Source of the DNA: Leifsonia sp. AG29
GTDB lineage: Bacteria > Actinomycetota > Actinomycetes > Actinomycetales > Microbacteriaceae
Length of the DNA stretch: 64,000 nucleotides
Reading direction: 5' to 3'
NCBI RefSeq assembly: GCF_009765225.1
Contig: NZ_VMSF01000001.1
Span: 248,001 to 312,000 of the forward strand
In this document: positions 1-64,000 of the stretch, one piece after another
Position numbering within the stretch: position 1 is the stretch's first letter
Layout of the letters: every line of letters starts with the position of its first letter
Position numbers and translations under genes: made by a program
The notes under the pieces: model-generated
Seen by the model: only the letters and a program-made list of their open reading frames with translations
Database searches by the model: none
What the model was told of the DNA's origin: nothing

Positions 1-216
1 CTTCGGCAGGCCGCCGGGGTTGCTCTCCGTCTGCACCATGATCGGCGGGACCGCGCTGATCAGCACCGCGCGGGCGACGCGGTCCTCGCCGTACGTCACG
101 ATGTAGTGAGCGACCTCCCCGCCACCCGTCGAGTGCCCGACGTGGATGGCGTCGCGCAGGTCGAGGCGCTCTGCCAGTACCCGCAGGTCGGCCGAGCCCG
201 CCCCCGACGGGGAGTG
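1..216 (-). pseudogene. 5'-truncated alpha/beta hydrolase (chloroperoxidase-like) remnant
   Basis: On the minus strand the reading frame gives a nucleophile elbow [10 protein letters not shown] followed by [20 protein letters not shown]. Both are typical of the non-haem chloroperoxidase / arylesterase branch of alpha/beta hydrolases, where the Ser of GHSTGG is the catalytic serine. The frame continues off the left edge of the window. Upstream of [16 protein letters not shown] the family similarity stops abruptly, and no in-frame ATG, GTG or TTG precedes the elbow. The first ~80 residues of the family (oxyanion-hole HG motif, GHGRSS region) are therefore missing, and the PAP2 gene ends only about 30 bases upstream. 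I read this as a deletion remnant rather than a working gene. The rest of the C-terminal part lies outside the window. Confidence 0.6.
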
Positions 217-247
217 TGGAAATCCGAACCTCCGGTGAACGCTGCGT

Positions 248-913
248 TCAGGCGGTGCGGCGCGTGCGACCTCCGAGGAACCGGCCGGCGAAGAGGTTCC
301 AGAGGCCCGCGAACAGCACAGCCCCGGCCACGCCGTTGAGCACGCCGCCGACGACGTCCGTGCCGTAGTGCACGCCCACATAGAGCCGCGACCAGCACAC
401 CAGGAGGATGAACAGGATGCCGACGATGAGCACCGCGGTGCGGACCCCCACCGTGCGGCACGCCATCACGAGCGCGGCGACGAGGGCGGTCGCGAAGACC
501 ACATGCCCGCTCGGGTAGCTGAGCGTGGCCGGGTTCACGTGGAGGAGGTGGGTGAGCCCCTGCGTGGTCGGGCGGGGCTGGGCGACGACGGTCTTCACGA
601 CGAGCGTCGTGATCCAGCCGAAGCCGGTGACCACACACACGCCGAGGGCGCGCCTCCACCCGGTCAGGAACAGCAGGATGACGAACACGATCACGAGGAT
701 CACCGCGACGACGACCGGTTGATCCAGGCGGTCGAGGACCAGCGCCAGGCTGTCGAGCAGACTCGAGTTGACCCGGTTCACGCTCGCGTCGAGGCTGTCG
801 AACCGCAGGGCGGGGACGGCCTTCGCCGCGAAGCCGAGCCCGAACGTGAGCACGAAGAGGACGACGGTCCAGACGATCCAGTGGCGCGGGATGCGGAGCA
901 GGGCAGAGTTCAC
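248..913 (-). CDS. PAP2-family membrane phosphatase
   Basis: This 221-residue protein has about six hydrophobic segments and the three PAP2 signature motifs in order: KTVVAQPRP (K-x6-RP type), SYPSGH, and [12 protein letters not shown] (SR-x5-H). The two His and the Arg form the phosphohistidine active site of this family. Members dephosphorylate lipid phosphates such as phosphatidate or undecaprenyl pyrophosphate at the outer membrane face; the substrate here is unknown. The ATG start is followed at once by the first membrane segment. A 15-base palindrome (235-249) spans the stop codon and could help terminate transcription. It stands alone between the hydrolase remnant and the TetR gene. 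Confidence 0.9.
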
Positions 914-981
914 ACCCCGACGCTACGCGATGACGGCTGCGAGGAGCGCCCGGCCCGCGTGGCGCTCCGCTGCGAGAGCGT

Positions 982-1647
982 TCAGGCGAGGGGCTGGAGG
1001 AGCGGGGCCAGGGCGCCCGCGACCCGCGTCGCCCGGGCGGAGACGTCGGCGATGTCGCCGCGGGCGCCGTCGGCCGCCCATTCGCGGACGGCGACCCGCA
1101 CGGCGGCGATCGCGGTCACCACGAGCAGCTCGGCCATCGCCTCCCCGTCGATCGACGAGTCGAGCGCCGCGATCTCCGGGCGCTCGCGCGCGATGAGCCC
1201 GGCCACGGCGGAGACGAGTCCCGCGCGCAGGCTCTCCAGGCGGCGCGTCCGGACGTCGACGAGGCCGGGGTGGCGGGAGGCGATGAGCAGCCGGGAGGCC
1301 TGCAGCCCCGGCTCGCTGTGCTCGGCCGGGAGGGAGCGGAACAGCGTTTCCACCACGGCCGCCAGCACACTGCCGTCGTACTCCGCCGCCAGCTGCTGGG
1401 CGACCAGGTCCGGGTCGCCCCAGGCGCGGCGGATGCCGAAGAGCGCGTCCTCCTTGCTGTCGAAGTAGTTGAAGAAGGTGCGGTGAGAGACCGGGACGCA
1501 CGCGCAGATCTCGTCGACGGTGACGGTGTCGAAGTCGCGTTCCAGGGCGAGCGAGACGGCTGCGCGCTCCAGTTCGGAGCGCGTCTGCGCCTTCTTGCGC
1601 TCCCGGAGTCCCGGGAGGGCGGAGGAGGGCTGCGAAGAAGTGTGCAT
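982..1647 (-). CDS. TetR-family repressor, divergent from the efflux pump
   Basis: The 221-residue protein carries an N-terminal TetR helix-turn-helix at residues ~18-65: LRERKKAQTRSEL leads into a recognition helix ending SHRTFFNYFDSKEDAL, the usual TetR signature. The C-terminal ligand/dimer domain has no assignable ligand. The gene is divergent from a DHA2-type drug exporter across a 96-base AT-rich gap holding two matching inverted repeats. It most likely represses the pump and itself. No Shine-Dalgarno sequence precedes the ATG. A minus-strand TTGACG near 1720 overlaps the second operator and is a plausible -35 element for this gene. Confidence 0.9.
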   Translation of the reverse strand: MHTSSQPSSALPGLRERKKAQTRSELERAAVSLALERDFDTVTVDEICACVPVSHRTFFNYFDSKEDALFGIRRAWGDPDLVAQQLAAEYDGSVLAAVVETLFRSLPAEHSEPGLQASRLLIASRHPGLVDVRTRRLESLRAGLVSAVAGLIARERPEIAALDSSIDGEAMAELLVVTAIAAVRVAVREWAADGARGDIADVSARATRVAGALAPLLQPLA

Positions 1648-1676
1648 AGTCGGAAATTTTGCGTTGGTGCAGATTG

Positions 1677-1723
1677 TTAGTTGATATCGGTCATCTAATT
1701 ATATATCGTTGATAGTCGTCAAC
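1677..1723. promoter_or_regulatory. Two TTGA-N6-TCAA-type operators between tetR and the MFS gene
   Basis: Two inverted repeats share half-sites and spacing: TTGATATCGGTCAT at 1681-1694 (extended to TTAG...CTAA at 1677-1698) and TTGATAGTCGTCAA at 1709-1722 (extended to G...C). Their centres are 28 bases apart. The left site covers a plausible plus-strand -35 (TTGATA, 1681-1686). The right site covers TTGACG on the minus strand, a plausible -35 for tetR. This is the layout expected for a TetR-type repressor controlling both directions. Promoter assignment is inferred from sequence only. Confidence 0.6.
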
Positions 1724-1743
1724 CAATTATGCGAAGGACACAC

Positions 1744-3501
1744 ATGTCAGTAACTCTCACCGGAGTCGACGAGGCGCCCGCGGCGAGAATGTCGCACCGG
1801 CAGGTGCTCGAATCCCTCTCCGGACTCCTCCTCGGCATGTTCGTCTCGATCCTCGCCGGCACCGTCGTCTCCACCTCCATGCCGCGGATCATCTCCGAGC
1901 TGCACGGCGACCAGACCGCCTACACGTGGGTCGTCACGAGCACCCTGCTCGCCACGACCGTGTCGACGCCGATCTGGGGCAAGCTCGCCGACCTCCTCAA
2001 CCGCAAGCTGCTCATCCAGCTCGCGCTCGGCATCTTCGTGGTCGGCTCGGCGCTCGCCGGCTTCTCGCAGAACACCGACATGCTCATCGGGTTCCGCGTC
2101 GTCCAGGGGCTCGGCGCCGGAGGTCTCACGGCTCTCAGCCAGATCATCATGGCCGACATCATCAGCCCGCGGGAGCGCGGCCGCTACATGGGCCTCTTCG
2201 GCGGGATCATGGCGGTCGGCACGGTCGGCGGCCCGCTCATCGGCGGCCTGCTCACCGACTCCGTCGGCTGGCGCTGGAACTTCTTCGTCGGGGTTCCCGT
2301 CGCGGTCGTCGCGGTCATCCTCCTTCAGGTCACGCTGAAGCTGCCCGACCGGCGGCGCGACAGGGTCCGCATCGACTACCTCGGGGCGATCCTGCTCGCT
2401 GCGGGCGTGTCCCTCCTTCTCATCTGGGTGTCGCTCGCCGGCAAGGACTTCGACTGGTGGAGCGCTCAGACGGTCTGGATGGTCGGAGGCGCCGTCGTCC
2501 TCCTCGCCGCCACCGTCGTCACCGAGCTGGTCGTGAAGGAGCCCATCATCCCGATGGGGATGTTCAAGAACCGGACCTTCACCCTGGCGGTCATCGCCTC
2601 CATCTCGGTCGGCGTCGCCATGTTCGGCACGTCGGTGTTCCTCGGTCAGTACATGCAGCTGGCGCGGGGTGCGACTCCGACCGAGTCGGGCCTCCTCACC
2701 CTGCCGATGATCTTCGGCCTGCTGCTCTCGTCGATGATCGTCGGCAACCTGATCAGCCGGTTCGGCAAGTGGAAGGCGTTCATGGTGACGGGGTCGATCC
2801 TCCTCACCGTCGGCCTGTTCCTGATGAGCACGATCGAGTACGACACCGACTACCTCCTCGTCTCGGTCTACATGCTGATCCTCGGCGCGGGCGTCGGCAT
2901 GGTCATGCAGAACCTCGTCCTCATCGTGCAGAACACGGTACGCCCCGAGCAGCTCGGGGCGGCGAGCTCGAACGTCGCCTTCTTCCGGAGCCTCGGAGGC
3001 ACGATCGGCGTCTCGGTGATGGGGAGCATCCTCGGAACGACGGTGACGAACCTCCTCGCCGACCGGAAGGCCGACCTCCAGACGGCGATCGCCAAGCTCG
3101 GCAAGCAGGGTCTCGAGGTGGCGCAGTCGCTGCAGAGCGGCCAGCTGCCCGAGGTGTCGAAGCTGCCGGAGGGGGTGCGCGTCATCATCGAGTCGGTCTA
3201 CGGGCAGTCCGTCGCCGACATCTTCCTCGTCGCCGTGCCGCTCGCGGTGGTCACGATCATCGCGATCCTGTTCCTCCCCAACCAGAAGCTCGGCACGAAG
3301 ACGGCGATCGAGCGGATGCAGGAGGGCGACGCCCCGGCCGATGCCGCTGTGCGCTCGTCGGCGCGGTCCGCGCGACCCGCGAGGCCGGCGCGACCCGCGC
3401 TGGCCGCCGCGGAGGTCGACGCGGTCGAGGTGGCCGAAGCGCTCGTCGGGGCGCCCGCAACGGGATCGACCGCCGCCCTCCGCGCCCAACAAGACCGCTG
3501 A
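1744..3501 (+). CDS. MFS multidrug exporter, DHA2 (EmrB/QacA) family
   Basis: This 585-residue polytopic protein has about 14 membrane segments. Motifs typical of drug/proton antiporters are present: an ISPRERGRYMG loop, the motif-C-like GGIMAVGTVGGPLIGG, and STSMPRIISEL in the first helix. A large extracytoplasmic loop near residues 440-500 and a basic, Ala/Pro-rich C-terminal tail follow. I chose the ATG at 1744 over 1729 because GAAGGA (1733-1738) sits five bases upstream of it. The gene is divergent from tetR, and marR follows 11 bases downstream, so two regulators bracket the pump. Likely role: proton-driven export of drugs or toxic metabolites. Confidence 0.92.
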   Translation: MSVTLTGVDEAPAARMSHRQVLESLSGLLLGMFVSILAGTVVSTSMPRIISELHGDQTAYTWVVTSTLLATTVSTPIWGKLADLLNRKLLIQLALGIFVVGSALAGFSQNTDMLIGFRVVQGLGAGGLTALSQIIMADIISPRERGRYMGLFGGIMAVGTVGGPLIGGLLTDSVGWRWNFFVGVPVAVVAVILLQVTLKLPDRRRDRVRIDYLGAILLAAGVSLLLIWVSLAGKDFDWWSAQTVWMVGGAVVLLAATVVTELVVKEPIIPMGMFKNRTFTLAVIASISVGVAMFGTSVFLGQYMQLARGATPTESGLLTLPMIFGLLLSSMIVGNLISRFGKWKAFMVTGSILLTVGLFLMSTIEYDTDYLLVSVYMLILGAGVGMVMQNLVLIVQNTVRPEQLGAASSNVAFFRSLGGTIGVSVMGSILGTTVTNLLADRKADLQTAIAKLGKQGLEVAQSLQSGQLPEVSKLPEGVRVIIESVYGQSVADIFLVAVPLAVVTIIAILFLPNQKLGTKTAIERMQEGDAPADAAVRSSARSARPARPARPALAAAEVDAVEVAEALVGAPATGSTAALRAQQDR

Positions 3502-3512
3502 CCGGCCGCGTT

Positions 3513-4010
3513 ATGATCGCGGCCATGAAGCAGACGGCAGGGGAGGCGGCGGCGGCCGCCTCCCTCCCCGCGGACCCGGGCACCGACGAGGCCATCGCCG
3601 CCGTCGAGGAGCAGTTCACCCGGCTGTTCACGCAGGTGAGCATGTCGATGCGCGACCGGGCGGCCCGCATCCACCCGGACCTCCAGCCGGGAGGGTTCCG
3701 CCTTCTGAGCGCCATCGTCCGCAGCGGTCCCACCCACGCCGGAGCGCTCGCGGCGATGCTCTACACAGACAAGAGCGTCATCAGCCGCCAGGTGCGCATG
3801 CTCGAGGACATGGGCTTCGTCGAGCGCCGGACCGACCCCTCCGACCGGCGCGCGAGCTTCATCGCCGCGACACCGGAGGCGATCGAGAAGGTCGGGGAGG
3901 TGCGCGCCGCCGACCAGGCGCAGCTCTACCGCAGCCTCCGGCAGTGGGGCGAGGCGGACGTGCGCCGGCTCGCCGAGCTGCTGGCGCGGCTCAACGACGC
4001 GGGCCGCTGA
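3513..4010 (+). CDS. MarR-family transcriptional regulator
   Basis: The 165-residue winged-helix protein has the MarR pattern. Helices run through GGFRLLSAIVRSG, the recognition region is YTDKSVISRQVRMLEDMG, and the wing is VERRTDPSDRRASF with the conserved DxRD-like turn. It starts 11 bases after the efflux gene in the same direction, so co-transcription is likely and it may modulate the pump or respond to its substrate. An alternative ATG lies at 3525; neither start has a clear ribosome site. No cysteine sensor or other ligand clue is visible. Confidence 0.85.
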   Translation: MIAAMKQTAGEAAAAASLPADPGTDEAIAAVEEQFTRLFTQVSMSMRDRAARIHPDLQPGGFRLLSAIVRSGPTHAGALAAMLYTDKSVISRQVRMLEDMGFVERRTDPSDRRASFIAATPEAIEKVGEVRAADQAQLYRSLRQWGEADVRRLAELLARLNDAGR

Positions 4011-4048
4011 GCGGCGCTGCGCCCGCGGGCGGGCCGGCCCCCATCCGT

Positions 4049-4105
4049 CGAGTCCCCCAAGAGTTCACGAATTCGGCTGCCGAAGACGGATTCTTGGGGG
4101 ACTCG
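4049..4105. repeat. Palindromic element, copy A of the GAGTCCCC...GGGGACTC family
   Basis: The arms CGAGTCCCCCAAGA (4049-4062) and TCTTGGGGGACTCG (4092-4105) are exact reverse complements around a 29-base loop. A further GACTCGACGGTGGGCGG follows at 4115. The same arm core recurs at 13636-13708 next to treZ, so this is a dispersed palindromic repeat. It lies in the 202-base gap between marR and the next gene and may also end marR transcription, though no T-run follows. Confidence 0.7.
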
Positions 4106-4212
4106 CCGGATGGGGACTCGACGGTGGGCGGCAGTGCCCGGATGCGGAAGTTCTCAGGGAGGCGGGGGTGCGGCCCCAGCGTCTCCCAGTGCGGGTTCGG
4201 CAGGCTGGGGGG

Positions 4213-5013
4213 ATGCTCCGTACGAAGGTCCCTCAGCTCACCGTCCTGTTCTGGGTCACGAAGCTGCTGACGACCGCGATGGGCGAGACCGCGTCGGACT
4301 ACCTCGTGAAGCACTTCGACCCGGTCCTGGCGGTGTGCGCGGCGTTCGTCGTCTTCGCGGTGGTGCTCGCCGGGCAGTTCGCCGCGCGCCGGTACATCCC
4401 GTGGCTCTACTGGGCGGCCGTGCTCATGGTGGCCGTCTTCGGGACGATGGTCGCCGACGTGCTCCACGTCGAACTCGGAGTCCCGTACCTCGTCTCCACG
4501 CTCGTCCTGGCTGTGGCGCTGGCAGTCATCTTCACGGTCTGGTACCGCACCCAGCGCACGCTCTCGGTGCACAGCATCGACACCAGGGCCCGGGAGGCGT
4601 TCTACTGGTGCGCGGTGCTCGCGACCTTTGCGCTCGGCACCGCTGTCGGCGACCTCACCGCGGTGACGTTCGGCATGGGTTACCTGCTCTCGGGCGTCGT
4701 GTTCGCGGTGCTCTTCGCCCTGCCGGGCATCGCCTACCGCTGGTGGGGTCTGGGCAGCGTCGCCGCGTTCTGGATCGCGTACGTGCTCACCCGGCCGCTC
4801 GGTGCCTCCTTCGCCGACTGGCTCGCCGTGTCGCACGCCCGCGGCGGTCTGGACCTCGGCACCGGACCGGTCAGCCTCGTGCTGTTCGCCGGGATCGCGG
4901 TGTGCGTCGCCGCCATGACCGTGGCGGACGTGCGGGAGCGCCGCGCGCGGGCGGTGCCGCTGGTCGTGGCCGACCCGGCCGTGGCGGGCGGCGGGGACGC
5001 CTCCGCGGCGTGA
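4213..5013 (+). CDS. Polytopic membrane protein, COG4705-like
   Basis: This 266-residue integral membrane protein has about eight hydrophobic helices. It contains two related halves with the same pattern, TKLLTTAMGETASDYL and ALGTAVGDLTAVTFGMGY, the repeated T..GE/D-x2-SD feature of the uncharacterised COG4705 family. No catalytic residues or transport signature can be assigned. The start is the ATG after GGCTGGGGGG; an upstream in-frame extension to 4168 runs through the repeat-derived region and looks non-coding. The C-terminus is a charged, Ala/Gly-rich cytoplasmic tail. Function unknown. Confidence 0.75.
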   Translation: MLRTKVPQLTVLFWVTKLLTTAMGETASDYLVKHFDPVLAVCAAFVVFAVVLAGQFAARRYIPWLYWAAVLMVAVFGTMVADVLHVELGVPYLVSTLVLAVALAVIFTVWYRTQRTLSVHSIDTRAREAFYWCAVLATFALGTAVGDLTAVTFGMGYLLSGVVFAVLFALPGIAYRWWGLGSVAAFWIAYVLTRPLGASFADWLAVSHARGGLDLGTGPVSLVLFAGIAVCVAAMTVADVRERRARAVPLVVADPAVAGGGDASAA

Positions 5014-5099
5014 TCGGGCGGCGGGCCGATGTCGCCGGCGGCGGCCGGGACGGGGCTCAGGGTACCGGTTCGGCGGGGCCCTGGTACCCTACATCGGGT

Positions 5100-5882
5100 A
5101 TGCAGTCCGCCCCCCTGCCCGCACGCGCTCGCGGCCGTCGCTCGTCCGGCCGCCGCCGCGCCGCGCCCGCGGGAGGCACGCGAGCGCCCCGCAGCGCCCC
5201 GGCACGGAGGCCGCAGGGGCGCAGACCGCTCCGCCTCCCGCTGCACCGCCGGCTCGGCGTCGCCCTTGCGGTGATCGGGCTGGTCTGCGGGTTCTCGATC
5301 GTCCCCACCGACGATGCGCTGGCCGCGACCCTCGTGATGGCCCCGGCGACCGTCGTGGCGCCCGGGCACCCGGGGCCGGTCGCCCCCGTCCAGCGGCTCG
5401 CGGTCGACGCGACCATCGCCGCGCCTCCCATCAACCGCGACAACCTGAACGCGACGGACGGCCTCCAGACCCTCGCGCGCCAGGGGACCAACGAGTCGTG
5501 GGCGCGGCTCGTGCTCATGTTCGGCGGGTGGCAGCAGACCGACGCGAACGTCACCGTCATGCTGCGGTGGATGCGCCAGGAGAACGGGCCGCCCGACTGG
5601 TGGAACCGCAACAACCCCCTCAACAACGGCTACGGCTCGGGAGGCGGTGCCGGGCTCGGCAGCTACCCCGACCTCATCACGGCCGCCGAGTACTGCGCGA
5701 AGAACCTGCAGCGCGGCTACCCGGCCGTGGTGGCCGGCCTCGTCGCGGGCAACGACGCGAACGCCACCGCCGCCGCGATCTGGGCGTCGCCGTGGGCGTC
5801 CAGCCACTACGCGTACGGGGCGCACTGGAGCACGGCGCCCGTGCAGATCGTGCAGGCGCCCGCGTCGGCCTGGGGGCTGTAG
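5100..5882 (+). CDS. Exported lysozyme-like protein of unknown activity
   Basis: The 260-residue protein begins with about 50 very basic, Arg/Pro-rich residues. A hydrophobic segment (LGVALAVIGLVCGF) and an Ala-rich stretch DALAATL follow, suggesting export or a signal anchor. The C-terminal ~150 residues hold MLRWMRQENG, DWWNRNNPLNNG and a final WASPWASSHYAYGAHW. That resembles glucosaminidase/lysozyme-like exported domains of actinobacteria and phages, with the Glu in RQEN as a possible acid. The enzyme assignment is tentative. The start ATG has no good ribosome site and the transcript may be nearly leaderless. It is convergent with the PHP gene. Confidence 0.65.
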   Translation: MQSAPLPARARGRRSSGRRRAAPAGGTRAPRSAPARRPQGRRPLRLPLHRRLGVALAVIGLVCGFSIVPTDDALAATLVMAPATVVAPGHPGPVAPVQRLAVDATIAAPPINRDNLNATDGLQTLARQGTNESWARLVLMFGGWQQTDANVTVMLRWMRQENGPPDWWNRNNPLNNGYGSGGGAGLGSYPDLITAAEYCAKNLQRGYPAVVAGLVAGNDANATAAAIWASPWASSHYAYGAHWSTAPVQIVQAPASAWGL

Positions 5883-5938
5883 GGTTCACGGGCGCGCGGG
5901 GCGGGCTCCCCGTGGCTCCGCGCCTCCGCGTGCCGGCG

Positions 5939-5998
5939 TCGAGGTGCTCGTAGGTGCGGTGTCGTGCGGCGTGTCGTGCGCAGCTGCGAGCACCTCGA
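5939..5998. terminator. Long inverted repeat between convergent genes
   Basis: TCGAGGTGCTCG (5939-5950) pairs exactly with CGAGCACCTCGA (5987-5998). The stem extends inward by three more bases with one mismatch, and the loop of about 30 bases is GTGC/CGTG-rich. It lies between convergent genes ending at 5882 and 6038, where a bidirectional terminator is expected. No U-run is present, as is common in high-GC actinobacteria. Confidence 0.5.
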
Positions 5999-6037
5999 GC
6001 GAAGGGAGGCGCGGCCCCAGAAACGCAGGCCGCCCCC

Positions 6038-7066
6038 TCACCCTTTCGCGAGGAACCCGCGCAATCGCTCCAGCGGCCACGTGGTGATGATGCGCTCTGC
6101 GGGCACACCGTTGGCCGCTGCTCGCGCCGCCCCGTAGGACAGGAAGTCGAGCTGGCCGGGCGCGTGCGCGTCGGTGTCGATCGAGAAGAGGCACTCGGCG
6201 TCGAGCGCGCGCTGGATGAGGTCGTCGGGCGGGTCCTGGCGCTCGGGCCGCGAGTTGATCTCGAGCGCGACCTGGTGGGAGGCGCATTCCGCGAACACCG
6301 CGTCAGCGTCGAACTCCGAGGGCGGTCGGGTTCCGCGCGACCCTTGCACGAGACGCCCGGTCACGTGGCCGAGCACGTTCGTGTGCGGGTCGCGGACGCC
6401 GCCCAGCATCCGCGCGGTCATGGTGCGGCTGTCGGCGCGCAGCTTGGAGTGGACGCTCCCGACGACGACGTCCAGCCGGCCGAGCAGGTCCGGGGTCTGG
6501 TCGAGCGTGCCGTCTTCGAGGATGTCCACCTCGATGCCGGTCAGCAGCGTCACGGTTCCGCCGTCGGCCCGCGAGACGGCCGGCAGAGCGGCGATCGCCT
6601 CCAGCTGATCGGCGAGGCGTTCGGCGCTGAGACCGCTCGCGACCGTGAGTGTGGGGGAGTGGTCCGTGATCGCCTGGTACTCGCGGCCGAGGGTGGCGGC
6701 CGCGGCGGCCATCACCTCGATCGGCACGGTGCCGTCCGACCACTCCGTGTGGCTGTGGAGGTCGCCGCGCAGCTGCGCGAGGAGATCGGTCCCGCCGGAG
6801 TCGAGGGGAGCCGCGTTGCGCTCGCGGAGGGCGGCGAGGTACTCGGGGACCTGTCCCTCCACCGCCTGGGAGATCACCTGGAAGGTGCGGTCGCCGATGC
6901 CCTTGGTGCGCTTGAGGCGACCGTCCGCGACGCGGCGGCCGAGCTCCTCCTGGTCGAGCGGCGCGATCGTGGCGGCGGCGCGGCGGAACGCCTGCACCTT
7001 GAAAGTCGGAGCGAGCTCGCGCTCCAGCCAGAAGGCGATCTCGTTCAGGGCGTCGACGGCATCCAT
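6038..7066 (-). CDS. PHP-domain phosphoesterase with HhH-like N-terminus (PolX C-terminal type)
   Basis: The 342-residue protein has an N-terminal helical region with a helix-hairpin-helix-like KRTKGIGDRTFQVI (~residues 60-75). A PHP domain follows, with metal ligands in the expected order: DLHSHTEWSDG, AITDHS, GIEVDIL, GSVHSK, LGHVTG, EINSRPER, DTDAHA. This matches the C-terminal half of bacterial DNA polymerase X with the polymerase core absent. Such stand-alone proteins are metal-dependent phosphoesterases of uncertain substrate. The ATG at 7066 is preferred because upstream in-frame sequence overlaps the divergent reductase gene. Confidence 0.85.
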   Translation of the reverse strand: MDAVDALNEIAFWLERELAPTFKVQAFRRAAATIAPLDQEELGRRVADGRLKRTKGIGDRTFQVISQAVEGQVPEYLAALRERNAAPLDSGGTDLLAQLRGDLHSHTEWSDGTVPIEVMAAAAATLGREYQAITDHSPTLTVASGLSAERLADQLEAIAALPAVSRADGGTVTLLTGIEVDILEDGTLDQTPDLLGRLDVVVGSVHSKLRADSRTMTARMLGGVRDPHTNVLGHVTGRLVQGSRGTRPPSEFDADAVFAECASHQVALEINSRPERQDPPDDLIQRALDAECLFSIDTDAHAPGQLDFLSYGAARAAANGVPAERIITTWPLERLRGFLAKG

Positions 7067-7112
7067 GCGGCCATGCTCCCACCGTGTCGGCGGTGCGCGG
7101 TACCGTCGCGGC

Positions 7113-7682
7113 ATGGGGAGGATCATCTTCGACACCGCCGCGACCATCAACGGGTGGATCGCGGACGAGAACGATTCGCTGGCGTGGCTGTTCGCCGTGC
7201 CCGGAGGGGACGAGCCCGCGGAGGGCCTGGTGCCGTCGGGTGCCGCCGTGATGGTGGAGGGGCGCACCACCTACGAGTGGGTCCTGCGCGAGACCGACAT
7301 CCTCGCGCACCCCGAGCGGTGGCAGGAGTTCCACGGCACGAAGCCGGCGTTCGTCTTCACCCACCACGAGCTGCCCGTGCCGGAGGGCGCCGACATCCGG
7401 TTCGTCTCCGGCTCGGTCGACGACGCCCTCCCGGCCATCCGCGAGGCGGCCGCGGGGGGCGACATCTGGGTCGTCGGCGGCGGTGACCTGGCCGGTCAAT
7501 TCTTCGACGCTGGGGCGCTCGACGAGCTGGCGGTGTCGATCGCCCCGGCCGTGCTGCCCGGAGGCGCGCCCCTGTTCCCGCGGCGCGTCGGCCCCGAGCG
7601 CCTGCGGCTCGAGTCCGCCTCCGCCATCGGGCAGTTCGCGCGCCTCCGCTACACGGTGCTGCCGCCGGAACCGGTCCGCTAG
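7113..7682 (+). CDS. RibD C-terminal / dihydrofolate-reductase-like oxidoreductase
   Basis: This 189-residue protein has the RibD_C fold signature. It starts with RIIFDTAATINGWIAD, then a MVEGRTTYEW motif, DIWVVGGGDLAGQFF (nucleotide-binding GGG loop) and APAVLPGGAPLFP near the end. Family members bind NADPH and reduce pterin- or ribityl-pyrimidine-like substrates; most stand-alone paralogues have no known substrate. It is divergent from the PHP gene (46-base gap) and 30 bases upstream of the UvrA-like gene. A second paralogue lies at 54530-55087. Confidence 0.85.
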   Translation: MGRIIFDTAATINGWIADENDSLAWLFAVPGGDEPAEGLVPSGAAVMVEGRTTYEWVLRETDILAHPERWQEFHGTKPAFVFTHHELPVPEGADIRFVSGSVDDALPAIREAAAGGDIWVVGGGDLAGQFFDAGALDELAVSIAPAVLPGGAPLFPRRVGPERLRLESASAIGQFARLRYTVLPPEPVR

Positions 7683-7712
7683 CGTGGTCAACGCTCGAGG
7701 GAGGGAGAGGGC

Positions 7713-10055
<2,343 letters not shown>

Positions 10056-10070
10056 CCGGGCGAGTCGGGT

Positions 10071-10538
10071 TCAGAGCACGAGCGTGAAGTAGGCGCTGTT
10101 CGGATCGTCGGTGTACGTCCCGAACGGCGCGCACGGCACGAACCCGGCCCGCTCGTACAGGCGGCGCGCGGGCGCAAAGAAATCCATCGAACCGGTCTCG
10201 AGCGACACTCGCCGAACCCCGCGCGCCCGCGCGTCGCCGAGGGCTGCGTCGAGGAGCAACCCACCGATGCCCTGGCCGCGGCGCAGCGGGTCGGTCCGCA
10301 TGCTCTTCAGCTCCTCATGGCCGGGCTCGAGTCCCGCCAGCGCCACCGTACCGACGATCGTCCCGGCGTCGGTCGCCGTCCACAACCGCACGTGCGGGCG
10401 GCGCAGGCCGTCGAGGTCGAGCGCGTGCCGGCTCTCGGGCGGCGACGTCGGCTCCATGTCGTCGAGATGCTCCTGCAGGAACCTCGCCAGTGCCGGGTCG
10501 GAGAAGTCGGCGCGCTCGACAACGATGGGTGCGGTCAT
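10071..10538 (-). CDS. GNAT-family N-acetyltransferase
   Basis: The ~155-residue protein has the GNAT acetyl-CoA site: GTIVGTVALAG leads to motif A, LKSMRTDPLRRGQGIGGLLL (R-x2-G-x-G type), then SLETGSMDFFAPARRLYERAGF. The last part is typical of MarR-linked or PanM-like acetyltransferases acting on small molecules. The substrate is unknown. It is convergent with the UvrA-like gene, 15 bases away. ATG at 10538 is used; an in-frame GTG nine bases upstream is also possible. Confidence 0.85.
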   Translation of the reverse strand: MTAPIVVERADFSDPALARFLQEHLDDMEPTSPPESRHALDLDGLRRPHVRLWTATDAGTIVGTVALAGLEPGHEELKSMRTDPLRRGQGIGGLLLDAALGDARARGVRRVSLETGSMDFFAPARRLYERAGFVPCAPFGTYTDDPNSAYFTLVL

Positions 10539-10596
10539 TCCAGGCACGGTACCGAACAGTGGTTTCGGGCGTGTTTCCGGCCGCGGGGCCGCTGCC

Positions 10597-11454
10597 CTAC
10601 ACCCGCTCCTTCAGCCCCGCCGCGGTGATGACCGCCTCCCGGAAGACCGGGGTGAGCTGCGCGGCGGTGGGCCGGTCCTCCGGGTCGCGGGCCGTCATCG
10701 CGCGCAGGATGCCGGTCCACTCGTCCGGGAGGCCCTCGGGGATGGGGGGCTCGTGCTCGAGCCGCGCCAGGGCCGACTCGATCACGTCCCCCGGAAAGCT
10801 CACCTGGCGCGTGAACGACTCGAGCAGCACCAGACCGAGGGAGTAGATGTCGCTCTTCGGGGTCGCCGGGAGCTTCGACGCCTGCTCGGGGCTGAGGTAG
10901 GCCGCCGTGCCGGTCGTCTTGCCCTCCTCCACGTGCTGCTGCGACCGGATCACGCCGCTCGCGATGCCGAAGTCGGTGAGGCGGGCGCGCGCCCGGAAGG
11001 TCGTCGTGCCGTACGTGACGAGCATGATGTTCGACGGCTTGATGTCGCGGTGGACGACACCGTGCGCGTGCACGTACTCGAGCGCCTCCCCGATGTCGTA
11101 GGCGATCTCGGCGATCTCCTCCGTGCGGAGTTCGCGCTCGGAGAGCTCGGTCGCCAGGTCCGTCCCCTGCACCAGCTCCATGATGAGGAACGGGCGCGGA
11201 TCCTTCGGGCTCGTGTAGTCGATGCCGGCGTCGATGAGCGACACGATGCCGTGGTGACTCAGCCGCGCGAGCGCCGCCTGCTCGGTGCGGTACTGCTCCA
11301 TCTCCTCCTCGCCGCCGGAGCGGTAGAGCTTGATCGCGACCTCCCGGCCGAGGAGTTCATCCACCGCGCGGAAGATGCTGGCCTCGCCGCCGCGCCCGAT
11401 CACCTGCTGCGGACGGTAGCGCCCGAGCAGAGCGGGGATGGTGGATTCGGCCAT
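10597..11454 (-). CDS. Soluble Ser/Thr protein kinase coupled to glgX
   Basis: The 285-residue protein is a single Hanks-type kinase domain. It shows a glycine loop GRGGEASIF, Lys in REVAIKLY, catalytic loop HRDIKPSN, DFGIAS, and SPEQASK in place of APE, then DIYSLGLVLLE. It ends just after the kinase core and, unlike mycobacterial PknA/B, has no membrane segment or sensor domain. Its ATG overlaps the TGA of glgX (TGATG), so translation is probably coupled to the glycogen-debranching gene. That suggests it phosphorylates an enzyme or regulator of glycogen/trehalose metabolism, though no target can be seen. Confidence 0.88.
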   Translation of the reverse strand: MAESTIPALLGRYRPQQVIGRGGEASIFRAVDELLGREVAIKLYRSGGEEEMEQYRTEQAALARLSHHGIVSLIDAGIDYTSPKDPRPFLIMELVQGTDLATELSERELRTEEIAEIAYDIGEALEYVHAHGVVHRDIKPSNIMLVTYGTTTFRARARLTDFGIASGVIRSQQHVEEGKTTGTAAYLSPEQASKLPATPKSDIYSLGLVLLESFTRQVSFPGDVIESALARLEHEPPIPEGLPDEWTGILRAMTARDPEDRPTAAQLTPVFREAVITAAGLKERV

Positions 11455-13490
11455 CAACGCCCCCTCGAACGGAGGAGCGCGAAGGAGCGCTCGCCGAGGA
11501 TGACGCTGTCGCCGTCACCGAGAGCGAGCTCAGGGTCGCTCGACAGCTCGAACTCCCACGCCTCCCCGAGCGATTCCGGCAGCCGGAACTCGACGCCGTT
11601 CGACGCGCCGTTCAGCATGAGGAGGAACGAGTCGGCGCCCTCGTGCCGCAGCTCGAAAGCGATGGACCGCGCCTCCGGGTCGCCCCAGTCCTCGTCCGTG
11701 AACGGCTCGCTGTCGGCGCGCAGGATGCAGACCACGTCCGGGCCGCCCACCTCGGGCGCGTGGCGGTACCACTCCGGCCGGAGCGCCGGCTCGGTCCGGC
11801 GCAGGTGGATGAGCTTCGAGGTGAACGCGTGGAGGTCCCAGTCGGCGTTCTGCCAGTCGAACCAGGAGATCTCGTTGTCCTGGCAGTAGGCATTGTTGTT
11901 GCCCTGCTGCGTCCGCCCGATCTCGTCGCCGCCGAGGATCATCGGCACACCGGCCGAGAGCAGGACGGTGGCGAGGAAGTTCTTGCGCTGCCGCTTGCGG
12001 AACGCGTTGATGCCCTCGTCGTCGGTGGGTCCCTCCACACCGTAGTTGTTCGAACGGTTGTCGGACTCGCCGTCGCGGTTGTCCTCGCCGTTCGCCTCGT
12101 TGTGCTTCTCGTTGTAGCTCGTCAGATCGGCGAGCGTGAAACCGTCGTGCGCGGTGACGAAGTTGACGCTCGACAGCGGCGCTCGCCGCGAGTCCTCGTA
12201 GATGTCGGGGCTGCCGAGCACGCGCTGCGACAGCGTGGACAGGACGCCCGGCTCGCCGCGCCAGAAGTCGCGGACGTCGTCGCGGAACTTGCCGTTCCAC
12301 TCCGACCAGTCGGCCGGGAAGCCGCCCAGCTGGTAGCCCGCGACGTCCCACGGCTCGGCGATGAGCTTCACCTGGGAGAGGGTCGGGTCCTGCTGGATCA
12401 GGGTGAGGAAGGCGCTGTGGAGGCTGGCGTCGCCTCCCTGCCGGGTCAGCGTCGTCGCGAGGTCGAAGCGGAACCCGTCGATGTGCATGTCCTCGACCCA
12501 GTAGCGCAGCGAGTCCATGATGACCTGCAGCGCAGCGGGGTGGCTGACGTTGAAGCTGTTGCCCGTGCCGGTGGTGTCGAAGTAGTGCGCGCCGTCGCCG
12601 TCCACCAGCCGGTAGTAGGACGGGTTGTCGATGCCCTTGAAGCTGTACGTCGGACCGAGATCGTTGCCTTCCGCCGTGTGGTTGTAGACCACGTCGAGGA
12701 TGACCTCGAGCCCGGCGGCGTGCAGCGCCTTCACCATGCCCTTGAACTCGTCGACCTGGTGGCCCGTGTCGCCGGTGGCCGCGTACTCGTTGTGGGGCGC
12801 GAAGAAGCCGATCGAGTTGTAGCCCCAGTAGTTGCGGAGGCCCTTCTCGGCGAGGTGGGAGTCCTGCACGAACTGGTGGATCGGGAGGAGCTCGACCGCA
12901 GTGACGCCGAGGTTCTTCAGGTACTCGACCGCCGCCGGGTGCGCGAGGCCGGCGTAGGTGCCGCGGAACTCCTCCGGTACCCACTCCATCAGCTTGGTGA
13001 AGCCCTTCACGTGGACCTCGTAGATGATCGTCTCGCTGAGCGGGATGCGCGGGCGCTCGTGGTCGCCCCAGTCGAACTCCTGCCGGTCGATCGCGACGCC
13101 GAGAGCGACGTGCCGCGCCCCGTTGGTGTCGCTGCGGCGCTTCGGACGCGCGAGCTGGTGGCCGAACACCGCCTGGGTGTTGTCCCAGGAGCCGGTGACC
13201 GCGCGCGCGTGCGGCGGGAGGAGCACCTTCGCGGGTGAGAAACGGAGCCCGTTCGCCGGGTCCCACGGTCCGTCGACGCGGAGGCCGTAGCGGGTGCCGG
13301 GGACGAGCCCGGGGACGAACCCGTGGAACACGTGGCCGGTCCGCGTCGTCAGTGCGGTCTGCGTCTCGCGGCCGCGGTGGTCGAAGAGCGACACGATGAC
13401 CTTGTCGGCACGCTCGCTGTAGACGGCGACGTTTGCGCCTCCATCACGGAGGGTGATCCCGAGCGGATACGGGAAGGAATCGCCGCTCAC
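11454..13490 (-). CDS. glgX: Glycogen debranching enzyme GlgX
   Basis: The 678-residue protein has an N-terminal CBM48-like domain (FPYPLGITLRDGGANVAVYS) and a GH13 barrel. The barrel carries LDVVYNHTAEG, the nucleophile Asp in DGFRFDLA (~340), the acid/base Glu in LIAEPWDVAG (~375) and the transition-state Asp in TAHDGFTL (~445). It hydrolyses alpha-1,6 branches of glycogen, supplying linear maltodextrins to TreY. The GTG start at 13490 is preferred; GGAG lies seven bases upstream and the length fits the family. It sits downstream of treY-treZ across a hairpin, and a kinase gene overlaps its end. Confidence 0.93.
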   Translation of the reverse strand: MSGDSFPYPLGITLRDGGANVAVYSERADKVIVSLFDHRGRETQTALTTRTGHVFHGFVPGLVPGTRYGLRVDGPWDPANGLRFSPAKVLLPPHARAVTGSWDNTQAVFGHQLARPKRRSDTNGARHVALGVAIDRQEFDWGDHERPRIPLSETIIYEVHVKGFTKLMEWVPEEFRGTYAGLAHPAAVEYLKNLGVTAVELLPIHQFVQDSHLAEKGLRNYWGYNSIGFFAPHNEYAATGDTGHQVDEFKGMVKALHAAGLEVILDVVYNHTAEGNDLGPTYSFKGIDNPSYYRLVDGDGAHYFDTTGTGNSFNVSHPAALQVIMDSLRYWVEDMHIDGFRFDLATTLTRQGGDASLHSAFLTLIQQDPTLSQVKLIAEPWDVAGYQLGGFPADWSEWNGKFRDDVRDFWRGEPGVLSTLSQRVLGSPDIYEDSRRAPLSSVNFVTAHDGFTLADLTSYNEKHNEANGEDNRDGESDNRSNNYGVEGPTDDEGINAFRKRQRKNFLATVLLSAGVPMILGGDEIGRTQQGNNNAYCQDNEISWFDWQNADWDLHAFTSKLIHLRRTEPALRPEWYRHAPEVGGPDVVCILRADSEPFTDEDWGDPEARSIAFELRHEGADSFLLMLNGASNGVEFRLPESLGEAWEFELSSDPELALGDGDSVILGERSFALLRSRGR

Positions 13491-13546
13491 CGGTGGGCTC
13501 CGGGGCGGGCGGGCAGCGAGTGCTGCAGGGGGCAGGGCTTGGGCAC
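13487..13546 (-). CDS. Possible 19-residue leader ORF overlapping the glgX start
   Basis: A GTG at 13546 follows GGAGG with four bases of spacing, a better ribosome site than that of glgX itself. It opens a 19-codon frame (MPKPCPLQHSLPARPGAHR) whose TGA overlaps the glgX GTG as GTGA. This could couple glgX translation to the leader or attenuate it. It may also be chance in GC-rich DNA; no homologue is known to me. Confidence 0.3.
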   Translation of the reverse strand: MPKPCPLQHSLPARPGAHR

Positions 13547-13635
13547 GGTGCCTCCGAATCGGTAGAGCACAACCGTAACCGCCGCGGCGCGCCGCCACCA
13601 TCCCATTGACAAGCCGCCCCCGCGCACGCTACCCG

Positions 13636-13708
13636 CCCACTATCGAGTCCCCTATGAATGCACGTTCTGGACCGAAAGCGACGCACTCTTGGGGGACTCG
13701 ATGGTGGG
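13636..13708. repeat. Palindromic element, copy B; probable treZ/glgX boundary hairpin
   Basis: CCCACTATCGAGTCCCC (13636-13652) pairs with GGGGACTCGATGGTGGG (13692-13708) at 16 of 17 positions, around a 39-base loop. The GAGTCCCC / TTGGGGGACTC core is shared with the element at 4049-4105. It begins three bases after the treZ stop in transcription order and may terminate or attenuate read-through into glgX. The remaining ~90 bases up to the putative leader hold no recognisable feature. Confidence 0.65.
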
Positions 13709-13711
13709 TGG

Positions 13712-15421
13712 TCAGGTGCGGGAGGTGCGGGAGGCGCGGACGGCGTCGTCGAAGGCGGCGAGGGTGCGGGAGGCGTCGGCCGGCTCGCCGAGGCCCCGTC
13801 CGCTGAGCGACGCCTCCACGAGCACGCCGCCGCGCACGAACCGCAGCACCCCGTCGGCCAGCTCGACCTGCTCCGCGCGCGCGTCGGCCGGGATGCCGCG
13901 ACGGAGGCCGGTCAGCGTCCGGTACCACTCCAGCATCCGGGCATTCTCCGGCCGGTCGGGCTCCGACCAGTCGAGCTTCGAGCGGAGGAACGTCTCCGGG
14001 TCCTGCGGGTCGGGCACGATCGACCGGTCCCAGCCCATGCGCGCGAACTCCTCGATCCGTCCCTCCGCGGTCGCCTTGCCGAGCTCCGGCTCCGGATGCG
14101 ACGTGAAGAACTGCCACGGGGTCGTCGCCGCCCACTCCTCGCCCATGAAGAGCATCGGGGTGAACGGCCCGAGCAGCGTGAGCGCCGCCGCGACCGCGAG
14201 CCGTCCGGGGTCCAGGGTCGCGGTGAGCCGGTCGCCGGCCGCCCGGTTGCCGATCTGATCGTGGTCCTGGCTGAAGGCGACCAGGCGGGTGAACGGGATG
14301 TCGGGGTCGAGCGGTCGCCCGTGACTTCGCTCCCGGAAGCTCGACCAGGTGCCGTCGTGGAAGAAGCCGCGCTCGAGCACCCGGATGAGCGCCTCCGGCT
14401 CGGCGAAGTCGCCGTAGTACCCGGTCGCCTCCCCGGTGAGGTTGGCGTGGATGGCGTGATGCACGTCGTCGTCCCACTGGGCGTGCAGGCCGTAGCCGTG
14501 GTGCGCGCGGGCGCGGATCAGCTTCGGGTCGTTGAGGTCGCTCTCGGCGATGAGCGTGCGGGGCCGTCCGGTCTCGCCGGCGAGCTCGTCGGCGAGAATG
14601 GCCAGCTCCTCCAGGATGTGCGTCGCCCGCGCGTCGGGCAGCGCATGGACCGCGTCGAGCCGGAGCCCGTCGACGTGCATGTCCCTCAGCCAGTAGGCGG
14701 CGTTGTCGAGGATGTAGCGGCGGACCTCGTCGGACAGCGGCCCGTCGAGGTTCAGCGAGACGCCCCACGTGCTCCGCCCGTGGCCGAAGTAAGGCCCGAA
14801 CTTCGGGAGGTAGTTTCCGCTCGGCCCGAGGTGGTTGTAGACGACGTCCTGGATGACGGCGATCCCTCGGGCGTGGCACGCGTCGACGAACCGCTGGTAC
14901 GCCTCCGGGCCGCCGTACTGCTCGTGAACCGCGTACCAGAGCACGCCGTCGTAGCCCCAGTTGTGCGTGCCGTTGAAGGCGTTCACGGGGAGCAGCTCCA
15001 CGGCGTCGACCCCGAGCTCGACGAGGTGGTCGAGGCGTCCGGCGGCGGCGTCGAGCGTCCCTTCTGGGGTGAAGGTGCCGAGGTGCAGCTCGTAGATGAC
15101 GGTCCCGGTGAGGTCGCGTCCCTCCCAGGCGCCGTCGGACCAGTGGTGCCGCCGGGGGTCGAACTCGCGGCTGAGCCCGTGCACGCCGTCCGGCTGCCTG
15201 CGCGAGCGCGGGTCGGGGAAGGGGCCCTCACCGTCGACGAGGTACCCGTAGTCGATGGGTTCTTCGCCGAGATCGAGCGGCTCGGCGAGGCGCCACCAGC
15301 CGTAACCGGGCCGGTCTTCCTCGACCGGGGCCGGCGTCAACGGGTGTGTGCCGCCGCCGGCGACGAACAGATCGACCGAGGAGGCGACCGGCGCCCACAC
15401 CGCGAAGTCGCGCGCGCTCAT
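13712..15421 (-). CDS. treZ: Maltooligosyl trehalose trehalohydrolase TreZ
   Basis: The 569-residue GH13 enzyme begins with the TreZ N-terminal domain ([15 protein letters not shown]) and continues with [12 protein letters not shown] and [16 protein letters not shown]. Active-site segments are DGLRLDAVH (nucleophile Asp), LIAESDLND (Glu) and [11 protein letters not shown] (Asp). [15 protein letters not shown] is diagnostic. It releases trehalose from maltooligosyl-trehalose made by TreY. Its ATG overlaps the treY stop as ATGA, so the two are translationally coupled. Length is normal for the family. Confidence 0.95.
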
Positions 15422-17670
15422 CGGCGCACCAGCAGGGCGACGGGGTAGCGGTCGAGGACGTCGGCGACGGGCGTGCGCCCGCGATGCTCGCGTCCGGTGA
15501 GTTCGTCGCGCACGGTGTCGTCTCCCAGGTCGATCACGGTCGGTCCCCAGCCGCCCGCCTCCGCGAGTCCGACGGGGAGGCGCGTGGCCAGCGCGATCGC
15601 GCCGCCGCGGTCGAAGCCGATCAGGTGGCCGCCCCGCGGGCCGTCGGCGTAGACGGGACGGTAGGTCGTGAACAGTTCCGGACGGTCCCGCCGCAACCGC
15701 AGCGCCCGGGAGGTGACGAGCACCTTGGCCGCGCCGGACGAGTCCACGTCGGGCTGCCAGCCCTCGTCGATGTGCGCGAGCAGCCCGGCCGCGGCGTCGA
15801 ACTCGACCGGCCGCCGGTTGTCCGGGTCGACGAGCGACCGCTCCCACCGCTCGGAGCCCTGGTAGACGTCCGGCACACCCGGAGCCAGGAGCTGCAGGAG
15901 TTTGACGCCGAGCCCGTTGGAGGCGCCCGGCTCGTCGATCAGCGCGGAGAGCGCCTCCACCTCGGCCCGCACCCGCTCGTCGTCGAACGCGGCGTCGATC
16001 GCCGCTGCCATCGCCGCTTCGAAGCTCTCGTCGGGGTCGGTCCAGCCGGTGGAGGCGCCGGCCTCACGGGCCGCCTTGAGCGCGTACGCCTGCAGGCGCT
16101 CCCGCGAGGCCGGCCACGCCCCGACAACCGACTGCCAGAGGAGGCTCTCGAGCGACCCGTCGCCGAAGCCCACCCGCTCGCGGACAGTTCGGAGGAAGCG
16201 CTCCCAGCGGTCCGGCACCTCGGCGAGGACGTTGATCCTGGCGCGCGTGTCCTCGCTCCGCTTCGTGTCGTGCGTGCTCAGCGTCGTGAGCGACTCGGGG
16301 AGGCGGCGGGCGCGGTCGGCCTGGCGCCGGTGGAACTCCTCGGGCGACAGGGCGAACTCGCTGGGGTCGCCTCCCACCTCGGTCAGCGAGACGAGCCGGG
16401 TGTAGCGGTAGAAGGCGTTGTCCTCGACACCCTTCGCCATGATGGCGCCCGTGGTCTGCTCGAAGCGGTGGCCGAGGCGTCCCTCCAGGGCGTCGAAGGC
16501 CTCCGCCAGGTCGGGGCGCGAGTCGCGTGCCGCGGCGACCGCCTCCTCGAGGTGCTCGCGCCCGAAGGGCAGGTAGGTCCGGTAGACCGGCAGCCAGGCA
16601 GCGAGCTCGGCCACGGCATCGGCGAGCTCGGCGTCCGTCCCCTCGCCGAGCTCTCGTACCACGCGCAGGACCTCAGACCGGAGGATCCCGTCGGCGACCG
16701 CTCGCTTGCGGCGGTGCACGAGCGCTTGCCAGTCCTGCGTCTCATCCCGCTCGTCCAGCTCGACGGCGAGAGCGGTCAGCGGCTCCTCCCCGGTCGGATC
16801 GACGAAGACGCGGTCGAAGATGCCCAGCGCGTCGTAGCCGGTCGTGCCCTGCGTCGGCCAGTCGGGCATGACCTCGTCGCCCTCGAGGATCTTCTCGACC
16901 CAGACCGGCCTGCCCTGCGCGAGTTCTGCGAGGCGCTCGAGGTAGCCGCCCGGCTCGCGGAGGCCGTCGGGGTGGTCCACCCGGAGGCCGTCGACCAGCC
17001 CCTCGTCCACCCAGCGGCGGATCTCGCGGTGCGTGTCCTCGAAGACCCGCGCGTCCTCGACGCGGAGGCCGGCGAGCGTGTTGACCGCGAAGAACCGGCG
17101 GTAGTTGAGCTCGGCATCGGCGCGGCGCCAGGAGACCAGCTCGTAGTGCTGCCGGTCGTGCACGTCGCGCGGCGAGCCTCCCTCGGTGCCGGGCGCGATC
17201 GGGAACCGGTGGTCGTAGTACCGCAGCTCGCCGCCCTCCACGGTCAGGGCATCGAGCTCGTCGGGTGAGTCGCCGAGAACGGGGAGGCGCAGCCTCCCGT
17301 CGCCGAACGGCCAGTCGATGTCGAAGTAGGAGGCGTAGCGCGACTCCTGGCCATGGGCCAGCACGTCCCACCACCAGGCGTTCAGGGCGGGCGTCGCGAC
17401 CCCCATGTGATTCGGAACGATGTCGACCAGCACCTTGAGCCCGCGCGAGTGGGCGGCGTCGCAGAACTCGTGCAGCGCCGCGGCCCCTCCGCGCCCCTCG
17501 TCGACGCGGTGGGGGTCGACGACGTCGTAGCCGTGCATCGATCCGGGCTCGGCCTGCAGCAGCGGCGACAGGTAGACCCACTCGGCGCCGAGGCGCTGGA
17601 CGTGGTCGAGCACCTGAGCGGCGTCGCGAAGGGTGAAGGCGGGAGAGATCTGCAGGCGGTAGGTGCTCAC
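15418..17670 (-). CDS. treY: Maltooligosyl trehalose synthase TreY
   Basis: The 750-residue GH13 enzyme starts with the family hallmark [13 protein letters not shown] and [16 protein letters not shown]. It has VDIVPNHMG, the nucleophile region [10 protein letters not shown], acid/base WVEKIL and the third Asp in [16 protein letters not shown]. It converts the reducing-end linkage of maltodextrin to an alpha,alpha-1,1 bond. It is the first gene of a minus-strand treY-treZ-glgX-kinase unit that turns glycogen into trehalose, a compatible solute. The ~190 bases upstream, before the divergent csbD gene, hold no clear promoter that I can assign. Confidence 0.95.
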
Positions 17671-17860
17671 ACCGCCTCATTGTGGCCGGTGCGCCGCGGA
17701 CGGAGAAGGGGCTTGAAAAGCGGCGTGCCCCTCCGGAGTGATACCGCGGCCCCGCGGGGAGGGCTTGACGATCCCACCCGGTCGTGCACCGTTTACGCCG
17801 GCCCGTCGAGGTGGGAGCGTCTCTTCGGTAAGACGAACTCGCCGACGAAAGGGGACGTCC

Positions 17861-18034
17861 ATGGGACTCGACGACAAGATCGAGAACGCGACCGAGAAGG
17901 CCGGAGGCCAGGCCAAGGAGGCCGCGGGCAAGGCCACAGACAACGACCGCCTCGAGGCCGAAGGCAAGGGCGACCAGGCCAAGGCCGACATCAAGCAGGC
18001 CGGCGAGAAGGTGAAGGACGCCTTCAAGCACTGA
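17861..18034 (+). CDS. CsbD-family stress protein
   Basis: This 57-residue, highly charged helical protein has the CsbD pattern: MGLDDKIENATEKAGGQAKE, GDQAKADIKQAGEKVKDAF. In Bacillus, CsbD belongs to the general stress (SigB) regulon, but its molecular role is unknown. GAAAGGGG lies seven bases upstream of the ATG; a reading-frame extension upstream is unsupported. GTTTAC at 17791 is a possible alternative-sigma -35 but the match is weak. A strong terminator follows. A same-length paralogue ends the Asp23 operon at 49563-49736. Confidence 0.85.
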   Translation: MGLDDKIENATEKAGGQAKEAAGKATDNDRLEAEGKGDQAKADIKQAGEKVKDAFKH

Positions 18035-18047
18035 GCCGATGTCGTCG

Positions 18048-18083
18048 AAGGCCCCGATGCGATCCGTCGCGCCGGGGCCTTTC
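18048..18083 (+). terminator. Rho-independent-type terminator after csbD
   Basis: AAGGCCCCG (18048-18056) pairs with CGGGGCCTT (18073-18081), followed by TTCGTCGT. It begins 14 bases after the csbD stop, as expected for a monocistronic transcript. Confidence 0.75.
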
Positions 18084-18174
18084 GTCGTGTCCGGCCCGCC
18101 GCGGAGCGCCACCGCCCGGCACCGCGCGCGAATTCATCTGGTGTTTACCCGCGCGCCGGAGTAGTTTCCGGTGC

Positions 18175-18447
18175 ATGGGCGATCGGACCGATCGCGCACG
18201 GGCGGTGCGCGGCCTGAGCGCGGGGGTCCTCCTCGGGCTCCTCAGCGCAGCGGCCACCGTCGCGCTCGCGATCGCCATCCCGACCCAGGGTGAGAACCCG
18301 AGCGCGTGGGGCGTGATCGGCTGCGGCGCGGTCACCGTCGTGCTGTGCGGGCAACTCGCGCTGCGCAACTGGAGGCGGCTGCGGCACTTCCGCGGCGCGG
18401 ACCTCCCGCCTCCGCACGCCCACCCGCGGCGCACGCTGTTCCACTGA
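18175..18447 (+). CDS. Small two-helix membrane protein
   Basis: The 90-residue protein has two clear hydrophobic helices (~12-35, GLSAGVLLGLLSAAATVALA; ~45-62, WGVIGCGAVTVVLCGQLAL). A basic C-terminal tail RNWRRLRHFRGADLPPP follows. No family is recognised. The ATG has no evident ribosome site, and GTTTACCC at 18143 could be part of a nearby promoter. It lies between the csbD terminator and the convergent GlxA-type gene, seven bases away. Confidence 0.6.
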   Translation: MGDRTDRARAVRGLSAGVLLGLLSAAATVALAIAIPTQGENPSAWGVIGCGAVTVVLCGQLALRNWRRLRHFRGADLPPPHAHPRRTLFH

Positions 18448-18454
18448 GCGCGCC

Positions 18455-19408
18455 TCAGACGCGCGCGAACGCCGATCGGTAGCGCGTCGGCGGCACCCCG
18501 ACCTCGGCGTCGAAGTGGTGCCGCAGGAGGGTCGCGCTCGCGAAGCCGCAGCGGCGGGCGATCTCGTCGACGGGCAGCTCGGTCGTCTCGAGCAGGAGCC
18601 GCGCGTGGAGGATCCGCTGCGTCGTCAGCCACTGCATCGGCGAGACTCCGGTCTCGGCGACGAAGCGCCGCGAGAAGCTGCGCGTCGACATGTGCACGCG
18701 CTGCGCCAGGGCGGGGACGCTGTGCGACTCGTCGAGGCGCTCCGTCAGGTACTCGAGCAGCTCGCTGAAGGTGTCGTCGTCGCAGTCGGAGACCGGCTTC
18801 TCGATGTACTGCCGCTGACCTCCGTCGCGCTGCGGAGGCACCACCATGTTGCGGGCGATCGTGTTCGCGACCGCGCTGCCGAGCTCCCTCCGAACCAGGT
18901 GGAGGCACGCATCGATCCCCGCGGAGGTCCCGGCGCTCGTGATGATCTGGCCGTCGTCGACGAACAGGACGTCGGGGTCGACCCGTGCGGAGGGGAAGCG
19001 GCGCTGCAGCTCTTCCGCGTATCGCCAGTGCGTGGTGCATTCCCGGCCGTCGAGAAGGCCCGCGGCGCCGAGTGCGAAGGCGCCGGAGCACACGCTGAGG
19101 AGGATGGCTCCGCGCGCGTGGGCGCGGCGGAGCGCCTCCAGGAGCTCTTCGGGGTACTCGTCGCGCACCTGCAAAGCAGCGATGGCGATCAGATCGGCAT
19201 CCTCCATCGCCTCGAGGCCGTAGGGCGCGGTGACCGTCACCCCGCCGACGGTGCTCGGCACCGCCGCGCCGGGCGAGCTCGAGCAGACGCGGAAGTCGAA
19301 CGGCTCTAGTCCGGCGTAGCTCCGGTCGAGGCCGAACACCTCGCAGATGACGCCGAACTCGAACATCGCGAAATCGTCCACGAGCGGGACGGCGACGGAA
19401 CGGATCAT
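18455..19408 (-). CDS. GlxA-type AraC regulator with DJ-1/PfpI domain
   Basis: The 317-residue protein has an N-terminal DJ-1/PfpI-like domain (residues ~1-175) with SVCSGAFALGAAGLLDGR and a TTHW loop typical of GlxA regulators. The C-terminal AraC domain (~215-317) carries RVHMSTRSFSRRFVAETGVSPMQW and DEIARRCGFASATLLRHHF. GlxA-type proteins often control catabolism of amino-acid or quaternary-amine substrates; no effector can be assigned here. Two 13-base direct repeats lie just upstream, in the gap shared with the divergent small gene at 19494, and are likely binding sites. Confidence 0.88.
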   Translation of the reverse strand: MIRSVAVPLVDDFAMFEFGVICEVFGLDRSYAGLEPFDFRVCSSSPGAAVPSTVGGVTVTAPYGLEAMEDADLIAIAALQVRDEYPEELLEALRRAHARGAILLSVCSGAFALGAAGLLDGRECTTHWRYAEELQRRFPSARVDPDVLFVDDGQIITSAGTSAGIDACLHLVRRELGSAVANTIARNMVVPPQRDGGQRQYIEKPVSDCDDDTFSELLEYLTERLDESHSVPALAQRVHMSTRSFSRRFVAETGVSPMQWLTTQRILHARLLLETTELPVDEIARRCGFASATLLRHHFDAEVGVPPTRYRSAFARV

Positions 19409-19424
19409 TCCGCCAGTGTACTGG

Positions 19425-19476
19425 CCGGATCTTTACGAAGATAGACCTGAAGCCACCTCGTGTCCGGATATTTACG
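19425..19476. promoter_or_regulatory. Direct repeat CCGGATMTTTACG, candidate GlxA-type operator
   Basis: CCGGATCTTTACG (19425-19437) and CCGGATATTTACG (19464-19476) differ at one base and are 39 bases apart, start to start. They fill the 85-base gap between divergent genes. AraC-family proteins commonly bind direct repeats, so the adjacent regulator is the natural candidate. Confidence 0.45.
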
Positions 19477-19493
19477 TTCGTAACGTTGATGTC

Positions 19494-19712
19494 ATGGCGA
19501 ATACGACATGGGTACCAGGGATGGAGCACGGGTGGGTGGCCCGCCCGGCTCGGACGAACGGCGGAGAGCTTCCGCCCCGACGGCGCCGCTTCGTGCTGAG
19601 CGACTGGCTGCCGGCCGCGGTCCTCGCGCGAGGCGGAACCGTGACGCGGGAGACCGAGCGGGCGCTCGCCGACCTGCGGGCGGCGCAGGATGCGCGGGGG
19701 AGCGGGCGGTGA
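19494..19712 (+). CDS. Small hypothetical protein divergent from the GlxA-type regulator
   Basis: This 72-residue basic protein begins MANTTWVPGMEHGWVARPAR and contains RRRRFVLSDWLPAAVLARGG and a charged helical end. No family is recognised and no membrane segment is present. The ATG lacks a Shine-Dalgarno sequence, and the direct repeats lie 18-69 bases upstream, so it may be controlled by the neighbouring regulator. The following gap (19713-19881) carries a single TTATCCACA and no gene. Confidence 0.5.
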   Translation: MANTTWVPGMEHGWVARPARTNGGELPPRRRRFVLSDWLPAAVLARGGTVTRETERALADLRAAQDARGSGR

Positions 19713-19881
19713 GGGGAGGCGCGCGGCGCGCCGGCCCCCGGTCCCTGGCGGCCGGTTATCCACAGCCCTTCAGGCGTCCGCCAGCTGAGCCGTCACCGAG
19801 TGCCCTCATCAGGCCGCGACACGCCGTGCCGAGGGGCCACGAGTGACCGTTCAATCGTTCAACGGATGCGAGGAGGGGCGC

Positions 19882-20247
19882 TCAGAATACGAACAGCTGG
19901 CCCAGGACGAGGACCAGGATGAGGAAGACCGCGACGATGCCGCCCACCACGACGAGCGTCCGCGCCGACATCCGGGCGATGCCGAACCCGACGAGGAACG
20001 GGAGGGCGATGCAGGCGAGCGCGACGATCCACCAGAAGGCTGCGAAGCCTCCCTGCGAGGCCGACTCGAGCCTCCCGGTGAAGAGCCGCTGCGTGGCCGG
20101 GTGCGTCGCGAAGGCGATGCTGGCCGACAGCGGGTACGCGATCAGGACCGCGGTGATGATGCCCGCGAACGCCCCCCACATCCCGCGATGAGCGCCGAGG
20201 CGGAGGGTCTCCTCGGACTGCGGAACCTGCCTGCTCTTGGTGCTCAT
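19882..20247 (-). CDS. Small polytopic membrane protein
   Basis: The 121-residue protein has three hydrophobic helices: GAFAGIITAVLIAYPLSASIAF, WWIVALACIALPFLVGFGI and a C-terminal VVVGGIVAVFLILVLVLGQL. It has a short polar N-terminus and no cytoplasmic tail. No family can be assigned. I start it at the ATG of MSTKSRQVPQ. An ATG 15 bases upstream sits right behind TATTATGCT-like sequence, so a leaderless start is possible. Confidence 0.65.
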   Translation of the reverse strand: MSTKSRQVPQSEETLRLGAHRGMWGAFAGIITAVLIAYPLSASIAFATHPATQRLFTGRLESASQGGFAAFWWIVALACIALPFLVGFGIARMSARTLVVVGGIVAVFLILVLVLGQLFVF

Positions 20248-20324
20248 GGCGCACAGCATAATGAGCGCCCGCGATGACGGGAGGGGGTGATCCGGGGCGG
20301 GGGATCCCGATCGCGCCCCGACGC

Positions 20325-21317
20325 TCACCCGACCGCGAGCACGACCTTCCGCCCTGGCCGGGCCTCATCGGCCGCTCGGTGCGCCTCCCAGATCTGACCC
20401 AGCTGGAAGACGTCCGGCGTCTGCGTGCTCAGTTCACCTGAGGCCGCTGCGCCGAGCAGTCGCGCCAGCGCCCGCCGGTAAGCCGCGCGCTGCGTGACCA
20501 GATAGAGCGGAACGCTGCACACGCGCTCGCGGGGGTGCCGCCGCCGGAGTGCATCGGCCGTTCCCCGCAGAGAGTCGGCTCGTTCGTGCCCCGGCCGCCC
20601 GACGAAGGCGGTCCGTACCACCACGCCATCGCGACCCACCGCCTCCCGGACGGCCGCCGACCCGGTGTGGTCGATCGCCGCACCGACCGGGCCGAGCGCA
20701 ACGCGACGGACCGCGGCCGCCCAATCGGCCTGTGTGTAGTCGACGATCTCGACACCGAGTCGTTCCGCGGCGGACCGGCTGCGCGCGGAGGCCGTGCCGA
20801 TCACTGAGCGGCCCTCCTGCAGGGCCAGCTGGGCTGCCAGCAGACCGACGGCCCCCGAAACCCCTTGCACGAGGAGGTGCGGCGCCGGGCCGCAGAGCTC
20901 CAGTGCGTGGAAGGCGGTCACGCCGTCGAGAGGCAGCACGGCCGCGTCGGGCGACGAAAGGCTCTCAGGCACGGCGACCAGCAAGGTGGGCGCGACGACG
21001 ATCCGCGTGCTGTGGGAGCCCATCCGTGGGAGGACCCCGGCCACCCGGGCGCCGCGCCGCAGCCCGAGTGCGACCGATACGGCCGACTCGCTCTCGAGCT
21101 CGCCCACGAAGTCGTAGCCGCCGACGAACCCGGGCGCAGGCTGGAGAACGTAGCGCCCGCGTCGCGCGAGAACGTCGGTAGCCCCCAGGGAGGCGTGGGT
21201 CACCCGGACCAGGACGTCGTTGCCGGAGGGAGGCGCGACCTCCTGCGCGGCGAGCACCACCGCGGAGGGGTCGCCGAAACGCGAGACGAGCGCGGACGTG
21301 CGGGCGATGCCTCCCAT
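20325..21317 (-). CDS. MDR-family zinc-independent quinone reductase / alcohol dehydrogenase
   Basis: The 330-residue protein has the medium-chain dehydrogenase fold. A GroES-like part (VLVRVTHASLGATDVLARRG, PGFVGGYDFVGELE) is followed by the nucleotide site LLVQGVSGAVGLLAAQLAL. The Cys/His zinc ligands of alcohol dehydrogenases are absent, which favours the zeta-crystallin / NADPH:quinone reductase branch. Residues ADEARPGRKVVLAVG end the protein as usual. The substrate is unknown. It reads into the convergent small membrane gene and lies downstream of a GNAT gene, 17 bases apart, so the two may be co-transcribed. Confidence 0.8.
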   Translation of the reverse strand: MGGIARTSALVSRFGDPSAVVLAAQEVAPPSGNDVLVRVTHASLGATDVLARRGRYVLQPAPGFVGGYDFVGELESESAVSVALGLRRGARVAGVLPRMGSHSTRIVVAPTLLVAVPESLSSPDAAVLPLDGVTAFHALELCGPAPHLLVQGVSGAVGLLAAQLALQEGRSVIGTASARSRSAAERLGVEIVDYTQADWAAAVRRVALGPVGAAIDHTGSAAVREAVGRDGVVVRTAFVGRPGHERADSLRGTADALRRRHPRERVCSVPLYLVTQRAAYRRALARLLGAAASGELSTQTPDVFQLGQIWEAHRAADEARPGRKVVLAVG

Positions 21318-21334
21318 GCTGCGCTGCGCCGGTC

Positions 21335-21628
21335 TCAGCCCGCGCGGCGCTGGAGGAGGCCCGCGCGCTCGGGGTGCGCGTCGAACCACTCGGCGACGTA
21401 CCAGCACATGGGCACGACGCTCAGGTCGCCGCGGCGCTCGATCTCGTCGACTGCGTACTGAGTCAGGTCGGCGGCGTAGCGCTTGCCGCGGTGCGCCGGC
21501 ACCGTGAAGGCGCGGGTCAGCGAGATCGCCGAGCCCAGGATGCTGTAGTCGAGCACAGCGACGAGCTCCCCGTCGACGTGCATGGCGAAGCGCTTCTCCG
21601 CGGTCTGATCGCTGAACTCGGTGGCCAT
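21335..21628 (-). CDS. Short YjdJ-type GNAT acetyltransferase
   Basis: The 97-residue protein matches the small COG2388 acetyltransferase group. It has KRFAMHVDGELVAVLDYSI, TRAFTVPAHRGKRYAADLT (acetyl-CoA loop) and VVPMCWYVAEWFDAHPE. These proteins are half the usual GNAT size and of uncertain substrate. The ATG at 21628 is chosen; the longer upstream frame runs through a 21-base tandem repeat and is unlikely to be translated. Confidence 0.8.
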   Translation of the reverse strand: MATEFSDQTAEKRFAMHVDGELVAVLDYSILGSAISLTRAFTVPAHRGKRYAADLTQYAVDEIERRGDLSVVPMCWYVAEWFDAHPERAGLLQRRAG

Positions 21629-21652
21629 GCGCCCATGGTACGTCGGCTCGGG

Positions 21653-21715
21653 GCGATCCGTCGCGGGCGCGGGGCGATCCGTCGCCGGGTCGTGGCGATC
21701 CGTCGCCGGGTCGTG
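21653..21715. repeat. Three tandem copies of a 21-base repeat
   Basis: GCGATCCGTCGCCGGGTCGTG occurs at 21674-21694 and 21695-21715, with a diverged copy (GCGATCCGTCGCGGGCGCGGG) at 21653-21673. The array lies in the 229-base divergent gap between the GNAT and dienelactone hydrolase genes. A unit of 21 bases keeps spacing in two helical turns, so it could hold repeated protein sites, or simply be slippage. Confidence 0.7.
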
Positions 21716-21857
21716 CGGACGCGCGGTATCGTGGCGGAAGCGGTAACCCGACCCGCACCCGAGGGCTCCCGCGCGCAGACCGCGACCCGTCACAGCAGAC
21801 CCAGGCCGCCGGCGGCGCCCGCCGCCGAGCGACGCTCGAACCCGGGAGCTCCCTCCA

Positions 21858-22637
21858 GTGACGATCGACACCCCGCAGCCCGCCCTCTCCGCCGCCCACG
21901 AGGCACTCCTCGCCCAGGTCCCGGTCGGCGAGCACTCCGTCATCGAGGCCGAGACGGTCGCCTACGAGCACGAGGGCGCACCGCTCGAGGGGTACCTTGC
22001 CCGCGACGTGCAGGCGGACGAGCGCCGGCCCGGCATCCTCGTGCTCCACGACTGGTACGGAGTCGCCGACAACGTCCGGATGCGCGCGCAGATGCTGGCC
22101 CGCCGCGGATACGTCGCGTTCGCCGCCGACCTCTACGGCGCCGGCGTGCGGCCCCGGGGCGACGAGGCGCCCGCCGAGGCGGGCAAGTACTACCGCGATC
22201 TGTCCCTCCTGCGCGCCCGCGTCGCCGCAGGATTCAGCTGGCTGCAACAGCACCCGGCCGTCGATCCGGCACGCTTGGCCGTCATCGGCTACTGTTTCGG
22301 CGGGACCGCCGCCCTCGAGTTCGCCCGGACCGGGGCGCCGCTGCGTGGGGTCGTGTCGTTCCACGGCGGCCTCATCGCGCACGACCCGTCCGACGCGGCG
22401 GCGATCACCGCCTCCCTCCTGGTGTTGACCGGCGGATCCGACCCCGTGGTTCCCGACGAGGCGGTCGTCGCCTTCGAGAACGAGCTGCGCAGCGCGCCGC
22501 ACGTCGACTGGCAGATCACCACCTACTCGGGCGCGCCGCACGCCTTCACCATTCCGGGCGGCGACAGCTACCGGCCGGTCGCTGACGCGCGCAGCTGGCG
22601 GGCGATGGCCTGCTTCCTCGACGAGGTGTTCGGCTGA
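21858..22637 (+). CDS. Dienelactone hydrolase family protein
   Basis: The 259-residue alpha/beta hydrolase carries the family triad. The nucleophile Cys lies in VIGYCFGGTAALEF (~residue 143), Asp in GGSDPVVPDE and His in GAPHAFTIPGG. HDWYGVADNVRMRAQMLA is also typical. Family members hydrolyse dienelactones or related esters; the clcD/tfdE-type context is lacking, so the substrate is open. The start is GTG at 21858, preceded by GGGAGCTCCCTCCA. It ends 91 bases before the tRNA gene. Confidence 0.85.
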   Translation: MTIDTPQPALSAAHEALLAQVPVGEHSVIEAETVAYEHEGAPLEGYLARDVQADERRPGILVLHDWYGVADNVRMRAQMLARRGYVAFAADLYGAGVRPRGDEAPAEAGKYYRDLSLLRARVAAGFSWLQQHPAVDPARLAVIGYCFGGTAALEFARTGAPLRGVVSFHGGLIAHDPSDAAAITASLLVLTGGSDPVVPDEAVVAFENELRSAPHVDWQITTYSGAPHAFTIPGGDSYRPVADARSWRAMACFLDEVFG

Positions 22638-22666
22638 ACTGACGGTGTTCGGCCGAGTCGGGCCGA

Positions 22667-22696
22667 TTGGCGGTCCCGCAGGCCGTCATGTAAGCT
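22667..22696 (+). promoter_or_regulatory. Putative promoter of tRNA-Arg
   Basis: TTGGCG (22667-22672) and TAAGCT (22691-22696) are separated by 18 bases and lie 33 bases before the tRNA. This fits a housekeeping sigma promoter, although the -10 element is imperfect. Confidence 0.4.
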
Positions 22697-22728
22697 CTAA
22701 TGCGGCCCTGCGGAGAACGCGGGGCCAT

Positions 22729-22801
22729 GCGCCACTAGCTCAACGGATAGAGCATCTGACTACGGATCAGAAGGTTGGGGGTTCGAATCCCTCGTGGCGC
22801 A
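22729..22801 (+). tRNA. tRNA-Arg(ACG)
   Basis: The 73-base gene folds as a cloverleaf. Acceptor stem GCGCCAC pairs with GTGGCGC and the discriminator is A. The anticodon loop CTACGGA sits on stem TCTGA/TCAGA, and the T-loop region is GGTTCGAATCC. The anticodon ACG (wobble inosine after deamination) reads CGU/CGC/CGA arginine codons. The 3' CCA is not encoded. It is followed by a strong terminator and then the type VII secretion locus. Confidence 0.95.
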
Positions 22802-22820
22802 CACTGGTTGAGACAGTGAC

Positions 22821-22844
22821 AAACCCCCGGTCATCCGGGGGTTT
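22821..22844 (+). terminator. Terminator of tRNA-Arg
   Basis: AAACCCCCGG (22821-22830) and CCGGGGGTTT (22835-22844) form an exact 10-base stem with a TCAT loop, 20 bases after the tRNA. The next ~250 bases (to 23092) hold no convincing gene. They precede the secretion operon and should contain its promoter, which I cannot pin down. Confidence 0.85.
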
Positions 22845-23092
22845 CGTCGTTTAACCGCTTGGGCGCGCGCCGGGGAGGGGGCCCGGTTCCGTCGCGTCTG
22901 CTGACGGTGGGGGACCGTGGAGGGTCGACTCGGATCTGTCGGGACCTCCTCCGCTGCAGGCCGCAGACCTGCCCGTTCGACAGCGCCGCGCGCTTCGTTG
23001 TCATCCGTGCTCGAACGCCGTGGTGGCGCCGATTCCTCATCTGATATGTTGCATGAAAGACTCCACACCAAGCACCACCAGGAGGTTCCGCC

Positions 23093-23383
23093 ATGGGTCA
23101 GATCAGTGTCACGCCGGAAGAGTTGAAGCAGCAGGCTCAGGTCTATACGCGCTCGAAGGACGAGATCGAGCAGGCGATCCAGAAGGTCGACCGGATGAAC
23201 TCGACCATCGCCGAGCAATGGAAGGGCCAGGCCTTCCAGGCCTACCTCGAGCAGTACGGCCAGCTGCAGGAGAGCGTTCGCAAGTTCGAAGACCTGCTGG
23301 TGAACATCAACCAGCAGCTGAACAAGTACGCCGACACCATCGCCGAGCGCGATGCGCAGGATGCGCAGAGCTTCGGCTTCTAG
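23093..23383 (+). CDS. esxA: WXG100 protein, EsxA-like type VII substrate
   Basis: This 96-residue helical-hairpin protein has the W-x-G turn as WKG at residues 43-45 (EQWKGQAFQAYLEQ), flanked by two amphipathic helices. It has no signal peptide. It resembles the EsxA proteins of Firmicutes T7SSb, which are secreted homodimers required for secretion. AGGAGG lies seven bases before the ATG, an unusually strong ribosome site that fits high expression. It is the first gene of the secretion operon, 25 bases ahead of essA. A canonical C-terminal YxxxD/E is not clear; NKYADTIAERD is the nearest match. Confidence 0.92.
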   Translation: MGQISVTPEELKQQAQVYTRSKDEIEQAIQKVDRMNSTIAEQWKGQAFQAYLEQYGQLQESVRKFEDLLVNINQQLNKYADTIAERDAQDAQSFGF

Positions 23384-23407
23384 CCCGGTCTCGACTCCTC
23401 CGATCAG

Positions 23408-23911
23408 ATGCGACCGCGGTCCCGTCTCCGTCTGCACGGCCTCCTCGCCGGGGCGCTCGCCGTCGGTCTGACGGCCGGCGCCCCTGGCACCTCGTGGGCC
23501 GTCGGCGATCCCGACCGAGACGGCGACGGGCGTCTGGTGCTCACTCCGAACGTGCTGGTCAACGAGTCGGCCGGCATCGGAGGCGCAGGCGACTTCCCGG
23601 TCCGAAGCCGACTCTTCATCGATGACGTCGCCGAGCGTGCCGACGCGCGCCGGCAGGCGGCGGCTGCGCGCTTGGACGTCGTCAGCACCTTGACGTTCTC
23701 GCGGCCCCCAACAAGCGGCGGCGAATATCGGGCGCTCAAGGCGCGCCTGTTCGACGGCTACGCCGCCCGATCGCTCTCGGTGCAGCCGGAAGACAGGCGC
23801 GACGGTCCGATTTCCTCCCTCGCGGTGCTCGCGATCTGCGCCCCTCTCGTGGCGCTGACCGGGGCTGCGGCCGGGAGGCTCTGGGCGCGGAGGAGGCGGG
23901 CATCCCCATGA
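23408..23911 (+). CDS. essA: EssA-like type VII secretion membrane protein
   Basis: The 167-residue protein begins with a signal-peptide-like segment (LHGLLAGALAVGLTAGAPGTSWA). A polar extracytoplasmic part follows, containing LTPNVLVNESAGIG and a charged helix. One C-terminal membrane helix (SSLAVLAICAPLVALTGAAAGRL) and a basic RRRRAS end complete it. Topology, size and position between esxA and esaB match EssA, a small membrane component of T7SSb. Sequence similarity is weak by eye, so the assignment leans on synteny. Its stop overlaps the esaB ATG (ATGA). Confidence 0.72.
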   Translation: MRPRSRLRLHGLLAGALAVGLTAGAPGTSWAVGDPDRDGDGRLVLTPNVLVNESAGIGGAGDFPVRSRLFIDDVAERADARRQAAAARLDVVSTLTFSRPPTSGGEYRALKARLFDGYAARSLSVQPEDRRDGPISSLAVLAICAPLVALTGAAAGRLWARRRRASP

Positions 23912-24147
23912 TCGAGGTGACCCTGGTGCTCGACGGGAAAGAGCTCGATCTGCTGGTGCCCGGCCGGACTACCTTCGACCGGCTCCAGCGGTTGATCCGC
24001 GAGGGCTTTGCATCGCGAGACGTGGCTCTGCCCGCCGATTACTCGCTCGCGCTCGCCGACAAAGCTCTCGTCATCAGCGGCGGCGACATCATCGAGTCGT
24101 TCGGTGTGGGGAACGGCGATCGCCTGTACGTCCGAAGGAAGAACTGA
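23908..24147 (+). CDS. esaB: EsaB/YukD-like ubiquitin-fold protein
   Basis: The 79-residue protein has the beta-grasp pattern of YukD/EsaB: MIEVTLVLDGKELDLLVPG, a helix LQRLIREGFASRD, and a C-terminal strand pair ending GDRLYVRRKN. In Firmicutes T7SSb this cytosolic ubiquitin-like protein is needed for secretion and may regulate it; it is not conjugated. It overlaps essA and sits three bases before essB, matching the canonical order. Confidence 0.85.
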   Translation: MIEVTLVLDGKELDLLVPGRTTFDRLQRLIREGFASRDVALPADYSLALADKALVISGGDIIESFGVGNGDRLYVRRKN

Positions 24148-24150
24148 GCA

Positions 24151-25290
24151 ATGCGTACCGAGATGAACGACACCCGGCTCGAGTTCCACGCCGACAAGGG
24201 AGTTCTCCGCGTCGCCATCCCGAAAGGCGGCTATGACGCGGAGTGCCTCGACGTCATCGCTCGCTATGCTGACGCGACCGAGACCGACACGGGCCTGGTG
24301 CTCGCCTACCCGATCCGCGACGAAGAGCTGAGTTTTCGGGAGGCGGTGAGACGCACGACCTCGCGGCTCGATCGTCTGACGCTGGCCCAGAGGCTCGCGG
24401 CGTGCGTCCCGAGCCAGGGCGGGTTCCGTGTGCCGGCGATCCATCCCGACAACATCTACGTCCACGGCGACACCCCGCGGGTGGTGCACTGGGGGCTCGA
24501 GCGCATCCTCGCCCCCGACGCGTTCGACGCCGACCTCGTCCTCCGGTCGCTCAAGGCGATGGTCCTCCAGATCTTCCGTCCCAACCTCGCCTTCGAGCAT
24601 CTTCTCGACGGCGGGAGGGCGCTCAGGGATCCGTTCTCCGCGTCGATCTGGGAGGCCGCCGGTCCCGGAGCGCTCTTGACCTTCCTCGATGAGCAGCTGA
24701 GGGCCGAGCGAGCCGGTGCCGCCGCGACGCGGGTCAGTGTCCCCAAGCGGCGCTACTCCTGGTATCGCGGGCTCGGAGTCACCGGCGTCGCGCTCGGCCT
24801 CGCTGCCGGGGTGTTCGCCTGGCAGGCCGAAAGCCGCAATCGTCTGAGTTCCTCCGTGATCGCGGCCCAGGCGCACTTCGTCGCGAACGACTTCGCGGGC
24901 GCGCTGACAGCGTTGGAGGGATACCAGGCGGGTTCGTTGCCGGCGTCCGCGAAGTACGTGCTTGCGGTGTCGAGCATCCAGCTGGATGACCTCACCACGA
25001 CGCAGAAGCAGGCGATCCTCAACACCATCTCCGCCAAATCAGACGACGTGACGCTGAGCTACTGGATCGCCGTCGGCCGCGGCGAGTTCGAGCAAGCGCT
25101 CGACTTCGCGCAGAACCTCGGCGACGACCAGCTCACCCTGCTGGCCTACACGGATCTGTATCACGCCACCGAGCTCGACACCCGGATGGCCGGAGAGAAG
25201 AAGCAGCAACGCCTCGAGGAGTATGCCAAGGCGATCGACGACCTCACGGCAAAGCTCGCGGGAGCTGGCGGAGGCGAGGCCCCGCGATGA
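24151..25290 (+). CDS. essB: EssB/YukC-like type VII secretion pseudokinase
   Basis: This 379-residue protein has the EssB layout. An N-terminal pseudokinase-like domain (1-195) contains VPAIHPDNIYVHGDTPRVVHW. A single membrane helix (~205-225, LGVTGVALGLAAGVFAW) and a C-terminal extracytoplasmic helical domain follow, the latter with ALTALEGYQAG and YLAYTDLYHATELD-like helices. Canonical kinase catalytic residues are missing, as in all EssB proteins. EssB bridges EssC and other membrane subunits in T7SSb. Its stop overlaps the essC ATG (ATGA). Confidence 0.88.
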   Translation: MRTEMNDTRLEFHADKGVLRVAIPKGGYDAECLDVIARYADATETDTGLVLAYPIRDEELSFREAVRRTTSRLDRLTLAQRLAACVPSQGGFRVPAIHPDNIYVHGDTPRVVHWGLERILAPDAFDADLVLRSLKAMVLQIFRPNLAFEHLLDGGRALRDPFSASIWEAAGPGALLTFLDEQLRAERAGAAATRVSVPKRRYSWYRGLGVTGVALGLAAGVFAWQAESRNRLSSSVIAAQAHFVANDFAGALTALEGYQAGSLPASAKYVLAVSSIQLDDLTTTQKQAILNTISAKSDDVTLSYWIAVGRGEFEQALDFAQNLGDDQLTLLAYTDLYHATELDTRMAGEKKQQRLEEYAKAIDDLTAKLAGAGGGEAPR

Positions 25291-28200
25291 GCGTCTTCGG
25301 TGCAGAGCGGGCAGAGGCGGCCCGGATGGTCGCACTCGACTCCCGACTGGATTCGAGTGAACTCCAGTACCTCGTATACCTGCTGGATGGTGCCCGCGCG
25401 ACCCGGCTCGCGCTCACCCACGAGCGGCCGTTCCTCGAACACGACGGTCACAAGCTCAGCGTGATCAACGGTGAACTGTATGTCGACGGCGACCAGTTCG
25501 TCGATGGTACGAACAGCCGGCGCGGCCTCACCTGGGTGGTGCTCTCCGCGTCCCGCTCCCGCACAGAGTTCTTCACCATCGACCGGGGCGCGGAGTTCGC
25601 GATCGGAGACGTGCCCTTCGCCGACATCAGGACGGCCGACTCCCCGCTCCTCATCCTGAGCGACGGGTCGCTGATCGTCGACGCGCGGGACCAGCGCGTG
25701 TACGTCGACGACCAGGCGGTCATCGGTCGCCAGGTGTTCGCCTTCGCACCGGGGATGGTGGTGCTGACCGAAGGGTTCCTGCTCGAGAGGCGACCCACCC
25801 AGTTCAAGATCACGGAGTTCGGTTCACCGCTCGAGTTCGGCCACGCGAGACTGCTGACCCAGCCTCCGGTGATCGAGTTCCCGCCCGATTTCCCCGACTA
25901 CCGGCGCTCGCCGCGGATGAATCTCGAGGTCGAACCGGACGAGTTCACGTTGCGTGGGCCCGGCGATCCCGCCGCCAAGCCGAAGAACCGAGTCATGCGG
26001 ATGGTGGCGCCACCGCTCGCGATGATCGCGGCGACGGGTGCGACCACGATGATCATGGGGACCAATCCCGTGATGCTGATCGGGATGGGCCTCGCCAGCG
26101 TCCTGACGGCGTCCTTCACAGTGGCGCAGTACCTCACGGATGCGAGAGAGCACCGGGCACGCGCTGCTCGCGCCGATGACGCCTACGTCCAGTACCTGGT
26201 GCAAACCGTCGCTGCCGCCTCCCGGGCGGCGGACTCGGAACGACGGGTCCTGCAGTATCAGCAGCCGAGCCCGCAGCAGCTGGCGGCGCTTGTCGAGAGG
26301 TATGACCGGAGGATCTACGAGCGTCAGCGCTACAACAAGGACTTCCTGACGGTCTCGCTCGGCCTCTCCGATCGGCCCTCGGCCGTGCACGTGTCGTCGG
26401 ACGTAAACGAAATGGACGCCAGGACTCAGGCGCGTGACGTCGTCGAGGTCGCTGCCGCATTCCGTGAACAGCACGAGGTCCCGACACCGATCGGCCTCGC
26501 GGATCAGACCCTGGGCTTGGTGGGGCCACCAGATGCCGTTGCCGAGTGTGTGCAGTCCCTGCTGTTCCAGGCTGCGTTCTTCCACTCGTACCGCGATGTG
26601 AACTTCGTCTCGCTGCTCGCGCGCGGCTCCTACGCCACGACGTGGAACCGCTGGAGGCTGCTACCTCACTTCACCCTCCAAGAACTCAACCTGCGAGGTC
26701 TGATCCATACGGAGAGGCATCGCGACGTGGTCTTGAACAGCTTCTACCAGCTCCTCCAGAAGCGTCGGCATCAGTGGAGGGAAGCCGGAGCGCAGAAGCC
26801 GCAGTTCGCCCCCCACTACGTCTTCACGATCGCTGAGGACCGTCTCCTCGCCGGTCACGGGATCAATGAACTCCTCGCCGAAGACATGAGCCACCTCGGT
26901 GTCACGGTGATCTGGTGCAGCGAAGACGCGAAGCTTCTGCCGGAGACGGTGACCGCCCTCATCCAGGCGCCGAATCAGGTTCGAGGCGAACTCGTCACCG
27001 ACGACGGCGTCTACGTCGCGACCCCGTTCACCCCCTACGTGCTGCCCACCGACCTTGAGCGTTCCCTTCGGAGGCTGTCGAACCTGAACCACGTCGAGGT
27101 CGAGAAGAACGCCGTGCCGGAGTCGCTCAGCCTCCTCGAGCAGTACGGAGTCAGAACCGTCGAAGAGCTCGCGATCGCCGACCGGTGGAGGCGTGCCGAG
27201 CCCAACAAGTCGATCGCGTCGTTGATCGGGTGGCGCGGCAAAGGCGATCGGGTGCATTGGGATCTGCACGAACGCGCGCACGGGCCGCACGCCCTTGTCG
27301 GAGGCACGACCGGGTCCGGCAAGTCGGAGTTCCTGACCACCTACCTCATCGGGCTCGCGATCGAGTTCTCACCCGAAGACATCGGGATGCTGATCATCGA
27401 CTGGAAGGGCGGTGGCATCGCGAACACACTCGACCGGCTGCCGCACTTCATGGGCGCCATCACGAACCTCGACGGCGCCGGCACGGCGCGGGCGCTCGCG
27501 AGCATCAAGGCCGAGCTGAACAAGCGGCAGCGCGAGTTCGCCGTGTACGGCGTGAACAGCATCAACGCGTACATGACGTTGTACAAGCAGCGGCACGACC
27601 CCAAGCCGGGCGTCACGTACCCGACGAAACCGCTCCCGCACCTGATCCTCGTGTCCGACGAGTTCGCGGAACTGAAGGCGAACGTCCCCGAGTTCCTCGA
27701 CGAGCTCACCTCGGTCGCGCGGATCGGCCGGAGCCTCGGTGTCCACCTCATCCTGGCCACCCAGAAACCCAGCGGTGTCGTCAACGACCAGATCGAAGCG
27801 AACTCCACGTCGAAGATCGCACTGAAGATGGCGAGCGAGCAGGACTCGAACGAGCTGCTGAAGACCACAGACGCCGCGCACATCACGAACCCGGGGCGCG
27901 GATACCTCAAGGTCGGCCACAACGCGGTGTACGAGCTCTTCCAGAGCGGTTATGCGGGAGTGCCCTACGACCCCGACGCGGTGGTGAACGAACGGGTCGA
28001 CGAGCGCATCTACACGATCAACGAGGTAGGCCAGTACGAGCTGTTCCACGACCCCGACGAGGAGGTCGAGCAGGGGAGGGACACGAGCGACCTTCCCTCC
28101 CAGCTGGACGCGGTCATCGACGTCATCGTGCGCGCCTTCGCGGCCGACGGGACGCTCACGACACCGGACAAGCCGTGGCTTCCGAACCTCCCGGTGCGCA

Positions 28201-29735
28201 TCCCCGTTCCCGAGTCGCGCCCGGGGAGCGGGGTGGCCGTGCCGCTGGGCATGCTCGACATCCCCTCGCGCCAAACGCAGGAGGAGCACAGATTCGACCT
28301 CTCCCGGCACGGGCACACCGCGGTGTTCGGCAGCCCCGGCTCCGGCAAGTCCACGGTGTTGCAGACGCTCGTCGTGAGCCTCGCGACGGTCTGCACGCCC
28401 GAACGCCTCCACATCAACCTCATCGATTTCGGCAACAACGGCCTCCTGCCCGTTAGGGAGCTTCCGCACGTCACGGACATCGTCACCCTGGAGGAGGCCG
28501 AGAAGCTCGGGAAGATGCTTGGCGTCATCGCCGACCTGATCGCCGCCCGGAAGCAGCTGTTCAGGGAGGCGGGCGTCACGAACCTCGAGCAGTACCGGGC
28601 GAAGACGGGCAGCGATCTGCCGATCGTGCTCACCGTTCTCGACGGCTACGACAACCTCACGGTGAACGACCGACGGAAGGATGCCATCGACTCGCTCCTG
28701 GTGCAGGTGCTCCGCGAGGGTGCGGCATCGGGCGTCTTCCTGGTCTTCAGCGCCAGTCGCGTCGGCGCGGTCCGCGCCACGATGCTGAGCAACATCTCGA
28801 CGAAACTGTGTCTGTACCTCAACGACGAGAGCGACCTCTCGCAACTGATGGGGCGCGAGAGGCTGCTGCAGGCCGACATCCCGGGTCGGGGCCAGCTGCT
28901 CGCCGACGGGCCGACCGCGATCCAGTTCTACCTCCCCGCACCCGGAGAGGACGGCTCCGAGACCCTCGCGGCGCTCGAGCGCCAGGTCACCGCACTCAAC
29001 ACCGGCTGGACGGGCGCGCGTCCGAGCAGGATCCCGATGGTGCCTTCCGAGCTCTCCACGGATGCTCTCGAAGGTGCAGCGAGCTGGCCGAATGCCCTGT
29101 CTTTCGGCCTCAACAAATCGAGCGCGTCGCCCGAAGTCTTCGAACTGTTTCGCGGAGATACCCTGGCGATCTTCCCCGCAAACCCGAGGCAGGCGGCTCT
29201 CCTGCATCCATTCTTGGCCGGTCAGATCCCGGATGCGGTTGCCGGTACAGATCTCGTGGTCATCGACGCGAACGGTGCGGTGGAGTCGATTCTGGCGCCT
29301 GCAGCGTCGCTCTACATCGGAAAGTCGTTCCTTCGGAGCCATCCGAGCGAAGTGAAGGCGGCGCTGACCAGGCTCTCGGAGAGCGGGACGGAGACCCGTC
29401 GGTGTCTGGTGATCAACGGTATGGTCGACGCCTTTGACAAGGTGATGCTCCCGCCGGAGCAGATCGGGGAACTTCTCGGCGCGGGCAGTCCGGACCTCCA
29501 AGTGATCGTCCTGGATCACATGTCCAAGGTGGAGGGGGCCTTCGGGCTTCTTAGCGTGGTCAAGGAGAACGTCGCCCAGATCCTCTTCGGAGGCGACTTG
29601 AGCTCGCAACGCCTGCTCGGCGGCCTGCCGCTTTCCGTGAAGCAGGAGGCGCACGCCAAGAACGTCCTGCATTCGTGGAAGGACGAGGAGCTCAGCCACA
29701 TCGTCGTACCGACCGCGAGCGAAAGCGAGGAATGA
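25287..29735 (+). CDS. essC: EssC-type FtsK/SpoIIIE secretion ATPase
   Basis: The 1482-residue motor has N-terminal FHA-like beta domains (~55-210) and two membrane helices (~236-285, containing ATTMIMGTNPVMLIGMG). Tandem FtsK/SpoIIIE ATPase domains follow. Domain 1 has Walker A GGTTGSGKSEF (~672) and Walker B LILVSDEFAEL (~788). Domain 2 has Walker A GSPGSGKSTVL (~1014) and a weaker Walker B (LTVLDGYDNL). A third C-terminal domain (~1240-1460) lacks a P-loop. Length and domain order match EssC, with FHA and ATPases in one chain, unlike the split EccCa/EccCb of mycobacteria. It powers secretion and selects substrates. Confidence 0.95.
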   Translation: MSVFGAERAEAARMVALDSRLDSSELQYLVYLLDGARATRLALTHERPFLEHDGHKLSVINGELYVDGDQFVDGTNSRRGLTWVVLSASRSRTEFFTIDRGAEFAIGDVPFADIRTADSPLLILSDGSLIVDARDQRVYVDDQAVIGRQVFAFAPGMVVLTEGFLLERRPTQFKITEFGSPLEFGHARLLTQPPVIEFPPDFPDYRRSPRMNLEVEPDEFTLRGPGDPAAKPKNRVMRMVAPPLAMIAATGATTMIMGTNPVMLIGMGLASVLTASFTVAQYLTDAREHRARAARADDAYVQYLVQTVAAASRAADSERRVLQYQQPSPQQLAALVERYDRRIYERQRYNKDFLTVSLGLSDRPSAVHVSSDVNEMDARTQARDVVEVAAAFREQHEVPTPIGLADQTLGLVGPPDAVAECVQSLLFQAAFFHSYRDVNFVSLLARGSYATTWNRWRLLPHFTLQELNLRGLIHTERHRDVVLNSFYQLLQKRRHQWREAGAQKPQFAPHYVFTIAEDRLLAGHGINELLAEDMSHLGVTVIWCSEDAKLLPETVTALIQAPNQVRGELVTDDGVYVATPFTPYVLPTDLERSLRRLSNLNHVEVEKNAVPESLSLLEQYGVRTVEELAIADRWRRAEPNKSIASLIGWRGKGDRVHWDLHERAHGPHALVGGTTGSGKSEFLTTYLIGLAIEFSPEDIGMLIIDWKGGGIANTLDRLPHFMGAITNLDGAGTARALASIKAELNKRQREFAVYGVNSINAYMTLYKQRHDPKPGVTYPTKPLPHLILVSDEFAELKANVPEFLDELTSVARIGRSLGVHLILATQKPSGVVNDQIEANSTSKIALKMASEQDSNELLKTTDAAHITNPGRGYLKVGHNAVYELFQSGYAGVPYDPDAVVNERVDERIYTINEVGQYELFHDPDEEVEQGRDTSDLPSQLDAVIDVIVRAFAADGTLTTPDKPWLPNLPVRIPVPESRPGSGVAVPLGMLDIPSRQTQEEHRFDLSRHGHTAVFGSPGSGKSTVLQTLVVSLATVCTPERLHINLIDFGNNGLLPVRELPHVTDIVTLEEAEKLGKMLGVIADLIAARKQLFREAGVTNLEQYRAKTGSDLPIVLTVLDGYDNLTVNDRRKDAIDSLLVQVLREGAASGVFLVFSASRVGAVRATMLSNISTKLCLYLNDESDLSQLMGRERLLQADIPGRGQLLADGPTAIQFYLPAPGEDGSETLAALERQVTALNTGWTGARPSRIPMVPSELSTDALEGAASWPNALSFGLNKSSASPEVFELFRGDTLAIFPANPRQAALLHPFLAGQIPDAVAGTDLVVIDANGAVESILAPAASLYIGKSFLRSHPSEVKAALTRLSESGTETRRCLVINGMVDAFDKVMLPPEQIGELLGAGSPDLQVIVLDHMSKVEGAFGLLSVVKENVAQILFGGDLSSQRLLGGLPLSVKQEAHAKNVLHSWKDEELSHIVVPTASESEE

Positions 29736-29765
29736 CTGTTGGCGTTGAAGCTCCGAGGAGAACTT

Positions 29766-30194
29766 ATGGGCTTGGGCTCGATCGTGCGGCTTGAGACGGC
29801 GGAGGTCTCCGGCCTGTTCGTCGTCGTCGCGCGCGGGGCGTTCCGGCCGGACACGGAACGTGACGATGTGGTGCCTCGCTATCTGGTGGCGCCGCATCCC
29901 TACGGCGAGGCGCCGGATCAGGAGACCTTCCCGATCCTCGCCGACGCAATCGAGGAGGTCGTCTTCGAGGGTTACACGAACGCCGCAGATGCTGCCTTCC
30001 TCGACGACCTTCTGGACCAGATGCAGAACGGCCGACGTGCGACGAAGCCCGCGCGACGTTTCGCCGGGGCGCTCACCGCCATCCCGGAGACGCCGGATGG
30101 CGTCAACAACGATGCCACTGCGGAGGTCGCGAGGGATCCCTTCATTGCGCTTCGACGACTGGCCGACCAGGAAGATCGGAGGAAGAGACCGTGA
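29766..30194 (+). CDS. DUF4176-family T7SS-associated protein
   Basis: The 142-residue protein has the DUF4176 core. It opens MGLGSIVRLETAEVSGLFVV, then YLVAPHPYGEAP (equivalent of the YxGxxYPEG segment) and IEEVVFEGYTNAADAAFL. DUF4176 genes sit beside LXG toxins in Firmicutes T7SSb loci; their function is not established. The ATG at 29766 is chosen over an upstream TTG because GAGGAG ends five bases before it. The C-terminal ~55 residues are a variable charged extension. GTGA overlap with the next gene. Confidence 0.8.
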   Translation: MGLGSIVRLETAEVSGLFVVVARGAFRPDTERDDVVPRYLVAPHPYGEAPDQETFPILADAIEEVVFEGYTNAADAAFLDDLLDQMQNGRRATKPARRFAGALTAIPETPDGVNNDATAEVARDPFIALRRLADQEDRRKRP

Positions 30195-30460
30195 AGGTTT
30201 CGTCGAATCTCAGTGCTGCACAGGATGCTGTGGCGGGTTTCACGAAGGTCGAGGTAGCTCCAGAAGTCCAGCCGGCCACTCTCGGGTCGAGCAACGTCTC
30301 GAGCATGAAAGACGGGACTCTCGTTGCGAACTCGCTCATGGACTGCATCGCTGAGCTGGCGTCGGCGGTCAAGCGACAAGCCTCCAAGATCACCGCTCTC
30401 GCGACTGAGGTCGGGGCACGCGATGACCGGGACGCCTCGGCCTGGGGTGAAGCGCGATGA
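30191..30460 (+). CDS. Small helical LXG partner (TIGR04197/DUF3130-like)
   Basis: This 89-residue protein starts at a GTG overlapping the previous stop. It is predicted to be two helices: VSSNLSAAQDAVAGF and NSLMDCIAELASAVKRQASK. Size, WXG100-like make-up without a WxG turn, and position match the TIGR04197/DUF3130 proteins (Lap1 type). In Streptococcus and Enterococcus these bind the LXG domain and act as targeting partners for secretion. The family call rests on position and pattern. ATGA overlap joins it to the next gene. Confidence 0.7.
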   Translation: MKVSSNLSAAQDAVAGFTKVEVAPEVQPATLGSSNVSSMKDGTLVANSLMDCIAELASAVKRQASKITALATEVGARDDRDASAWGEAR

Positions 30461-30813
30461 ACGCTGGTCCGTCAACGCGCAATGACGACATCAAGCAAGA
30501 AATCCCGGCGTGCGAGAGCCGCACTGCAGACCAGATCGCAACGCTCCGTCTCCTAGAGCAAGAGTGGGAACGGTATCGGGAGGTCATGCGACTTGATGCT
30601 GCGCGCTATGAGGAGGCCGGACACGCGATCGGCGAGAAGGACTATGGCGTGGCCAGGGGGCTGGCGGCGCGAAGAGAAGTCGACGCGTACGTGAGGCAGC
30701 TTGCAAACGAACTGGAAGAGCTGGTGGACGAGGGGGCGCGCCAAATGCGCGCGGAGGCCGAGACGGAACGGGAACGGCTGCGTGGGGGGAGAGCGGGTGA
30801 ATCGTGGGACTGA
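30457..30813 (+). CDS. Second helical LXG partner (DUF3958-like)
   Basis: The 118-residue, strongly charged protein is almost wholly helical and coiled-coil-like: QIATLRLLEQEWERYREVM, YVRQLANELEELVDEGARQ, MRAEAETERERLRGG. It lies between the TIGR04197-like gene and the LXG toxin. DUF3958 (Lap2-type) chaperone/targeting proteins are found there in Firmicutes. Its 3' end overlaps the toxin start by 10 bases in another frame, so all three products are probably made together. Assignment is mainly contextual. Confidence 0.68.
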   Translation: MNAGPSTRNDDIKQEIPACESRTADQIATLRLLEQEWERYREVMRLDAARYEEAGHAIGEKDYGVARGLAARREVDAYVRQLANELEELVDEGARQMRAEAETERERLRGGRAGESWD

Positions 30814-32039
30814 TTTACGATCCCGGAGATTCGAGCAGCATTACGGCCGCTTTGTCAGCCAATCTCGCCGCCGCCGAGTCGGTGCTCGATGCGGTGCAGA
30901 GTGCGACGAGCCGCCTGAGAGCCGCGCTGGGCACGGGAGAGCTCTCAGGCAGGGGTTATGCCGCCGTCCAATCGCTGTTCGCGCAGGTCATTGCACCGTG
31001 TGTCGCAGATGCGAAGGCCGAACTCGGAGCCATCCGGGATGACCTGGAGAGGTACTCGTACCAAGACTCGAAGATTCGTGCTTTCGGAGTTCTGAAAGAG
31101 GACGAGCTCAAGAAGCAGCTCGAAGCAACCAGGCGCCAGCGGGACGCGACCGAGCACCTGATCGAGGTCAATACTGCTGCCTCGAATTCCTTGACAGCGG
31201 TACCGGCGCTGTCCGAAGCGCTGCGAGTAAAGAACACTCAGCTGGAAATGGTGCTGAACCAGCTGGAGAACGACATCCGCGATCTGGAAGGCAAGCTGAC
31301 CGCGCTCCAACAGTTCGATTCGGCTTCGAAGGGTCTCTTCATGGACCGGCTGGACAACCTTGCCGCGGCGACCGGCGACACGGTCGCGCTGCTGAACCAG
31401 CTCGACGACACCAAGATCGGGCTCAGCGTCGTCGGCAGTCTCGGCACCGGAGCCGGGACGCTCGCTACCAGGCGGGACATTCTCAATTACCTGGGCGACA
31501 AGAAGATCACGAAGGATGCAACGGGTCGGCTCCGGTGGGGTGATCGATATCTCTACCGGCCGGAGGCCAGCGGGCAGAAAGCATTTCTCTATGCGCGCGG
31601 CAAGCAGTTCAACCAATCCACCGAGGTCCGGATCGACCACTATCGGCAGCCGATCAAGGCCGGCGTGCGCGGCCTCGCTGCGCCCCTCGATGACTTTCAC
31701 GGCTGGTCGAGCGCCTCCGCTCTTGGCAAGCTCGGCAAAGGACTCGGCGCAGCCGGCGCCGTCCTCACCGTCGCCGGTAATGCCGACACCTACTTCCGAG
31801 ACGGCGTTCAAGCCACAGACTGGCCAGACTTCGCAGTCGATACCGGTGTCGACCTCGCGCACGCAGCCGTGTCCGCCGGTATCGGAGCAGCAGCCGGCTC
31901 GTTCTTCTTGCCTCCGCTCGGCACCGTCGTTGGAGCCGCAGTCGGGTTGATCGCGGGCGCTGTGATTGATGCTCCGGCGTGGAACGGGATCTCGCCGACG
32001 GATGCCGCCAAAGAAACAATCAAGAAGATCTACAGGTAA
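30804..32039 (+). CDS. LXG-type toxin with glycine-zipper membrane-active tip
   Basis: The 411-residue protein has a long helical N-terminus (1-~205) as in LXG domains, with LTAALSANLAAAESVLDAV-like heptads and long coiled coils to KLTALQQFD. A linker region and a short C-terminal tip follow. Residues ~300-390 hold a hydrophobic LGKGLGAAGAVLTVAG and the glycine-zipper GIGAAAGSFFLPPLGTVVG...AAVGLIAGAV. No nuclease or NADase motif is present. Glycine-zipper LXG proteins such as TelE of Streptococcus gallolyticus form membrane pores, so a pore-forming antibacterial effector is inferred. The start is GTG. The immunity candidate begins five bases after the stop. Confidence 0.78.
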   Translation: MGLIYDPGDSSSITAALSANLAAAESVLDAVQSATSRLRAALGTGELSGRGYAAVQSLFAQVIAPCVADAKAELGAIRDDLERYSYQDSKIRAFGVLKEDELKKQLEATRRQRDATEHLIEVNTAASNSLTAVPALSEALRVKNTQLEMVLNQLENDIRDLEGKLTALQQFDSASKGLFMDRLDNLAAATGDTVALLNQLDDTKIGLSVVGSLGTGAGTLATRRDILNYLGDKKITKDATGRLRWGDRYLYRPEASGQKAFLYARGKQFNQSTEVRIDHYRQPIKAGVRGLAAPLDDFHGWSSASALGKLGKGLGAAGAVLTVAGNADTYFRDGVQATDWPDFAVDTGVDLAHAAVSAGIGAAAGSFFLPPLGTVVGAAVGLIAGAVIDAPAWNGISPTDAAKETIKKIYR

Positions 32040-32044
32040 ACAAA

Positions 32045-32893
32045 ATGGGCCAGAAATCCGTCGAGGACGCGAACCGCACATACTTTCAGGCTTTGGCCAC
32101 AAGTCGGGCATCGCTAGGACAGCTCCCGACTCTGGCGATCCTCATATTGGCGCTTCTGGGTGCTTTGAGCTACTTCTTCAACGCACCGAGTGCAGCTCAA
32201 GGCCACCAGGTACTGTGGCTCGTCCGCGACGTCAACATGATCCTCATCGGGATGAGCGCAGTTGTCTTGTTGATATCCGTATTCAGGAGACTGCTCTACC
32301 GGTTCCAGGCAATGTTCTCGACCGTTATGGCAGTCGCCGCGCTCGGGCTGGTTTACAGCGTGTGTCTGCTCCCACTTCCCTTGGTGACTTTCGTCGAAAC
32401 CCAAGGGGAGAGAGAGTATCGCTCAGACATATTCGTCATTTTTGTTATAGCGGCTTCGGCGATCCTGGTTGGCGCAATCGTGGTTCACGCGCTGATGTTG
32501 AGGCATCGGTTGCGGGTAGGGCATTCGGAGGAGCGCACGATTGGCAACTTCGTGGCCGTGTCCCGATCGAACAGGTCGAAGATCGTGTGGATCACTTTCG
32601 GTCTGGTGGCGGTAGTACCGAACGTGCTGACGTCGGGTCAGTACCTGGCGAACTCCCTTGGGGCGATCGGGCTCATCTTCTTCGCGTGTGTGACGCCGAG
32701 TCTTCCGGTGGAGTTCGCGTATCTTGCCTATCTCAAGTCCAAGGATCGCGCCTACTGGGAGGCCCGACCTCCGCGGCTTCCGAAGGATGAGCGTCGCAGG
32801 TTGGCCAGGAAGACCGCGATGTGGGTGTTCGGGATCGCGGTCGCCCTTGCGCTGTTCTGGGTCTTCGCCAAGAACTTCTCTGCGGGTGTTTAG
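32045..32893 (+). CDS. Polytopic membrane protein, candidate immunity protein 1
   Basis: This 282-residue protein has about seven hydrophobic helices, including ILILALLGALSYFF, MILIGMSAVVLLISVF, VMAVAALGLVYSVCLLPLPL and a last MWVFGIAVALALFWVFA. A membrane location fits protection from a pore-forming toxin. It sits directly after the toxin gene, as T7SSb immunity genes do. A second copy follows at 33191. The two share a near-identical C-terminal half but clearly different N-terminal halves. No known immunity family is recognised. The ribosome site is poor, suggesting coupling to the toxin gene. Confidence 0.72.
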   Translation: MGQKSVEDANRTYFQALATSRASLGQLPTLAILILALLGALSYFFNAPSAAQGHQVLWLVRDVNMILIGMSAVVLLISVFRRLLYRFQAMFSTVMAVAALGLVYSVCLLPLPLVTFVETQGEREYRSDIFVIFVIAASAILVGAIVVHALMLRHRLRVGHSEERTIGNFVAVSRSNRSKIVWITFGLVAVVPNVLTSGQYLANSLGAIGLIFFACVTPSLPVEFAYLAYLKSKDRAYWEARPPRLPKDERRRLARKTAMWVFGIAVALALFWVFAKNFSAGV

Positions 32894-32901
32894 CAATGGA
32901 G
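32478..32901 (+). repeat. Near-identical 424-base repeat, copy 1
   Basis: This block covers the second half of immunity gene 1 plus the bases GCAATGGAG after its stop. It matches 33636-34059 with a constant offset of 1158 bases and only about ten scattered substitutions. Similarity drops sharply on both sides. Downstream of copy 1 the sequence switches to the orphan toxin tip, while after copy 2 it continues into the DUF5085 gene. Confidence 0.9.
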
Positions 32902-33194
32902 CGATCTCGGTACTGCACGCACCGTCCTCGCGCATCGTGGACACCTACTTCCGCGACGGCGTGCAGGAGAACGACATCCAGGATTTTGCGGTGGGCACCG
33001 GCGTCGACCTCGCGAGCGCAGCAGCGTCGACCGGCGTAGGGGCAGCGTTCGGCTCACTCTTCCTGCCGCCACTCGGCACCGTTGTGGGAGCGGGCGTCGG
33101 ATTGCTTGTGGGTGTTGCGCTGAATTTTCCGTGGATCGAGGGCGACTCCCCGACGGGGCTCGCAAAACAAGTCATCAGGAAGGCATATCGGTGA
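32902..33194 (+). pseudogene. Orphan toxin C-terminal module (duplicated LXG tip)
   Basis: From DTYFRDGVQ to the final YR, this frame matches the last 84 residues of the LXG toxin at about 55 positions by eye, including the whole FLPPLGTVVG zipper core. It lacks any LXG domain. Possible starts are GTG at 32937 or, inside the preceding gene, GTG at 32886; neither has a ribosome site. It looks like a displaced, silent toxin tip that recombination could join to the LXG gene, as known for orphan modules in polymorphic toxin systems. It is followed, with GTGA overlap, by its own immunity paralogue. Confidence 0.75.
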
Positions 33195-34051
33195 CCGCAA
33201 AGGCGATGAACAGTGCATCTGTTCGGGATGCGAATCGCATCTATTTTCAGGCTCTGGCCAACTCTCGGGCCTCCCTGGGCAACCTCTCGGTGCTTCCAGT
33301 TCTCATCATGTTTCTGGTCGGCATCGTCACCTTCGGACTGAGTCTGCTGAGCGCAGACGAAGGTCGTGAAGTCTTGTCATTTGTTCGTGATGTCAATGTG
33401 GTCATCATCGCAATAAGTGCGCTGTTCATGGCGCTTTCGGTATTCAGAAAGCTGCTCTACAAGTTCCAAGTCTTCTTCTCGGTCGCCTTGGCGGGCATGG
33501 CACTAGGCCTCGTATACGGCGTGTGTTTGCTCACCGTCCCGCTGGTGGCATTCGTCAACGTGCCCGACAAGAGAGTCTCGACAGTGTTGTTCGCCGTTAC
33601 CGGCTCCGTCGGTCTCGGCGTCGTGGCCGCGGCGGTCGTGGTTCACGCGCTGATGTTGAGGCATCGGTTGCGGGTAGGGCATTCGGAGGAGCGCACGATT
33701 GGCAACTTCGTGGCCGTGTCCCGGTCGAACAGGTCGAAGATCGTGTGGATCACTTTCGGTCTGGTGGCGGTAGTGCCGAACGTGCTGACCTCGGGCCAGT
33801 ACCTGGCGAACTCCCTTGGGGCGCTGGGGCTCATCTTCTTCGCGTGCGTAACGCCGAGTCTTCCGGTGGAGTTCGCGTATCTTGCCTATCTCAAGTCCAA
33901 GGATCGCGCCTATTGGGAGGCCCGACCTCCGCGGCTTCCGAAGGATGAGCGTCGCAGGTTGGCCAGGAAGACCGCGATGTGGGTGTTCGGGATCGCGGTC
34001 GCCCTTGCGCTGTTCTGGGTCTTCGCCAAGAACTTCTCTGCAGGTGTTTAG
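33191..34051 (+). CDS. Polytopic membrane protein, candidate immunity protein 2
   Basis: The 286-residue paralogue of the protein at 32045 has the same seven-helix layout. The N-terminal half aligns (SVRDANRIYFQALANSRASLG) but differs in its helices (VLPVLIMFLVGIVTFGLSL). The C-terminal ~140 residues are almost identical. I start it at GTG 33191, which overlaps the orphan-tip stop and has GGAAGG eight bases upstream. Its pairing with the orphan tip suggests it is the cognate immunity partner. The divergent N-half probably sets specificity; this is inferred from the pattern of conservation. Confidence 0.72.
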   Translation: MTAKAMNSASVRDANRIYFQALANSRASLGNLSVLPVLIMFLVGIVTFGLSLLSADEGREVLSFVRDVNVVIIAISALFMALSVFRKLLYKFQVFFSVALAGMALGLVYGVCLLTVPLVAFVNVPDKRVSTVLFAVTGSVGLGVVAAAVVVHALMLRHRLRVGHSEERTIGNFVAVSRSNRSKIVWITFGLVAVVPNVLTSGQYLANSLGALGLIFFACVTPSLPVEFAYLAYLKSKDRAYWEARPPRLPKDERRRLARKTAMWVFGIAVALALFWVFAKNFSAGV

Positions 34052-34059
34052 CAATGGAG
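33636..34059 (+). repeat. Near-identical 424-base repeat, copy 2
   Basis: Partner of 32478-32901. It ends inside the first codons of the DUF5085 gene (ATG at 34054). Copy 1 therefore carries a stub of that start codon (ATGGAG at 32896), showing that the duplicated unit ran from a toxin tip through to the beginning of the downstream gene. Confidence 0.9.
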
Positions 34060-34521
34060 AGGGAAGCAACGTCGCGCTTGAAGCTGAGGCGTCGCACGCT
34101 GAGTTTGCACAATGTGGTCAGTTTGACCCTCAACCTCCAAGACGCCGACCAGCTGCTCGAGATCATTGACGGAACGGTCGACGAATTCCGACGCGCGCTG
34201 GTCCGGAACGGCTATTACGTGACAGGGCCAACGGTGTTTCGCGCCCTACCCGATTCACGGGACTTCACGCTCATGACCACCCTGGGCAATCGGATGAACC
34301 TGGTGGGGGCCCACGGCACCGGCTTCGAGTTCAATGAGCGACTCACTCTCGACACCGACTACTTCTACCGGCACGTGGACATCGATGAGCCGGTGCCCTA
34401 CGACGACATCGAGAGGATGCTGCAGGAAGCCGGATTGACAGTGCAGACGATTTACCATGTGATCCTCGACGTCTATGGCGAGACCATGCTCGATCTGTAC
34501 ATCGAAGCGGTCGAGCGGTGA
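34054..34521 (+). CDS. DUF5085-like T7SS-associated protein 1
   Basis: The 155-residue protein shows SLHNVVSLTLNLQDADQLLE, FRRALVRNGYYVTGPTVF, a loop with DTDYFYRHVDIDEP and a final ILDVYGETMLDLYIEAV. The pattern parallels the next protein, and both match DUF5085, a GyrI-like fold family found at the end of LXG operons in Bacillus. Function unknown. The start ATG is two bases after the immunity-2 stop and lies within the duplicated segment. GTGA overlap joins it to the second DUF5085 gene. Confidence 0.72.
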   Translation: MEREATSRLKLRRRTLSLHNVVSLTLNLQDADQLLEIIDGTVDEFRRALVRNGYYVTGPTVFRALPDSRDFTLMTTLGNRMNLVGAHGTGFEFNERLTLDTDYFYRHVDIDEPVPYDDIERMLQEAGLTVQTIYHVILDVYGETMLDLYIEAVER

Positions 34522-34979
34522 CGGAGAACACCTGGCAGCTCGCGGCGTTCGGCAAGAGGCTGGCCTACCAAAACGTCCTGAGTTCCCGTGCGACGTTCCA
34601 TTACAGCGAGCTCGGTGAACGGTTCGGAGAGTTTACCTCCGCCATCACGCAGAACGGATACGACCCGAAGGGACCCCTCTTCTACAGCCTCAACAACGTT
34701 CCGTTGGACGAGATGGTCGACATTGAGATGTTCCTCCCGATTCGTCAAGACTCCGTCCAACCCGAAGAAGGGCTCCTCTTCCACTCGTACTTCGACGTCT
34801 CGCCACTGCTCAGCGGCATGGTCACCGGCGACTTCGAGGTTCAGGCCGAACACGTCTACGCGCAACTCTTGGCGACCTTGGACGTGAACGGACTGCAGCA
34901 GAACACCCCCTTCTATCATCTGGTCCGCAACGACATCGCGCCTTACGTCTCCGTTCTAGTCGGGTACTCGAAGCGCTGA
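34518..34979 (+). CDS. DUF5085-like T7SS-associated protein 2
   Basis: This 153-residue protein has the clearest DUF5085 features: QNVLSSRATFHYSELGE, ITQNGYDPKGPLFYSLNNVP, VDIEMFLPIRQD, LLFHSYFDVSPLLS, and a final TPFYHLVRND. These proteins accompany LXG toxins in Firmicutes and may be accessory or chaperone-like; nothing is proven. It is the last gene of the plus-strand operon, starting at GTG in overlap with its paralogue. A 65-base gap separates it from the convergent esaA. Confidence 0.82.
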   Translation: MTENTWQLAAFGKRLAYQNVLSSRATFHYSELGERFGEFTSAITQNGYDPKGPLFYSLNNVPLDEMVDIEMFLPIRQDSVQPEEGLLFHSYFDVSPLLSGMVTGDFEVQAEHVYAQLLATLDVNGLQQNTPFYHLVRNDIAPYVSVLVGYSKR

Positions 34980-35044
34980 GTGTCGCAGCGGAGCGCTAGG
35001 TCTGCCAAGCCTCAAGCGGTGTGAACCTGCCCGAGCACGCCGCC

Positions 35045-36994
35045 TCAGGCGCCCCTGCGGGTGCGGAAGGTCCGCGCCAGCACCATGACGAGCGCACCGG
35101 ACAGCAGCCCGGTGGCGAAGACGATCAGCCACGCAGGGTCGAAAGAGGCCGGGCCGACGACGCGGGCCGGCGTGATGTCTTTCGCAGCGATGGGGGCCGA
35201 GAAGAAGTCCTGGATCTTGCCGAGATCGGCACCCGGTGTCCTGGCATTCGCCAGCACCGTCGAGAAGTTGCGGTAGAACTGCTCGTTCTTCCTCAGGCCG
35301 GTGTTCCCGTTCGTCAGCAGCTCAGCGACCCCGGCCCGGATCCTCGAAGCGTCGCTGTAGGTGACATCGGCGCCTCGCAGCAGCGCGTCGAATTGAGCGA
35401 GATTGTCCGGCACGGCCGTTGCGCTGCCCGCGATCCTGCTGCTCGTGTCTGCGGATTGCGTCACCAGGTCGGCGAGGTTCCGGTGCAACTCGTCACTGGT
35501 GTCGATATAGAGGTTCGGGTCGTCGGGTCGGAAGCTCTCCCAGTCTTTGATCTCGAGACTCCGGACCGCGCTTGCGTAGAAGTTCGCGCCCCTGAGGGCA
35601 GCGACGACGTCGGCGAACCCGGTGTCCACGCTCGCCAACGCGGAATCGAATTGCGGAGCAGTTGGCGCGTCGAACGGTAAGGAACCCCGAACCTTCTTGA
35701 GCGCCTTGATGTCCGCCTTCAGCGTCTGCAGCACAGCAGGATCCACGAGCGGGGTAGCAGGCTCGGAGGGACCGCCCGAGCCTTCGGTACCGCTCGGATA
35801 CGCGAGGGGCTTCAAGACCGCTGCAAGCCCTTCGAGGTTCGCGATCCTGGTCGCGAGGTCATCACGAAGTGCGGTGGCGTTCGCGTCCAGGGCGTCGACG
35901 GCGGCGGAGTGCTCGGCGGAGTAGAGGGCCATCGCTTGTCGCAGCGATCCGAGTGCGGTGGCCAGACTCGGTGGCACGGTTCCCTCGGGGGTCAGGCAGG
36001 CCTCCGGGTCGTCGTTCACACCGACCCCATCGAGCGCGCACAGGGTCGTGTTCCTCAAGCCGTCGAACTGCATCCCGTAGAAGGTGCGATCCGAGACGGC
36101 CTGACCGGCGATGCCCGAGTTGCTGTTCGTCACGTTGAGGCGTGCGATCTCCTGCTGGCGGAGCGCGTACGCGTCGAGAAGAGGCAGCTGATCGCGAAAA
36201 GCGCCACTGGTTGCGGTGAGCGTGCTGGTGACCGACTCGGTGAAGGCGTTCCGCGCCTCGACGGTCGCCGCGTCGATGCCCTTCAGTGCTGTGGCGCTCG
36301 CCACAAATGCCTCGAAATTCGGGATCGTCCTCGAGAAGGGCTCATCCACGTCCGACGACAAAGCGGTGATCAGTGCTCCCTGGTTGCCCAGCGCTGCGTT
36401 CATCTGGCCGTCGGCCTGTGCGATGTTGCCAGCGACCGACGCGTAGTACATCGTCACGACACTCTTGTTGAACCCCTGCACGATGCCGGTGACCTTGCTC
36501 GTCAGCAGCCGGTCCGAGGGCTCGTCGGCCTGACGCCGCACCTTGAACTCGACGGTCGCCCTCGTCGGGTCGACCTCCTGGAGGGTCAGGAGGTCGCGTG
36601 AGAACGACTGCGGAATGTAGATCACGGCGTCGAGAGAGGCGTCTTTGTAGGCCTTCTCGGCGACCGGCCGCGAGAGCACCGACCAGTTGTACTCCGTGTC
36701 CTTCGAGACTCGGTCGACGAAGTTCGCGCCGAAGGTGTACGAGGTGCCGTTGAAGTCGGCCGCGAGGTCCTCGTTGACGAGAGCGATTCGGGGCGCGGAG
36801 AGCGGGCCGCTCCGAGACAGTTCGCCGTTCACGGCAAGGAAGCCGAGGGCCAGCACGGTGACCAGCAGGATCGCGGACGCCGAGCGCGCGAGCTTCGTCG
36901 CGCGCGTCGCGCGGGTCGTGCCACTCCTGCGCTCCGTGCCACTCCTGCGCTCCGTGCCGTTCCTGCGCTTCGTGCCCCGAAACAGGCGTGCCAT
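35045..36994 (-). CDS. esaA: EsaA-like type VII secretion membrane protein (short form)
   Basis: The 649-residue protein has one N-terminal membrane helix (~38-56, ASAILLVTVLALGFLAVNG). The typical PRIALVNEDLAADFNGTSYTFG of the EsaA/YhgE-Pip group follows, then AVIYIPQSFSRDLL, a long extracytoplasmic helical part and one C-terminal helix (WLIVFATGLLSGALVMVLA). Firmicutes EsaA has about six membrane helices and ~1000 residues, so this is a short, two-helix version. EsaA is a core T7SSb subunit and in streptococci forms the extracellular arrow-like dimer. It is convergent to the rest of the locus and so separately regulated. Confidence 0.78.
   Translation of the reverse strand: MARLFRGTKRRNGTERRSGTERRSGTTRATRATKLARSASAILLVTVLALGFLAVNGELSRSGPLSAPRIALVNEDLAADFNGTSYTFGANFVDRVSKDTEYNWSVLSRPVAEKAYKDASLDAVIYIPQSFSRDLLTLQEVDPTRATVEFKVRRQADEPSDRLLTSKVTGIVQGFNKSVVTMYYASVAGNIAQADGQMNAALGNQGALITALSSDVDEPFSRTIPNFEAFVASATALKGIDAATVEARNAFTESVTSTLTATSGAFRDQLPLLDAYALRQQEIARLNVTNSNSGIAGQAVSDRTFYGMQFDGLRNTTLCALDGVGVNDDPEACLTPEGTVPPSLATALGSLRQAMALYSAEHSAAVDALDANATALRDDLATRIANLEGLAAVLKPLAYPSGTEGSGGPSEPATPLVDPAVLQTLKADIKALKKVRGSLPFDAPTAPQFDSALASVDTGFADVVAALRGANFYASAVRSLEIKDWESFRPDDPNLYIDTSDELHRNLADLVTQSADTSSRIAGSATAVPDNLAQFDALLRGADVTYSDASRIRAGVAELLTNGNTGLRKNEQFYRNFSTVLANARTPGADLGKIQDFFSAPIAAKDITPARVVGPASFDPAWLIVFATGLLSGALVMVLARTFRTRRGA
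36918..36971 (-). repeat. Three in-frame 18-base repeats at the esaA 5' end
   Basis: The unit GTGCCACTCCTGCGCTCC occurs at 36918-36935 and 36936-36953, with a diverged third copy at 36954-36971. It encodes the hexapeptide ERRSGT in the basic cytoplasmic N-terminus of EsaA. Copy-number change would alter tail length without shifting the frame. Confidence 0.8.
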
Positions 36995-37153
36995 GATGAA
37001 TCCCCCCGGTCGCCAAGCCTTGAGTGATCATTCTAGAACATCAGTCGGTTGCCGGTGGGATGCCCAGCCTCGCGTGGGCCGCGGAGCCGATGCGGGACGC
37101 TTGCTGCGCCTCCCGGGCCCGCCGTACCATGAGGTGTCTGAATGAGAACGCCT

Positions 37154-37170
37154 TGTTCTGATATCGAACA
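37154..37170. promoter_or_regulatory. Palindrome upstream of the FAD monooxygenase
   Basis: TGTTCTGATATCGAACA has perfect TGTTC/GAACA arms around TGATATC. It lies 29 bases before the monooxygenase start in the 204-base gap after esaA, and is a candidate operator for control by aromatic substrates, for example by the GntR protein at 41911. The rest of that gap shows no gene. Confidence 0.4.
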
Positions 37171-37198
37171 GCAACCGCACGATGAAGTGAGGTCCCCC

Positions 37199-39088
37199 GT
37201 GCAGTTCCACCACCACGGCTACGTCTCCGGAGACCCGAGGGTCCAACCCCCGGCAGGCACCGGTATCGACCGGCCCGCCGAGCTCCCCGACACGATGGAC
37301 GTCCTCATCGTCGGGACGGGACCCGCGGGCATGATCGCCGCCGCCCAGCTCGCGCAGTTCCCCTCGGTCCACACGCGGATCATCGATCGCCGGCCCGGGA
37401 GGCTCGAGATCGGCCAGGCGGACGGCATCCAGGCGCGCAGCGTCGAGACCTTCCAGGCCTTCGGGTTCGCGGAGCGGATCACCGCCGAGGCCTACCGGAT
37501 CACCGAGATGGCGTTCTGGAAACCGGACCCCGCCGACCCCTCCCGCATCGTCCGGACCGCCCGGCCCGCCGACGACCCGACGGGCGTGAGCGAGTTCCCG
37601 CACCTCCTCGTCAACCAGGCGCGCGTGCTCGACTACTTCGCCGAGTGTGCCGCCAACGCACCGACGCGCCTGCGGCCCGACTACGGCTGGGAGTTCGTCC
37701 GCCTCGAGGTCGACGATGCCGCCGAGTACCCGGTCTCCGTGACGCTGCGGCGGATCGAGGATGCGGGCGGCGCCGAGCGCGTCGTGCGTGCGAAGTACGT
37801 CGTCGGAGCCGACGGCGCCCGCAGCAAGGTCCGCGAGGCGATCGGCTGCCACCTCGCCGGCGATCAGGCGAACCACGCGTGGGGCGTCATGGACGTGCTG
37901 GCGGTCACCGACTTCCCGGACATCCGCACCAAGTGCTCGATCCAGTCGGAGGCCGGAAACATCCTCCTGATCCCGCGCGAGGGCGGCTACCTCTTCCGGA
38001 TGTACGTCGACCTGGGGGAGGTGCGCCCCGAGGACCACGGGGCCGTCCGGGCGACGACGATCGACCAGATCATCGCGCGGGCCAACGAGATCCTCCACCC
38101 GTACACGCTCGACGTCCGCGACGTCGCCTGGCACAGCGTCTACGAGGTCGGCCACCGCCTGACCGACCGGTTCGACGACGTGCTGCCGGCCGACCTCGGC
38201 CGCCGCACGCCCCGCATCTTCATCACGGGCGACGCCTGCCACACGCACAGCGCGAAAGCCGGCCAGGGCATGAACGTCTCGATGCAGGACGGCTTCAACA
38301 TCGGCTGGAAGCTCGGCCATGTGCTCGACGGCCGCAGCCCGGAGGCGCTGCTCGCCACGTACTCGGCCGAGCGCCAGGTCGTCGCGAAGGAGCTGATCGA
38401 CTTCGACAAGCAGTGGTCGACCCTCATGGCGAAGAAGCCGGAGGAGTTCGCGAGCCCGACGGAGCTCGAAGACTTCTACGTCCGCACTGCAGAATTCCCC
38501 GCCGGCTTCATGACGCAGTACTCGCCGTCGCTGATCGTCGCCGAGGCGGAGCACCAGGCGCTCGCGACCGGGTTCCCGATCGGCAAGCGGTTCAAATCGG
38601 CGCCCGTCGAGCGCGTCTGCGACGGCAACCCGGTCCACCTCGGCCACCACGCCAGGGCCGACGGCCGATGGCGGATCTACGTGTTCGCCGACGCTGCGCG
38701 GGCCGGCGAGGCGTCGGCCGTGCGGGACTTCGCCGACTGGCTCACCGCCTCCCCGGAGTCGCCTCTCGCCGCGACGCCGGCCGGGCTCGACCCGGATGCG
38801 TGGTTCGACGTGAAGGTCGTGTACCAGCAGGACCACACGGGCGTCGACATCGGAGCGGTGCCGGAGGCGTTCCTCCCGCGGGTCGGGCCGTTCGAGCTCA
38901 TCGACTACGAGAAGGTGTACGCCGCGGACCCGGAGCACGACATCTTCGTGGAGCGCGGCATCGACCGCGGCGGAGCGATCGTCGTTGTGCGGCCGGACCA
39001 ATATGTGGCGGACGTCCTGCCGCTCCGCGCGACGGACGAGCTCGCGGCGTTCTTCCGGCCGGTGCTTGCGGTGTCCGTCTCGGCTTGA
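37199..39088 (+). CDS. FAD-dependent aromatic hydroxylase (phenol 2-monooxygenase / 3-hydroxybenzoate 4-monooxygenase type)
   Basis: The 629-residue flavoprotein has the FAD motif VLIVGTGPAGMIAAAQL, the DG motif VVGADGARSKVREAIG and the GD motif FITGDACHTHSAKAGQG. A C-terminal thioredoxin-like domain is typical of phenol 2-monooxygenases. It starts VQFHHHGYVSGDPRVQP at a GTG with GAGG six bases upstream; an ATG 57 bases earlier is less likely. It faces the homoprotocatechuate operon, which has no hpaBC genes, so it probably ortho-hydroxylates a hydroxyphenylacetate to feed HpaD. The exact substrate is inferred from context. Confidence 0.85.
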   Translation: MQFHHHGYVSGDPRVQPPAGTGIDRPAELPDTMDVLIVGTGPAGMIAAAQLAQFPSVHTRIIDRRPGRLEIGQADGIQARSVETFQAFGFAERITAEAYRITEMAFWKPDPADPSRIVRTARPADDPTGVSEFPHLLVNQARVLDYFAECAANAPTRLRPDYGWEFVRLEVDDAAEYPVSVTLRRIEDAGGAERVVRAKYVVGADGARSKVREAIGCHLAGDQANHAWGVMDVLAVTDFPDIRTKCSIQSEAGNILLIPREGGYLFRMYVDLGEVRPEDHGAVRATTIDQIIARANEILHPYTLDVRDVAWHSVYEVGHRLTDRFDDVLPADLGRRTPRIFITGDACHTHSAKAGQGMNVSMQDGFNIGWKLGHVLDGRSPEALLATYSAERQVVAKELIDFDKQWSTLMAKKPEEFASPTELEDFYVRTAEFPAGFMTQYSPSLIVAEAEHQALATGFPIGKRFKSAPVERVCDGNPVHLGHHARADGRWRIYVFADAARAGEASAVRDFADWLTASPESPLAATPAGLDPDAWFDVKVVYQQDHTGVDIGAVPEAFLPRVGPFELIDYEKVYAADPEHDIFVERGIDRGGAIVVVRPDQYVADVLPLRATDELAAFFRPVLAVSVSA

Positions 39089-39105
39089 GACCGCGCCAAG
39101 CGGCC

Positions 39106-40239
39106 CTACACCTGCGCGCCGAGCTTGAACCCGCGCGGCTGCTCCTCCTTGCGGGTGTACGAGAACCCGTCGGCGCCGATGGTGACCTCCATCTCGGAGT
39201 CGTCGGTGCGCGTGGTGAGCGGTTGCGGGTTGCCGTCGAGGTCGAGGACGGTCGAGGCCTCGGTGTACCAGGAGGGGACGACCGGGTTGCCCCACCAGTC
39301 GCGGCGCTGGTTGTCGTGCACATCCCACGTGACGACGGGGTTGTCCGGGTCGCCGGTGTAGTAGTCCTGCGTGTAGATCTCGATGCGGTGGCCGTCTGGG
39401 TCGCGCAGGTAGAGGTAGAACGCGTTCGAGACGCCGTGGCGCCCGGGCCCGCGCTCGATGCAGTCGGAGCGACGGAGCGCGCCGAGCTTGTCGCAGATGG
39501 CGATGATGTTGTGCTTCTCGTGCGTGGCGAAGGCGATGTGGTGCATGCGCGGCCCGTCGCCTCCGGTCATGGCGGTGTCGTGGACGGTCGGCTTGCGGCG
39601 CATCCACGCGGCATACGTCGTGCCGGCTTCGTCCTGGATGTCCTCCGTGACGCGGAAGCCGAGGTCCTCCATGTACTTCACGGCACGCGGCACGTCAGGC
39701 GTCACCTGGTTGAAGTGGTCGAGGCGTACCAGGGCGCCCGGCGTGTACAGGTCGTAGCGCCAGGCGAGGCGCTCGACGTGCTGCACGTCGTAGAAGAACT
39801 CGTACGGGAAGCCGAGCGGGTCCTCCACGCGGACGGAGTCGCCGATGCCCTTCGTGAAGCCGGAGGCGCGGCGTTCGACCCGGCAGCCCAGCTCGGTGTA
39901 GAACGCGACGGCTCGGTCGAGGTCCTCGGGTGTCCGGACCCGGTACGAGAAGGCCGCGACCGCGGGCGCCGGGCCTTTGCGCAGCACGAGGTTGTGGTGG
40001 ATGAACTCCTCGAACGAGCGCAGGTAGACCGCGTTCTCGTCCTCCTCGGTCACCACCAGCCCAAGGACGTCCACATAGAACTCGCGGCTCGCGGCCAAGT
40101 CGGTGACGACCAGCTCCATGGAGGCGCAGCGCACGATGTCGGGCGGTGTCGCCTTCGGGGTCGGAATGGGATCGGTCGGCGCCGGGATCGGGTCGCTGTC
40201 GGTCACGGTGGGCTCCGGGGAGTCGGGGGTGATGGTCAT
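39106..40239 (-). CDS. hpaD: Homoprotocatechuate 2,3-dioxygenase (HpaD, VOC type)
   Basis: The 377-residue type I extradiol dioxygenase has two VOC modules. The metal ligands of the Brevibacterium fuscum enzyme are recognisable: His in RLDHFNQVTPDV, His in RMHHIAFATHEKHN and Glu in HRIEIYTQDYYTGDPDNP. It cleaves homoprotocatechuate to 5-carboxymethyl-2-hydroxymuconate semialdehyde. The first ~45 residues are a Pro/Thr-rich extension. ATG at 40239 follows GGAAGCTCACC. It is the last gene of the minus-strand operon. Confidence 0.93.
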   Translation of the reverse strand: MTITPDSPEPTVTDSDPIPAPTDPIPTPKATPPDIVRCASMELVVTDLAASREFYVDVLGLVVTEEDENAVYLRSFEEFIHHNLVLRKGPAPAVAAFSYRVRTPEDLDRAVAFYTELGCRVERRASGFTKGIGDSVRVEDPLGFPYEFFYDVQHVERLAWRYDLYTPGALVRLDHFNQVTPDVPRAVKYMEDLGFRVTEDIQDEAGTTYAAWMRRKPTVHDTAMTGGDGPRMHHIAFATHEKHNIIAICDKLGALRRSDCIERGPGRHGVSNAFYLYLRDPDGHRIEIYTQDYYTGDPDNPVVTWDVHDNQRRDWWGNPVVPSWYTEASTVLDLDGNPQPLTTRTDDSEMEVTIGADGFSYTRKEEQPRGFKLGAQV

Positions 40240-40306
40240 GGTGAGCTTCCTCTTCGTCGAGTGGTCTGCGGGCGTGGCGGCGATCCGCCGCCGTGTCACT
40301 GCCGGG

Positions 40307-41869
40307 TCACGCGTCCCCTGCGTCCTCGGCGGCCTCGGCGGCCTCCTCGGGCTGATGGACGGTGGCGCCGAACCGGGCGGTGTGGACCGCTCCGAGGGTG
40401 ATGTGGACGGCCTGCTGGTCGGTGTAGAAGTCGATCGAGCGGTAGCCGCCCTCGTGCCCGAGTCCGGACGCCTTGACGCCGCCGAACGGGGTACGGAGGT
40501 CGCGAACGTTGTGCGAGTTCAGCCAGACCATCCCCGCCTCCACGCTCTGCGCGAAGGTGTGGGCGCGGGTGAGGTCGCTGGTCCAGATGTAGGCGGCGAG
40601 CCCGTAGCGGACGCCGTTGGCGAGCTCGAGCGCCTCCTCGTCGGTGTCGAACGGGGTGATGGCGACGACCGGGCCGAAGATCTCCTCCTGGAAGATCCGT
40701 GCGTCGGGTGCGACGTCGGCGAACACCGTCGGCGCGACGTAGTTGCCGGTCGGCAGCCCCTCCGGTCGGCCGCCGCCGGCCAGGAGTCGTCCCTCCTGCT
40801 TGCCGAGCTCGACGTAGCTCATCACCTTCTCGTGGTGCTCGGGGTGCACCAGCGCACCGACCTCGGTCTTCGGGTCGTGGGGGTCGCCGACCACGATGTT
40901 CTTCGCGCGCTCCGCGTAGCGCTCGCAGAACTCGTCGTAGATCGCCCGCTCGACCAGGATGCGCGACCCGGCGGTGCAGCGCTCGCCGTTCAGCGAGAAC
41001 ACGCCGAACAAGGTCGAATCGATCGCAGCCTCCAGGTCGGCGTCGGCGAAGACGACGGCCGGCGACTTGCCGCCGAGCTCCATCGACAGGCCCTTCAGGA
41101 ACGGCGCCGCGTTGGCGAAGATGATCTGCCCGGTGCGGCTCTCGCCAGTGAAGGAGATGAGCGGGACATCCGGGTGCTTCACGAGCGCGTCGCCCGCCTC
41201 CTCGCCGAGGCCGTTGACGAGGTTGAACACGCCGTCGGGGAGGCCCGCGTCGCGGAAGATCCCCGCCCAGAGCGAGGCCGACAGGGGCGTGAACTCGGCG
41301 GGCTTGAGCACGACGGTGCACCCGGAGGCGAGGGCCGGCGCCAGCTTCCAGCTCTCCAGCATGAAAGGCGTGTTCCACGGCGTGATGAGCCCGGCGACGC
41401 CGATCGGCTTGCGGTTCACGTAGTTGAGCTGGCTCCCCGGCACCTTGTACGCGTCATCGGACTGGGCCACGATCAGGTCGGCGAAGAAGCGGAAGTTCTC
41501 GGCCGCACGCTGCGCCTGCCCGAGCGCCTGGGTGATGGGGAGGCCGGTGTCGAACGTCTCGAGCTCCGCGAGCCGGGCGTCCTGCGCCTCCACCGCGTCG
41601 GCGATCCGGTTGAGCACCCGGGCGCGCTCGCGCGGCTTCATCCGCGGCCACGGGCCCTCCTTGAAGGCGCGGGTCGCCGCCGCGACGGCCAGGTCGATGT
41701 CCTCCCTCTGCCCCGCGGCGGCGGTGACATAGGTCTCGTTCGACACCGGGTCGAGCACGTCGAAGGTCCGGCCCGAGACGCTGTCGACGAACTCCCCGTC
41801 GATGAAGTGCTGGATGGTGCCGGGGAGGTTCTCGGGGACGTGGTGGGTGGGCTCTGCGTGCTGCGTCAT
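40307..41869 (-). CDS. hpaE: 5-carboxymethyl-2-hydroxymuconate semialdehyde dehydrogenase (HpaE)
   Basis: The 520-residue ALDH has the catalytic Glu in MELGGKSPAVVFADAD and the catalytic Cys in LNGERCTAGSRILVE. GITPWNTPFML-like cofactor residues are also present, and the family end DLRTPFGGVKASGLGHEGG. Position between hpaD and the regulator supports the substrate: the ring-cleavage semialdehyde oxidised with NAD. An Ala/Glu-rich tail (EEAAEAAEDAGDA) extends past the usual end. The start ATG precedes MTQHAEPTHHVPENL. Confidence 0.92.
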   Translation of the reverse strand: MTQHAEPTHHVPENLPGTIQHFIDGEFVDSVSGRTFDVLDPVSNETYVTAAAGQREDIDLAVAAATRAFKEGPWPRMKPRERARVLNRIADAVEAQDARLAELETFDTGLPITQALGQAQRAAENFRFFADLIVAQSDDAYKVPGSQLNYVNRKPIGVAGLITPWNTPFMLESWKLAPALASGCTVVLKPAEFTPLSASLWAGIFRDAGLPDGVFNLVNGLGEEAGDALVKHPDVPLISFTGESRTGQIIFANAAPFLKGLSMELGGKSPAVVFADADLEAAIDSTLFGVFSLNGERCTAGSRILVERAIYDEFCERYAERAKNIVVGDPHDPKTEVGALVHPEHHEKVMSYVELGKQEGRLLAGGGRPEGLPTGNYVAPTVFADVAPDARIFQEEIFGPVVAITPFDTDEEALELANGVRYGLAAYIWTSDLTRAHTFAQSVEAGMVWLNSHNVRDLRTPFGGVKASGLGHEGGYRSIDFYTDQQAVHITLGAVHTARFGATVHQPEEAAEAAEDAGDA

Positions 41870-41910
41870 CGCGTGCTCCTGTCGGTCGTGCGGTCGTGAG
41901 GTCTGTGGGA

Positions 41911-42624
41911 TCAGCGGTGATCGTCGCCGTCGCGGCCGGACTCGGCCGCCTGGGCGCGATGGAGGGCGTCGAGCGTCGCCAGCCGGTGGTTCCGGGCGGC
42001 GAGCTCGATCTCGAGGGCATCGGCCTCAGACTCGATCAGCTGGAGGATGTGCTCGTGCTCGTCGACGGACTCGCGGGCGCGACCGGGCACGAAGGCGAAA
42101 GTCGAGTCGCGGAGGACAGTGAGCCGGTTCCACCCGCGGTGGACGAGGTCGAGGATGTGCGGGTTCGGGCACTCCTCGAAGAGCACCGAGTGGAACTCCT
42201 GGTTGAGCTGGGTGAACCGGTGCGGGACGAAGTCGTCGAGGCACGCGACCAGCTCCCGGTTGATGAGGCGGGCGCGATGGAGTTGGTCCCCGGTGAGCAG
42301 GGGAGCCGACAGGCGGGTGGCCGCTCCCTCGACGAGCGCCAGCGTCTCCATCGTGTACGTGTACTCGGCCTCGTGGAGGAGCGCGACCTGCGCGCCGACG
42401 TTCTTCTCGAACGTGACGAGACCCTCCGCCTCCAGCCGCCGGATCGCCTCCCGGACGGGGACGACGCTGACGCCGAGCTCGCCGGCGATCTGGCCGAGCA
42501 CCAGCCGGAGACCGGAGCCGTACCGGCCGTCGTCGATGCGCGCCCGGATGAACTCGTACGCGAGCTGCGACTTGCTCGGCGTCGCCGCGGGGCCGGTTCC
42601 CGGGCCGGCAGCGGCCGCGCTCAC
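41911..42624 (-). CDS. GntR-family (FCD) regulator of the hpa operon
   Basis: The 237-residue regulator has an N-terminal winged helix: SQLAYEFIRARIDDGRYG, VLGQIAGELGVSVVPVREAIRRLEAEG. A helical FCD ligand domain follows, containing LNQEFHSVLFEE and RDSTF...DEHEHILQLIE with the metal/ligand His residues. The start is GTG at 42624, overlapping the stop of the upstream FAH-RraA gene. It is encoded inside the operon it probably controls, between catabolic genes, so it may be autoregulated by a pathway intermediate. Confidence 0.87.
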   Translation of the reverse strand: MSAAAAGPGTGPAATPSKSQLAYEFIRARIDDGRYGSGLRLVLGQIAGELGVSVVPVREAIRRLEAEGLVTFEKNVGAQVALLHEAEYTYTMETLALVEGAATRLSAPLLTGDQLHRARLINRELVACLDDFVPHRFTQLNQEFHSVLFEECPNPHILDLVHRGWNRLTVLRDSTFAFVPGRARESVDEHEHILQLIESEADALEIELAARNHRLATLDALHRAQAAESGRDGDDHR

Positions 42625-44072
42625 TGCTGTTCCCGCCACGCGCGGTACCTCTCCGTCCACGCCTCGTTCATCGGGAAGAGTCCGTCGATCTTCTCTCCGG
42701 CTGCCACCTGCTCGGCGACGTACTCCTCCTCGCGCTCCTGCTCGATGGCGGCCGCCGCCACCTCGGCGACGAGGGCGATCGGGATGACCACGAGCCCGTC
42801 GTCGTCGCCGACGATGACGTCGCCCGGCAGCACCGTGGCACCGCCGCACGCGATGGCGACGTCCGCCTCCCAAGGCACGTGCCGCCTCCCCAGGACCGCG
42901 GGGTGCGCGCCGCCGTGGTAGGTCGGGATGTCGAGGGAGGCGACCGCCGCGATATCCCGGACGCCGCCGTCGGTGACGATCCCCGCCGCGCCGCGCACCT
43001 GGGCGCGCAGCGCGAGGACGTCGCCCACGGTCCCGCTCCCGCGCTCGCCCCGTGCCTCGATCACGACGACCTCCCCTTCGCCCACCGCGTCGATGGCGCG
43101 CTTCTGGGCGTTGTAGCCGCCGCCGTGCGAGGCGAACAGGTCTTCACGGTTGGGGAGGTACCGGAGCGTCTTCGCCGTCCCGACGAGTTTCGTGCCGGGC
43201 TTGGTGGAGGTCAGACCGTCAATGCTCACGTTGTCGAGACCGCGCTTGCGCAGTTGCGAGCTCAGGGTGGCCGTGGTCACGGTCGCGAGCTGCGCCCGCA
43301 CCTCCTGAGTCAACGACGGGCCGTCAGCGGCCGGTGTGCCGTAGGCCTCCGCCCGCTGCGTCTCGTCGATGCTCGGCTTCGCACCGAAGTCGCCGAACGT
43401 GAGGGTGCCCTGCGTGATCCGCGTCACCAGCCTCCCGGAACTCGGAGCGCCGGGAGCGCTGGGCGCATCGACCTCGACCTCCACTGTCTGGCCGGGTTCC
43501 ACGACGGTGGAACCCGCCGGGGTCCCGGTGAGGATGATGTCCCCGGGCTCGAGCGTCATCAGCTGCGACAGGTCGGCGACGAGCCGCCCGAACGGGAAGA
43601 GCAGCTCTTCCGTCGTCGCCTCCTGCACGAGCCGTCCGTCGACCCAGGTGCGGATGCGCAAGGACGCCGGGTCGATTTCTGCGACCGGGATGAGGCCGGG
43701 CCCGAGGGGGGTGAAGCCGTCGCCCCCCTTCGACCGCACGTTGGAGCCGCGGTCGGCCGCGCGGAGATCGTAGAGCCCGAAGTCGTTCGCGGCCGTCACC
43801 GCCTCGACGGCGGCCCAGCCCTCCTCGGGCGCGACCCTGCGGGTGGGTCTCCCGATGATCAGGGCGATCTCGCCCTCGAACGCCAGGAGCTCGGTCCCCG
43901 CCGGCCGCTCCAGCTCGGAGCCCGAGACCGCCAGCGACGACGACGGTTTGAAGAAGTAAGACGGCTGGGCCGGGGTGCGCCCGCGCTGCTCGGCGCGCGA
44001 TCGGTAGTTGAGGTGCACCGCGATGATCTTGCCGGGACGGATAGCCGACCCGGACAGGGGGAACTCGCTCAT
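42621..44072 (-). CDS. Fused FAH-family (HpaG-like) and RraA-like enzyme
   Basis: The 483-residue protein joins two enzyme domains. Residues ~1-255 are a fumarylacetoacetase-family domain with AFEGEIALIIGRPTRR, AANDFGLYDLR, GDGFTPLGPGLIP, GDIILTGTPAGS and TLTFGDFG. Residues ~262-483 are an RraA-like domain with TATLSSQLRKRGL, DAVGEGEVVVIEARG, AAGIVTDGGVRD and VLPGDVIVGDDDGLVVIP. HpaG in other bacteria is two FAH repeats (isomerase and decarboxylase). Here the second FAH unit appears replaced by an RraA-like module, a family that includes oxaloacetate decarboxylases and HMG/CHA aldolases. GTGA overlap with the regulator gene. Confidence 0.85.
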   Translation of the reverse strand: MSEFPLSGSAIRPGKIIAVHLNYRSRAEQRGRTPAQPSYFFKPSSSLAVSGSELERPAGTELLAFEGEIALIIGRPTRRVAPEEGWAAVEAVTAANDFGLYDLRAADRGSNVRSKGGDGFTPLGPGLIPVAEIDPASLRIRTWVDGRLVQEATTEELLFPFGRLVADLSQLMTLEPGDIILTGTPAGSTVVEPGQTVEVEVDAPSAPGAPSSGRLVTRITQGTLTFGDFGAKPSIDETQRAEAYGTPAADGPSLTQEVRAQLATVTTATLSSQLRKRGLDNVSIDGLTSTKPGTKLVGTAKTLRYLPNREDLFASHGGGYNAQKRAIDAVGEGEVVVIEARGERGSGTVGDVLALRAQVRGAAGIVTDGGVRDIAAVASLDIPTYHGGAHPAVLGRRHVPWEADVAIACGGATVLPGDVIVGDDDGLVVIPIALVAEVAAAAIEQEREEEYVAEQVAAGEKIDGLFPMNEAWTERYRAWREQQ

Positions 44073-44082
44073 CTCGTTCTCC

Positions 44083-44895
44083 TCAGTAGCTCGCGGGCGC
44101 AGCGGCCGCAGGGTCGTCGCCGATGAACCGGATCGCGAGCCCCTCGGAGGCGCGGGCGAGCAGCGTCACGTCCGACCCGACCAGGAGGTAGGCGGCGCCG
44201 GCCCCGGCGTACCGGTCGGCGGTGGCGGGGTCGAACGCGTTGACGCCGACCGGGACTCCTGCCTCCCGTCCGGCCGCTATCACGCGCTCGACCGCCGCGG
44301 CCACCTCCGGGTGGTTCTGCTGCCCGAGGAGCCCGAGGGAGGCTGCCAGGTCGGCCGGTCCGACGAGCAGGGCGTCGACCCCGGGGACGGCGGCGATCTC
44401 GGCGGCCGCGTCGAGTCCCTCCACCGTCTCGATCTGGACCGTGAGCGAGACGAGCTCGGAGGCGCGGGCCAGGTAGTCGGGGATGCGGCTCCAGCGCGAG
44501 GAGCGCGCCAGCGCGCTGCCCACTCCGCGCACGCCGGCCGGCGGGTAGCGGACGGCGCGCACCATCGCCTGCGCCTGCTCGGCGCTGTCGACCATCGGCA
44601 CGAGGATGTTCTGGGCGCCGAGGTCGAGGAGCTGTTTGATCACGACCGTGTCGCCGATCGGCGCGCGGACGACGGGGGTGACCGGGTAGGCGGCGACCGC
44701 CTGCAGCTGCGCGAGGACGGACTCGAGTCCGACGGGGGAGTGCTCACCGTCGATGAGGACGATGTCGAGGCCGCTCCCGGCGCAGATCTCGGCGACGAGG
44801 GGGCTGCCGGAGCAGGACCAGATGCCGAACAGGGGCCGGTCGGCTTCGCCGAGGCGGTCGGCGAGGGTGGGTGGCGGGGTCAGCTGAATCGGCAT
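44083..44895 (-). CDS. hpaI: 4-hydroxy-2-oxoheptane-1,7-dioate aldolase (HpaI)
   Basis: The 270-residue class II aldolase has IVLIDGEHSPVGLE (His base), PVVRAPIGD (Arg), VQIETVEGLD (metal Glu) and VGPADLAASLG (metal Asp). All are diagnostic of HpaI. It splits the hydrated intermediate to pyruvate and succinic semialdehyde. It overlaps the upstream hpaH end by 16 bases and is followed after 10 bases by the FAH-RraA gene. ATG at 44895 is used. Confidence 0.92.
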   Translation of the reverse strand: MPIQLTPPPTLADRLGEADRPLFGIWSCSGSPLVAEICAGSGLDIVLIDGEHSPVGLESVLAQLQAVAAYPVTPVVRAPIGDTVVIKQLLDLGAQNILVPMVDSAEQAQAMVRAVRYPPAGVRGVGSALARSSRWSRIPDYLARASELVSLTVQIETVEGLDAAAEIAAVPGVDALLVGPADLAASLGLLGQQNHPEVAAAVERVIAAGREAGVPVGVNAFDPATADRYAGAGAAYLLVGSDVTLLARASEGLAIRFIGDDPAAAAPASY

Positions 44896-45665
44896 GTGAC
44901 GGCTCCCAGGGTTCCGTAGTCGGCGTGGACGGTGTCGCCGGGGTGCACCCACATCGGGCGTGTGAACGAGCCGGCCAGGATGGTGTCCCCGGCCTCCAGG
45001 CGGGTGCCGTGCGCGGCGAGTTTGTTCGCCAGCCAGGCGACGCCGTTCGCGGGGTGATCGAGCACGGCCGCGGCGACCCCGGACTCCTCGATGGTCTCGT
45101 TGCGGTAGAGCAGGGCGCCGACCCAGCGCAGGTCGACGGCGTCGGGGGCGACGGGGCGGCCGCCGATGACCATGGCGCCCATCGCGGCGTTGTCGGAGAT
45201 CGTGTCGACGATCGTGCGCCCCTCCAGTTCGATCCGGGAGGAGAGGATCTCGAGCGCCGGGACGACGTAGGAGGTGGCGTCGAGCACGTCGAACAGGGTG
45301 ACGTGCGGCCCCTCCAGCGGGGTGTCGAGCACGAAGGCGAGTTCGACCTCGACGCGCACGTTCGAGAACCGGTCGTGCTCGATCACCGCGCCGGTCTGGT
45401 AGACCATGTCGGCGAAGATCGCCCCGTAGTCCGGCTCGGTGATCCCGGTCGCCTGCTGCATCACCCGGGAGGTGAGCCCGATCTTCCGGCCGACCAGCCG
45501 CCTCCCGGCGGCCAGCCCGCGCTCGACCCAGACCCGCTGCACGGCGTAGGAGTCCTCCACCGTCATCCCCGGATGGCGGGCGGTGAGCAGCGGCACCGTC
45601 GTCCGGGCGCGCTCGGCGTCCGCCAACTCATCGGCGATCGCCTCGATGGTCATCCTGTCGAGCAC
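44880..45665 (-). CDS. hpaH: 2-oxo-hept-4-ene-1,7-dioate hydratase (HpaH)
   Basis: The 261-residue hydratase belongs to the MhpD/HpaH group. It has GRKIGLTSRVMQQATGI, the metal Glu pair VRVEVELAFVL, and WLANKLAAHGTRLEAGDTILAGSFTRP. It is the first gene of the operon. GTG at 45665 has GGGAG six bases upstream; ATG at 45653 has no usable spacing. About 30 bases upstream, GATATACGAT on the minus strand could supply the -10 region, and its near-palindromic GAT-TATA-ATC core could be a GntR site. Confidence 0.9.
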   Translation of the reverse strand: MLDRMTIEAIADELADAERARTTVPLLTARHPGMTVEDSYAVQRVWVERGLAAGRRLVGRKIGLTSRVMQQATGITEPDYGAIFADMVYQTGAVIEHDRFSNVRVEVELAFVLDTPLEGPHVTLFDVLDATSYVVPALEILSSRIELEGRTIVDTISDNAAMGAMVIGGRPVAPDAVDLRWVGALLYRNETIEESGVAAAVLDHPANGVAWLANKLAAHGTRLEAGDTILAGSFTRPMWVHPGDTVHADYGTLGAVTCRFS

Positions 45666-45732
45666 CGGTGCTCCCTTCTGACGTTGCCGTGCGATCGTAT
45701 ATCATCCGTGCGCGGCAGGCCAGGGGCGGAGC

Positions 45733-46068
45733 TCAGACCCTGTCGGGCGCGCCCTCGGTGTCGATGCTCGCGGCGGTGACCTCGATGACGGCATCGTGCA
45801 TCCCGTTGGCGTCGGCCCACGCTCGCGTGACCTCGAAGACGTCGCGGCACACGTGCGCGGCCGGTCGTTCCCCGTCGACGGCGAGGCGGATCGAGATGCG
45901 GGCCGGCGTCAGCGAGATGCCGTCTCCGGGTTCGGCGCCGAGCGCGGCCCCGAGCGCGGAACCGACCCGCTCCATCACGCCCCCGGCCGGGTACAAGCGC
46001 ACCACGCCGGGTATGGCTCCCACCAGCGCCGCGAGCACGGACTCGGTCCCGGGTTCTGCGGTCGTCAT
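45733..46068 (-). CDS. Small Asp23-related/hypothetical protein in the sigma operon
   Basis: The 111-residue protein contains VLAALVGAIPGVVRLYPAGG, a common opening of Asp23-linked proteins, and ends VIEVTAASIDTEGAP. The overall alternation resembles an Asp23/Gls24 domain with shortened strands. It is the last gene of a three-gene minus-strand unit behind the ECF sigma factor; its ATG overlaps the previous stop (ATGA). Function unknown, presumably envelope stress. Confidence 0.68.
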   Translation of the reverse strand: MTTAEPGTESVLAALVGAIPGVVRLYPAGGVMERVGSALGAALGAEPGDGISLTPARISIRLAVDGERPAAHVCRDVFEVTRAWADANGMHDAVIEVTAASIDTEGAPDRV

Positions 46069-46661
46069 GGGCGCTCCTCCTCATCCTGCGGCTCGTCGAA
46101 CACGTCGGTGACCGTGACGTCGACCGAGCTGACGGTGAGCTCCGCGTGCCGTCCGAGCTCCGCGGCCACCGCCTCCCGGACCGCGGCTGCGACCGTCGCG
46201 AACGGCTCCCCGTACCGGACGGCGATCTCGACGTGCACGTCCACCGGAGCACTGAGGGTCCCGACGTCGCCGTCGAGGCGGCAGCGGCCCACGATGACGC
46301 CGTCGATGCCGTCCCCGACGCCGCGGATCAGCGCACGGACGGCGCCCTCCGTGAGGGCGAGATCCGCCGACGGATCAGGGTGCGCCACCGGGATCCGCCG
46401 TCCCGCCTTCACGTCGAGGCGGATGCCGTCGAGGATGCGCGCCACCCACCCGTCGTCGACCGGGTTCTGCTCGGCCTCGGCCGCCAGGGCTTCGGCCGTG
46501 GTCCGGCTGAGGCGCTCCAGCGAGGCGAGCGCGGCCCGGCACTCGGGCGAGTCGTCGATGCTCGGGTCGGCCGGCCGCCGTCCGCGCGCCAGGTAGTCGC
46601 TGAGCTCGTCGAGGGTGTGGCCGTCGATCAGCTCGTCGCCGGGGAGGAGGGGGTCGGTCAT
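46065..46661 (-). CDS. Asp23-domain protein with anti-sigma-like N-terminus
   Basis: The 198-residue protein has two parts. Residues ~10-65 (HTLDELSDYLARGRRPADPS, DSPECRAALASLERL) resemble the N-terminal sequence of zinc anti-sigma domains but retain only one Cys. Residues ~90-190 form an Asp23/Gls24-like domain with LTEGAVRALIRGVGDGIDG and SAPVDVHVEIAVRYG. It overlaps the sigma gene (ATGA). That position and the N-terminus suggest it binds and controls the sigma factor. This is an inference; no membrane segment is present. Confidence 0.7.
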   Translation of the reverse strand: MTDPLLPGDELIDGHTLDELSDYLARGRRPADPSIDDSPECRAALASLERLSRTTAEALAAEAEQNPVDDGWVARILDGIRLDVKAGRRIPVAHPDPSADLALTEGAVRALIRGVGDGIDGVIVGRCRLDGDVGTLSAPVDVHVEIAVRYGEPFATVAAAVREAVAAELGRHAELTVSSVDVTVTDVFDEPQDEEERP

Positions 46662-47221
46662 CGCCAGTCCTCCATCGCGTCGAGCAGTCTTCTCCGGCCT
46701 CGGGCGAGCTGTCCCCGGACAGTGGACGCCGGGATGCCGAGCTCCGCCGCGATCTCGTCGTAACTGTACTGTCCCACTTCGCGCAGCACCCAGCATCTCC
46801 TCTGCAGCTCCGGGAGGTCGTCGAGCGCCCGGCTCAGCGCCTCCCGGGCGGTGCGGACCTCGGCCAGATGCTCCGGTCCCTGCGTCGCGGGGGCGGGCGC
46901 CTCGACCTCCGTGATGTCCTCGTGCGGGCGCCGGGCCCTGATTCGGTCGATGCAGCGCCGGCTCAGGATCCGCATCAGCCACGCCTTCACCGCAGCGCCG
47001 GCCTCGAGCTCCCCGAGCCGGTCCCAGGCGGTGACGAACGTCTCCTGCACGACGTCGTCCGACTCGTAGGTCGACCCGAGCATCCGGGCCGCGTAGGCGC
47101 GCATGAGGGGCCCGTGCCTGCGGACGAGGACCTCGAAGGCGGCCGGGTCGCCGTCGGCCGCGCGGGCGGCGAGCGTGTCGTCGCTCGCCTCCTGCAGGGC
47201 ACGCAGTTTCTGGGGGGTCAC
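46658..47221 (-). CDS. ECF-family RNA polymerase sigma factor
   Basis: The 187-residue sigma-70-like factor has region 2 (FEVLVRRHGPLMRAYAARML, DDVVQETFVTAWDRL) and region 4 (LPELQRRCWVLREVGQYS, YDEIAAELGIPASTVRGQLARG). No sigma 1 or 3 regions are present. The start is GTG with GGGAGG six bases upstream. It is divergent from the Asp23/AmaP operon across 183 bases, so this operon is its likely target. Downstream genes overlap it and may act as regulators. Confidence 0.92.
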   Translation of the reverse strand: MTPQKLRALQEASDDTLAARAADGDPAAFEVLVRRHGPLMRAYAARMLGSTYESDDVVQETFVTAWDRLGELEAGAAVKAWLMRILSRRCIDRIRARRPHEDITEVEAPAPATQGPEHLAEVRTAREALSRALDDLPELQRRCWVLREVGQYSYDEIAAELGIPASTVRGQLARGRRRLLDAMEDWR

Positions 47222-47286
47222 CGCGCCTCCCTCTCACCGCACCGACCACCTGCGACCATTCGTACTTCTGTTAGAACGGTTAGTAA

Positions 47287-47299
47287 CTAGCTCGGCTAG
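47287..47299. promoter_or_regulatory. Palindrome in the sigma / asp23 divergent region
   Basis: CTAGC-TCG-GCTAG is a perfect 5-base-arm inverted repeat inside the AT-richer part of the 183-base intergenic region (47222-47404). It may be an operator or part of a promoter; the region should contain two divergent promoters. No confident -35/-10 pair can be named. Confidence 0.35.
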
Positions 47300-47404
47300 A
47301 TAAATCAGCGAATTCTCAGCTTTTCCGCGTGACGAACGCCCGCACCGGTCCGTCACAGATGTGCGGCTCACAGACGTGGGCCGGAAGGAACGGAAGGACG
47401 AACC

Positions 47405-47821
47405 ATGGCGAACACCACCCCCTCGACCAGCCCCGCCCCGACCGAGCGGGCGCTCGGCAAGACGGTCATCAACGACGCCGTCGTCGCCAAGGTGGCCGGC
47501 ATCGCGGCGCGCGAGGTCCCCGGGGTCCACGCGCTCGGCGGAGGCGCCGCTCGCGCCCTCGGCGCGCTCCGTGAGGCGGTCAACGCGACCGACCTCGGCC
47601 AGGGCGTCAGCGTGGAGGTCGGAGAGAAGCAGGTGGCGGCCGACGTGACCGTCGTCGCCGAGTACCCCGTCGCGCTCCAGAAGGTCGCCGCCGACGTGCG
47701 CGCGGCCATCGTGCAGGCCATCGAGCGGATCGTCGGGCTCGAGGTCACCGAGGTCAACGTCACGATCAACGACGTGCACGTGCCGAGCGACGACGACGAG
47801 CAGGAGGCCCGGGTCCAGTGA
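47405..47821 (+). CDS. Asp23/Gls24-family envelope stress protein
   Basis: The 138-residue protein has the canonical Asp23 pattern: GKTVINDAVVAKVAGIAAREVPGV-type start, QGVSVEVGEKQVAADVTVV, EYPVALQKVAADVRAAI, and EVTEVNVTINDVHV. In Staphylococcus aureus Asp23 is a membrane-associated protein anchored by AmaP and linked to cell-wall stress. GGAAGGACG lies four bases upstream of the ATG. It leads a tightly overlapped operon (GTGA to the next gene) that also encodes a putative AmaP-like anchor. Confidence 0.9.
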   Translation: MANTTPSTSPAPTERALGKTVINDAVVAKVAGIAAREVPGVHALGGGAARALGALREAVNATDLGQGVSVEVGEKQVAADVTVVAEYPVALQKVAADVRAAIVQAIERIVGLEVTEVNVTINDVHVPSDDDEQEARVQ

Positions 47822-48009
47822 CGAAGGCCAGCTACGGCGCACTGATCGGCGGCGCCCTCGCCGTCGTCTGGGCCGCGTTCGGCTTCTGGGTGTTCGTGGG
47901 CGTGGCCGCGGCCATGCTCGTCGGCGCCGCGGCGGCGCGGATCCTCGGCGGCGAGCTCGACCCGGCCCGGGTGGCCGACGCGCTGCGCGGCCGCCGCTCC
48001 TCCTCATGA
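47818..48009 (+). CDS. Small membrane protein, DUF2273-like
   Basis: This 63-residue protein has two helices (YGALIGGALAVVWAAFGFWVF, VGVAAAMLVGAAAARIL) and a cytoplasmic RVADALRGRRSS tail. It matches the DUF2273 small proteins beside asp23 and amaP in many Gram-positive bacteria. Likely role: membrane anchoring of Asp23 family members. It starts at GTG overlapping the asp23 stop and ends in ATGA overlap with the next gene. Confidence 0.8.
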   Translation: MTKASYGALIGGALAVVWAAFGFWVFVGVAAAMLVGAAAARILGGELDPARVADALRGRRSSS

Positions 48010-48338
48010 CCGGAGGTCGCGACCGGTTCCTGGGCGTGGCGCTCGAGCACCTCGCCCGGGCGGTCGCCGCCGACGAGCTCGGCGTCTTCCCGCGTGACGT
48101 CTCGGCCCGGGTGCGCGACGCCTCCGGTTCGCTGGCGGTCCGCGTGACCGCCCCGGTCGCCGTCCGCTCGCTCAGGGCAGCCCGAGTGGAGGCGGGTCCG
48201 GCCGAGCCGCTGGCCTCACGCTTGGCGGACGCGGCTGCGACCATCCGGGCGCGCCTCGGCGCGCTCACCGGCCTCGAGGTCACCCGCGTCGACGTGCGGG
48301 CCAGCGGAGCAGTCATCTCGGAGAGGAGGGTCCGATGA
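48006..48338 (+). CDS. Asp23-operon hypothetical protein
   Basis: The 110-residue soluble protein reads ALEHLARAVAADELGVFPRD, VRDASGSLAVRVTAPVAV, and a final TGLEVTRVDVRASGAVI. The last segment mirrors the closing strand of Asp23 domains (EVTEVNV). It may be a diverged Asp23-like protein. ATGA overlaps on both sides place it firmly in the operon. No known function. Confidence 0.7.
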   Translation: MTGGRDRFLGVALEHLARAVAADELGVFPRDVSARVRDASGSLAVRVTAPVAVRSLRAARVEAGPAEPLASRLADAAATIRARLGALTGLEVTRVDVRASGAVISERRVR

Positions 48339-48907
48339 CCCGGACCGGAGCGCGGATCGTTCGCCGCGAGACGCACTCGCCGCGCTCGGCGGCGGCCGTC
48401 GCGGTAGCTGCCGTGCTTCTCGCCGTGGTCGTCTGGCTGGCGGTGGAGGGGGTGCTCGCCCTGCTCGGGCTTCGCCCGGCGCTCCTGGCACCCCGCGCGC
48501 TGCTGACCGCGATCGCGGAAGCCCCGGGATGGCCCGCTCCCGCGCTCATCGCCACCGCGAGCGCGGCATCCCTGATCGCGGTCGTGCTCGTCGCGCTCGC
48601 GGTCTTCCCGGGGCGGCGGGCGCGTCGCCCCCTGGCGTCCGAACGGGCGCTCGTCGTGGCGGACGACGACATGCTCGCCTCCGCTCTCGCCCGCCGCGCA
48701 GCGAAGACGGCCGCAGTGGCACCTGACGCGGTGTCCGCATCCCTCGGGCGCCGGGCCTGCACGGTTCGCATCGTCCCCGTCAGCGGCCGGCGGGTCGACC
48801 GCGACGCCGTCCGCCGTGCGGTCGCGGAGGAGTTCGAGCGCTCCGGTGCGACCGAGCGGGTGCGGGTCAGCGTCCTCGTCTCGACGAAAGGAAAGGTGGG
48901 ATCGTGA
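48335..48907 (+). CDS. Membrane protein, DUF6286-like
   Basis: The 190-residue protein has two membrane helices (AVAVAAVLLAVVVWLAVEGVL; ALIATASAASLIAVVLVALAV). A cytoplasmic domain follows, with DDDMLASALARRAAKTAAV, RRACTVRIVPVSGRRVDR and RVRVSVLVSTKGKV. This layout is that of the DUF6286 proteins found in actinobacterial Asp23 operons. Presumably it takes part in the same membrane complex as AmaP. ATGA and GTGA overlaps flank it. Confidence 0.75.
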   Translation: MTRTGARIVRRETHSPRSAAAVAVAAVLLAVVVWLAVEGVLALLGLRPALLAPRALLTAIAEAPGWPAPALIATASAASLIAVVLVALAVFPGRRARRPLASERALVVADDDMLASALARRAAKTAAVAPDAVSASLGRRACTVRIVPVSGRRVDRDAVRRAVAEEFERSGATERVRVSVLVSTKGKVGS

Positions 48908-49530
48908 ACGACACCAACCGCGCGCTGAACCGGACGGTCATCGCGGTGGCCGGGCTGATCGCGCTCGCCGTCGGCGTCGCCGCGGCACTGCTGCTGCTGG
49001 TCCCGGGTGCGGCCCGCCAGTGGACGCGCACCGCGCGAAACCTGGTCGCGGCCGCCGATGACGCCTTCGCACGTCCGTTGGGGCCGGGAACGGCCGTCAG
49101 CGCGACAGCGCTGGCCGCGCTCACGGCAGCGCTTGCGACGGCCGTGCTGCTCCTGGTCTTCATGCTTCGGCAAGGGGGAGGCGCGACCTCCACGGTCTTG
49201 CGGATGGAGACGGCCGACGGCGAGGTGCAGATCGACACCGCCGTCCCGGCCGCACTCCTCTCCGATGCGCTGGCGTCCGTGCCCGGAGTCGCGGGGATCG
49301 GGGTCGGCGCCTACCGGGTGCGCGGCGAGCGCGCCCTCAAGCTCACCGTCCGCTGCCGTCGCGGGGCCTCGCCCCGGGAAGTCGTGGACGCCATCGACGA
49401 CGCCGTGCTGCGGCTGCATGCCGCGCTCGGTGCCACGCCGCCCGTGTTCGCCCAGCTGGTCGGCGGGTTCCGTGCCCGCCTCCGCTCGGCGGTGCGGGTC
49501 GACACCGCGACGGCCGCCCGGTCGTCGTGA
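48904..49530 (+). CDS. AmaP-like alkaline-shock membrane anchor protein
   Basis: The 208-residue protein has an N-terminal helical hairpin in the membrane (TVIAVAGLIALAVGVAAALLL; ALAALTAALATAVLLLVFML). A cytoplasmic Asp23-like interaction domain follows, with VLRMETADGEVQIDTAVPA and SVPGVAGIGVGAYRVRG. Topology matches AmaP, the membrane anchor of Asp23. It starts at GTG, overlapping the previous gene, and precedes csbD by 32 bases. Confidence 0.8.
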   Translation: MNDTNRALNRTVIAVAGLIALAVGVAAALLLLVPGAARQWTRTARNLVAAADDAFARPLGPGTAVSATALAALTAALATAVLLLVFMLRQGGGATSTVLRMETADGEVQIDTAVPAALLSDALASVPGVAGIGVGAYRVRGERALKLTVRCRRGASPREVVDAIDDAVLRLHAALGATPPVFAQLVGGFRARLRSAVRVDTATAARSS

Positions 49531-49562
49531 TCCAAGAAACACGAGATGGGAAGGACACAGCC

Positions 49563-49736
49563 ATGAGTGCTGCCGACAAGATGAAGAACACCGCGCAGGA
49601 GCTGAAGGGCAAGGCCGAGGAGGCGATCGGCAAGCTCACCCACGACGACCAGAAGGTCGTCGAGGGCAAGGCCGACCAGGCCGCCGCGAAGGTCAAGAAC
49701 GCGGGCGAGGACATCAAGGACGCCTTCACGGAGTGA
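49563..49736 (+). CDS. CsbD-family stress protein, second copy
   Basis: This 57-residue helical protein (MSAADKMKNTAQELKGKAEE, KADQAAAKVKNAGEDIKDAF) has the same length as the paralogue at 17861 but a different middle (IGKLTHDDQKVVEGKA). GGGAAGGAC precedes the ATG. Its place behind the Asp23/AmaP genes links it to envelope or general stress. The 89 bases after it hold no clear terminator. Confidence 0.88.
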   Translation: MSAADKMKNTAQELKGKAEEAIGKLTHDDQKVVEGKADQAAAKVKNAGEDIKDAFTE

Positions 49737-49825
49737 TCGCCGCGCCGTGGTCCGGCCGGTGCTTCCGGGACGCGGGTCGCCGTTCTGCAGGGATCGGCGA
49801 CTCGCGTCGTCCGTCGGCTCGGCCG

Positions 49826-50539
49826 TCAGTGCAGGTCGGCGGCGATGGCGTCGGCCGCTGCCGTCAGCCGTGCGCCGATCGCCGCTGCGTCGACCGCCGA
49901 CGAGACGAAGACCACGGCCAGCGCCGCCGGCGGCTGACCGCTCACCCGGAGGGGCACGGCGACAGACGCGAGGCCCGGGATGACCTCGTCGTGGCTGGTC
50001 GCGTAGCCGCGGTCGCGGGCGAGTGACGCCTCCTCGCGCGCGTGCTCACCGGGCAGCTGCCGCCACTGCGCGTCGGTGAGCATCGACTGGATCGCGATCC
50101 CGGGAGCGCCCGAGGCGAGCGGATGCCGGGTGCCCGGCCGCTGCGCCACGGTGGCGTGGGCGTGCGCCGGCTCGACGGTCACCAGCGTGACGACCTCGTG
50201 TCGGTCGAGCACGGCGACGAAGGCGGTCATCGTGAGCTCGTTCGCCACCGCGGTGAGCTGCGGGAGGGCGACGGCCTGCAGGTCGCGGGAGACCGACCGC
50301 GCCAGGCTGGCGAGCCGCGGACCGAGCTGCACGGAACCGGCGGCGTCGCGCACGACCAGGCCGTGGTCCTCCAGCGTGCGGAGGATCCGGTAGGCGATCG
50401 AGCGGTGGAGGCCGAGTCTCGCCGACAGTTCGGCGATGGTGAGCGGCTCGCCCGCGTCGGCCAGGATCTCGAGCGCGCGGATGCCGCGGGACAGCGTCTG
50501 CAGCGGGGAGGCGGAGGCCGCGTCGCTGCCGGGAGTCAT
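49826..50539 (-). CDS. IclR-family transcriptional regulator
   Basis: The 237-residue protein has the IclR winged helix: SRGIRALEILADAGEPLTIAELS-type opening, LGLHRSIAYRILRTLEDHGLV. The GAF-like effector domain contains FVAVLDRHEVVTLVTVEP, HPLASGAPGIAI and GYATSHDEVIPGLASVAVPL. The conserved Cys of the effector domain is absent, so the ligand may differ. The ATG at 50539 is chosen; an upstream extension reaches to 50584. It is divergent from the SRPBCC/SDR pair, its possible target. Confidence 0.88.
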   Translation of the reverse strand: MTPGSDAASASPLQTLSRGIRALEILADAGEPLTIAELSARLGLHRSIAYRILRTLEDHGLVVRDAAGSVQLGPRLASLARSVSRDLQAVALPQLTAVANELTMTAFVAVLDRHEVVTLVTVEPAHAHATVAQRPGTRHPLASGAPGIAIQSMLTDAQWRQLPGEHAREEASLARDRGYATSHDEVIPGLASVAVPLRVSGQPPAALAVVFVSSAVDAAAIGARLTAAADAIAADLH

Positions 50540-50624
50540 GCGTTCGATTATAGAAGCGGGGGCACTCCGATCCGGTCCCGTCAATGGGGTCCCGAGCGCG
50601 CGCCGGCGACCCTAGCGTTGCGGC

Positions 50625-51017
50625 ATGCCGACCTACACCGCCACCCGCCCGCTCGACGGCGACGCCGATCAGTACCTCGACTACGTGTCGCGTCCCGAGA
50701 ACCTGCCCGCCTACTTCCCGCGCATGACGGAGGCCCACCAGCTCCCCGACGGCAAGGTGGAGACGACCGCCCGGGTCGACGCCGACCGGGACGGCCGGGA
50801 CGAGACCGTCACCTCGGAGGCCGAATTCGACGTCGACCGCGCCGCGCGGGAGATCTCGTGGTCCGCGCCCGGTCCGCACGACTATCACGGGTCGCTGCGG
50901 ATCACCGACGACGGCGTCGAGCTCACCATCCACACGACCCACGACGTCGACGGGATGCAGCACGCGCTCGACGATGCGCTGCAGACGATCGCCACCAACC
51001 TCCGAGAGCAGGCCTGA
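50625..51017 (+). CDS. SRPBCC-family (START-like) protein
   Basis: The 130-residue protein has the helix-grip pattern of SRPBCC proteins: YLDYVSRPENLPAYFPRMTE, VDRAAREISWSAPGPHDYHG and a C-terminal helix MQHALDDALQTIATNLRE. Such proteins bind hydrophobic ligands; no ligand is known. It is followed after three bases by an SDR gene that is now broken. The short 85-base divergent gap to iclR should carry the promoter. Confidence 0.78.
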   Translation: MPTYTATRPLDGDADQYLDYVSRPENLPAYFPRMTEAHQLPDGKVETTARVDADRDGRDETVTSEAEFDVDRAAREISWSAPGPHDYHGSLRITDDGVELTIHTTHDVDGMQHALDDALQTIATNLREQA

Positions 51018-51020
51018 CCC

Positions 51021-51917
51021 GTGCCAGAGACCCAGTACACCTTCGACAACCCGGTAGACCGCTACCCGGCGATCAAGCCGGACGAGAAACAGGTTCCCGA
51101 GCCCGGTCTGGAGAGCGACCTCCAGCCGCGCGCCGACCTCGGCGAGGACAGCTACGTCGGTTCCGGCCGCCTCGAGGGCCGCAAGGCGGTCGTGACCGGA
51201 GGCGACTCCGGCATCGGCGCCGCCACAGCCATCGCGTTCGCGCGCGAGGGCGCCGACGTCGCCCTCGTCTATCTCCCCGAGGAGGAAGAGGACGCGCAGC
51301 GCATCGCCGGTCTGATCCGCGATGCCGGCCGGACCGCCGTCACGATCCCCGGCGACCTCAAGCAGCGCGAGTTCAGCGACGAGATCGTCCGCCGCGCGCT
51401 CGACGAGCTCGGCGGGATCGACATCCTCGTCAACAACGCGGGCAAGCAGATTGCGACCGAGAGCCTGACCGACGTCCCGGACGACTAGTTCGACCACACG
51501 ATGAAGACCAACATCTACGCGATGTTCTGGCTGACCCGCGCTGCTCTCCCGCACCTCCCCGTCGGCTCGGCGATCATCAACACCACGTCCATCCAGGCCT
51601 ACCAGCCGAGCGAGACGCTCGTGGAGTACGCGACGACGAAGGCCGCGATCAACGCGTTCACCAAGGCCCTCGCGCAGCAGCTCGCGCCGAAGGGCGTCCG
51701 CGTCAACGCCGTCGCCCCGGGCCCGATCTGGACCCCGCTCCAGGTGAGCAAGGGGCAGCTGCCCGAGGCGATCCCCGAGTTCGGCCAGGAGACCCCGATC
51801 GGGCGCCCCGGCCAGCCGGCCGAGCTCGCCCCCGCGTACGTCTTCCTCGCCTCGCCCGAGTCGAGCTACGTCATCGGGGAGACGCTGGCGGTCACGGGAG
51901 GGATGCCGACGCCGTAA
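51021..51917 (+). pseudogene. SDR oxidoreductase interrupted by an amber stop
   Basis: The frame encodes a short-chain dehydrogenase of the YhdF/glucose-1-dehydrogenase-like group. It has VTGGDSGIGAATAIAFAREG (cofactor), ILVNNAGKQ, catalytic Ser in [16 protein letters not shown] (Tyr and Lys) and a normal C-terminus. A TAG at 51486-51488 interrupts it between DVPDD and [14 protein letters not shown]. Homologues commonly read Gln there, so one C-to-T change (CAG to TAG) explains the break. The rest is intact and in frame, so the lesion is recent, read-through occurs, or it is a sequencing error. The N-terminal half alone lacks the catalytic Tyr/Lys. Confidence 0.85.
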
Positions 51918-52055
51918 GGGCAAGGCTCGGCTCGCGTGCGGCCGCTCGGGCGCGACGAGCGGCCGAACCCGTATGCTTCGGAACGGAGTAGCCAATCGGG
52001 GTCCGCATCCCGCGTGAACTCGGGGAGGTCCGACGGTATGGGGAGGAGAACCCGG

Positions 52056-52634
52056 ATGGGCGTGGCCAACCACGGCGACGGCCACGCAATGAGAATTCTC
52101 GCCCGGGGTCCGATCGGTCTCTATGCGGTGGCGGCAAGTGTGGGCGTTGTCGGCTTGCTCACCGGCGTGTCGAGTCTTCCCCTGGTCAGCGGCATTCTCG
52201 TTGTCGCTGTCATCTTCTTCGTCCTGTCGTTGACGGCTGCGTACTTCACGGTAAAAGGAGTCACGGGGCCGCCCGCATCAAGCGGCTTCATCGGCCAGCT
52301 CTTCGCCATGGGCTTCTGGCGTGGTTCCCGTGCTTTCCGAGTGACATTCGTGCTGCTCGGAACGATCGCGGCGCTCACGTTCTCCGCTGGAGCCGTCGTT
52401 TTGCCGCGCGGGACGACAGTTGAAAAGGTGGGAGACGCCTCCTACAGCGTCAACTCCGGTCACCGTCAGGTGTTGTCGTCGGCTGAGGCGCTGTACCTCC
52501 AAAGCGCGCAGCACATTCTTGTTCCGATAGGCCTCGCCCTTGTACTCAGCGTCTTTTCCGCAGGGCTGCTTCGCGGTGTTGCGGTTGCTCGACGCGAGCG
52601 AGCGGGTGGCCTCACGCGGGACATGTGGCAATGA
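52056..52634 (+). CDS. Hypothetical four-helix membrane protein
   Basis: The ~192-residue protein has membrane helices at IGLYAVAASVGVVGLLTGV, LVSGILVVAVIFFVLSLTA, FRVTFVLLGTIAALTFSAGA and ILVPIGLALVLSVFSAG. A polar extracytoplasmic loop (TTVEKVGDASYSVNSGHRQV) lies before the last helix. No family is recognised. Base composition is visibly less GC-rich than the flanking genes, hinting at separate origin. ATG at 52056 (GAGGAG seven bases upstream) and ATG at 52038 are both possible starts. Confidence 0.65.
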   Translation: MGVANHGDGHAMRILARGPIGLYAVAASVGVVGLLTGVSSLPLVSGILVVAVIFFVLSLTAAYFTVKGVTGPPASSGFIGQLFAMGFWRGSRAFRVTFVLLGTIAALTFSAGAVVLPRGTTVEKVGDASYSVNSGHRQVLSSAEALYLQSAQHILVPIGLALVLSVFSAGLLRGVAVARRERAGGLTRDMWQ

Positions 52635-52643
52635 GGAGAGCGC

Positions 52644-53174
52644 TCAGGCGCGCAGCACCGAGGGCCGGGGGAGACCCAGCTCTTCGAGGAGGTCGCCGAG
52701 CATGCGGTCGAGTTCGAAACCGGCCTGGGTGATCTTGTTGTTGCCGAAGGTCCGCAGGGAGGCGCTCGGTTGCTCGAAGGCCAGCACGGTGCGCCCGGCG
52801 CCCCGGGCGTGCAATTCGAGGCGCACCGGAGCGTAAAGCAGCGCGCCCGGATCATGCCGGAACATGCGCGCCATGACGCCGTACTCGCCGAGCAGGTACA
52901 GCGCGCTCGGGGTGTCGGCTCCCCCGACCTTCATGACCGGGGTGGGGTGCTCCTCCCAGAACCGGACGAGCCCGTGGATGCCCGGCCCGGCGAGCTCTGC
53001 GACGAGGCGGCGCCAGGGTGCGCCCTCGCGCATGAGCCCGCTCAGCAGCCTCCTGTCGACGGCCGGGACCTCCGCCTCCAGAGCCGAGCGGAGTCGCTCG
53101 AACGGCATCTCGGCCTCCAGCTCGATCCGGGAGGCGGTCACCGGCACGATGCGCTCGGTTGCGGGGAGGGCCAT
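52644..53174 (-). CDS. DUF302-like protein
   Basis: The 176-residue protein fits the DUF302 fold pattern: MPFERLRSALEAEVPAVD, ALYLLGEYGVMARMFRHDP, LYAPVRLELHA and TFGNNKITQAGFELDRML. DUF302 proteins are small soluble proteins of unknown function. It is convergent with the membrane gene (9-base gap) and lies behind the hsp20 terminator, so it has its own promoter in the ~30 bases upstream or depends on read-through. Confidence 0.6.
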   Translation of the reverse strand: MALPATERIVPVTASRIELEAEMPFERLRSALEAEVPAVDRRLLSGLMREGAPWRRLVAELAGPGIHGLVRFWEEHPTPVMKVGGADTPSALYLLGEYGVMARMFRHDPGALLYAPVRLELHARGAGRTVLAFEQPSASLRTFGNNKITQAGFELDRMLGDLLEELGLPRPSVLRA

Positions 53175-53204
53175 GCCTCCTATTCTCGCCTGCCGCAAAA
53201 GGAA

Positions 53205-53235
53205 GCCCCTCGACTCTCGAGGAGAGCCGAGGGGC
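53205..53235 (-). terminator. Rho-independent terminator of hsp20
   Basis: GCCCCTCG (53205-53212) and CGAGGGGC (53228-53235) enclose a second stem CTCTC/GAGAG with a GAG loop. On the minus strand the hairpin is followed by TTCCTTTTG. It begins 20 bases after the hsp20 stop. Confidence 0.8.
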
Positions 53236-53254
53236 GGGGTGGACACGGGACGGG

Positions 53255-53695
53255 TTACGCGGAGACCGCCTTCTGCCCGGTGTCGCGCGACGATTCCGTG
53301 GCCGACTCCACGGCGATCTTGCGCGGCTTGGCGCGCTCGGCGATCGGGATGACGACGGTGAGCACGCCGTTGTCGTAGCTGGCCGTGATGCGCTCGGCAT
53401 CGACGTCGTCGCCGATGGTGAACTGCCGCAGGTAGGCGCCGTACGGTCGCTCCTGGACCAGCCAGCGGCTGCTCTCGTGCGAGCCCGCGGAGCGCTGGGC
53501 GCGGATCGTCAGCAGGTGGCCGTCGACGTCGACGTCGACCGAGCCGGGGTCGATGCCGGGGAGGTCCGCATGGAGGACGTACTCCGCGCCCTCGCGGAAC
53601 AGGTCGATCGGCATCATGCGCGGCTGGCGGCTGGTGTCGAAGATGGTCTGGGCGATCCTGTCGAGCTGGCTGAAAGGATCGAACGACATGGCCAT
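53255..53695 (-). CDS. Hsp20-family small heat-shock protein
   Basis: The 146-residue chaperone has an alpha-crystallin domain: FREGAEYVLHADLPGIDPGS, VDVDVDGHLLTIRAQRS, ASYDNGVLTVVIPIAERAKPRK (the G-x-L motif GVL). The C-terminal I-x-I anchor is represented by RKIAV. It holds unfolding proteins under heat stress. AAAGGAG lies seven bases before the ATG. It is divergent from a MerR-type regulator across an AT-rich 128-base gap, the usual arrangement for HspR-like control. Confidence 0.93.
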   Translation of the reverse strand: MAMSFDPFSQLDRIAQTIFDTSRQPRMMPIDLFREGAEYVLHADLPGIDPGSVDVDVDGHLLTIRAQRSAGSHESSRWLVQERPYGAYLRQFTIGDDVDAERITASYDNGVLTVVIPIAERAKPRKIAVESATESSRDTGQKAVSA

Positions 53696-53788
53696 GGTGT
53701 GGGCTCCTTTCACTCGGATGCGTGTGTCTCTACTGGTCTTCTCGAGGAAGATCTACTGTGTTTGCAACAGATTTTTTACTCCAGACAA

Positions 53789-53817
53789 TTGACAAAATCT
53801 CGCATTCCCAGCAAACT
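53789..53817 (+). promoter_or_regulatory. Putative promoter for a leaderless merR transcript
   Basis: A perfect TTGACA (53789-53794) is followed after 17 bases by CAAACT (53812-53817). That would place the transcription start at about the A of the merR ATG (53824). The only purine run, GAGG, abuts the ATG and is useless as a ribosome site. The AT-rich gap also serves hsp20. Confidence 0.45.
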
Positions 53818-53823
53818 TTGAGG

Positions 53824-54126
53824 ATGACGGATCGCGGCGAGGACACCCCGCTCTACAGCATCGCGGTCGCGGCCGAGCTCTCGGGTCTGACCGCCGCCGC
53901 GCTGCGTCTCTACGAGGAGAAGGGCCTGGTCGCGCCCGCTCGCACAGATGGCGGGACCCGCCGCTACAGCGAGGGGGACCTGTCGCGCCTCCGCGAGATC
54001 TCGCGCCTCCAGGAGGACGGCATCAACCTCGCCGGGATCGGGCGCGTCATCGAGCTGCAGGGCGAGAACGACGAGCTCCGCCGGCGCATCGACGACCTCG
54101 AGGCGCCCGCGGCGGCGGAGGAGTGA
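53824..54126 (+). CDS. MerR-family regulator, HspR-like, divergent from hsp20
   Basis: The 100-residue protein has a MerR winged helix: YSIAVAAELSGLTAAALRLYEEKGLVAP, TDGGTRRYSEGDLSRL, and a short dimer coil EISRLQEDGINLAGIGRVIELQ. Size and divergence from hsp20 match HspR, the repressor of heat-shock genes in actinobacteria. A canonical HAIR sequence (CTTGAGT-N7-ACTCAAG) is not visible in the gap, so its operator differs or it is another MerR type. Confidence 0.85.
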   Translation: MTDRGEDTPLYSIAVAAELSGLTAAALRLYEEKGLVAPARTDGGTRRYSEGDLSRLREISRLQEDGINLAGIGRVIELQGENDELRRRIDDLEAPAAAEE

Positions 54127-54139
54127 TCGGGCGATGCGC

Positions 54140-54364
54140 TCAGAGGTCGTCGATCGAGCCGATAACGACCGGCACGCACTCGGTGAAGCGGTACCGCACG
54201 AGGTCGGGCCACTCGCTCGAATCCGCCAGGTCGAACACGTCCACGACGGCGGCACCGCCGATGTGGGAGGGGAGGCGCAGCTCGAACGGCGGTTCGCTGG
54301 TCCGCTCGAACTCGATCTCGAAGGCGATGTCGCCGCGTTCGAGGACGGCCAGGACGGTGTCCAC
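54140..54364 (-). CDS. Small hypothetical protein
   Basis: This 74-residue acidic protein begins VDTVLAVLERGDIAFEIEFE and ends RYRFTECVPVVIGSIDDL; it looks like a small beta-rich fold. The start is GTG with GGAGGGG five bases upstream, a strong ribosome site, which is the main support for a real gene. No family is recognised. It is convergent with merR (13-base gap). Confidence 0.55.
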   Translation of the reverse strand: MDTVLAVLERGDIAFEIEFERTSEPPFELRLPSHIGGAAVVDVFDLADSSEWPDLVRYRFTECVPVVIGSIDDL

Positions 54365-54529
54365 GGCACCCCTCCCTCCGGTCCGGCCCGACGGGCGATG
54401 CTGCCGCGGGCGATGCGTCTTGCGGCCAGTAGTACTCCTGGCCGCGCCCGGAGCAACCCCTTGCCCCGCCGCTGGATCGGCGCGCCTAGACTGGGGCCGT
54501 CCGTCCGAGCCGCTCAGGAGGAGTCCGCC

Positions 54530-55087
54530 ATGGGTACGATCAGCGTCCACGAGTTCGTGTCGCTCGACGGCGTCTTCGAGGACCCGAGCTGGACGGTCCC
54601 GTTCGGGTTCGACCCGGACATGGGCGAGGACATCGCGCGGCTCACCCGCTCGTCCGACGCGATCCTGCTCGGGCGTCGCACGTTCGAGATGTTCGCCCCG
54701 GCTTGGTCGGGCCGCACGGCCGACGACGACCCGGGCGCGCCCTTCTTCAACGACACCCCGAAGGCGGTGGTCTCGGGTAACCTCGACGACGCCGCGGCTG
54801 AGCGCACCTGGCGCAACTCGCGCTCGCTGGGCGCCTACGATGCGGGGCGCATCCGCGAGTTCAAGGACAGCGTCACGGGAGGGATCTACATCAGCGGCAG
54901 TGGGGCCCTCGTGCGCGCCCTCCTCGCCGACGGCCTCGTCGACGCCCTCCACCTCTTCGTGTACCCGCTCGTCCGCGGCACCGGTGCGCGGCTGTTCCCA
55001 GAGGGGAGCGCCGAGACGGTGCTCCGGCTCCGGCAGTACGACGCCTACGACAACGGCGTGCTGCATCTCATCTACTCGCGGGCGTGA
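54530..55087 (+). CDS. RibD C-terminal / dihydrofolate-reductase-like protein, second copy
   Basis: The 185-residue protein shows ISVHEFVSLDGVFEDPSW, AILLGRRTFEMFAPAW, a GGIYISGSGALVRALL nucleotide loop and HLFVYPLVRGTGARLFPEG, the RibD_C family pattern. NADPH is the expected cofactor and the substrate is unknown. AGGAGGAG lies six bases before the ATG. It shares the family, but little exact sequence, with the protein at 7113. The gap after it holds the palindrome GGTGATCACC. Confidence 0.87.
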   Translation: MGTISVHEFVSLDGVFEDPSWTVPFGFDPDMGEDIARLTRSSDAILLGRRTFEMFAPAWSGRTADDDPGAPFFNDTPKAVVSGNLDDAAAERTWRNSRSLGAYDAGRIREFKDSVTGGIYISGSGALVRALLADGLVDALHLFVYPLVRGTGARLFPEGSAETVLRLRQYDAYDNGVLHLIYSRA

Positions 55088-55183
55088 TCCCCTCACGGAG
55101 GTGATCACCGGATCCACCAGTTCGGATGTCGCCGGTCAGCGCTAGGTTTGTCACCTCACCAGAACACGAATCGGGAATCAACC

Positions 55184-56914
55184 GTGACCCTCCTCCGTCT
55201 ATCGCTCCGTTATGCGCGCCCGTACTGGCGCTCGGTGAGCGCGGTCGTCGTCCTACAGCTGATCGCGACGCTGGCCGCCCTGTTCCTGCCGACCCTCAAC
55301 GCCCAGATCATCGACAAGGGCGTCCTCCGCGGTGACACCGACTTCATCTGGCGGACCGGGGGCCTCATGCTCATCGTCTGCTTCGGCCAGGTGGCTGCTG
55401 CGATCACGGCCACCTACTTCGGTGCCCGCGCCTCCATGTCGACGGGCCGCGACCTGCGTCGCGCCTTCTACCGCAAGGTCGACGACCTCCCGGCCCTCGA
55501 CCTCGCGCGGTGGGGCATGCCCACTCTCATCACCCGCAACACGAACGACGTGCAGCAGGTGCAGATGCTGCTCCTCATGACTCTGAACTTCATGGTGTCG
55601 ACGCCGATCATGTGCGTGGCGGGCATCATCCTCGCCGTACAGGTCGACGCCGGGCTCTCGTGGCTGATCTGGGTCTCGGTCGCGGTCCTCTTCGTCGTCG
55701 TCGGCGTCCTCGTCGCCCTGCTCCTCCCGATGTTCCGCGAGATGCAGAGCCGGATCGACGGCGTCAACGGCGTCATCCGCGAGCAGATCGTCGGCATCCG
55801 CGTGATCCGCGCGTTCGTCCGCGAGAAGTTCGAGACCGGCCGCTACGACGACGCCAACGCCGCGCTCACGCGCATCTCGGTGCGGGTGGGGAACATCTTC
55901 GTCCTGATGTTCCCCGTGATCATGCTCATCCTCAATGCCGCAACGGCCGCGGTGCTGTGGTTCGGCGCGGAGCGCGTCAACACCGGCGAGATCCAGATCG
56001 GTGCGCTCACCGCCTTCCTGCAATACCTCCTCCAGATCCTCGTCGCGGTCATGATGGGCGTCTTCATGGCGATGATGATCCCGCGGGCGATGGTGTGCGC
56101 CGAGCGCATCGACGAGGTCCTCGGAGCTGTCCCGTCGCACCGGGGGGCCGACGCGGCGGCAGCGCTTCCGGCCGGCGGCCGCGTGCAGGTCGAGGGCGTC
56201 ACCTTCGGCTATCCCGGTGCCGAGAAGCCGGTCCTGAACGACGTCACCTTCGCCGCCGAGCCCGGCCAGGTGACCGCCATCGTCGGGTCGACCGGTTCCG
56301 GCAAGAGCACGCTCGTCTCCGTCATCGCCGATCTCTTCACGCCCCAGCAGGGCCGGGTGCGGATCGGCGGTGTCCCCGTCGACGCGCTGACCCGCGAGCA
56401 GCTCTCCGGCGTGCTGGGTCTGGTGCCGCAGCGGCCCTACCTCTTCTCGGGCACGATCGCCTCCAATCTCCGCTTCGGCCGGCCCGACGCGACCGACGCC
56501 GAACTGTGGGAGGCGCTCCGCGTCGCCCAGGCCGACGGCTTCGTCCGCGCGAAGGAGAACGGCCTCGACGAGAGGATCGCCCAGGGCGGCACCAACGTCT
56601 CGGGCGGCCAGCGCCAGCGGCTGTGCATCGCGCGCGCTCTGGTCGCGCGTCCGAAGGTGTTCCTGTTCGACGACTCGTTCTCGGCGCTCGACGTCGCCAC
56701 CGACGCCCGGCTGAGACGCGCCCTCGCACAATCCACCGGCGACGCCACGGTGATCGTCGTCGCGCAGCGCGTCTCCACCATCCGTGAGGCCGACCGGATC
56801 ATCGTCATGGACGACGGCCGCGTCGTCGGCAGCGGCACGCACGACGAGCTGCTCGAGACCAACGAGACCTACCGCGAGATCGTCGAATCGCAGCTGAGCC
56901 TGGAGGTGGCCTGA
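55184..56914 (+). CDS. Heterodimeric ABC exporter subunit 1 (degenerate catalytic site)
   Basis: The 576-residue half-transporter has six membrane helices (~15-310) and a nucleotide-binding domain. The domain has Walker A VGSTGSGKSTL, signature NVSGGQRQRLC, and Walker B VFLFDDSFSALD where the catalytic Glu is Asp, then the H-loop replaced by Gln in VVAQRVS. Loss of Glu and His marks the non-catalytic site of asymmetric exporters such as TM287/288. The partner gene begins two bases after the stop. GTG at 55184 is chosen; a TTG 36 bases upstream is less likely. Confidence 0.9.
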   Translation: MTLLRLSLRYARPYWRSVSAVVVLQLIATLAALFLPTLNAQIIDKGVLRGDTDFIWRTGGLMLIVCFGQVAAAITATYFGARASMSTGRDLRRAFYRKVDDLPALDLARWGMPTLITRNTNDVQQVQMLLLMTLNFMVSTPIMCVAGIILAVQVDAGLSWLIWVSVAVLFVVVGVLVALLLPMFREMQSRIDGVNGVIREQIVGIRVIRAFVREKFETGRYDDANAALTRISVRVGNIFVLMFPVIMLILNAATAAVLWFGAERVNTGEIQIGALTAFLQYLLQILVAVMMGVFMAMMIPRAMVCAERIDEVLGAVPSHRGADAAAALPAGGRVQVEGVTFGYPGAEKPVLNDVTFAAEPGQVTAIVGSTGSGKSTLVSVIADLFTPQQGRVRIGGVPVDALTREQLSGVLGLVPQRPYLFSGTIASNLRFGRPDATDAELWEALRVAQADGFVRAKENGLDERIAQGGTNVSGGQRQRLCIARALVARPKVFLFDDSFSALDVATDARLRRALAQSTGDATVIVVAQRVSTIREADRIIVMDDGRVVGSGTHDELLETNETYREIVESQLSLEVA

Positions 56915-56915
56915 G

Positions 56916-58889
56916 ATGACCCGGACCGACCAGCGCAAGAACCGACGTCGCCCCGCCGAGGAGCCGACCGCCACCGCGATCGTCCTCGACGAGCTCGAGG
57001 AGGAGTACGACTTCACGCCGGGCGAGTCCGACGGTGACATGTTCGGCGGAGCCCCCGCCAAGAAGGCGCAGCACTTCTGGCCCTCCTTCGGTCGTCTGCT
57101 CGGCCTCCTCCGGCCCGAATGGCTCGGGATGGTCTTCGTGACGCTGCTCACGGTGGTCTCGGTCGCCCTCGTGGTGATCGCGCCGAAGCTGCTGGGTCAG
57201 GCCACCGACATCATCGTGCAGGGCTTCACGAGCTCCGCACAGGGCGGAGCCGGCATCGATTTCGTCGCCCTCGGGCGTCTCCTCATGATCGTTCTCGCCT
57301 TCTACATCGCTGCGTCGCTGCTCCAGTGGTGGCAGGGCTACCTGCTGAACGGGCTGGTGATGCGGGTGGTCTACCACCTGCGCGAGTCGGTGGAGGCGAA
57401 GCTCAACCGCCTCCCCCTGAGCTACTTCGACACGCGTCAGCGCGGCGACCTCATGTCGCGGGTGACCAACGACGTCGACAACATCCAGACCGCGCTGCAG
57501 CAGGCGTTCTCGCAGCTCATCCAGTCGGTGCTGACCGTCCTCGGCATCGGGATCATGATGTTCATCGTGTCGTGGCAGCTCGCCCTGATCGCGCTGATCT
57601 CCATTCCGCTCTCCGGCATCATCGCCGGCGTGATCGGCTCCCGCTCGCAGAAGCTGTTCAAAGCGCAGTGGGCTTCGACCGGCGCGCTCAACGGGCACAT
57701 CGAGGAGTCGTACTCCGGCCTCGACCTCGTGCGCTCGTTCGGCCGCGACGAGGTCATGCTCGAGGAGTTCGACCGCCGGAACGACAAGCTCCACCGGTCG
57801 ATGGTCGGAGCCCAGTTCGTCTCGGGCATGATCATGCCCGCGATGAACTTCGTCTCCTACCTCTCGTACGTGCTCATCGCCGTCGTCGGCAGCCTGCGCG
57901 TCACGGCCGGCCAGATGACCATCGGAGACGTCACCGCCTTCATCCAGTACTCGCGGGAGTTCTCGCAGCCGGTCGGCCAGATCGCCGGCATGGCCAACAT
58001 GCTGCAGTCCGGGGTCGCCTCGGCGGAGCGCACGTTCGAGTTCCTCGACTCGGAGGAGCAGTCGGCCGACACGGAGGCCGAGCACCTCCCGGAGCGCGCC
58101 GACGGCCGGGTGGAGCTCGAGCACGTCGACTTCTCGTACGACCCCGAGACGGAGCTCATCCGCGACCTGTCCCTGTCCGTCCAGCCGGGCCAGACGGTGG
58201 CCATCGTCGGCCCGACCGGCGCCGGCAAGACGACCCTCGTCAACCTCATCATGCGGTTCTACGAGCTCAACGCCGGAGCGATCCGCCTCGACGGCGTCGA
58301 CACCACGCACCTGTCGCGCGCGGAGCTCCGCGGCCAGGTCGGGATGGTCCTCCAGGACGCGTGGCTGTTCTCCGGCACCATCCGCGAGAACATCCGCTAC
58401 GGGCGGCTCGACGCCACCGACGACGAGGTGATCGCGGCGGCCAAGGCCACCATGGTCGACCGGTTCGTGCGCCAGCTCCCCGACGGTTACGACACCCTCA
58501 TCGACTCCGACGGCGGCAACGTCTCCGCGGGTGAGCGCCAGCTCATCACGATCGCCCGCGCCTTCATCGCCAACCCGTCGCTGCTCATCCTCGACGAGGC
58601 CACGTCATCGGTCGACACGCGCACCGAGCTGCTCGTGCAGCACGCCATGGCCGCGCTGCGCACCGACCGCACCTCGTTCGTGATCGCGCACCGCCTCTCG
58701 ACGATCCGCGACGCGCACACGATCCTCGTCATGGAGAACGGCCGCATCGTCGAGCAGGGAGACCACGCCACCCTCCTCGAGCGCCGCGGAGCGTACTACG
58801 ACCTCTACATGACGCAGTTCCGAGGCGACGACGCCGAATCCGAGCTCGCCCTGCAGGAGGGCGTGACCGCGGGAGCCCCTGCGTCGTAA
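56916..58889 (+). CDS. Heterodimeric ABC exporter subunit 2 (catalytic)
   Basis: The 657-residue partner has an extra acidic N-terminal tail (~1-65, LDELEEEYDF) and then six membrane helices. A full NBD follows: Walker A VGPTGAGKTTL, Walker B LLILDEATSSVD with catalytic Glu, and H-loop FVIAHRLST. Its signature is VSAGERQ rather than LSGGQ. With subunit 1 it should form one canonical and one degenerate ATP site, typical of multidrug or lipid exporters. Spacing of one base implies one transcript. Two REP-like palindromes follow. Confidence 0.92.
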   Translation: MTRTDQRKNRRRPAEEPTATAIVLDELEEEYDFTPGESDGDMFGGAPAKKAQHFWPSFGRLLGLLRPEWLGMVFVTLLTVVSVALVVIAPKLLGQATDIIVQGFTSSAQGGAGIDFVALGRLLMIVLAFYIAASLLQWWQGYLLNGLVMRVVYHLRESVEAKLNRLPLSYFDTRQRGDLMSRVTNDVDNIQTALQQAFSQLIQSVLTVLGIGIMMFIVSWQLALIALISIPLSGIIAGVIGSRSQKLFKAQWASTGALNGHIEESYSGLDLVRSFGRDEVMLEEFDRRNDKLHRSMVGAQFVSGMIMPAMNFVSYLSYVLIAVVGSLRVTAGQMTIGDVTAFIQYSREFSQPVGQIAGMANMLQSGVASAERTFEFLDSEEQSADTEAEHLPERADGRVELEHVDFSYDPETELIRDLSLSVQPGQTVAIVGPTGAGKTTLVNLIMRFYELNAGAIRLDGVDTTHLSRAELRGQVGMVLQDAWLFSGTIRENIRYGRLDATDDEVIAAAKATMVDRFVRQLPDGYDTLIDSDGGNVSAGERQLITIARAFIANPSLLILDEATSSVDTRTELLVQHAMAALRTDRTSFVIAHRLSTIRDAHTILVMENGRIVEQGDHATLLERRGAYYDLYMTQFRGDDAESELALQEGVTAGAPAS

Positions 58890-58899
58890 GTTCCGGCAC

Positions 58900-58956
58900 A
58901 GATTCGTGCCGAGTGTGGGCTTCGACTCGCCCCGGGCCCACCTTCGGCACGAATCT
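58900..58956. repeat. REP-like palindrome, copy 1
   Basis: The 21-base arm AGATTCGTGCCGAGTGTGGGC pairs with the arm at 58936-58956 (ending CGGCACGAATCT) with two mismatches and a 15-base loop. It starts 10 bases after the ABC gene stop and may also terminate transcription. Confidence 0.85.
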
Positions 58957-58995
58957 CGGCGAGGCGGAAGGCGAATACCCCGTAGTTCGCAGCAC

Positions 58996-59052
58996 AGATT
59001 CGTGCTGAATGTGGGCTTCGAGGCGCGCAGGGCCCACATTCGGCACGAATCT
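58996..59052. repeat. REP-like palindrome, copy 2
   Basis: The same element lies 96 bases downstream, with arms AGATTCGTGCTGAATGTGGGC and 59032-59052, one mismatch and a 15-base loop. Both copies share the GGGCTTCGA loop start. The two fill most of the 278-base gap before the next gene; nothing else is evident there. Confidence 0.85.
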
Positions 59053-59167
59053 CGGGGATGGGAGGCGAGGCGAAGGGAAGGGAGGCGAGGCGGACGACGC
59101 GCATACACCGTTTTGCTAGGCAGGTGAACGAGTTGAGGGCGCGACCTGCGACCGGTACAACTGGCTC

Positions 59168-59452
59168 ATGAGCAAGGTCGACGGCACCTCCTTCCCCCCG
59201 GGCCCGGAGTACGAGTACGGCGGGTACCACGTCCGCATCGAGCCGGACGGATCGACGACCGGGCGGTGGCGGGTCGTGTCCGACGACGACGACACCTACT
59301 TCGGGATCATCGCCGCGGCTGAACCGGTGAAGGGCGAGCCGGAGGTGCACTTCGCCACGCACTTCCCGGGTGAGGAGGAGATCCCTCCCATGCGCATCTG
59401 CGCCCAGTGGACGTCGGCCGTGGAGTTCCTCCTCGACGCGGGCGAGGGCTGA
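59168..59452 (+). CDS. Small acidic hypothetical protein
   Basis: The 94-residue protein contains PGPEYEYGGYHVRIEPDGS, GRWRVVSDDDDTYFGIIAA and AQWTSAVEFLLDAGEG. It looks like a compact beta-rich cytosolic protein with no membrane segment or known motif. No strong ribosome site is present. A strong bidirectional terminator follows. Function unknown. Confidence 0.65.
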   Translation: MSKVDGTSFPPGPEYEYGGYHVRIEPDGSTTGRWRVVSDDDDTYFGIIAAAEPVKGEPEVHFATHFPGEEEIPPMRICAQWTSAVEFLLDAGEG

Positions 59453-59505
59453 CCGGCAGCCTTACCGGCAGCCGAAGACGCGCTGCGGACGCGCCGCAGA
59501 CACGC

Positions 59506-59541
59506 AGAAGCCCGGAGCCGGCGGACCGGCTCCGGGCTTCT
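59506..59541. terminator. Strong bidirectional terminator
   Basis: AGAAGCCCGGAGCCGG (59506-59521) and CCGGCTCCGGGCTTCT (59526-59541) form a perfect 16-base stem with a CGGA loop, between the convergent genes ending at 59452 and 59565. TTCTCGC trails on the plus strand. Confidence 0.9.
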
Positions 59542-59564
59542 CGCTGTCTCAGGCGAGCGCGGGC

Positions 59565-59846
59565 TCAGGCGAGTGCGCCGATGGCGAAGCTCACACCGCC
59601 CTGGTCGTCGACCGACGCGTCGAGGACCTTGTCGTCGAGCGCCACCGCTGCGCCCGGCTCGAGGAAGAGGCGCGCGCCTCCCGACTCGACGACCTGGTCG
59701 GCCGGGTCGGGGGTGGCGGCCACCTCCGCCGCGAAGGCCGTGTGCTCCGGGTTGCTGCTGCTGATCCGCAGGCCAGCGTCGTCTTGCGGTGCCTGCTCCG
59801 TCAGTGTCTTGACGATCGTGCTGGCGTTCTCCGTGAGGGTGAGCAT
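59565..59846 (-). CDS. HesB/IscA-like protein lacking the cluster cysteines
   Basis: The 93-residue protein has the A-type (HesB/IscA) layout: MLTLTENASTIVKTLTEQ, GLRISSSNPEHTAFAAEV and DQVVESGGARLFLEPGAAVALDDKVLDA-like strands. The three Cys that bind iron-sulphur clusters are all missing and the protein contains no Cys. It is probably not a cluster carrier. Cys-less paralogues of this kind occur in actinobacteria with unknown role. GGAAGGAGAGC lies four bases before the ATG. Confidence 0.8.
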   Translation of the reverse strand: MLTLTENASTIVKTLTEQAPQDDAGLRISSSNPEHTAFAAEVAATPDPADQVVESGGARLFLEPGAAVALDDKVLDASVDDQGGVSFAIGALA

Positions 59847-59968
59847 GCGCTCTCCTTCCGTTCGATTGCTCAGGAGCCGTCCACGATTCCGCGCTCAGGC
59901 GGAACCCGCAACCCTCGCTCCCGTCATTGCCAGGGAACACTCACGTGGCACTCACCCGGCGGTACGGC

Positions 59969-60511
59969 TCACTCGAACGCGGCGAGGAGCTCCCGGTTGA
60001 ATGCCGGGATGTCGTCCGGCTTGCGCGACGAGATCAGCGTGAACGGACCGTCGTCCACCACGACCTCCTCGTCCACCCATGTGGCGCCCGCGTTCCGATA
60101 GTCGGTCTGGAGGCTCGGCCAGCTGGTCAGGGTGCGCCCGTCGACGACGCCCGCCTCGACGAGCACCCAGCCGCCGTGGCAGATCACCGCGATCGGCTTG
60201 CCGGCGTCGGCGAACGCCTTCACCAGCGACACCGCTTCGGGGAACATCCGGACCTGGTCGCCGTTGGCCACACCTCCCGGGAGCACCAGCCCGTCGTACT
60301 GGGAGGCGTCCGCCTGGTCGAGCGTCACGTCCACTTGGAAGGTGTCGGCCGGGGTCAGGTGGTTGAAGGCCTGGACCTCGCCCGCGTCCTTCGAGATCAG
60401 CTTCGCGGTCCCGCCAGCCTCGGTGATCGCCTGCCACGGGCCGGTCAGCTCCGCCTGCTCGATGCCCTCGGGGCCGACCAGGAAAGCGATCGTCTTGTCA
60501 TTCACTGCCAT
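59969..60511 (-). CDS. DJ-1/PfpI-family protein (YhbO/PfpI type)
   Basis: The 180-residue protein has IAFLVGPEGIEQAELTGPW, YDGLVLPGGVANGDQVRM and the nucleophile elbow IAVICHGGWVLVEAG (Cys-His). It ends with ISSRKPDDIPAFNREL as in PfpI/YhbO proteins. These act on glyoxal-type damage or as general stress proteins; direct peptidase activity is doubtful. GGAGAACTACAC precedes the ATG. It is divergent from the aldo/keto reductase by 57 bases; both may handle reactive carbonyls. Confidence 0.9.
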   Translation of the reverse strand: MAVNDKTIAFLVGPEGIEQAELTGPWQAITEAGGTAKLISKDAGEVQAFNHLTPADTFQVDVTLDQADASQYDGLVLPGGVANGDQVRMFPEAVSLVKAFADAGKPIAVICHGGWVLVEAGVVDGRTLTSWPSLQTDYRNAGATWVDEEVVVDDGPFTLISSRKPDDIPAFNRELLAAFE

Positions 60512-60568
60512 GTGTAGTTCTCCTTCCGTGCTCCCAGCTGTACGCCGCGGCCGCGGGAGAATGAACCC

Positions 60569-61393
60569 ATGACAACCATTCCGCAGGTCACTCTCAACGA
60601 CGGCAATGCCATCCCTCAGCTCGGCTTCGGCGTGTACAAGATCCCCGAGGACCAGACACCGGAGGCGGTGCTCGCCGCGCTGGAGGCGGGCTACCGGCAC
60701 ATCGACACGGCCGCCTTCTACGGGAACGAGCGCGGAGTGGGCGAAGGGATCCGGCGCAGCGGCCTCGACCGCGGCGACGTCTTCGTGACGAGCAAGGTCT
60801 GGTGGACCGAGAACGGCTACGACTCGACCCTCCGCTCGTTCGACGCGAGCCTCGAGCGACTCGGCTTCGACACCATCGACCTCTTCCTCATCCACTGGCC
60901 CGCACCGCGCAGCGACAAGTACGTCGAGACGTGGCGTGCGCTCGAACGGGTTCACGAGGAGGGGCGGGCCCGCTCGATCGGGGTCGCCAACTTCCACACG
61001 CACCACCTCGAGCGCCTCGCCCGCGAGACCGCCACCGTGCCCGTCGTCAACCAGGTCGAGCTGCACCCGTGGCTGCCCCAGGCGGGGGTGCGGAGGTACG
61101 ACGCCGCGCACGGCATCGCGACGGAGGCATGGTCGCCGCTGGCCCGCGGCAGGATCCTGCAGGACCCGACCCTCGAGCGGGTCGCATCCAAGCACGGCGT
61201 GACCCCGGCACAGGTGGTGATCCGCTGGGAACTGCAGCTCGGCGTGATCGTCATCCCCAAGTCGACGACCCCCGAGCGGATCCGCCAGAACATCGACGTC
61301 TTCGGCTTCGAGCTCGACGGCGACGACCTCGACGCCATCGCGGCCCTTGAGACCGGCGAGCGAACCGGCAAGGACCCGGACGACCTCGGCTGA
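60569..61393 (+). CDS. Aldo/keto reductase
   Basis: The 274-residue TIM-barrel enzyme has the family tetrad: Asp in HIDTAAFYGNERGVG, Tyr in FYGNE, Lys in VTSKVWW and His in LFLIHWP. NADPH-site residues VIPKSTTPERIRQNIDVF complete it. It belongs to the AKR5-like group (2,5-diketo-gluconate / methylglyoxal reductases) by pattern. The physiological substrate is unknown. It is divergent from the DJ-1 gene and convergent with oligopeptidase B. Confidence 0.92.
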   Translation: MTTIPQVTLNDGNAIPQLGFGVYKIPEDQTPEAVLAALEAGYRHIDTAAFYGNERGVGEGIRRSGLDRGDVFVTSKVWWTENGYDSTLRSFDASLERLGFDTIDLFLIHWPAPRSDKYVETWRALERVHEEGRARSIGVANFHTHHLERLARETATVPVVNQVELHPWLPQAGVRRYDAAHGIATEAWSPLARGRILQDPTLERVASKHGVTPAQVVIRWELQLGVIVIPKSTTPERIRQNIDVFGFELDGDDLDAIAALETGERTGKDPDDLG

Positions 61394-61437
61394 CCGCGGC
61401 GGCGTCTCCCGCCCGTCCGCAAGGGCGCAGAAACGCC

Positions 61438-63594
61438 CTACTCGCCCGAGGGGTGCGCCCCCACCACGTCGAGCAGCCACGCGAGCGCGAAGGCCCGCTC
61501 GCGCCACGCGGCGTACCGGCCCGAGACGCCGCCGTGACCGGCCGCCATCTCGATCTTCAGGAGCGCGTCGGCCTGAGCGACGTCCCGCAGCTTGGCGACC
61601 CACTTCGCCGGTTCGACGTAGAGCACGCGCGTGTCGTTGAGGCTCGTGATCGCGAGGATCCGCGGATACGGGTGCGGGTGCACGTTCTCGAGGGGCGAGT
61701 ACGACTTCATGTAGAAGTACACGTCCTCGTCGTGCAGCGGGTCGCCCCATTCGTCCCACTCGATCACCGTGAGGGGCAGGCTCGGGTCGAGGATGCTCGT
61801 CAGCGGATCGACGAACGGCACCTCGGCCAGCACGCCCGCGAAGGTCCGCGGAGCGAGATTCGCCACGGCGCCCATGAGCAGCCCGCCGGCACTCCCGCCC
61901 TGAGCGGCGAGCCGGTCGGGGCTCGTCCAGCCCTGGTCGACCAGGTGCCGGGCGGCCGCCACGAAGTCGGTGAACGTGTTCTTCTTGTGGAGCTTCTTGC
62001 CGTGCTCGTACCAGAGCCTCCCGAGCTCGCCGCCGCCGCGGACGTGCGCGATCGCGAAGACGACGCCGCGGTCGAGGAGGCTGAGGCGCGGGATGCTGAA
62101 GGACGGATCCATGCTCGCCTCGTACGAGCCGTACCCGTAGAGCACGAGCGGGGCCGGCTCGCCCGGGGTGACGAGGTCGCGGCGGTAGACGAGCGATACG
62201 GGGATCCTGGTCCCGTCGGACGCGACGGCCCATTCGCGCCGCTGCGCGAAGAGCTCGGGGTCGAACTCGCCGAGCACGGGCTGCTGCTTCCGGAGGTGCA
62301 GCTCGCCGGTGCGGACGTCGTAGTCGTAGACGCTCGACGGGGTCACGAAGCTGCCGTATCCCAGACGGAGGTACGGCTGCTCCCACTCCGGGTTGCCGCG
62401 GAGCCCGACGGTGAACAGTTCCTCCTCGAAGGGGAGCTCGTGCAGCGTGTCGTCAGCAGCAGCGCCGGCACCGCCTTCGGCCGCCGCGCCCTCGGGCAGG
62501 CGCGCGACCGCCACCCGGGTCATGCCCTCGCGGCGGTATTCGAGCGCGACGAAGTCGCGGAACGCGTCGACTCCCTCCAGGCGCACGGCGGGGTCGTGGG
62601 GGAGGAGCGTGCGACGCGGCCCCTCCGGGTCGTCGGCGGCGACGCTCACCAGCTCGAAGTTCACGGCGCCGTCGTTGTGCACGATGAGGAGGCGGTCGCG
62701 GCCGCCCACGACGACGTGCTCGATGTCGTACTCGACCCCCTCCTTGCGCGGCCAGACGACGCGGAACTCGCCCGTGGGGTCGTCGGAGCGCAGCAGCCGG
62801 CTCTCGCTCGTGACGTTCGACCCGGCCTCGATCACCAGGTACCGGCGGCTGCGGGTGAGCCCGACCCCGATCCAGTACCGCTCGTCGGGCTCGTGGAACA
62901 CCTGCGCATCGGCGGTCCCCGGCCCGTCGCCCACCCGGTGCCGCCAGACGGTGTCCGGTCGCCACGACTCGTCGACGGTCGTGTAGAAGATGTATTCGCC
63001 GGTCTGGTCGAACAGGGCGCCGGACGCCGTTCCCGCGATCTCGTCCGGGAACACGGCACCGTCGTCCGTCAGGGACCGGACACGCAGCGTGTACCGTTCG
63101 TCGCCCTCCGTGTCGACCGCGTAGAGCAGCCGCGTGCCGTCGGCGCTGACGTCGAAACTGCCGAGCGCGTAGAACTCGTGCCCCTCCGCCTCCGCGTTGT
63201 CGTCGAGCAGGACCTGCTCGCCGGGCAGACCCTCCCGCTGCGCCTGCTCGTCGAGCGACGGAGGCGTCCAATCGTCGGGGGCCGCGATCGGGGCGCGGCA
63301 GTGGATGCCGTACTGCTTCCCCTCCACGGTCCGCGTGTAGTACCACCACTCGCCCTCGCGGGTGGGGACGCTCAGGTCCGTCTCGCGCGTCCGGGCCTTG
63401 ATCTCGTCGAAGATCTGCTCGCGTAGCAGTGCCAGGTGCTCGGTCCTCGCGTTCGTGTACGCGTTCTCCTCGTGGAGGTGCGCGATGACGGCGGGGTCGT
63501 CCTTCTCGCGCATCCACTCGTAGTCGTCGACGTAGACATCGCCGTGGTGGGCGCGCGCGACGGGGTGCTTCGGTGCGGTGGGCGGGGTGAGCAT
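61438..63594 (-). CDS. ptrB: Oligopeptidase B (S9A serine peptidase)
   Basis: The 718-residue peptidase has an N-terminal propeller, starting DDYEWMREKDDPAVIAHL. The catalytic domain carries Ser in AAQGGSAGGLLMGA (~563), Asp in ITSLNDTRVLYVEP (~650) and His in AAGHGGVSGRY (~688). It cleaves after basic residues in short peptides in the cytosol. Length is normal for the family. An Ala/Gly-rich insert (~370) is a minor variation. ATG at 63594. It is followed by no obvious terminator before the convergent reductase. Confidence 0.93.
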   Translation of the reverse strand: MLTPPTAPKHPVARAHHGDVYVDDYEWMREKDDPAVIAHLHEENAYTNARTEHLALLREQIFDEIKARTRETDLSVPTREGEWWYYTRTVEGKQYGIHCRAPIAAPDDWTPPSLDEQAQREGLPGEQVLLDDNAEAEGHEFYALGSFDVSADGTRLLYAVDTEGDERYTLRVRSLTDDGAVFPDEIAGTASGALFDQTGEYIFYTTVDESWRPDTVWRHRVGDGPGTADAQVFHEPDERYWIGVGLTRSRRYLVIEAGSNVTSESRLLRSDDPTGEFRVVWPRKEGVEYDIEHVVVGGRDRLLIVHNDGAVNFELVSVAADDPEGPRRTLLPHDPAVRLEGVDAFRDFVALEYRREGMTRVAVARLPEGAAAEGGAGAAADDTLHELPFEEELFTVGLRGNPEWEQPYLRLGYGSFVTPSSVYDYDVRTGELHLRKQQPVLGEFDPELFAQRREWAVASDGTRIPVSLVYRRDLVTPGEPAPLVLYGYGSYEASMDPSFSIPRLSLLDRGVVFAIAHVRGGGELGRLWYEHGKKLHKKNTFTDFVAAARHLVDQGWTSPDRLAAQGGSAGGLLMGAVANLAPRTFAGVLAEVPFVDPLTSILDPSLPLTVIEWDEWGDPLHDEDVYFYMKSYSPLENVHPHPYPRILAITSLNDTRVLYVEPAKWVAKLRDVAQADALLKIEMAAGHGGVSGRYAAWRERAFALAWLLDVVGAHPSGE

Positions 63595-63603
63595 GCCTTC
63601 AGG

Positions 63604-64000
63604 CTACCGGGCGCCTCCGCGGCTCCTCGTGCTGCTCCCGCGCCGTGCGGGGACGACCGGGTGCGCTCCGGTGTAGCCCTCGCGCTCCTTCGCGATCGCC
63701 ATGATCCGCGAGCGCTGCGCGTACCAGCCGAGCACGAGCAGCGGGATGATGACGACGAGCGAGGCCACGGTGAAGGTCCCGGTCGGGTAGTCGAACGCCA
63801 TGAGCACGAGCACCGAGGCGAGGAAGGCGAGCGTCAGCCACGCGGTGAACGGCGCGCCGAAGAGCCGGAACGCCGGCCGCTCCATCCGCCCGGTCAGCGC
63901 CCACCGGCGCAGCTGCATCTGGCAGAGGACGATCATGCCCCAGCTCGTGATGATCCCGAGGGAGGCGACGTTGAGCACGATGTTGAACGCCTGCTCGGGC
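63604..64000 (-). CDS. Amino-acid permease (APC family), C-terminal part
   Basis: Only the last ~131 residues are inside the window. They contain two or three helices (VLNVASLGIITSWGMIVLCQM, WLTLAFLASVLVLMAFDYP, VASLVVIIPLLVLGWYAQR) and the loop MQLRRWALTGRMERPAFRLFG. That pattern is typical of the C-terminus of GABA/asparagine/aromatic amino-acid permeases. The frame continues past position 64000. It lies 10 bases upstream of the oligopeptidase start in no shared reading, so peptide breakdown and amino-acid uptake genes are adjacent on the same strand. Confidence 0.8.
   Translation of the reverse strand, partial: PEQAFNIVLNVASLGIITSWGMIVLCQMQLRRWALTGRMERPAFRLFGAPFTAWLTLAFLASVLVLMAFDYPTGTFTVASLVVIIPLLVLGWYAQRSRIMAIAKEREGYTGAHPVVPARRGSSTRSRGGAR

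What the first reader, a model, noticed from the sequence alone, without database searches (positions are those of the whole stretch)
31680..32039. LXG toxin tip is a glycine zipper, suggesting a pore-forming effector
The tip has no enzyme motif but two hydrophobic Gly/Ala-rich segments, LGKGLGAAGAVLTVAG and GIGAAAGSFF...GTVVGAAVGLIAGAV. TelE of Streptococcus gallolyticus is an LXG toxin with such a zipper that permeabilises membranes. The polytopic neighbours are suited to block a pore in the membrane.
Basis: partly seen in the sequence, partly recalled or inferred. Interest (0 to 1): 0.65.

Follow-up and report, generated by a model that had tools for sequence, protein, structure and literature searches.

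The report
Glycine-zipper LXG toxin in an actinobacterium
This actinobacterium carries a secreted antibacterial toxin whose tail looks built to make ion-leaking holes in a rival's membrane, together with the matching self-protection genes; it belongs to a toxin type so far described only in Bacillota such as Streptococcus and Staphylococcus.

Summary
The tip (residues 293-411 of the LXG protein at 30804-32039) has no enzyme domain and carries a hydrophobic hairpin with a glycine ladder, G361/G365/G373/G377/G381. These five are invariant in ten tips, one from Enterococcus faecalis, with the spacing of the TelE zipper. Gene order (toxin, polytopic, A, B) is conserved in six genomes of the genus and in E. 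faecalis. A second, LXG-less tip (32937-33194) has its own polytopic gene. Between two relatives the LXG, Lap and DUF5085 genes are 86-97% identical, while tip (65%) and polytopic N-half (33%) were exchanged together. So the polytopic protein is best read as allele-specific membrane immunity, the DUF5085 pair as a constant cytoplasmic guard. It is a new TelE/EsxX-type member, unusual for lying in a T7SSb of Actinomycetota (Leifsonia-related; EssB in 1 of 396 phylum genomes). Pore formation is inferred, not shown.

The parts
30804..32039 (+). LXG toxin, 411 aa (GTG start overlapping the upstream Lap gene)
   Evidence: full-length relatives in 7 other genomes of the genus
30804..31403 (+). LXG delivery domain, residues 1-200, shared with two other effectors of the same genome
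   Evidence: Pfam LXG 8/8 family members; Foldseek to TelA-LXG 8gmh_A prob 0.99; 64% and 53% identity to LXG2/LXG3
31680..32039 (+). toxin tip, residues 293-411
31731..31778 (+). first Gly/Ala-rich hydrophobic segment, residues 310-325
   Evidence: read from translation; partly conserved in A3
31854..31970 (+). hydrophobic helical hairpin with glycine zipper, residues 351-389; PP turn at 370-371
   Evidence: invariant G361, G365, G373, G377, G381 in 10 tips
32045..32893 (+). polytopic protein 1 (about 7 hydrophobic spans), putative membrane immunity for the toxin
32937..33194 (+). orphan second tip, 85 residues from a GTG, no LXG domain, 65% identical to the toxin tip
33191..34051 (+). polytopic protein 2, putative membrane immunity for the orphan tip; start overlaps the orphan tip's stop
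   Evidence: first 480 bases 53-68% and the rest 95-99% DNA identity to polytopic 1
34054..34521 (+). ExiA-like protein, divergent DUF5085 relative (no Pfam hit)
   Evidence: hhalign to the DUF5085 partner P 2.2e-4 over 119 columns; 41% to E. faecalis gene in the same position
34518..34979 (+). DUF5085 protein, TipE/ExiB family: putative cytoplasmic zipper-binding immunity
   Evidence: PF16895 E 9.3e-22, 78.4 bits, cut-off 30
30191..30460 (+). small Lap-like protein 1, 89 aa
   Evidence: position and conservation in 7 relatives; no family hit
30457..30813 (+). small Lap-like protein 2, 118 aa
   Evidence: position and conservation in 7 relatives; no family hit
29739..30194 (+). DUF4176 protein
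   Evidence: PF13780 E 1.7e-7 over cut-off
25287..29735 (+). EssC ATPase, T7SSb type
   Evidence: TIGR03928 1267 bits, cut-off 778
24151..25290 (+). EssB pseudokinase
   Evidence: TIGR03926 240 bits, cut-off 230; PF10140
23908..24147 (+). YukD/EsaB
   Evidence: PF08817 over cut-off
23408..23911 (+). EssA-like candidate: signal-peptide-like start and C-terminal span, no family hit
   Evidence: position and hydrophobic segments only
23093..23383 (+). EsxA, WXG100 protein
   Evidence: PF06013 E 7e-18
35045..36994 (-). EsaA
   Evidence: TIGR03929 127.5 bits, cut-off 122

Best explanation
The gene encodes an LXG effector of a T7SSb of the TelE/EsxX kind. In the producer, Lap-like proteins bind the LXG domain and the ExiA/ExiB-like DUF5085 pair masks the zipper hairpin; export by EssC strips the masks; at a competitor's surface the hairpin inserts into the cytoplasmic membrane and oligomerises through its glycine face, depolarising the cell. 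Kin survive because a polytopic membrane protein, specific to the allele of the tip, neutralises toxin arriving from outside. Shown here: the domain architecture, invariant zipper with TelE spacing, DUF5085 gene, conserved operon, and the joint exchange of tip and polytopic N-half. Inferred: secretion, insertion, depolarisation, and the division of labour between the two kinds of immunity protein.
For: Zipper invariants in 10 tips with the spacing of TelE glycines 458/466/470/474/478 (PMC10434224). DUF5085 E 9e-22; DUF5085 found in 6 of 28 genus genomes, all 6 among the 8 with this toxin, Fisher p 7e-5, and in 1 of 396 phylum genomes. Same order toxin-polytopic-A-B in six genomes, in E. faecalis LR962653.1 with tip 46-56%, polytopic 29-31%, A 41%, B 40% identity, and as published for telE and esxX. 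LXG domain shared with two other effectors with unrelated hydrolase tips. T7SSb core next door. Cassette exchange G799 against G801: LXG 95%, Lap1 97%, A 97%, B 88%, tip 65%, polytopic N-half 33%; the duplication in this genome shows a similar boundary inside the polytopic gene.
Against: No functional assay. AlphaFold gave no usable model for the tip or the A protein. The A protein has no Pfam hit. One relative (G791, L048) carries toxin and polytopic gene without any DUF5085 gene, though it sits as a displaced module; G803 ends at a contig break. The zipper signal from the single sequence is weak. Tip-polytopic co-variation rests on six genomes (Mantel r 0.72, p 0.006; tip with the A protein also r 0.58, p 0.025).
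Confidence: 0.85

Rival explanations
1. The hydrophobic hairpin only helps entry or anchoring, and the toxic activity is an unrecognised enzyme in residues 203-300.
For: The middle region aligns between genomes, and part of it matches the E. faecalis LXG ORF.
Against: It is the least conserved part of the protein (48% mean identity against 60-65%); no enzyme family hit; the orphan tip keeps only the hairpin part together with a polytopic gene; ExiB is known to bind the zipper itself.
Confidence: 0.07
2. Same toxin, but the DUF5085 pair is the allele-specific immunity and the polytopic proteins do something else, for example assist secretion.
For: In TelE only TipE protected E. coli and the six-pass neighbour did not.
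Against: In G799/G801 the DUF5085 genes stayed 88-97% identical while tip and polytopic gene were replaced together; polytopic 2 accompanies the orphan tip without further DUF5085 genes; ExiCD protect from outside.
Confidence: 0.12
3. The locus is decayed or silent: a degenerate effector without function.
For: The orphan tip lacks an LXG domain and a strong start codon; no expression data.
Against: Intact frames and dN well below dS for tip, orphan tip, polytopic, A and B genes (dN 0.19-0.34 against dS 0.87-1.33).
Confidence: 0.04

Closest known systems
TelE-TipE, Streptococcus gallolyticus (PMC10434224)
   Same: LXG toxin with C-terminal glycine zipper of the same spacing; six-pass membrane protein immediately downstream, TipE (DUF5085) third; N-terminally truncated orphan copies also occur.
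   Different: Bacillota. In TelE the polytopic neighbour alone did not protect E. coli; here the polytopic gene is exchanged together with the tip. The TelE sequence itself was not aligned here.
EsxX-ExiAB-ExiCD, Staphylococcus aureus ST398 (PMC12744356)
   Same: LXG toxin with zipper, two small Lap genes upstream, two DUF5085 partners for cytoplasmic immunity, polytopic genes for immunity from outside.
   Different: ExiC and ExiD are two different families (DUF5079, DUF5080); here one polytopic family without any hit to them, in one copy in relatives and two paralogous copies in this genome.
Enterococcus faecalis module, LR962653.1 57451-65577 (L063)
   Same: Same module gene for gene; closest relative found outside the genus.
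   Different: The LXG part and the tip are separate ORFs there, divided by an in-frame stop.
TspA-TsaI, S. aureus (as described in PMC12744356)
   Same: Membrane-depolarising T7SSb toxin with a membrane-bound immunity protein.
   Different: Shorter zipper, toxic only from outside; a single immunity protein suffices.

Membership tests
TelE/EsxX-type glycine-zipper LXG toxin | N-terminal LXG domain | tested here: met
   Pfam LXG in 8 of 8 family members, best 2.7e-7 (this member alone 0.05, below cut-off); Foldseek to TelA-LXG prob 0.99, E 0.06
TelE/EsxX-type glycine-zipper LXG toxin | C-terminal extended glycine zipper, spacing as in TelE | tested here: met
TelE/EsxX-type glycine-zipper LXG toxin | DUF5085 immunity gene downstream, second DUF5085-type gene before it | tested here: met
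   PF16895 E 9e-22; the first gene only by profile comparison P 2.2e-4
TelE/EsxX-type glycine-zipper LXG toxin | polytopic membrane protein immediately downstream | tested here: met
   about 7 hydrophobic spans; no DUF5079/DUF5080 hit
TelE/EsxX-type glycine-zipper LXG toxin | membrane depolarisation or permeabilisation | not testable with these tools
   needs expression
TelE/EsxX-type glycine-zipper LXG toxin | sequence similarity of the tip to TelE or EsxX themselves | not tested
   those sequences were not fetched; link made through the E. faecalis tip, glycine spacing and partner genes
T7SSb | EsxA, YukD, EssB, EssC, EsaA | tested here: met
   curated cut-offs passed for EssB, EssC, EsaA, YukD, WXG100
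T7SSb | EssA | tested here: inconclusive
   23408-23911 has the right place and topology, no family hit
Colicin pore-forming domain (PF01024) | score above the curated cut-off | tested here: not met
   18.0 bits against 23.4; at most an analogous hydrophobic hairpin

The most novel reading that the evidence does not exclude
A two-layer immunity design in an actinobacterial T7SSb: a constant DUF5085 guard that recognises the invariant zipper of any tip allele, and a variable polytopic protein that moves with the tip as one recombining cassette. The guard would let new tip-immunity cassettes (such as the orphan one here) be swapped onto the LXG core without self-killing.
Probability: 0.5. Interest if true: 0.65.

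Novelty: new member of a known kind. Interest (0 to 1): 0.5.

Why it matters
T7SSb is described as Bacillota-specific (PMC11217815); here half of the sampled genomes of one actinobacterial genus carry it, several with a TelE/EsxX-type toxin and its whole immunity set. The natural allele swaps make a testable prediction about which immunity protein carries specificity, a question on which the TelE and EsxX studies give different pictures.

Tried and rejected
Colicin membership: sub-threshold. Enzyme tip: no family hit in Pfam or NCBIfam. Structure of the tip: AlphaFold with a shallow alignment gave pLDDT below 50 from residue 192 on; the fold of the A protein from a single sequence was unusable, so it was not searched further. 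Relatives from the fetch from genomes were not handed to the structure tool because its rule does not list them. Pattern scans with the tip in GTDB and viral contigs found nothing, with DUF5085 in viral contigs nothing; plasmid searches with the whole toxin or the tip found nothing, although DUF5085 led to the E. faecalis record. PDB sequence search gave no meaningful relative of the DUF5085 protein or toxin. A centre in Bacillota for the genome search was not possible.

Full report
Observation. Shuffling shows that its Gly/Ala content alone makes some zipper motifs likely (p 0.11 for zippers, 0.047 for GxxxG), so the motif by itself would not convince. Conservation does: in ten tips at 42-75% identity, G361, G365, G373, G377 and G381, the small residues next to them and a PP turn are invariant, and most residues between vary only within hydrophobic or small ones; charged residues are almost absent. 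The spacing 365/373/377/381/385 is that of TelE glycines 458/466/470/474/478, of which 466, 470 and 474 are key for toxicity (PMC10434224); shuffles reach it in 0.06% (hairpin) or 0.3% (tip).

Delivery domain. Pfam LXG is below cut-off for this protein but all eight full-length family members hit it, best 2.7e-7. The model of residues 1-202 is a long helical bundle matching TelA-LXG (8gmh, prob 0.99; Foldseek E only 0.06). Two other proteins of the genome share this domain (64%, 53%) but end in Abhydrolase_8 hydrolase domains followed by tandem lipoprotein genes: polymorphic-toxin architecture.

Machinery. The window holds EsxA, YukD, EssB, EssC and EsaA, all over curated cut-offs, and an EssA-like candidate. 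EssB occurs in 14 of 28 genomes of the genus, in 2 of 85 sampled genera of the family and in 1 of 396 genomes of the phylum, this one. The genus includes Leifsonia sp. Root227 and CL147: match coordinates of G792 and G802 equal those of L008 and L009; the species of the window itself is not named. The literature held here places T7SSb in Bacillota only and T7SSd as the other actinobacterial type (PMC11217815).

Immunity genes. 34518-34979 is DUF5085 (E 9e-22), the family of TipE and ExiB. TipE neutralises TelE; ExiA-ExiB form a heterodimer whose ExiB groove binds the EsxX zipper. The gene before it, 34054-34521, has no Pfam hit but aligns with the DUF5085 profile (P 2.2e-4) and holds the ExiA position. 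Within the genus DUF5085 occurs in six genomes, all with this toxin. A tblastn search with the DUF5085 protein reached an E. faecalis record with the same module in the same order, tip included; polytopic, A and B genes hit only this plasmid type (two records) among 72,556 plasmids. The tip (46-56%) is far better conserved across phyla than the LXG domain (23%).

Orphan cassette and allele exchange. 32937-33194 is a second tip (65%) without LXG, followed by a second polytopic gene. The two polytopic genes are 53-68% identical in the first 480 bases and 95-99% after that, a recombination boundary. A comparable mosaic appears between genomes G799 and G801: DNA identity is 82-99% through essC, the Laps and most of the LXG domain, 75-78% just after, 47-68% from about residue 260 of the toxin to about two thirds of the polytopic gene, and 87-99% again through A and B. 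dS follows the same course (tip 1.45, LXG 0.42, A 0.13, Lap1 0.03), so this is exchange of a cassette, not only fast evolution. Across six genomes tip and polytopic N-half distances correlate (r 0.72, p 0.006) while the polytopic N-half does not follow the A gene (r 0.14, p 0.24). Interpretation: the polytopic protein carries allele specificity; the DUF5085 pair is generic. This fits EsxX, where ExiAB neutralise cytoplasmic and ExiCD extracellular toxin.

Verdict. A TelE/EsxX-type membrane-active LXG toxin; the mechanism (insertion, depolarisation) is inferred by family, not shown. New member of a known kind, in an unexpected phylum, with an informative natural experiment on immunity specificity.

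Noticed in passing
window 23093-36994: A T7SSb core in an actinobacterium; EssB found in 14 of 28 genomes of the genus, in one further genus (g382: G1016, G1055, G1117) and otherwise not in the sampled family or phylum.
   Followed up: partly
L005 7121-9103 (-) and L006 about 7609-9483 (+): Two further LXG effectors of the same genome with Abhydrolase_8 tips, followed by two and three tandem lipoprotein genes that look like immunity genes.
   Followed up: partly
L048 (G791:C1:763000-778000): Displaced toxin module: a C-terminal fragment of essC, DUF4176, Laps, toxin and polytopic gene, without DUF5085 genes, beside another LXG-like protein. Suggests that effector modules are swapped at the 3' end of essC.
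   Followed up: partly
L063 1008-2564: In the E. faecalis relative the LXG ORF and the tip ORF lie in one frame divided by a stop codon; whether this is a broken toxin or a natural split is open.
   Followed up: no
L009 10001-12510: Leifsonia sp. CL147 LXG protein with a different tip followed by three tandem small paralogous genes, a further putative toxin-immunity set.
   Followed up: no
window 32894-32901 and 34052-34059: The bases after both polytopic stop codons begin alike (CAATGGAG, which holds the start of the A gene), so the orphan cassette seems inserted just after the original start of 34054-34521.
   Followed up: partly
window 37142-40299: Downstream of esaA lie a flavin monooxygenase-like gene (+) and a glyoxalase/dioxygenase-like gene (-), judged by eye from the translations; apparently unrelated aromatic catabolism.
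   Followed up: no
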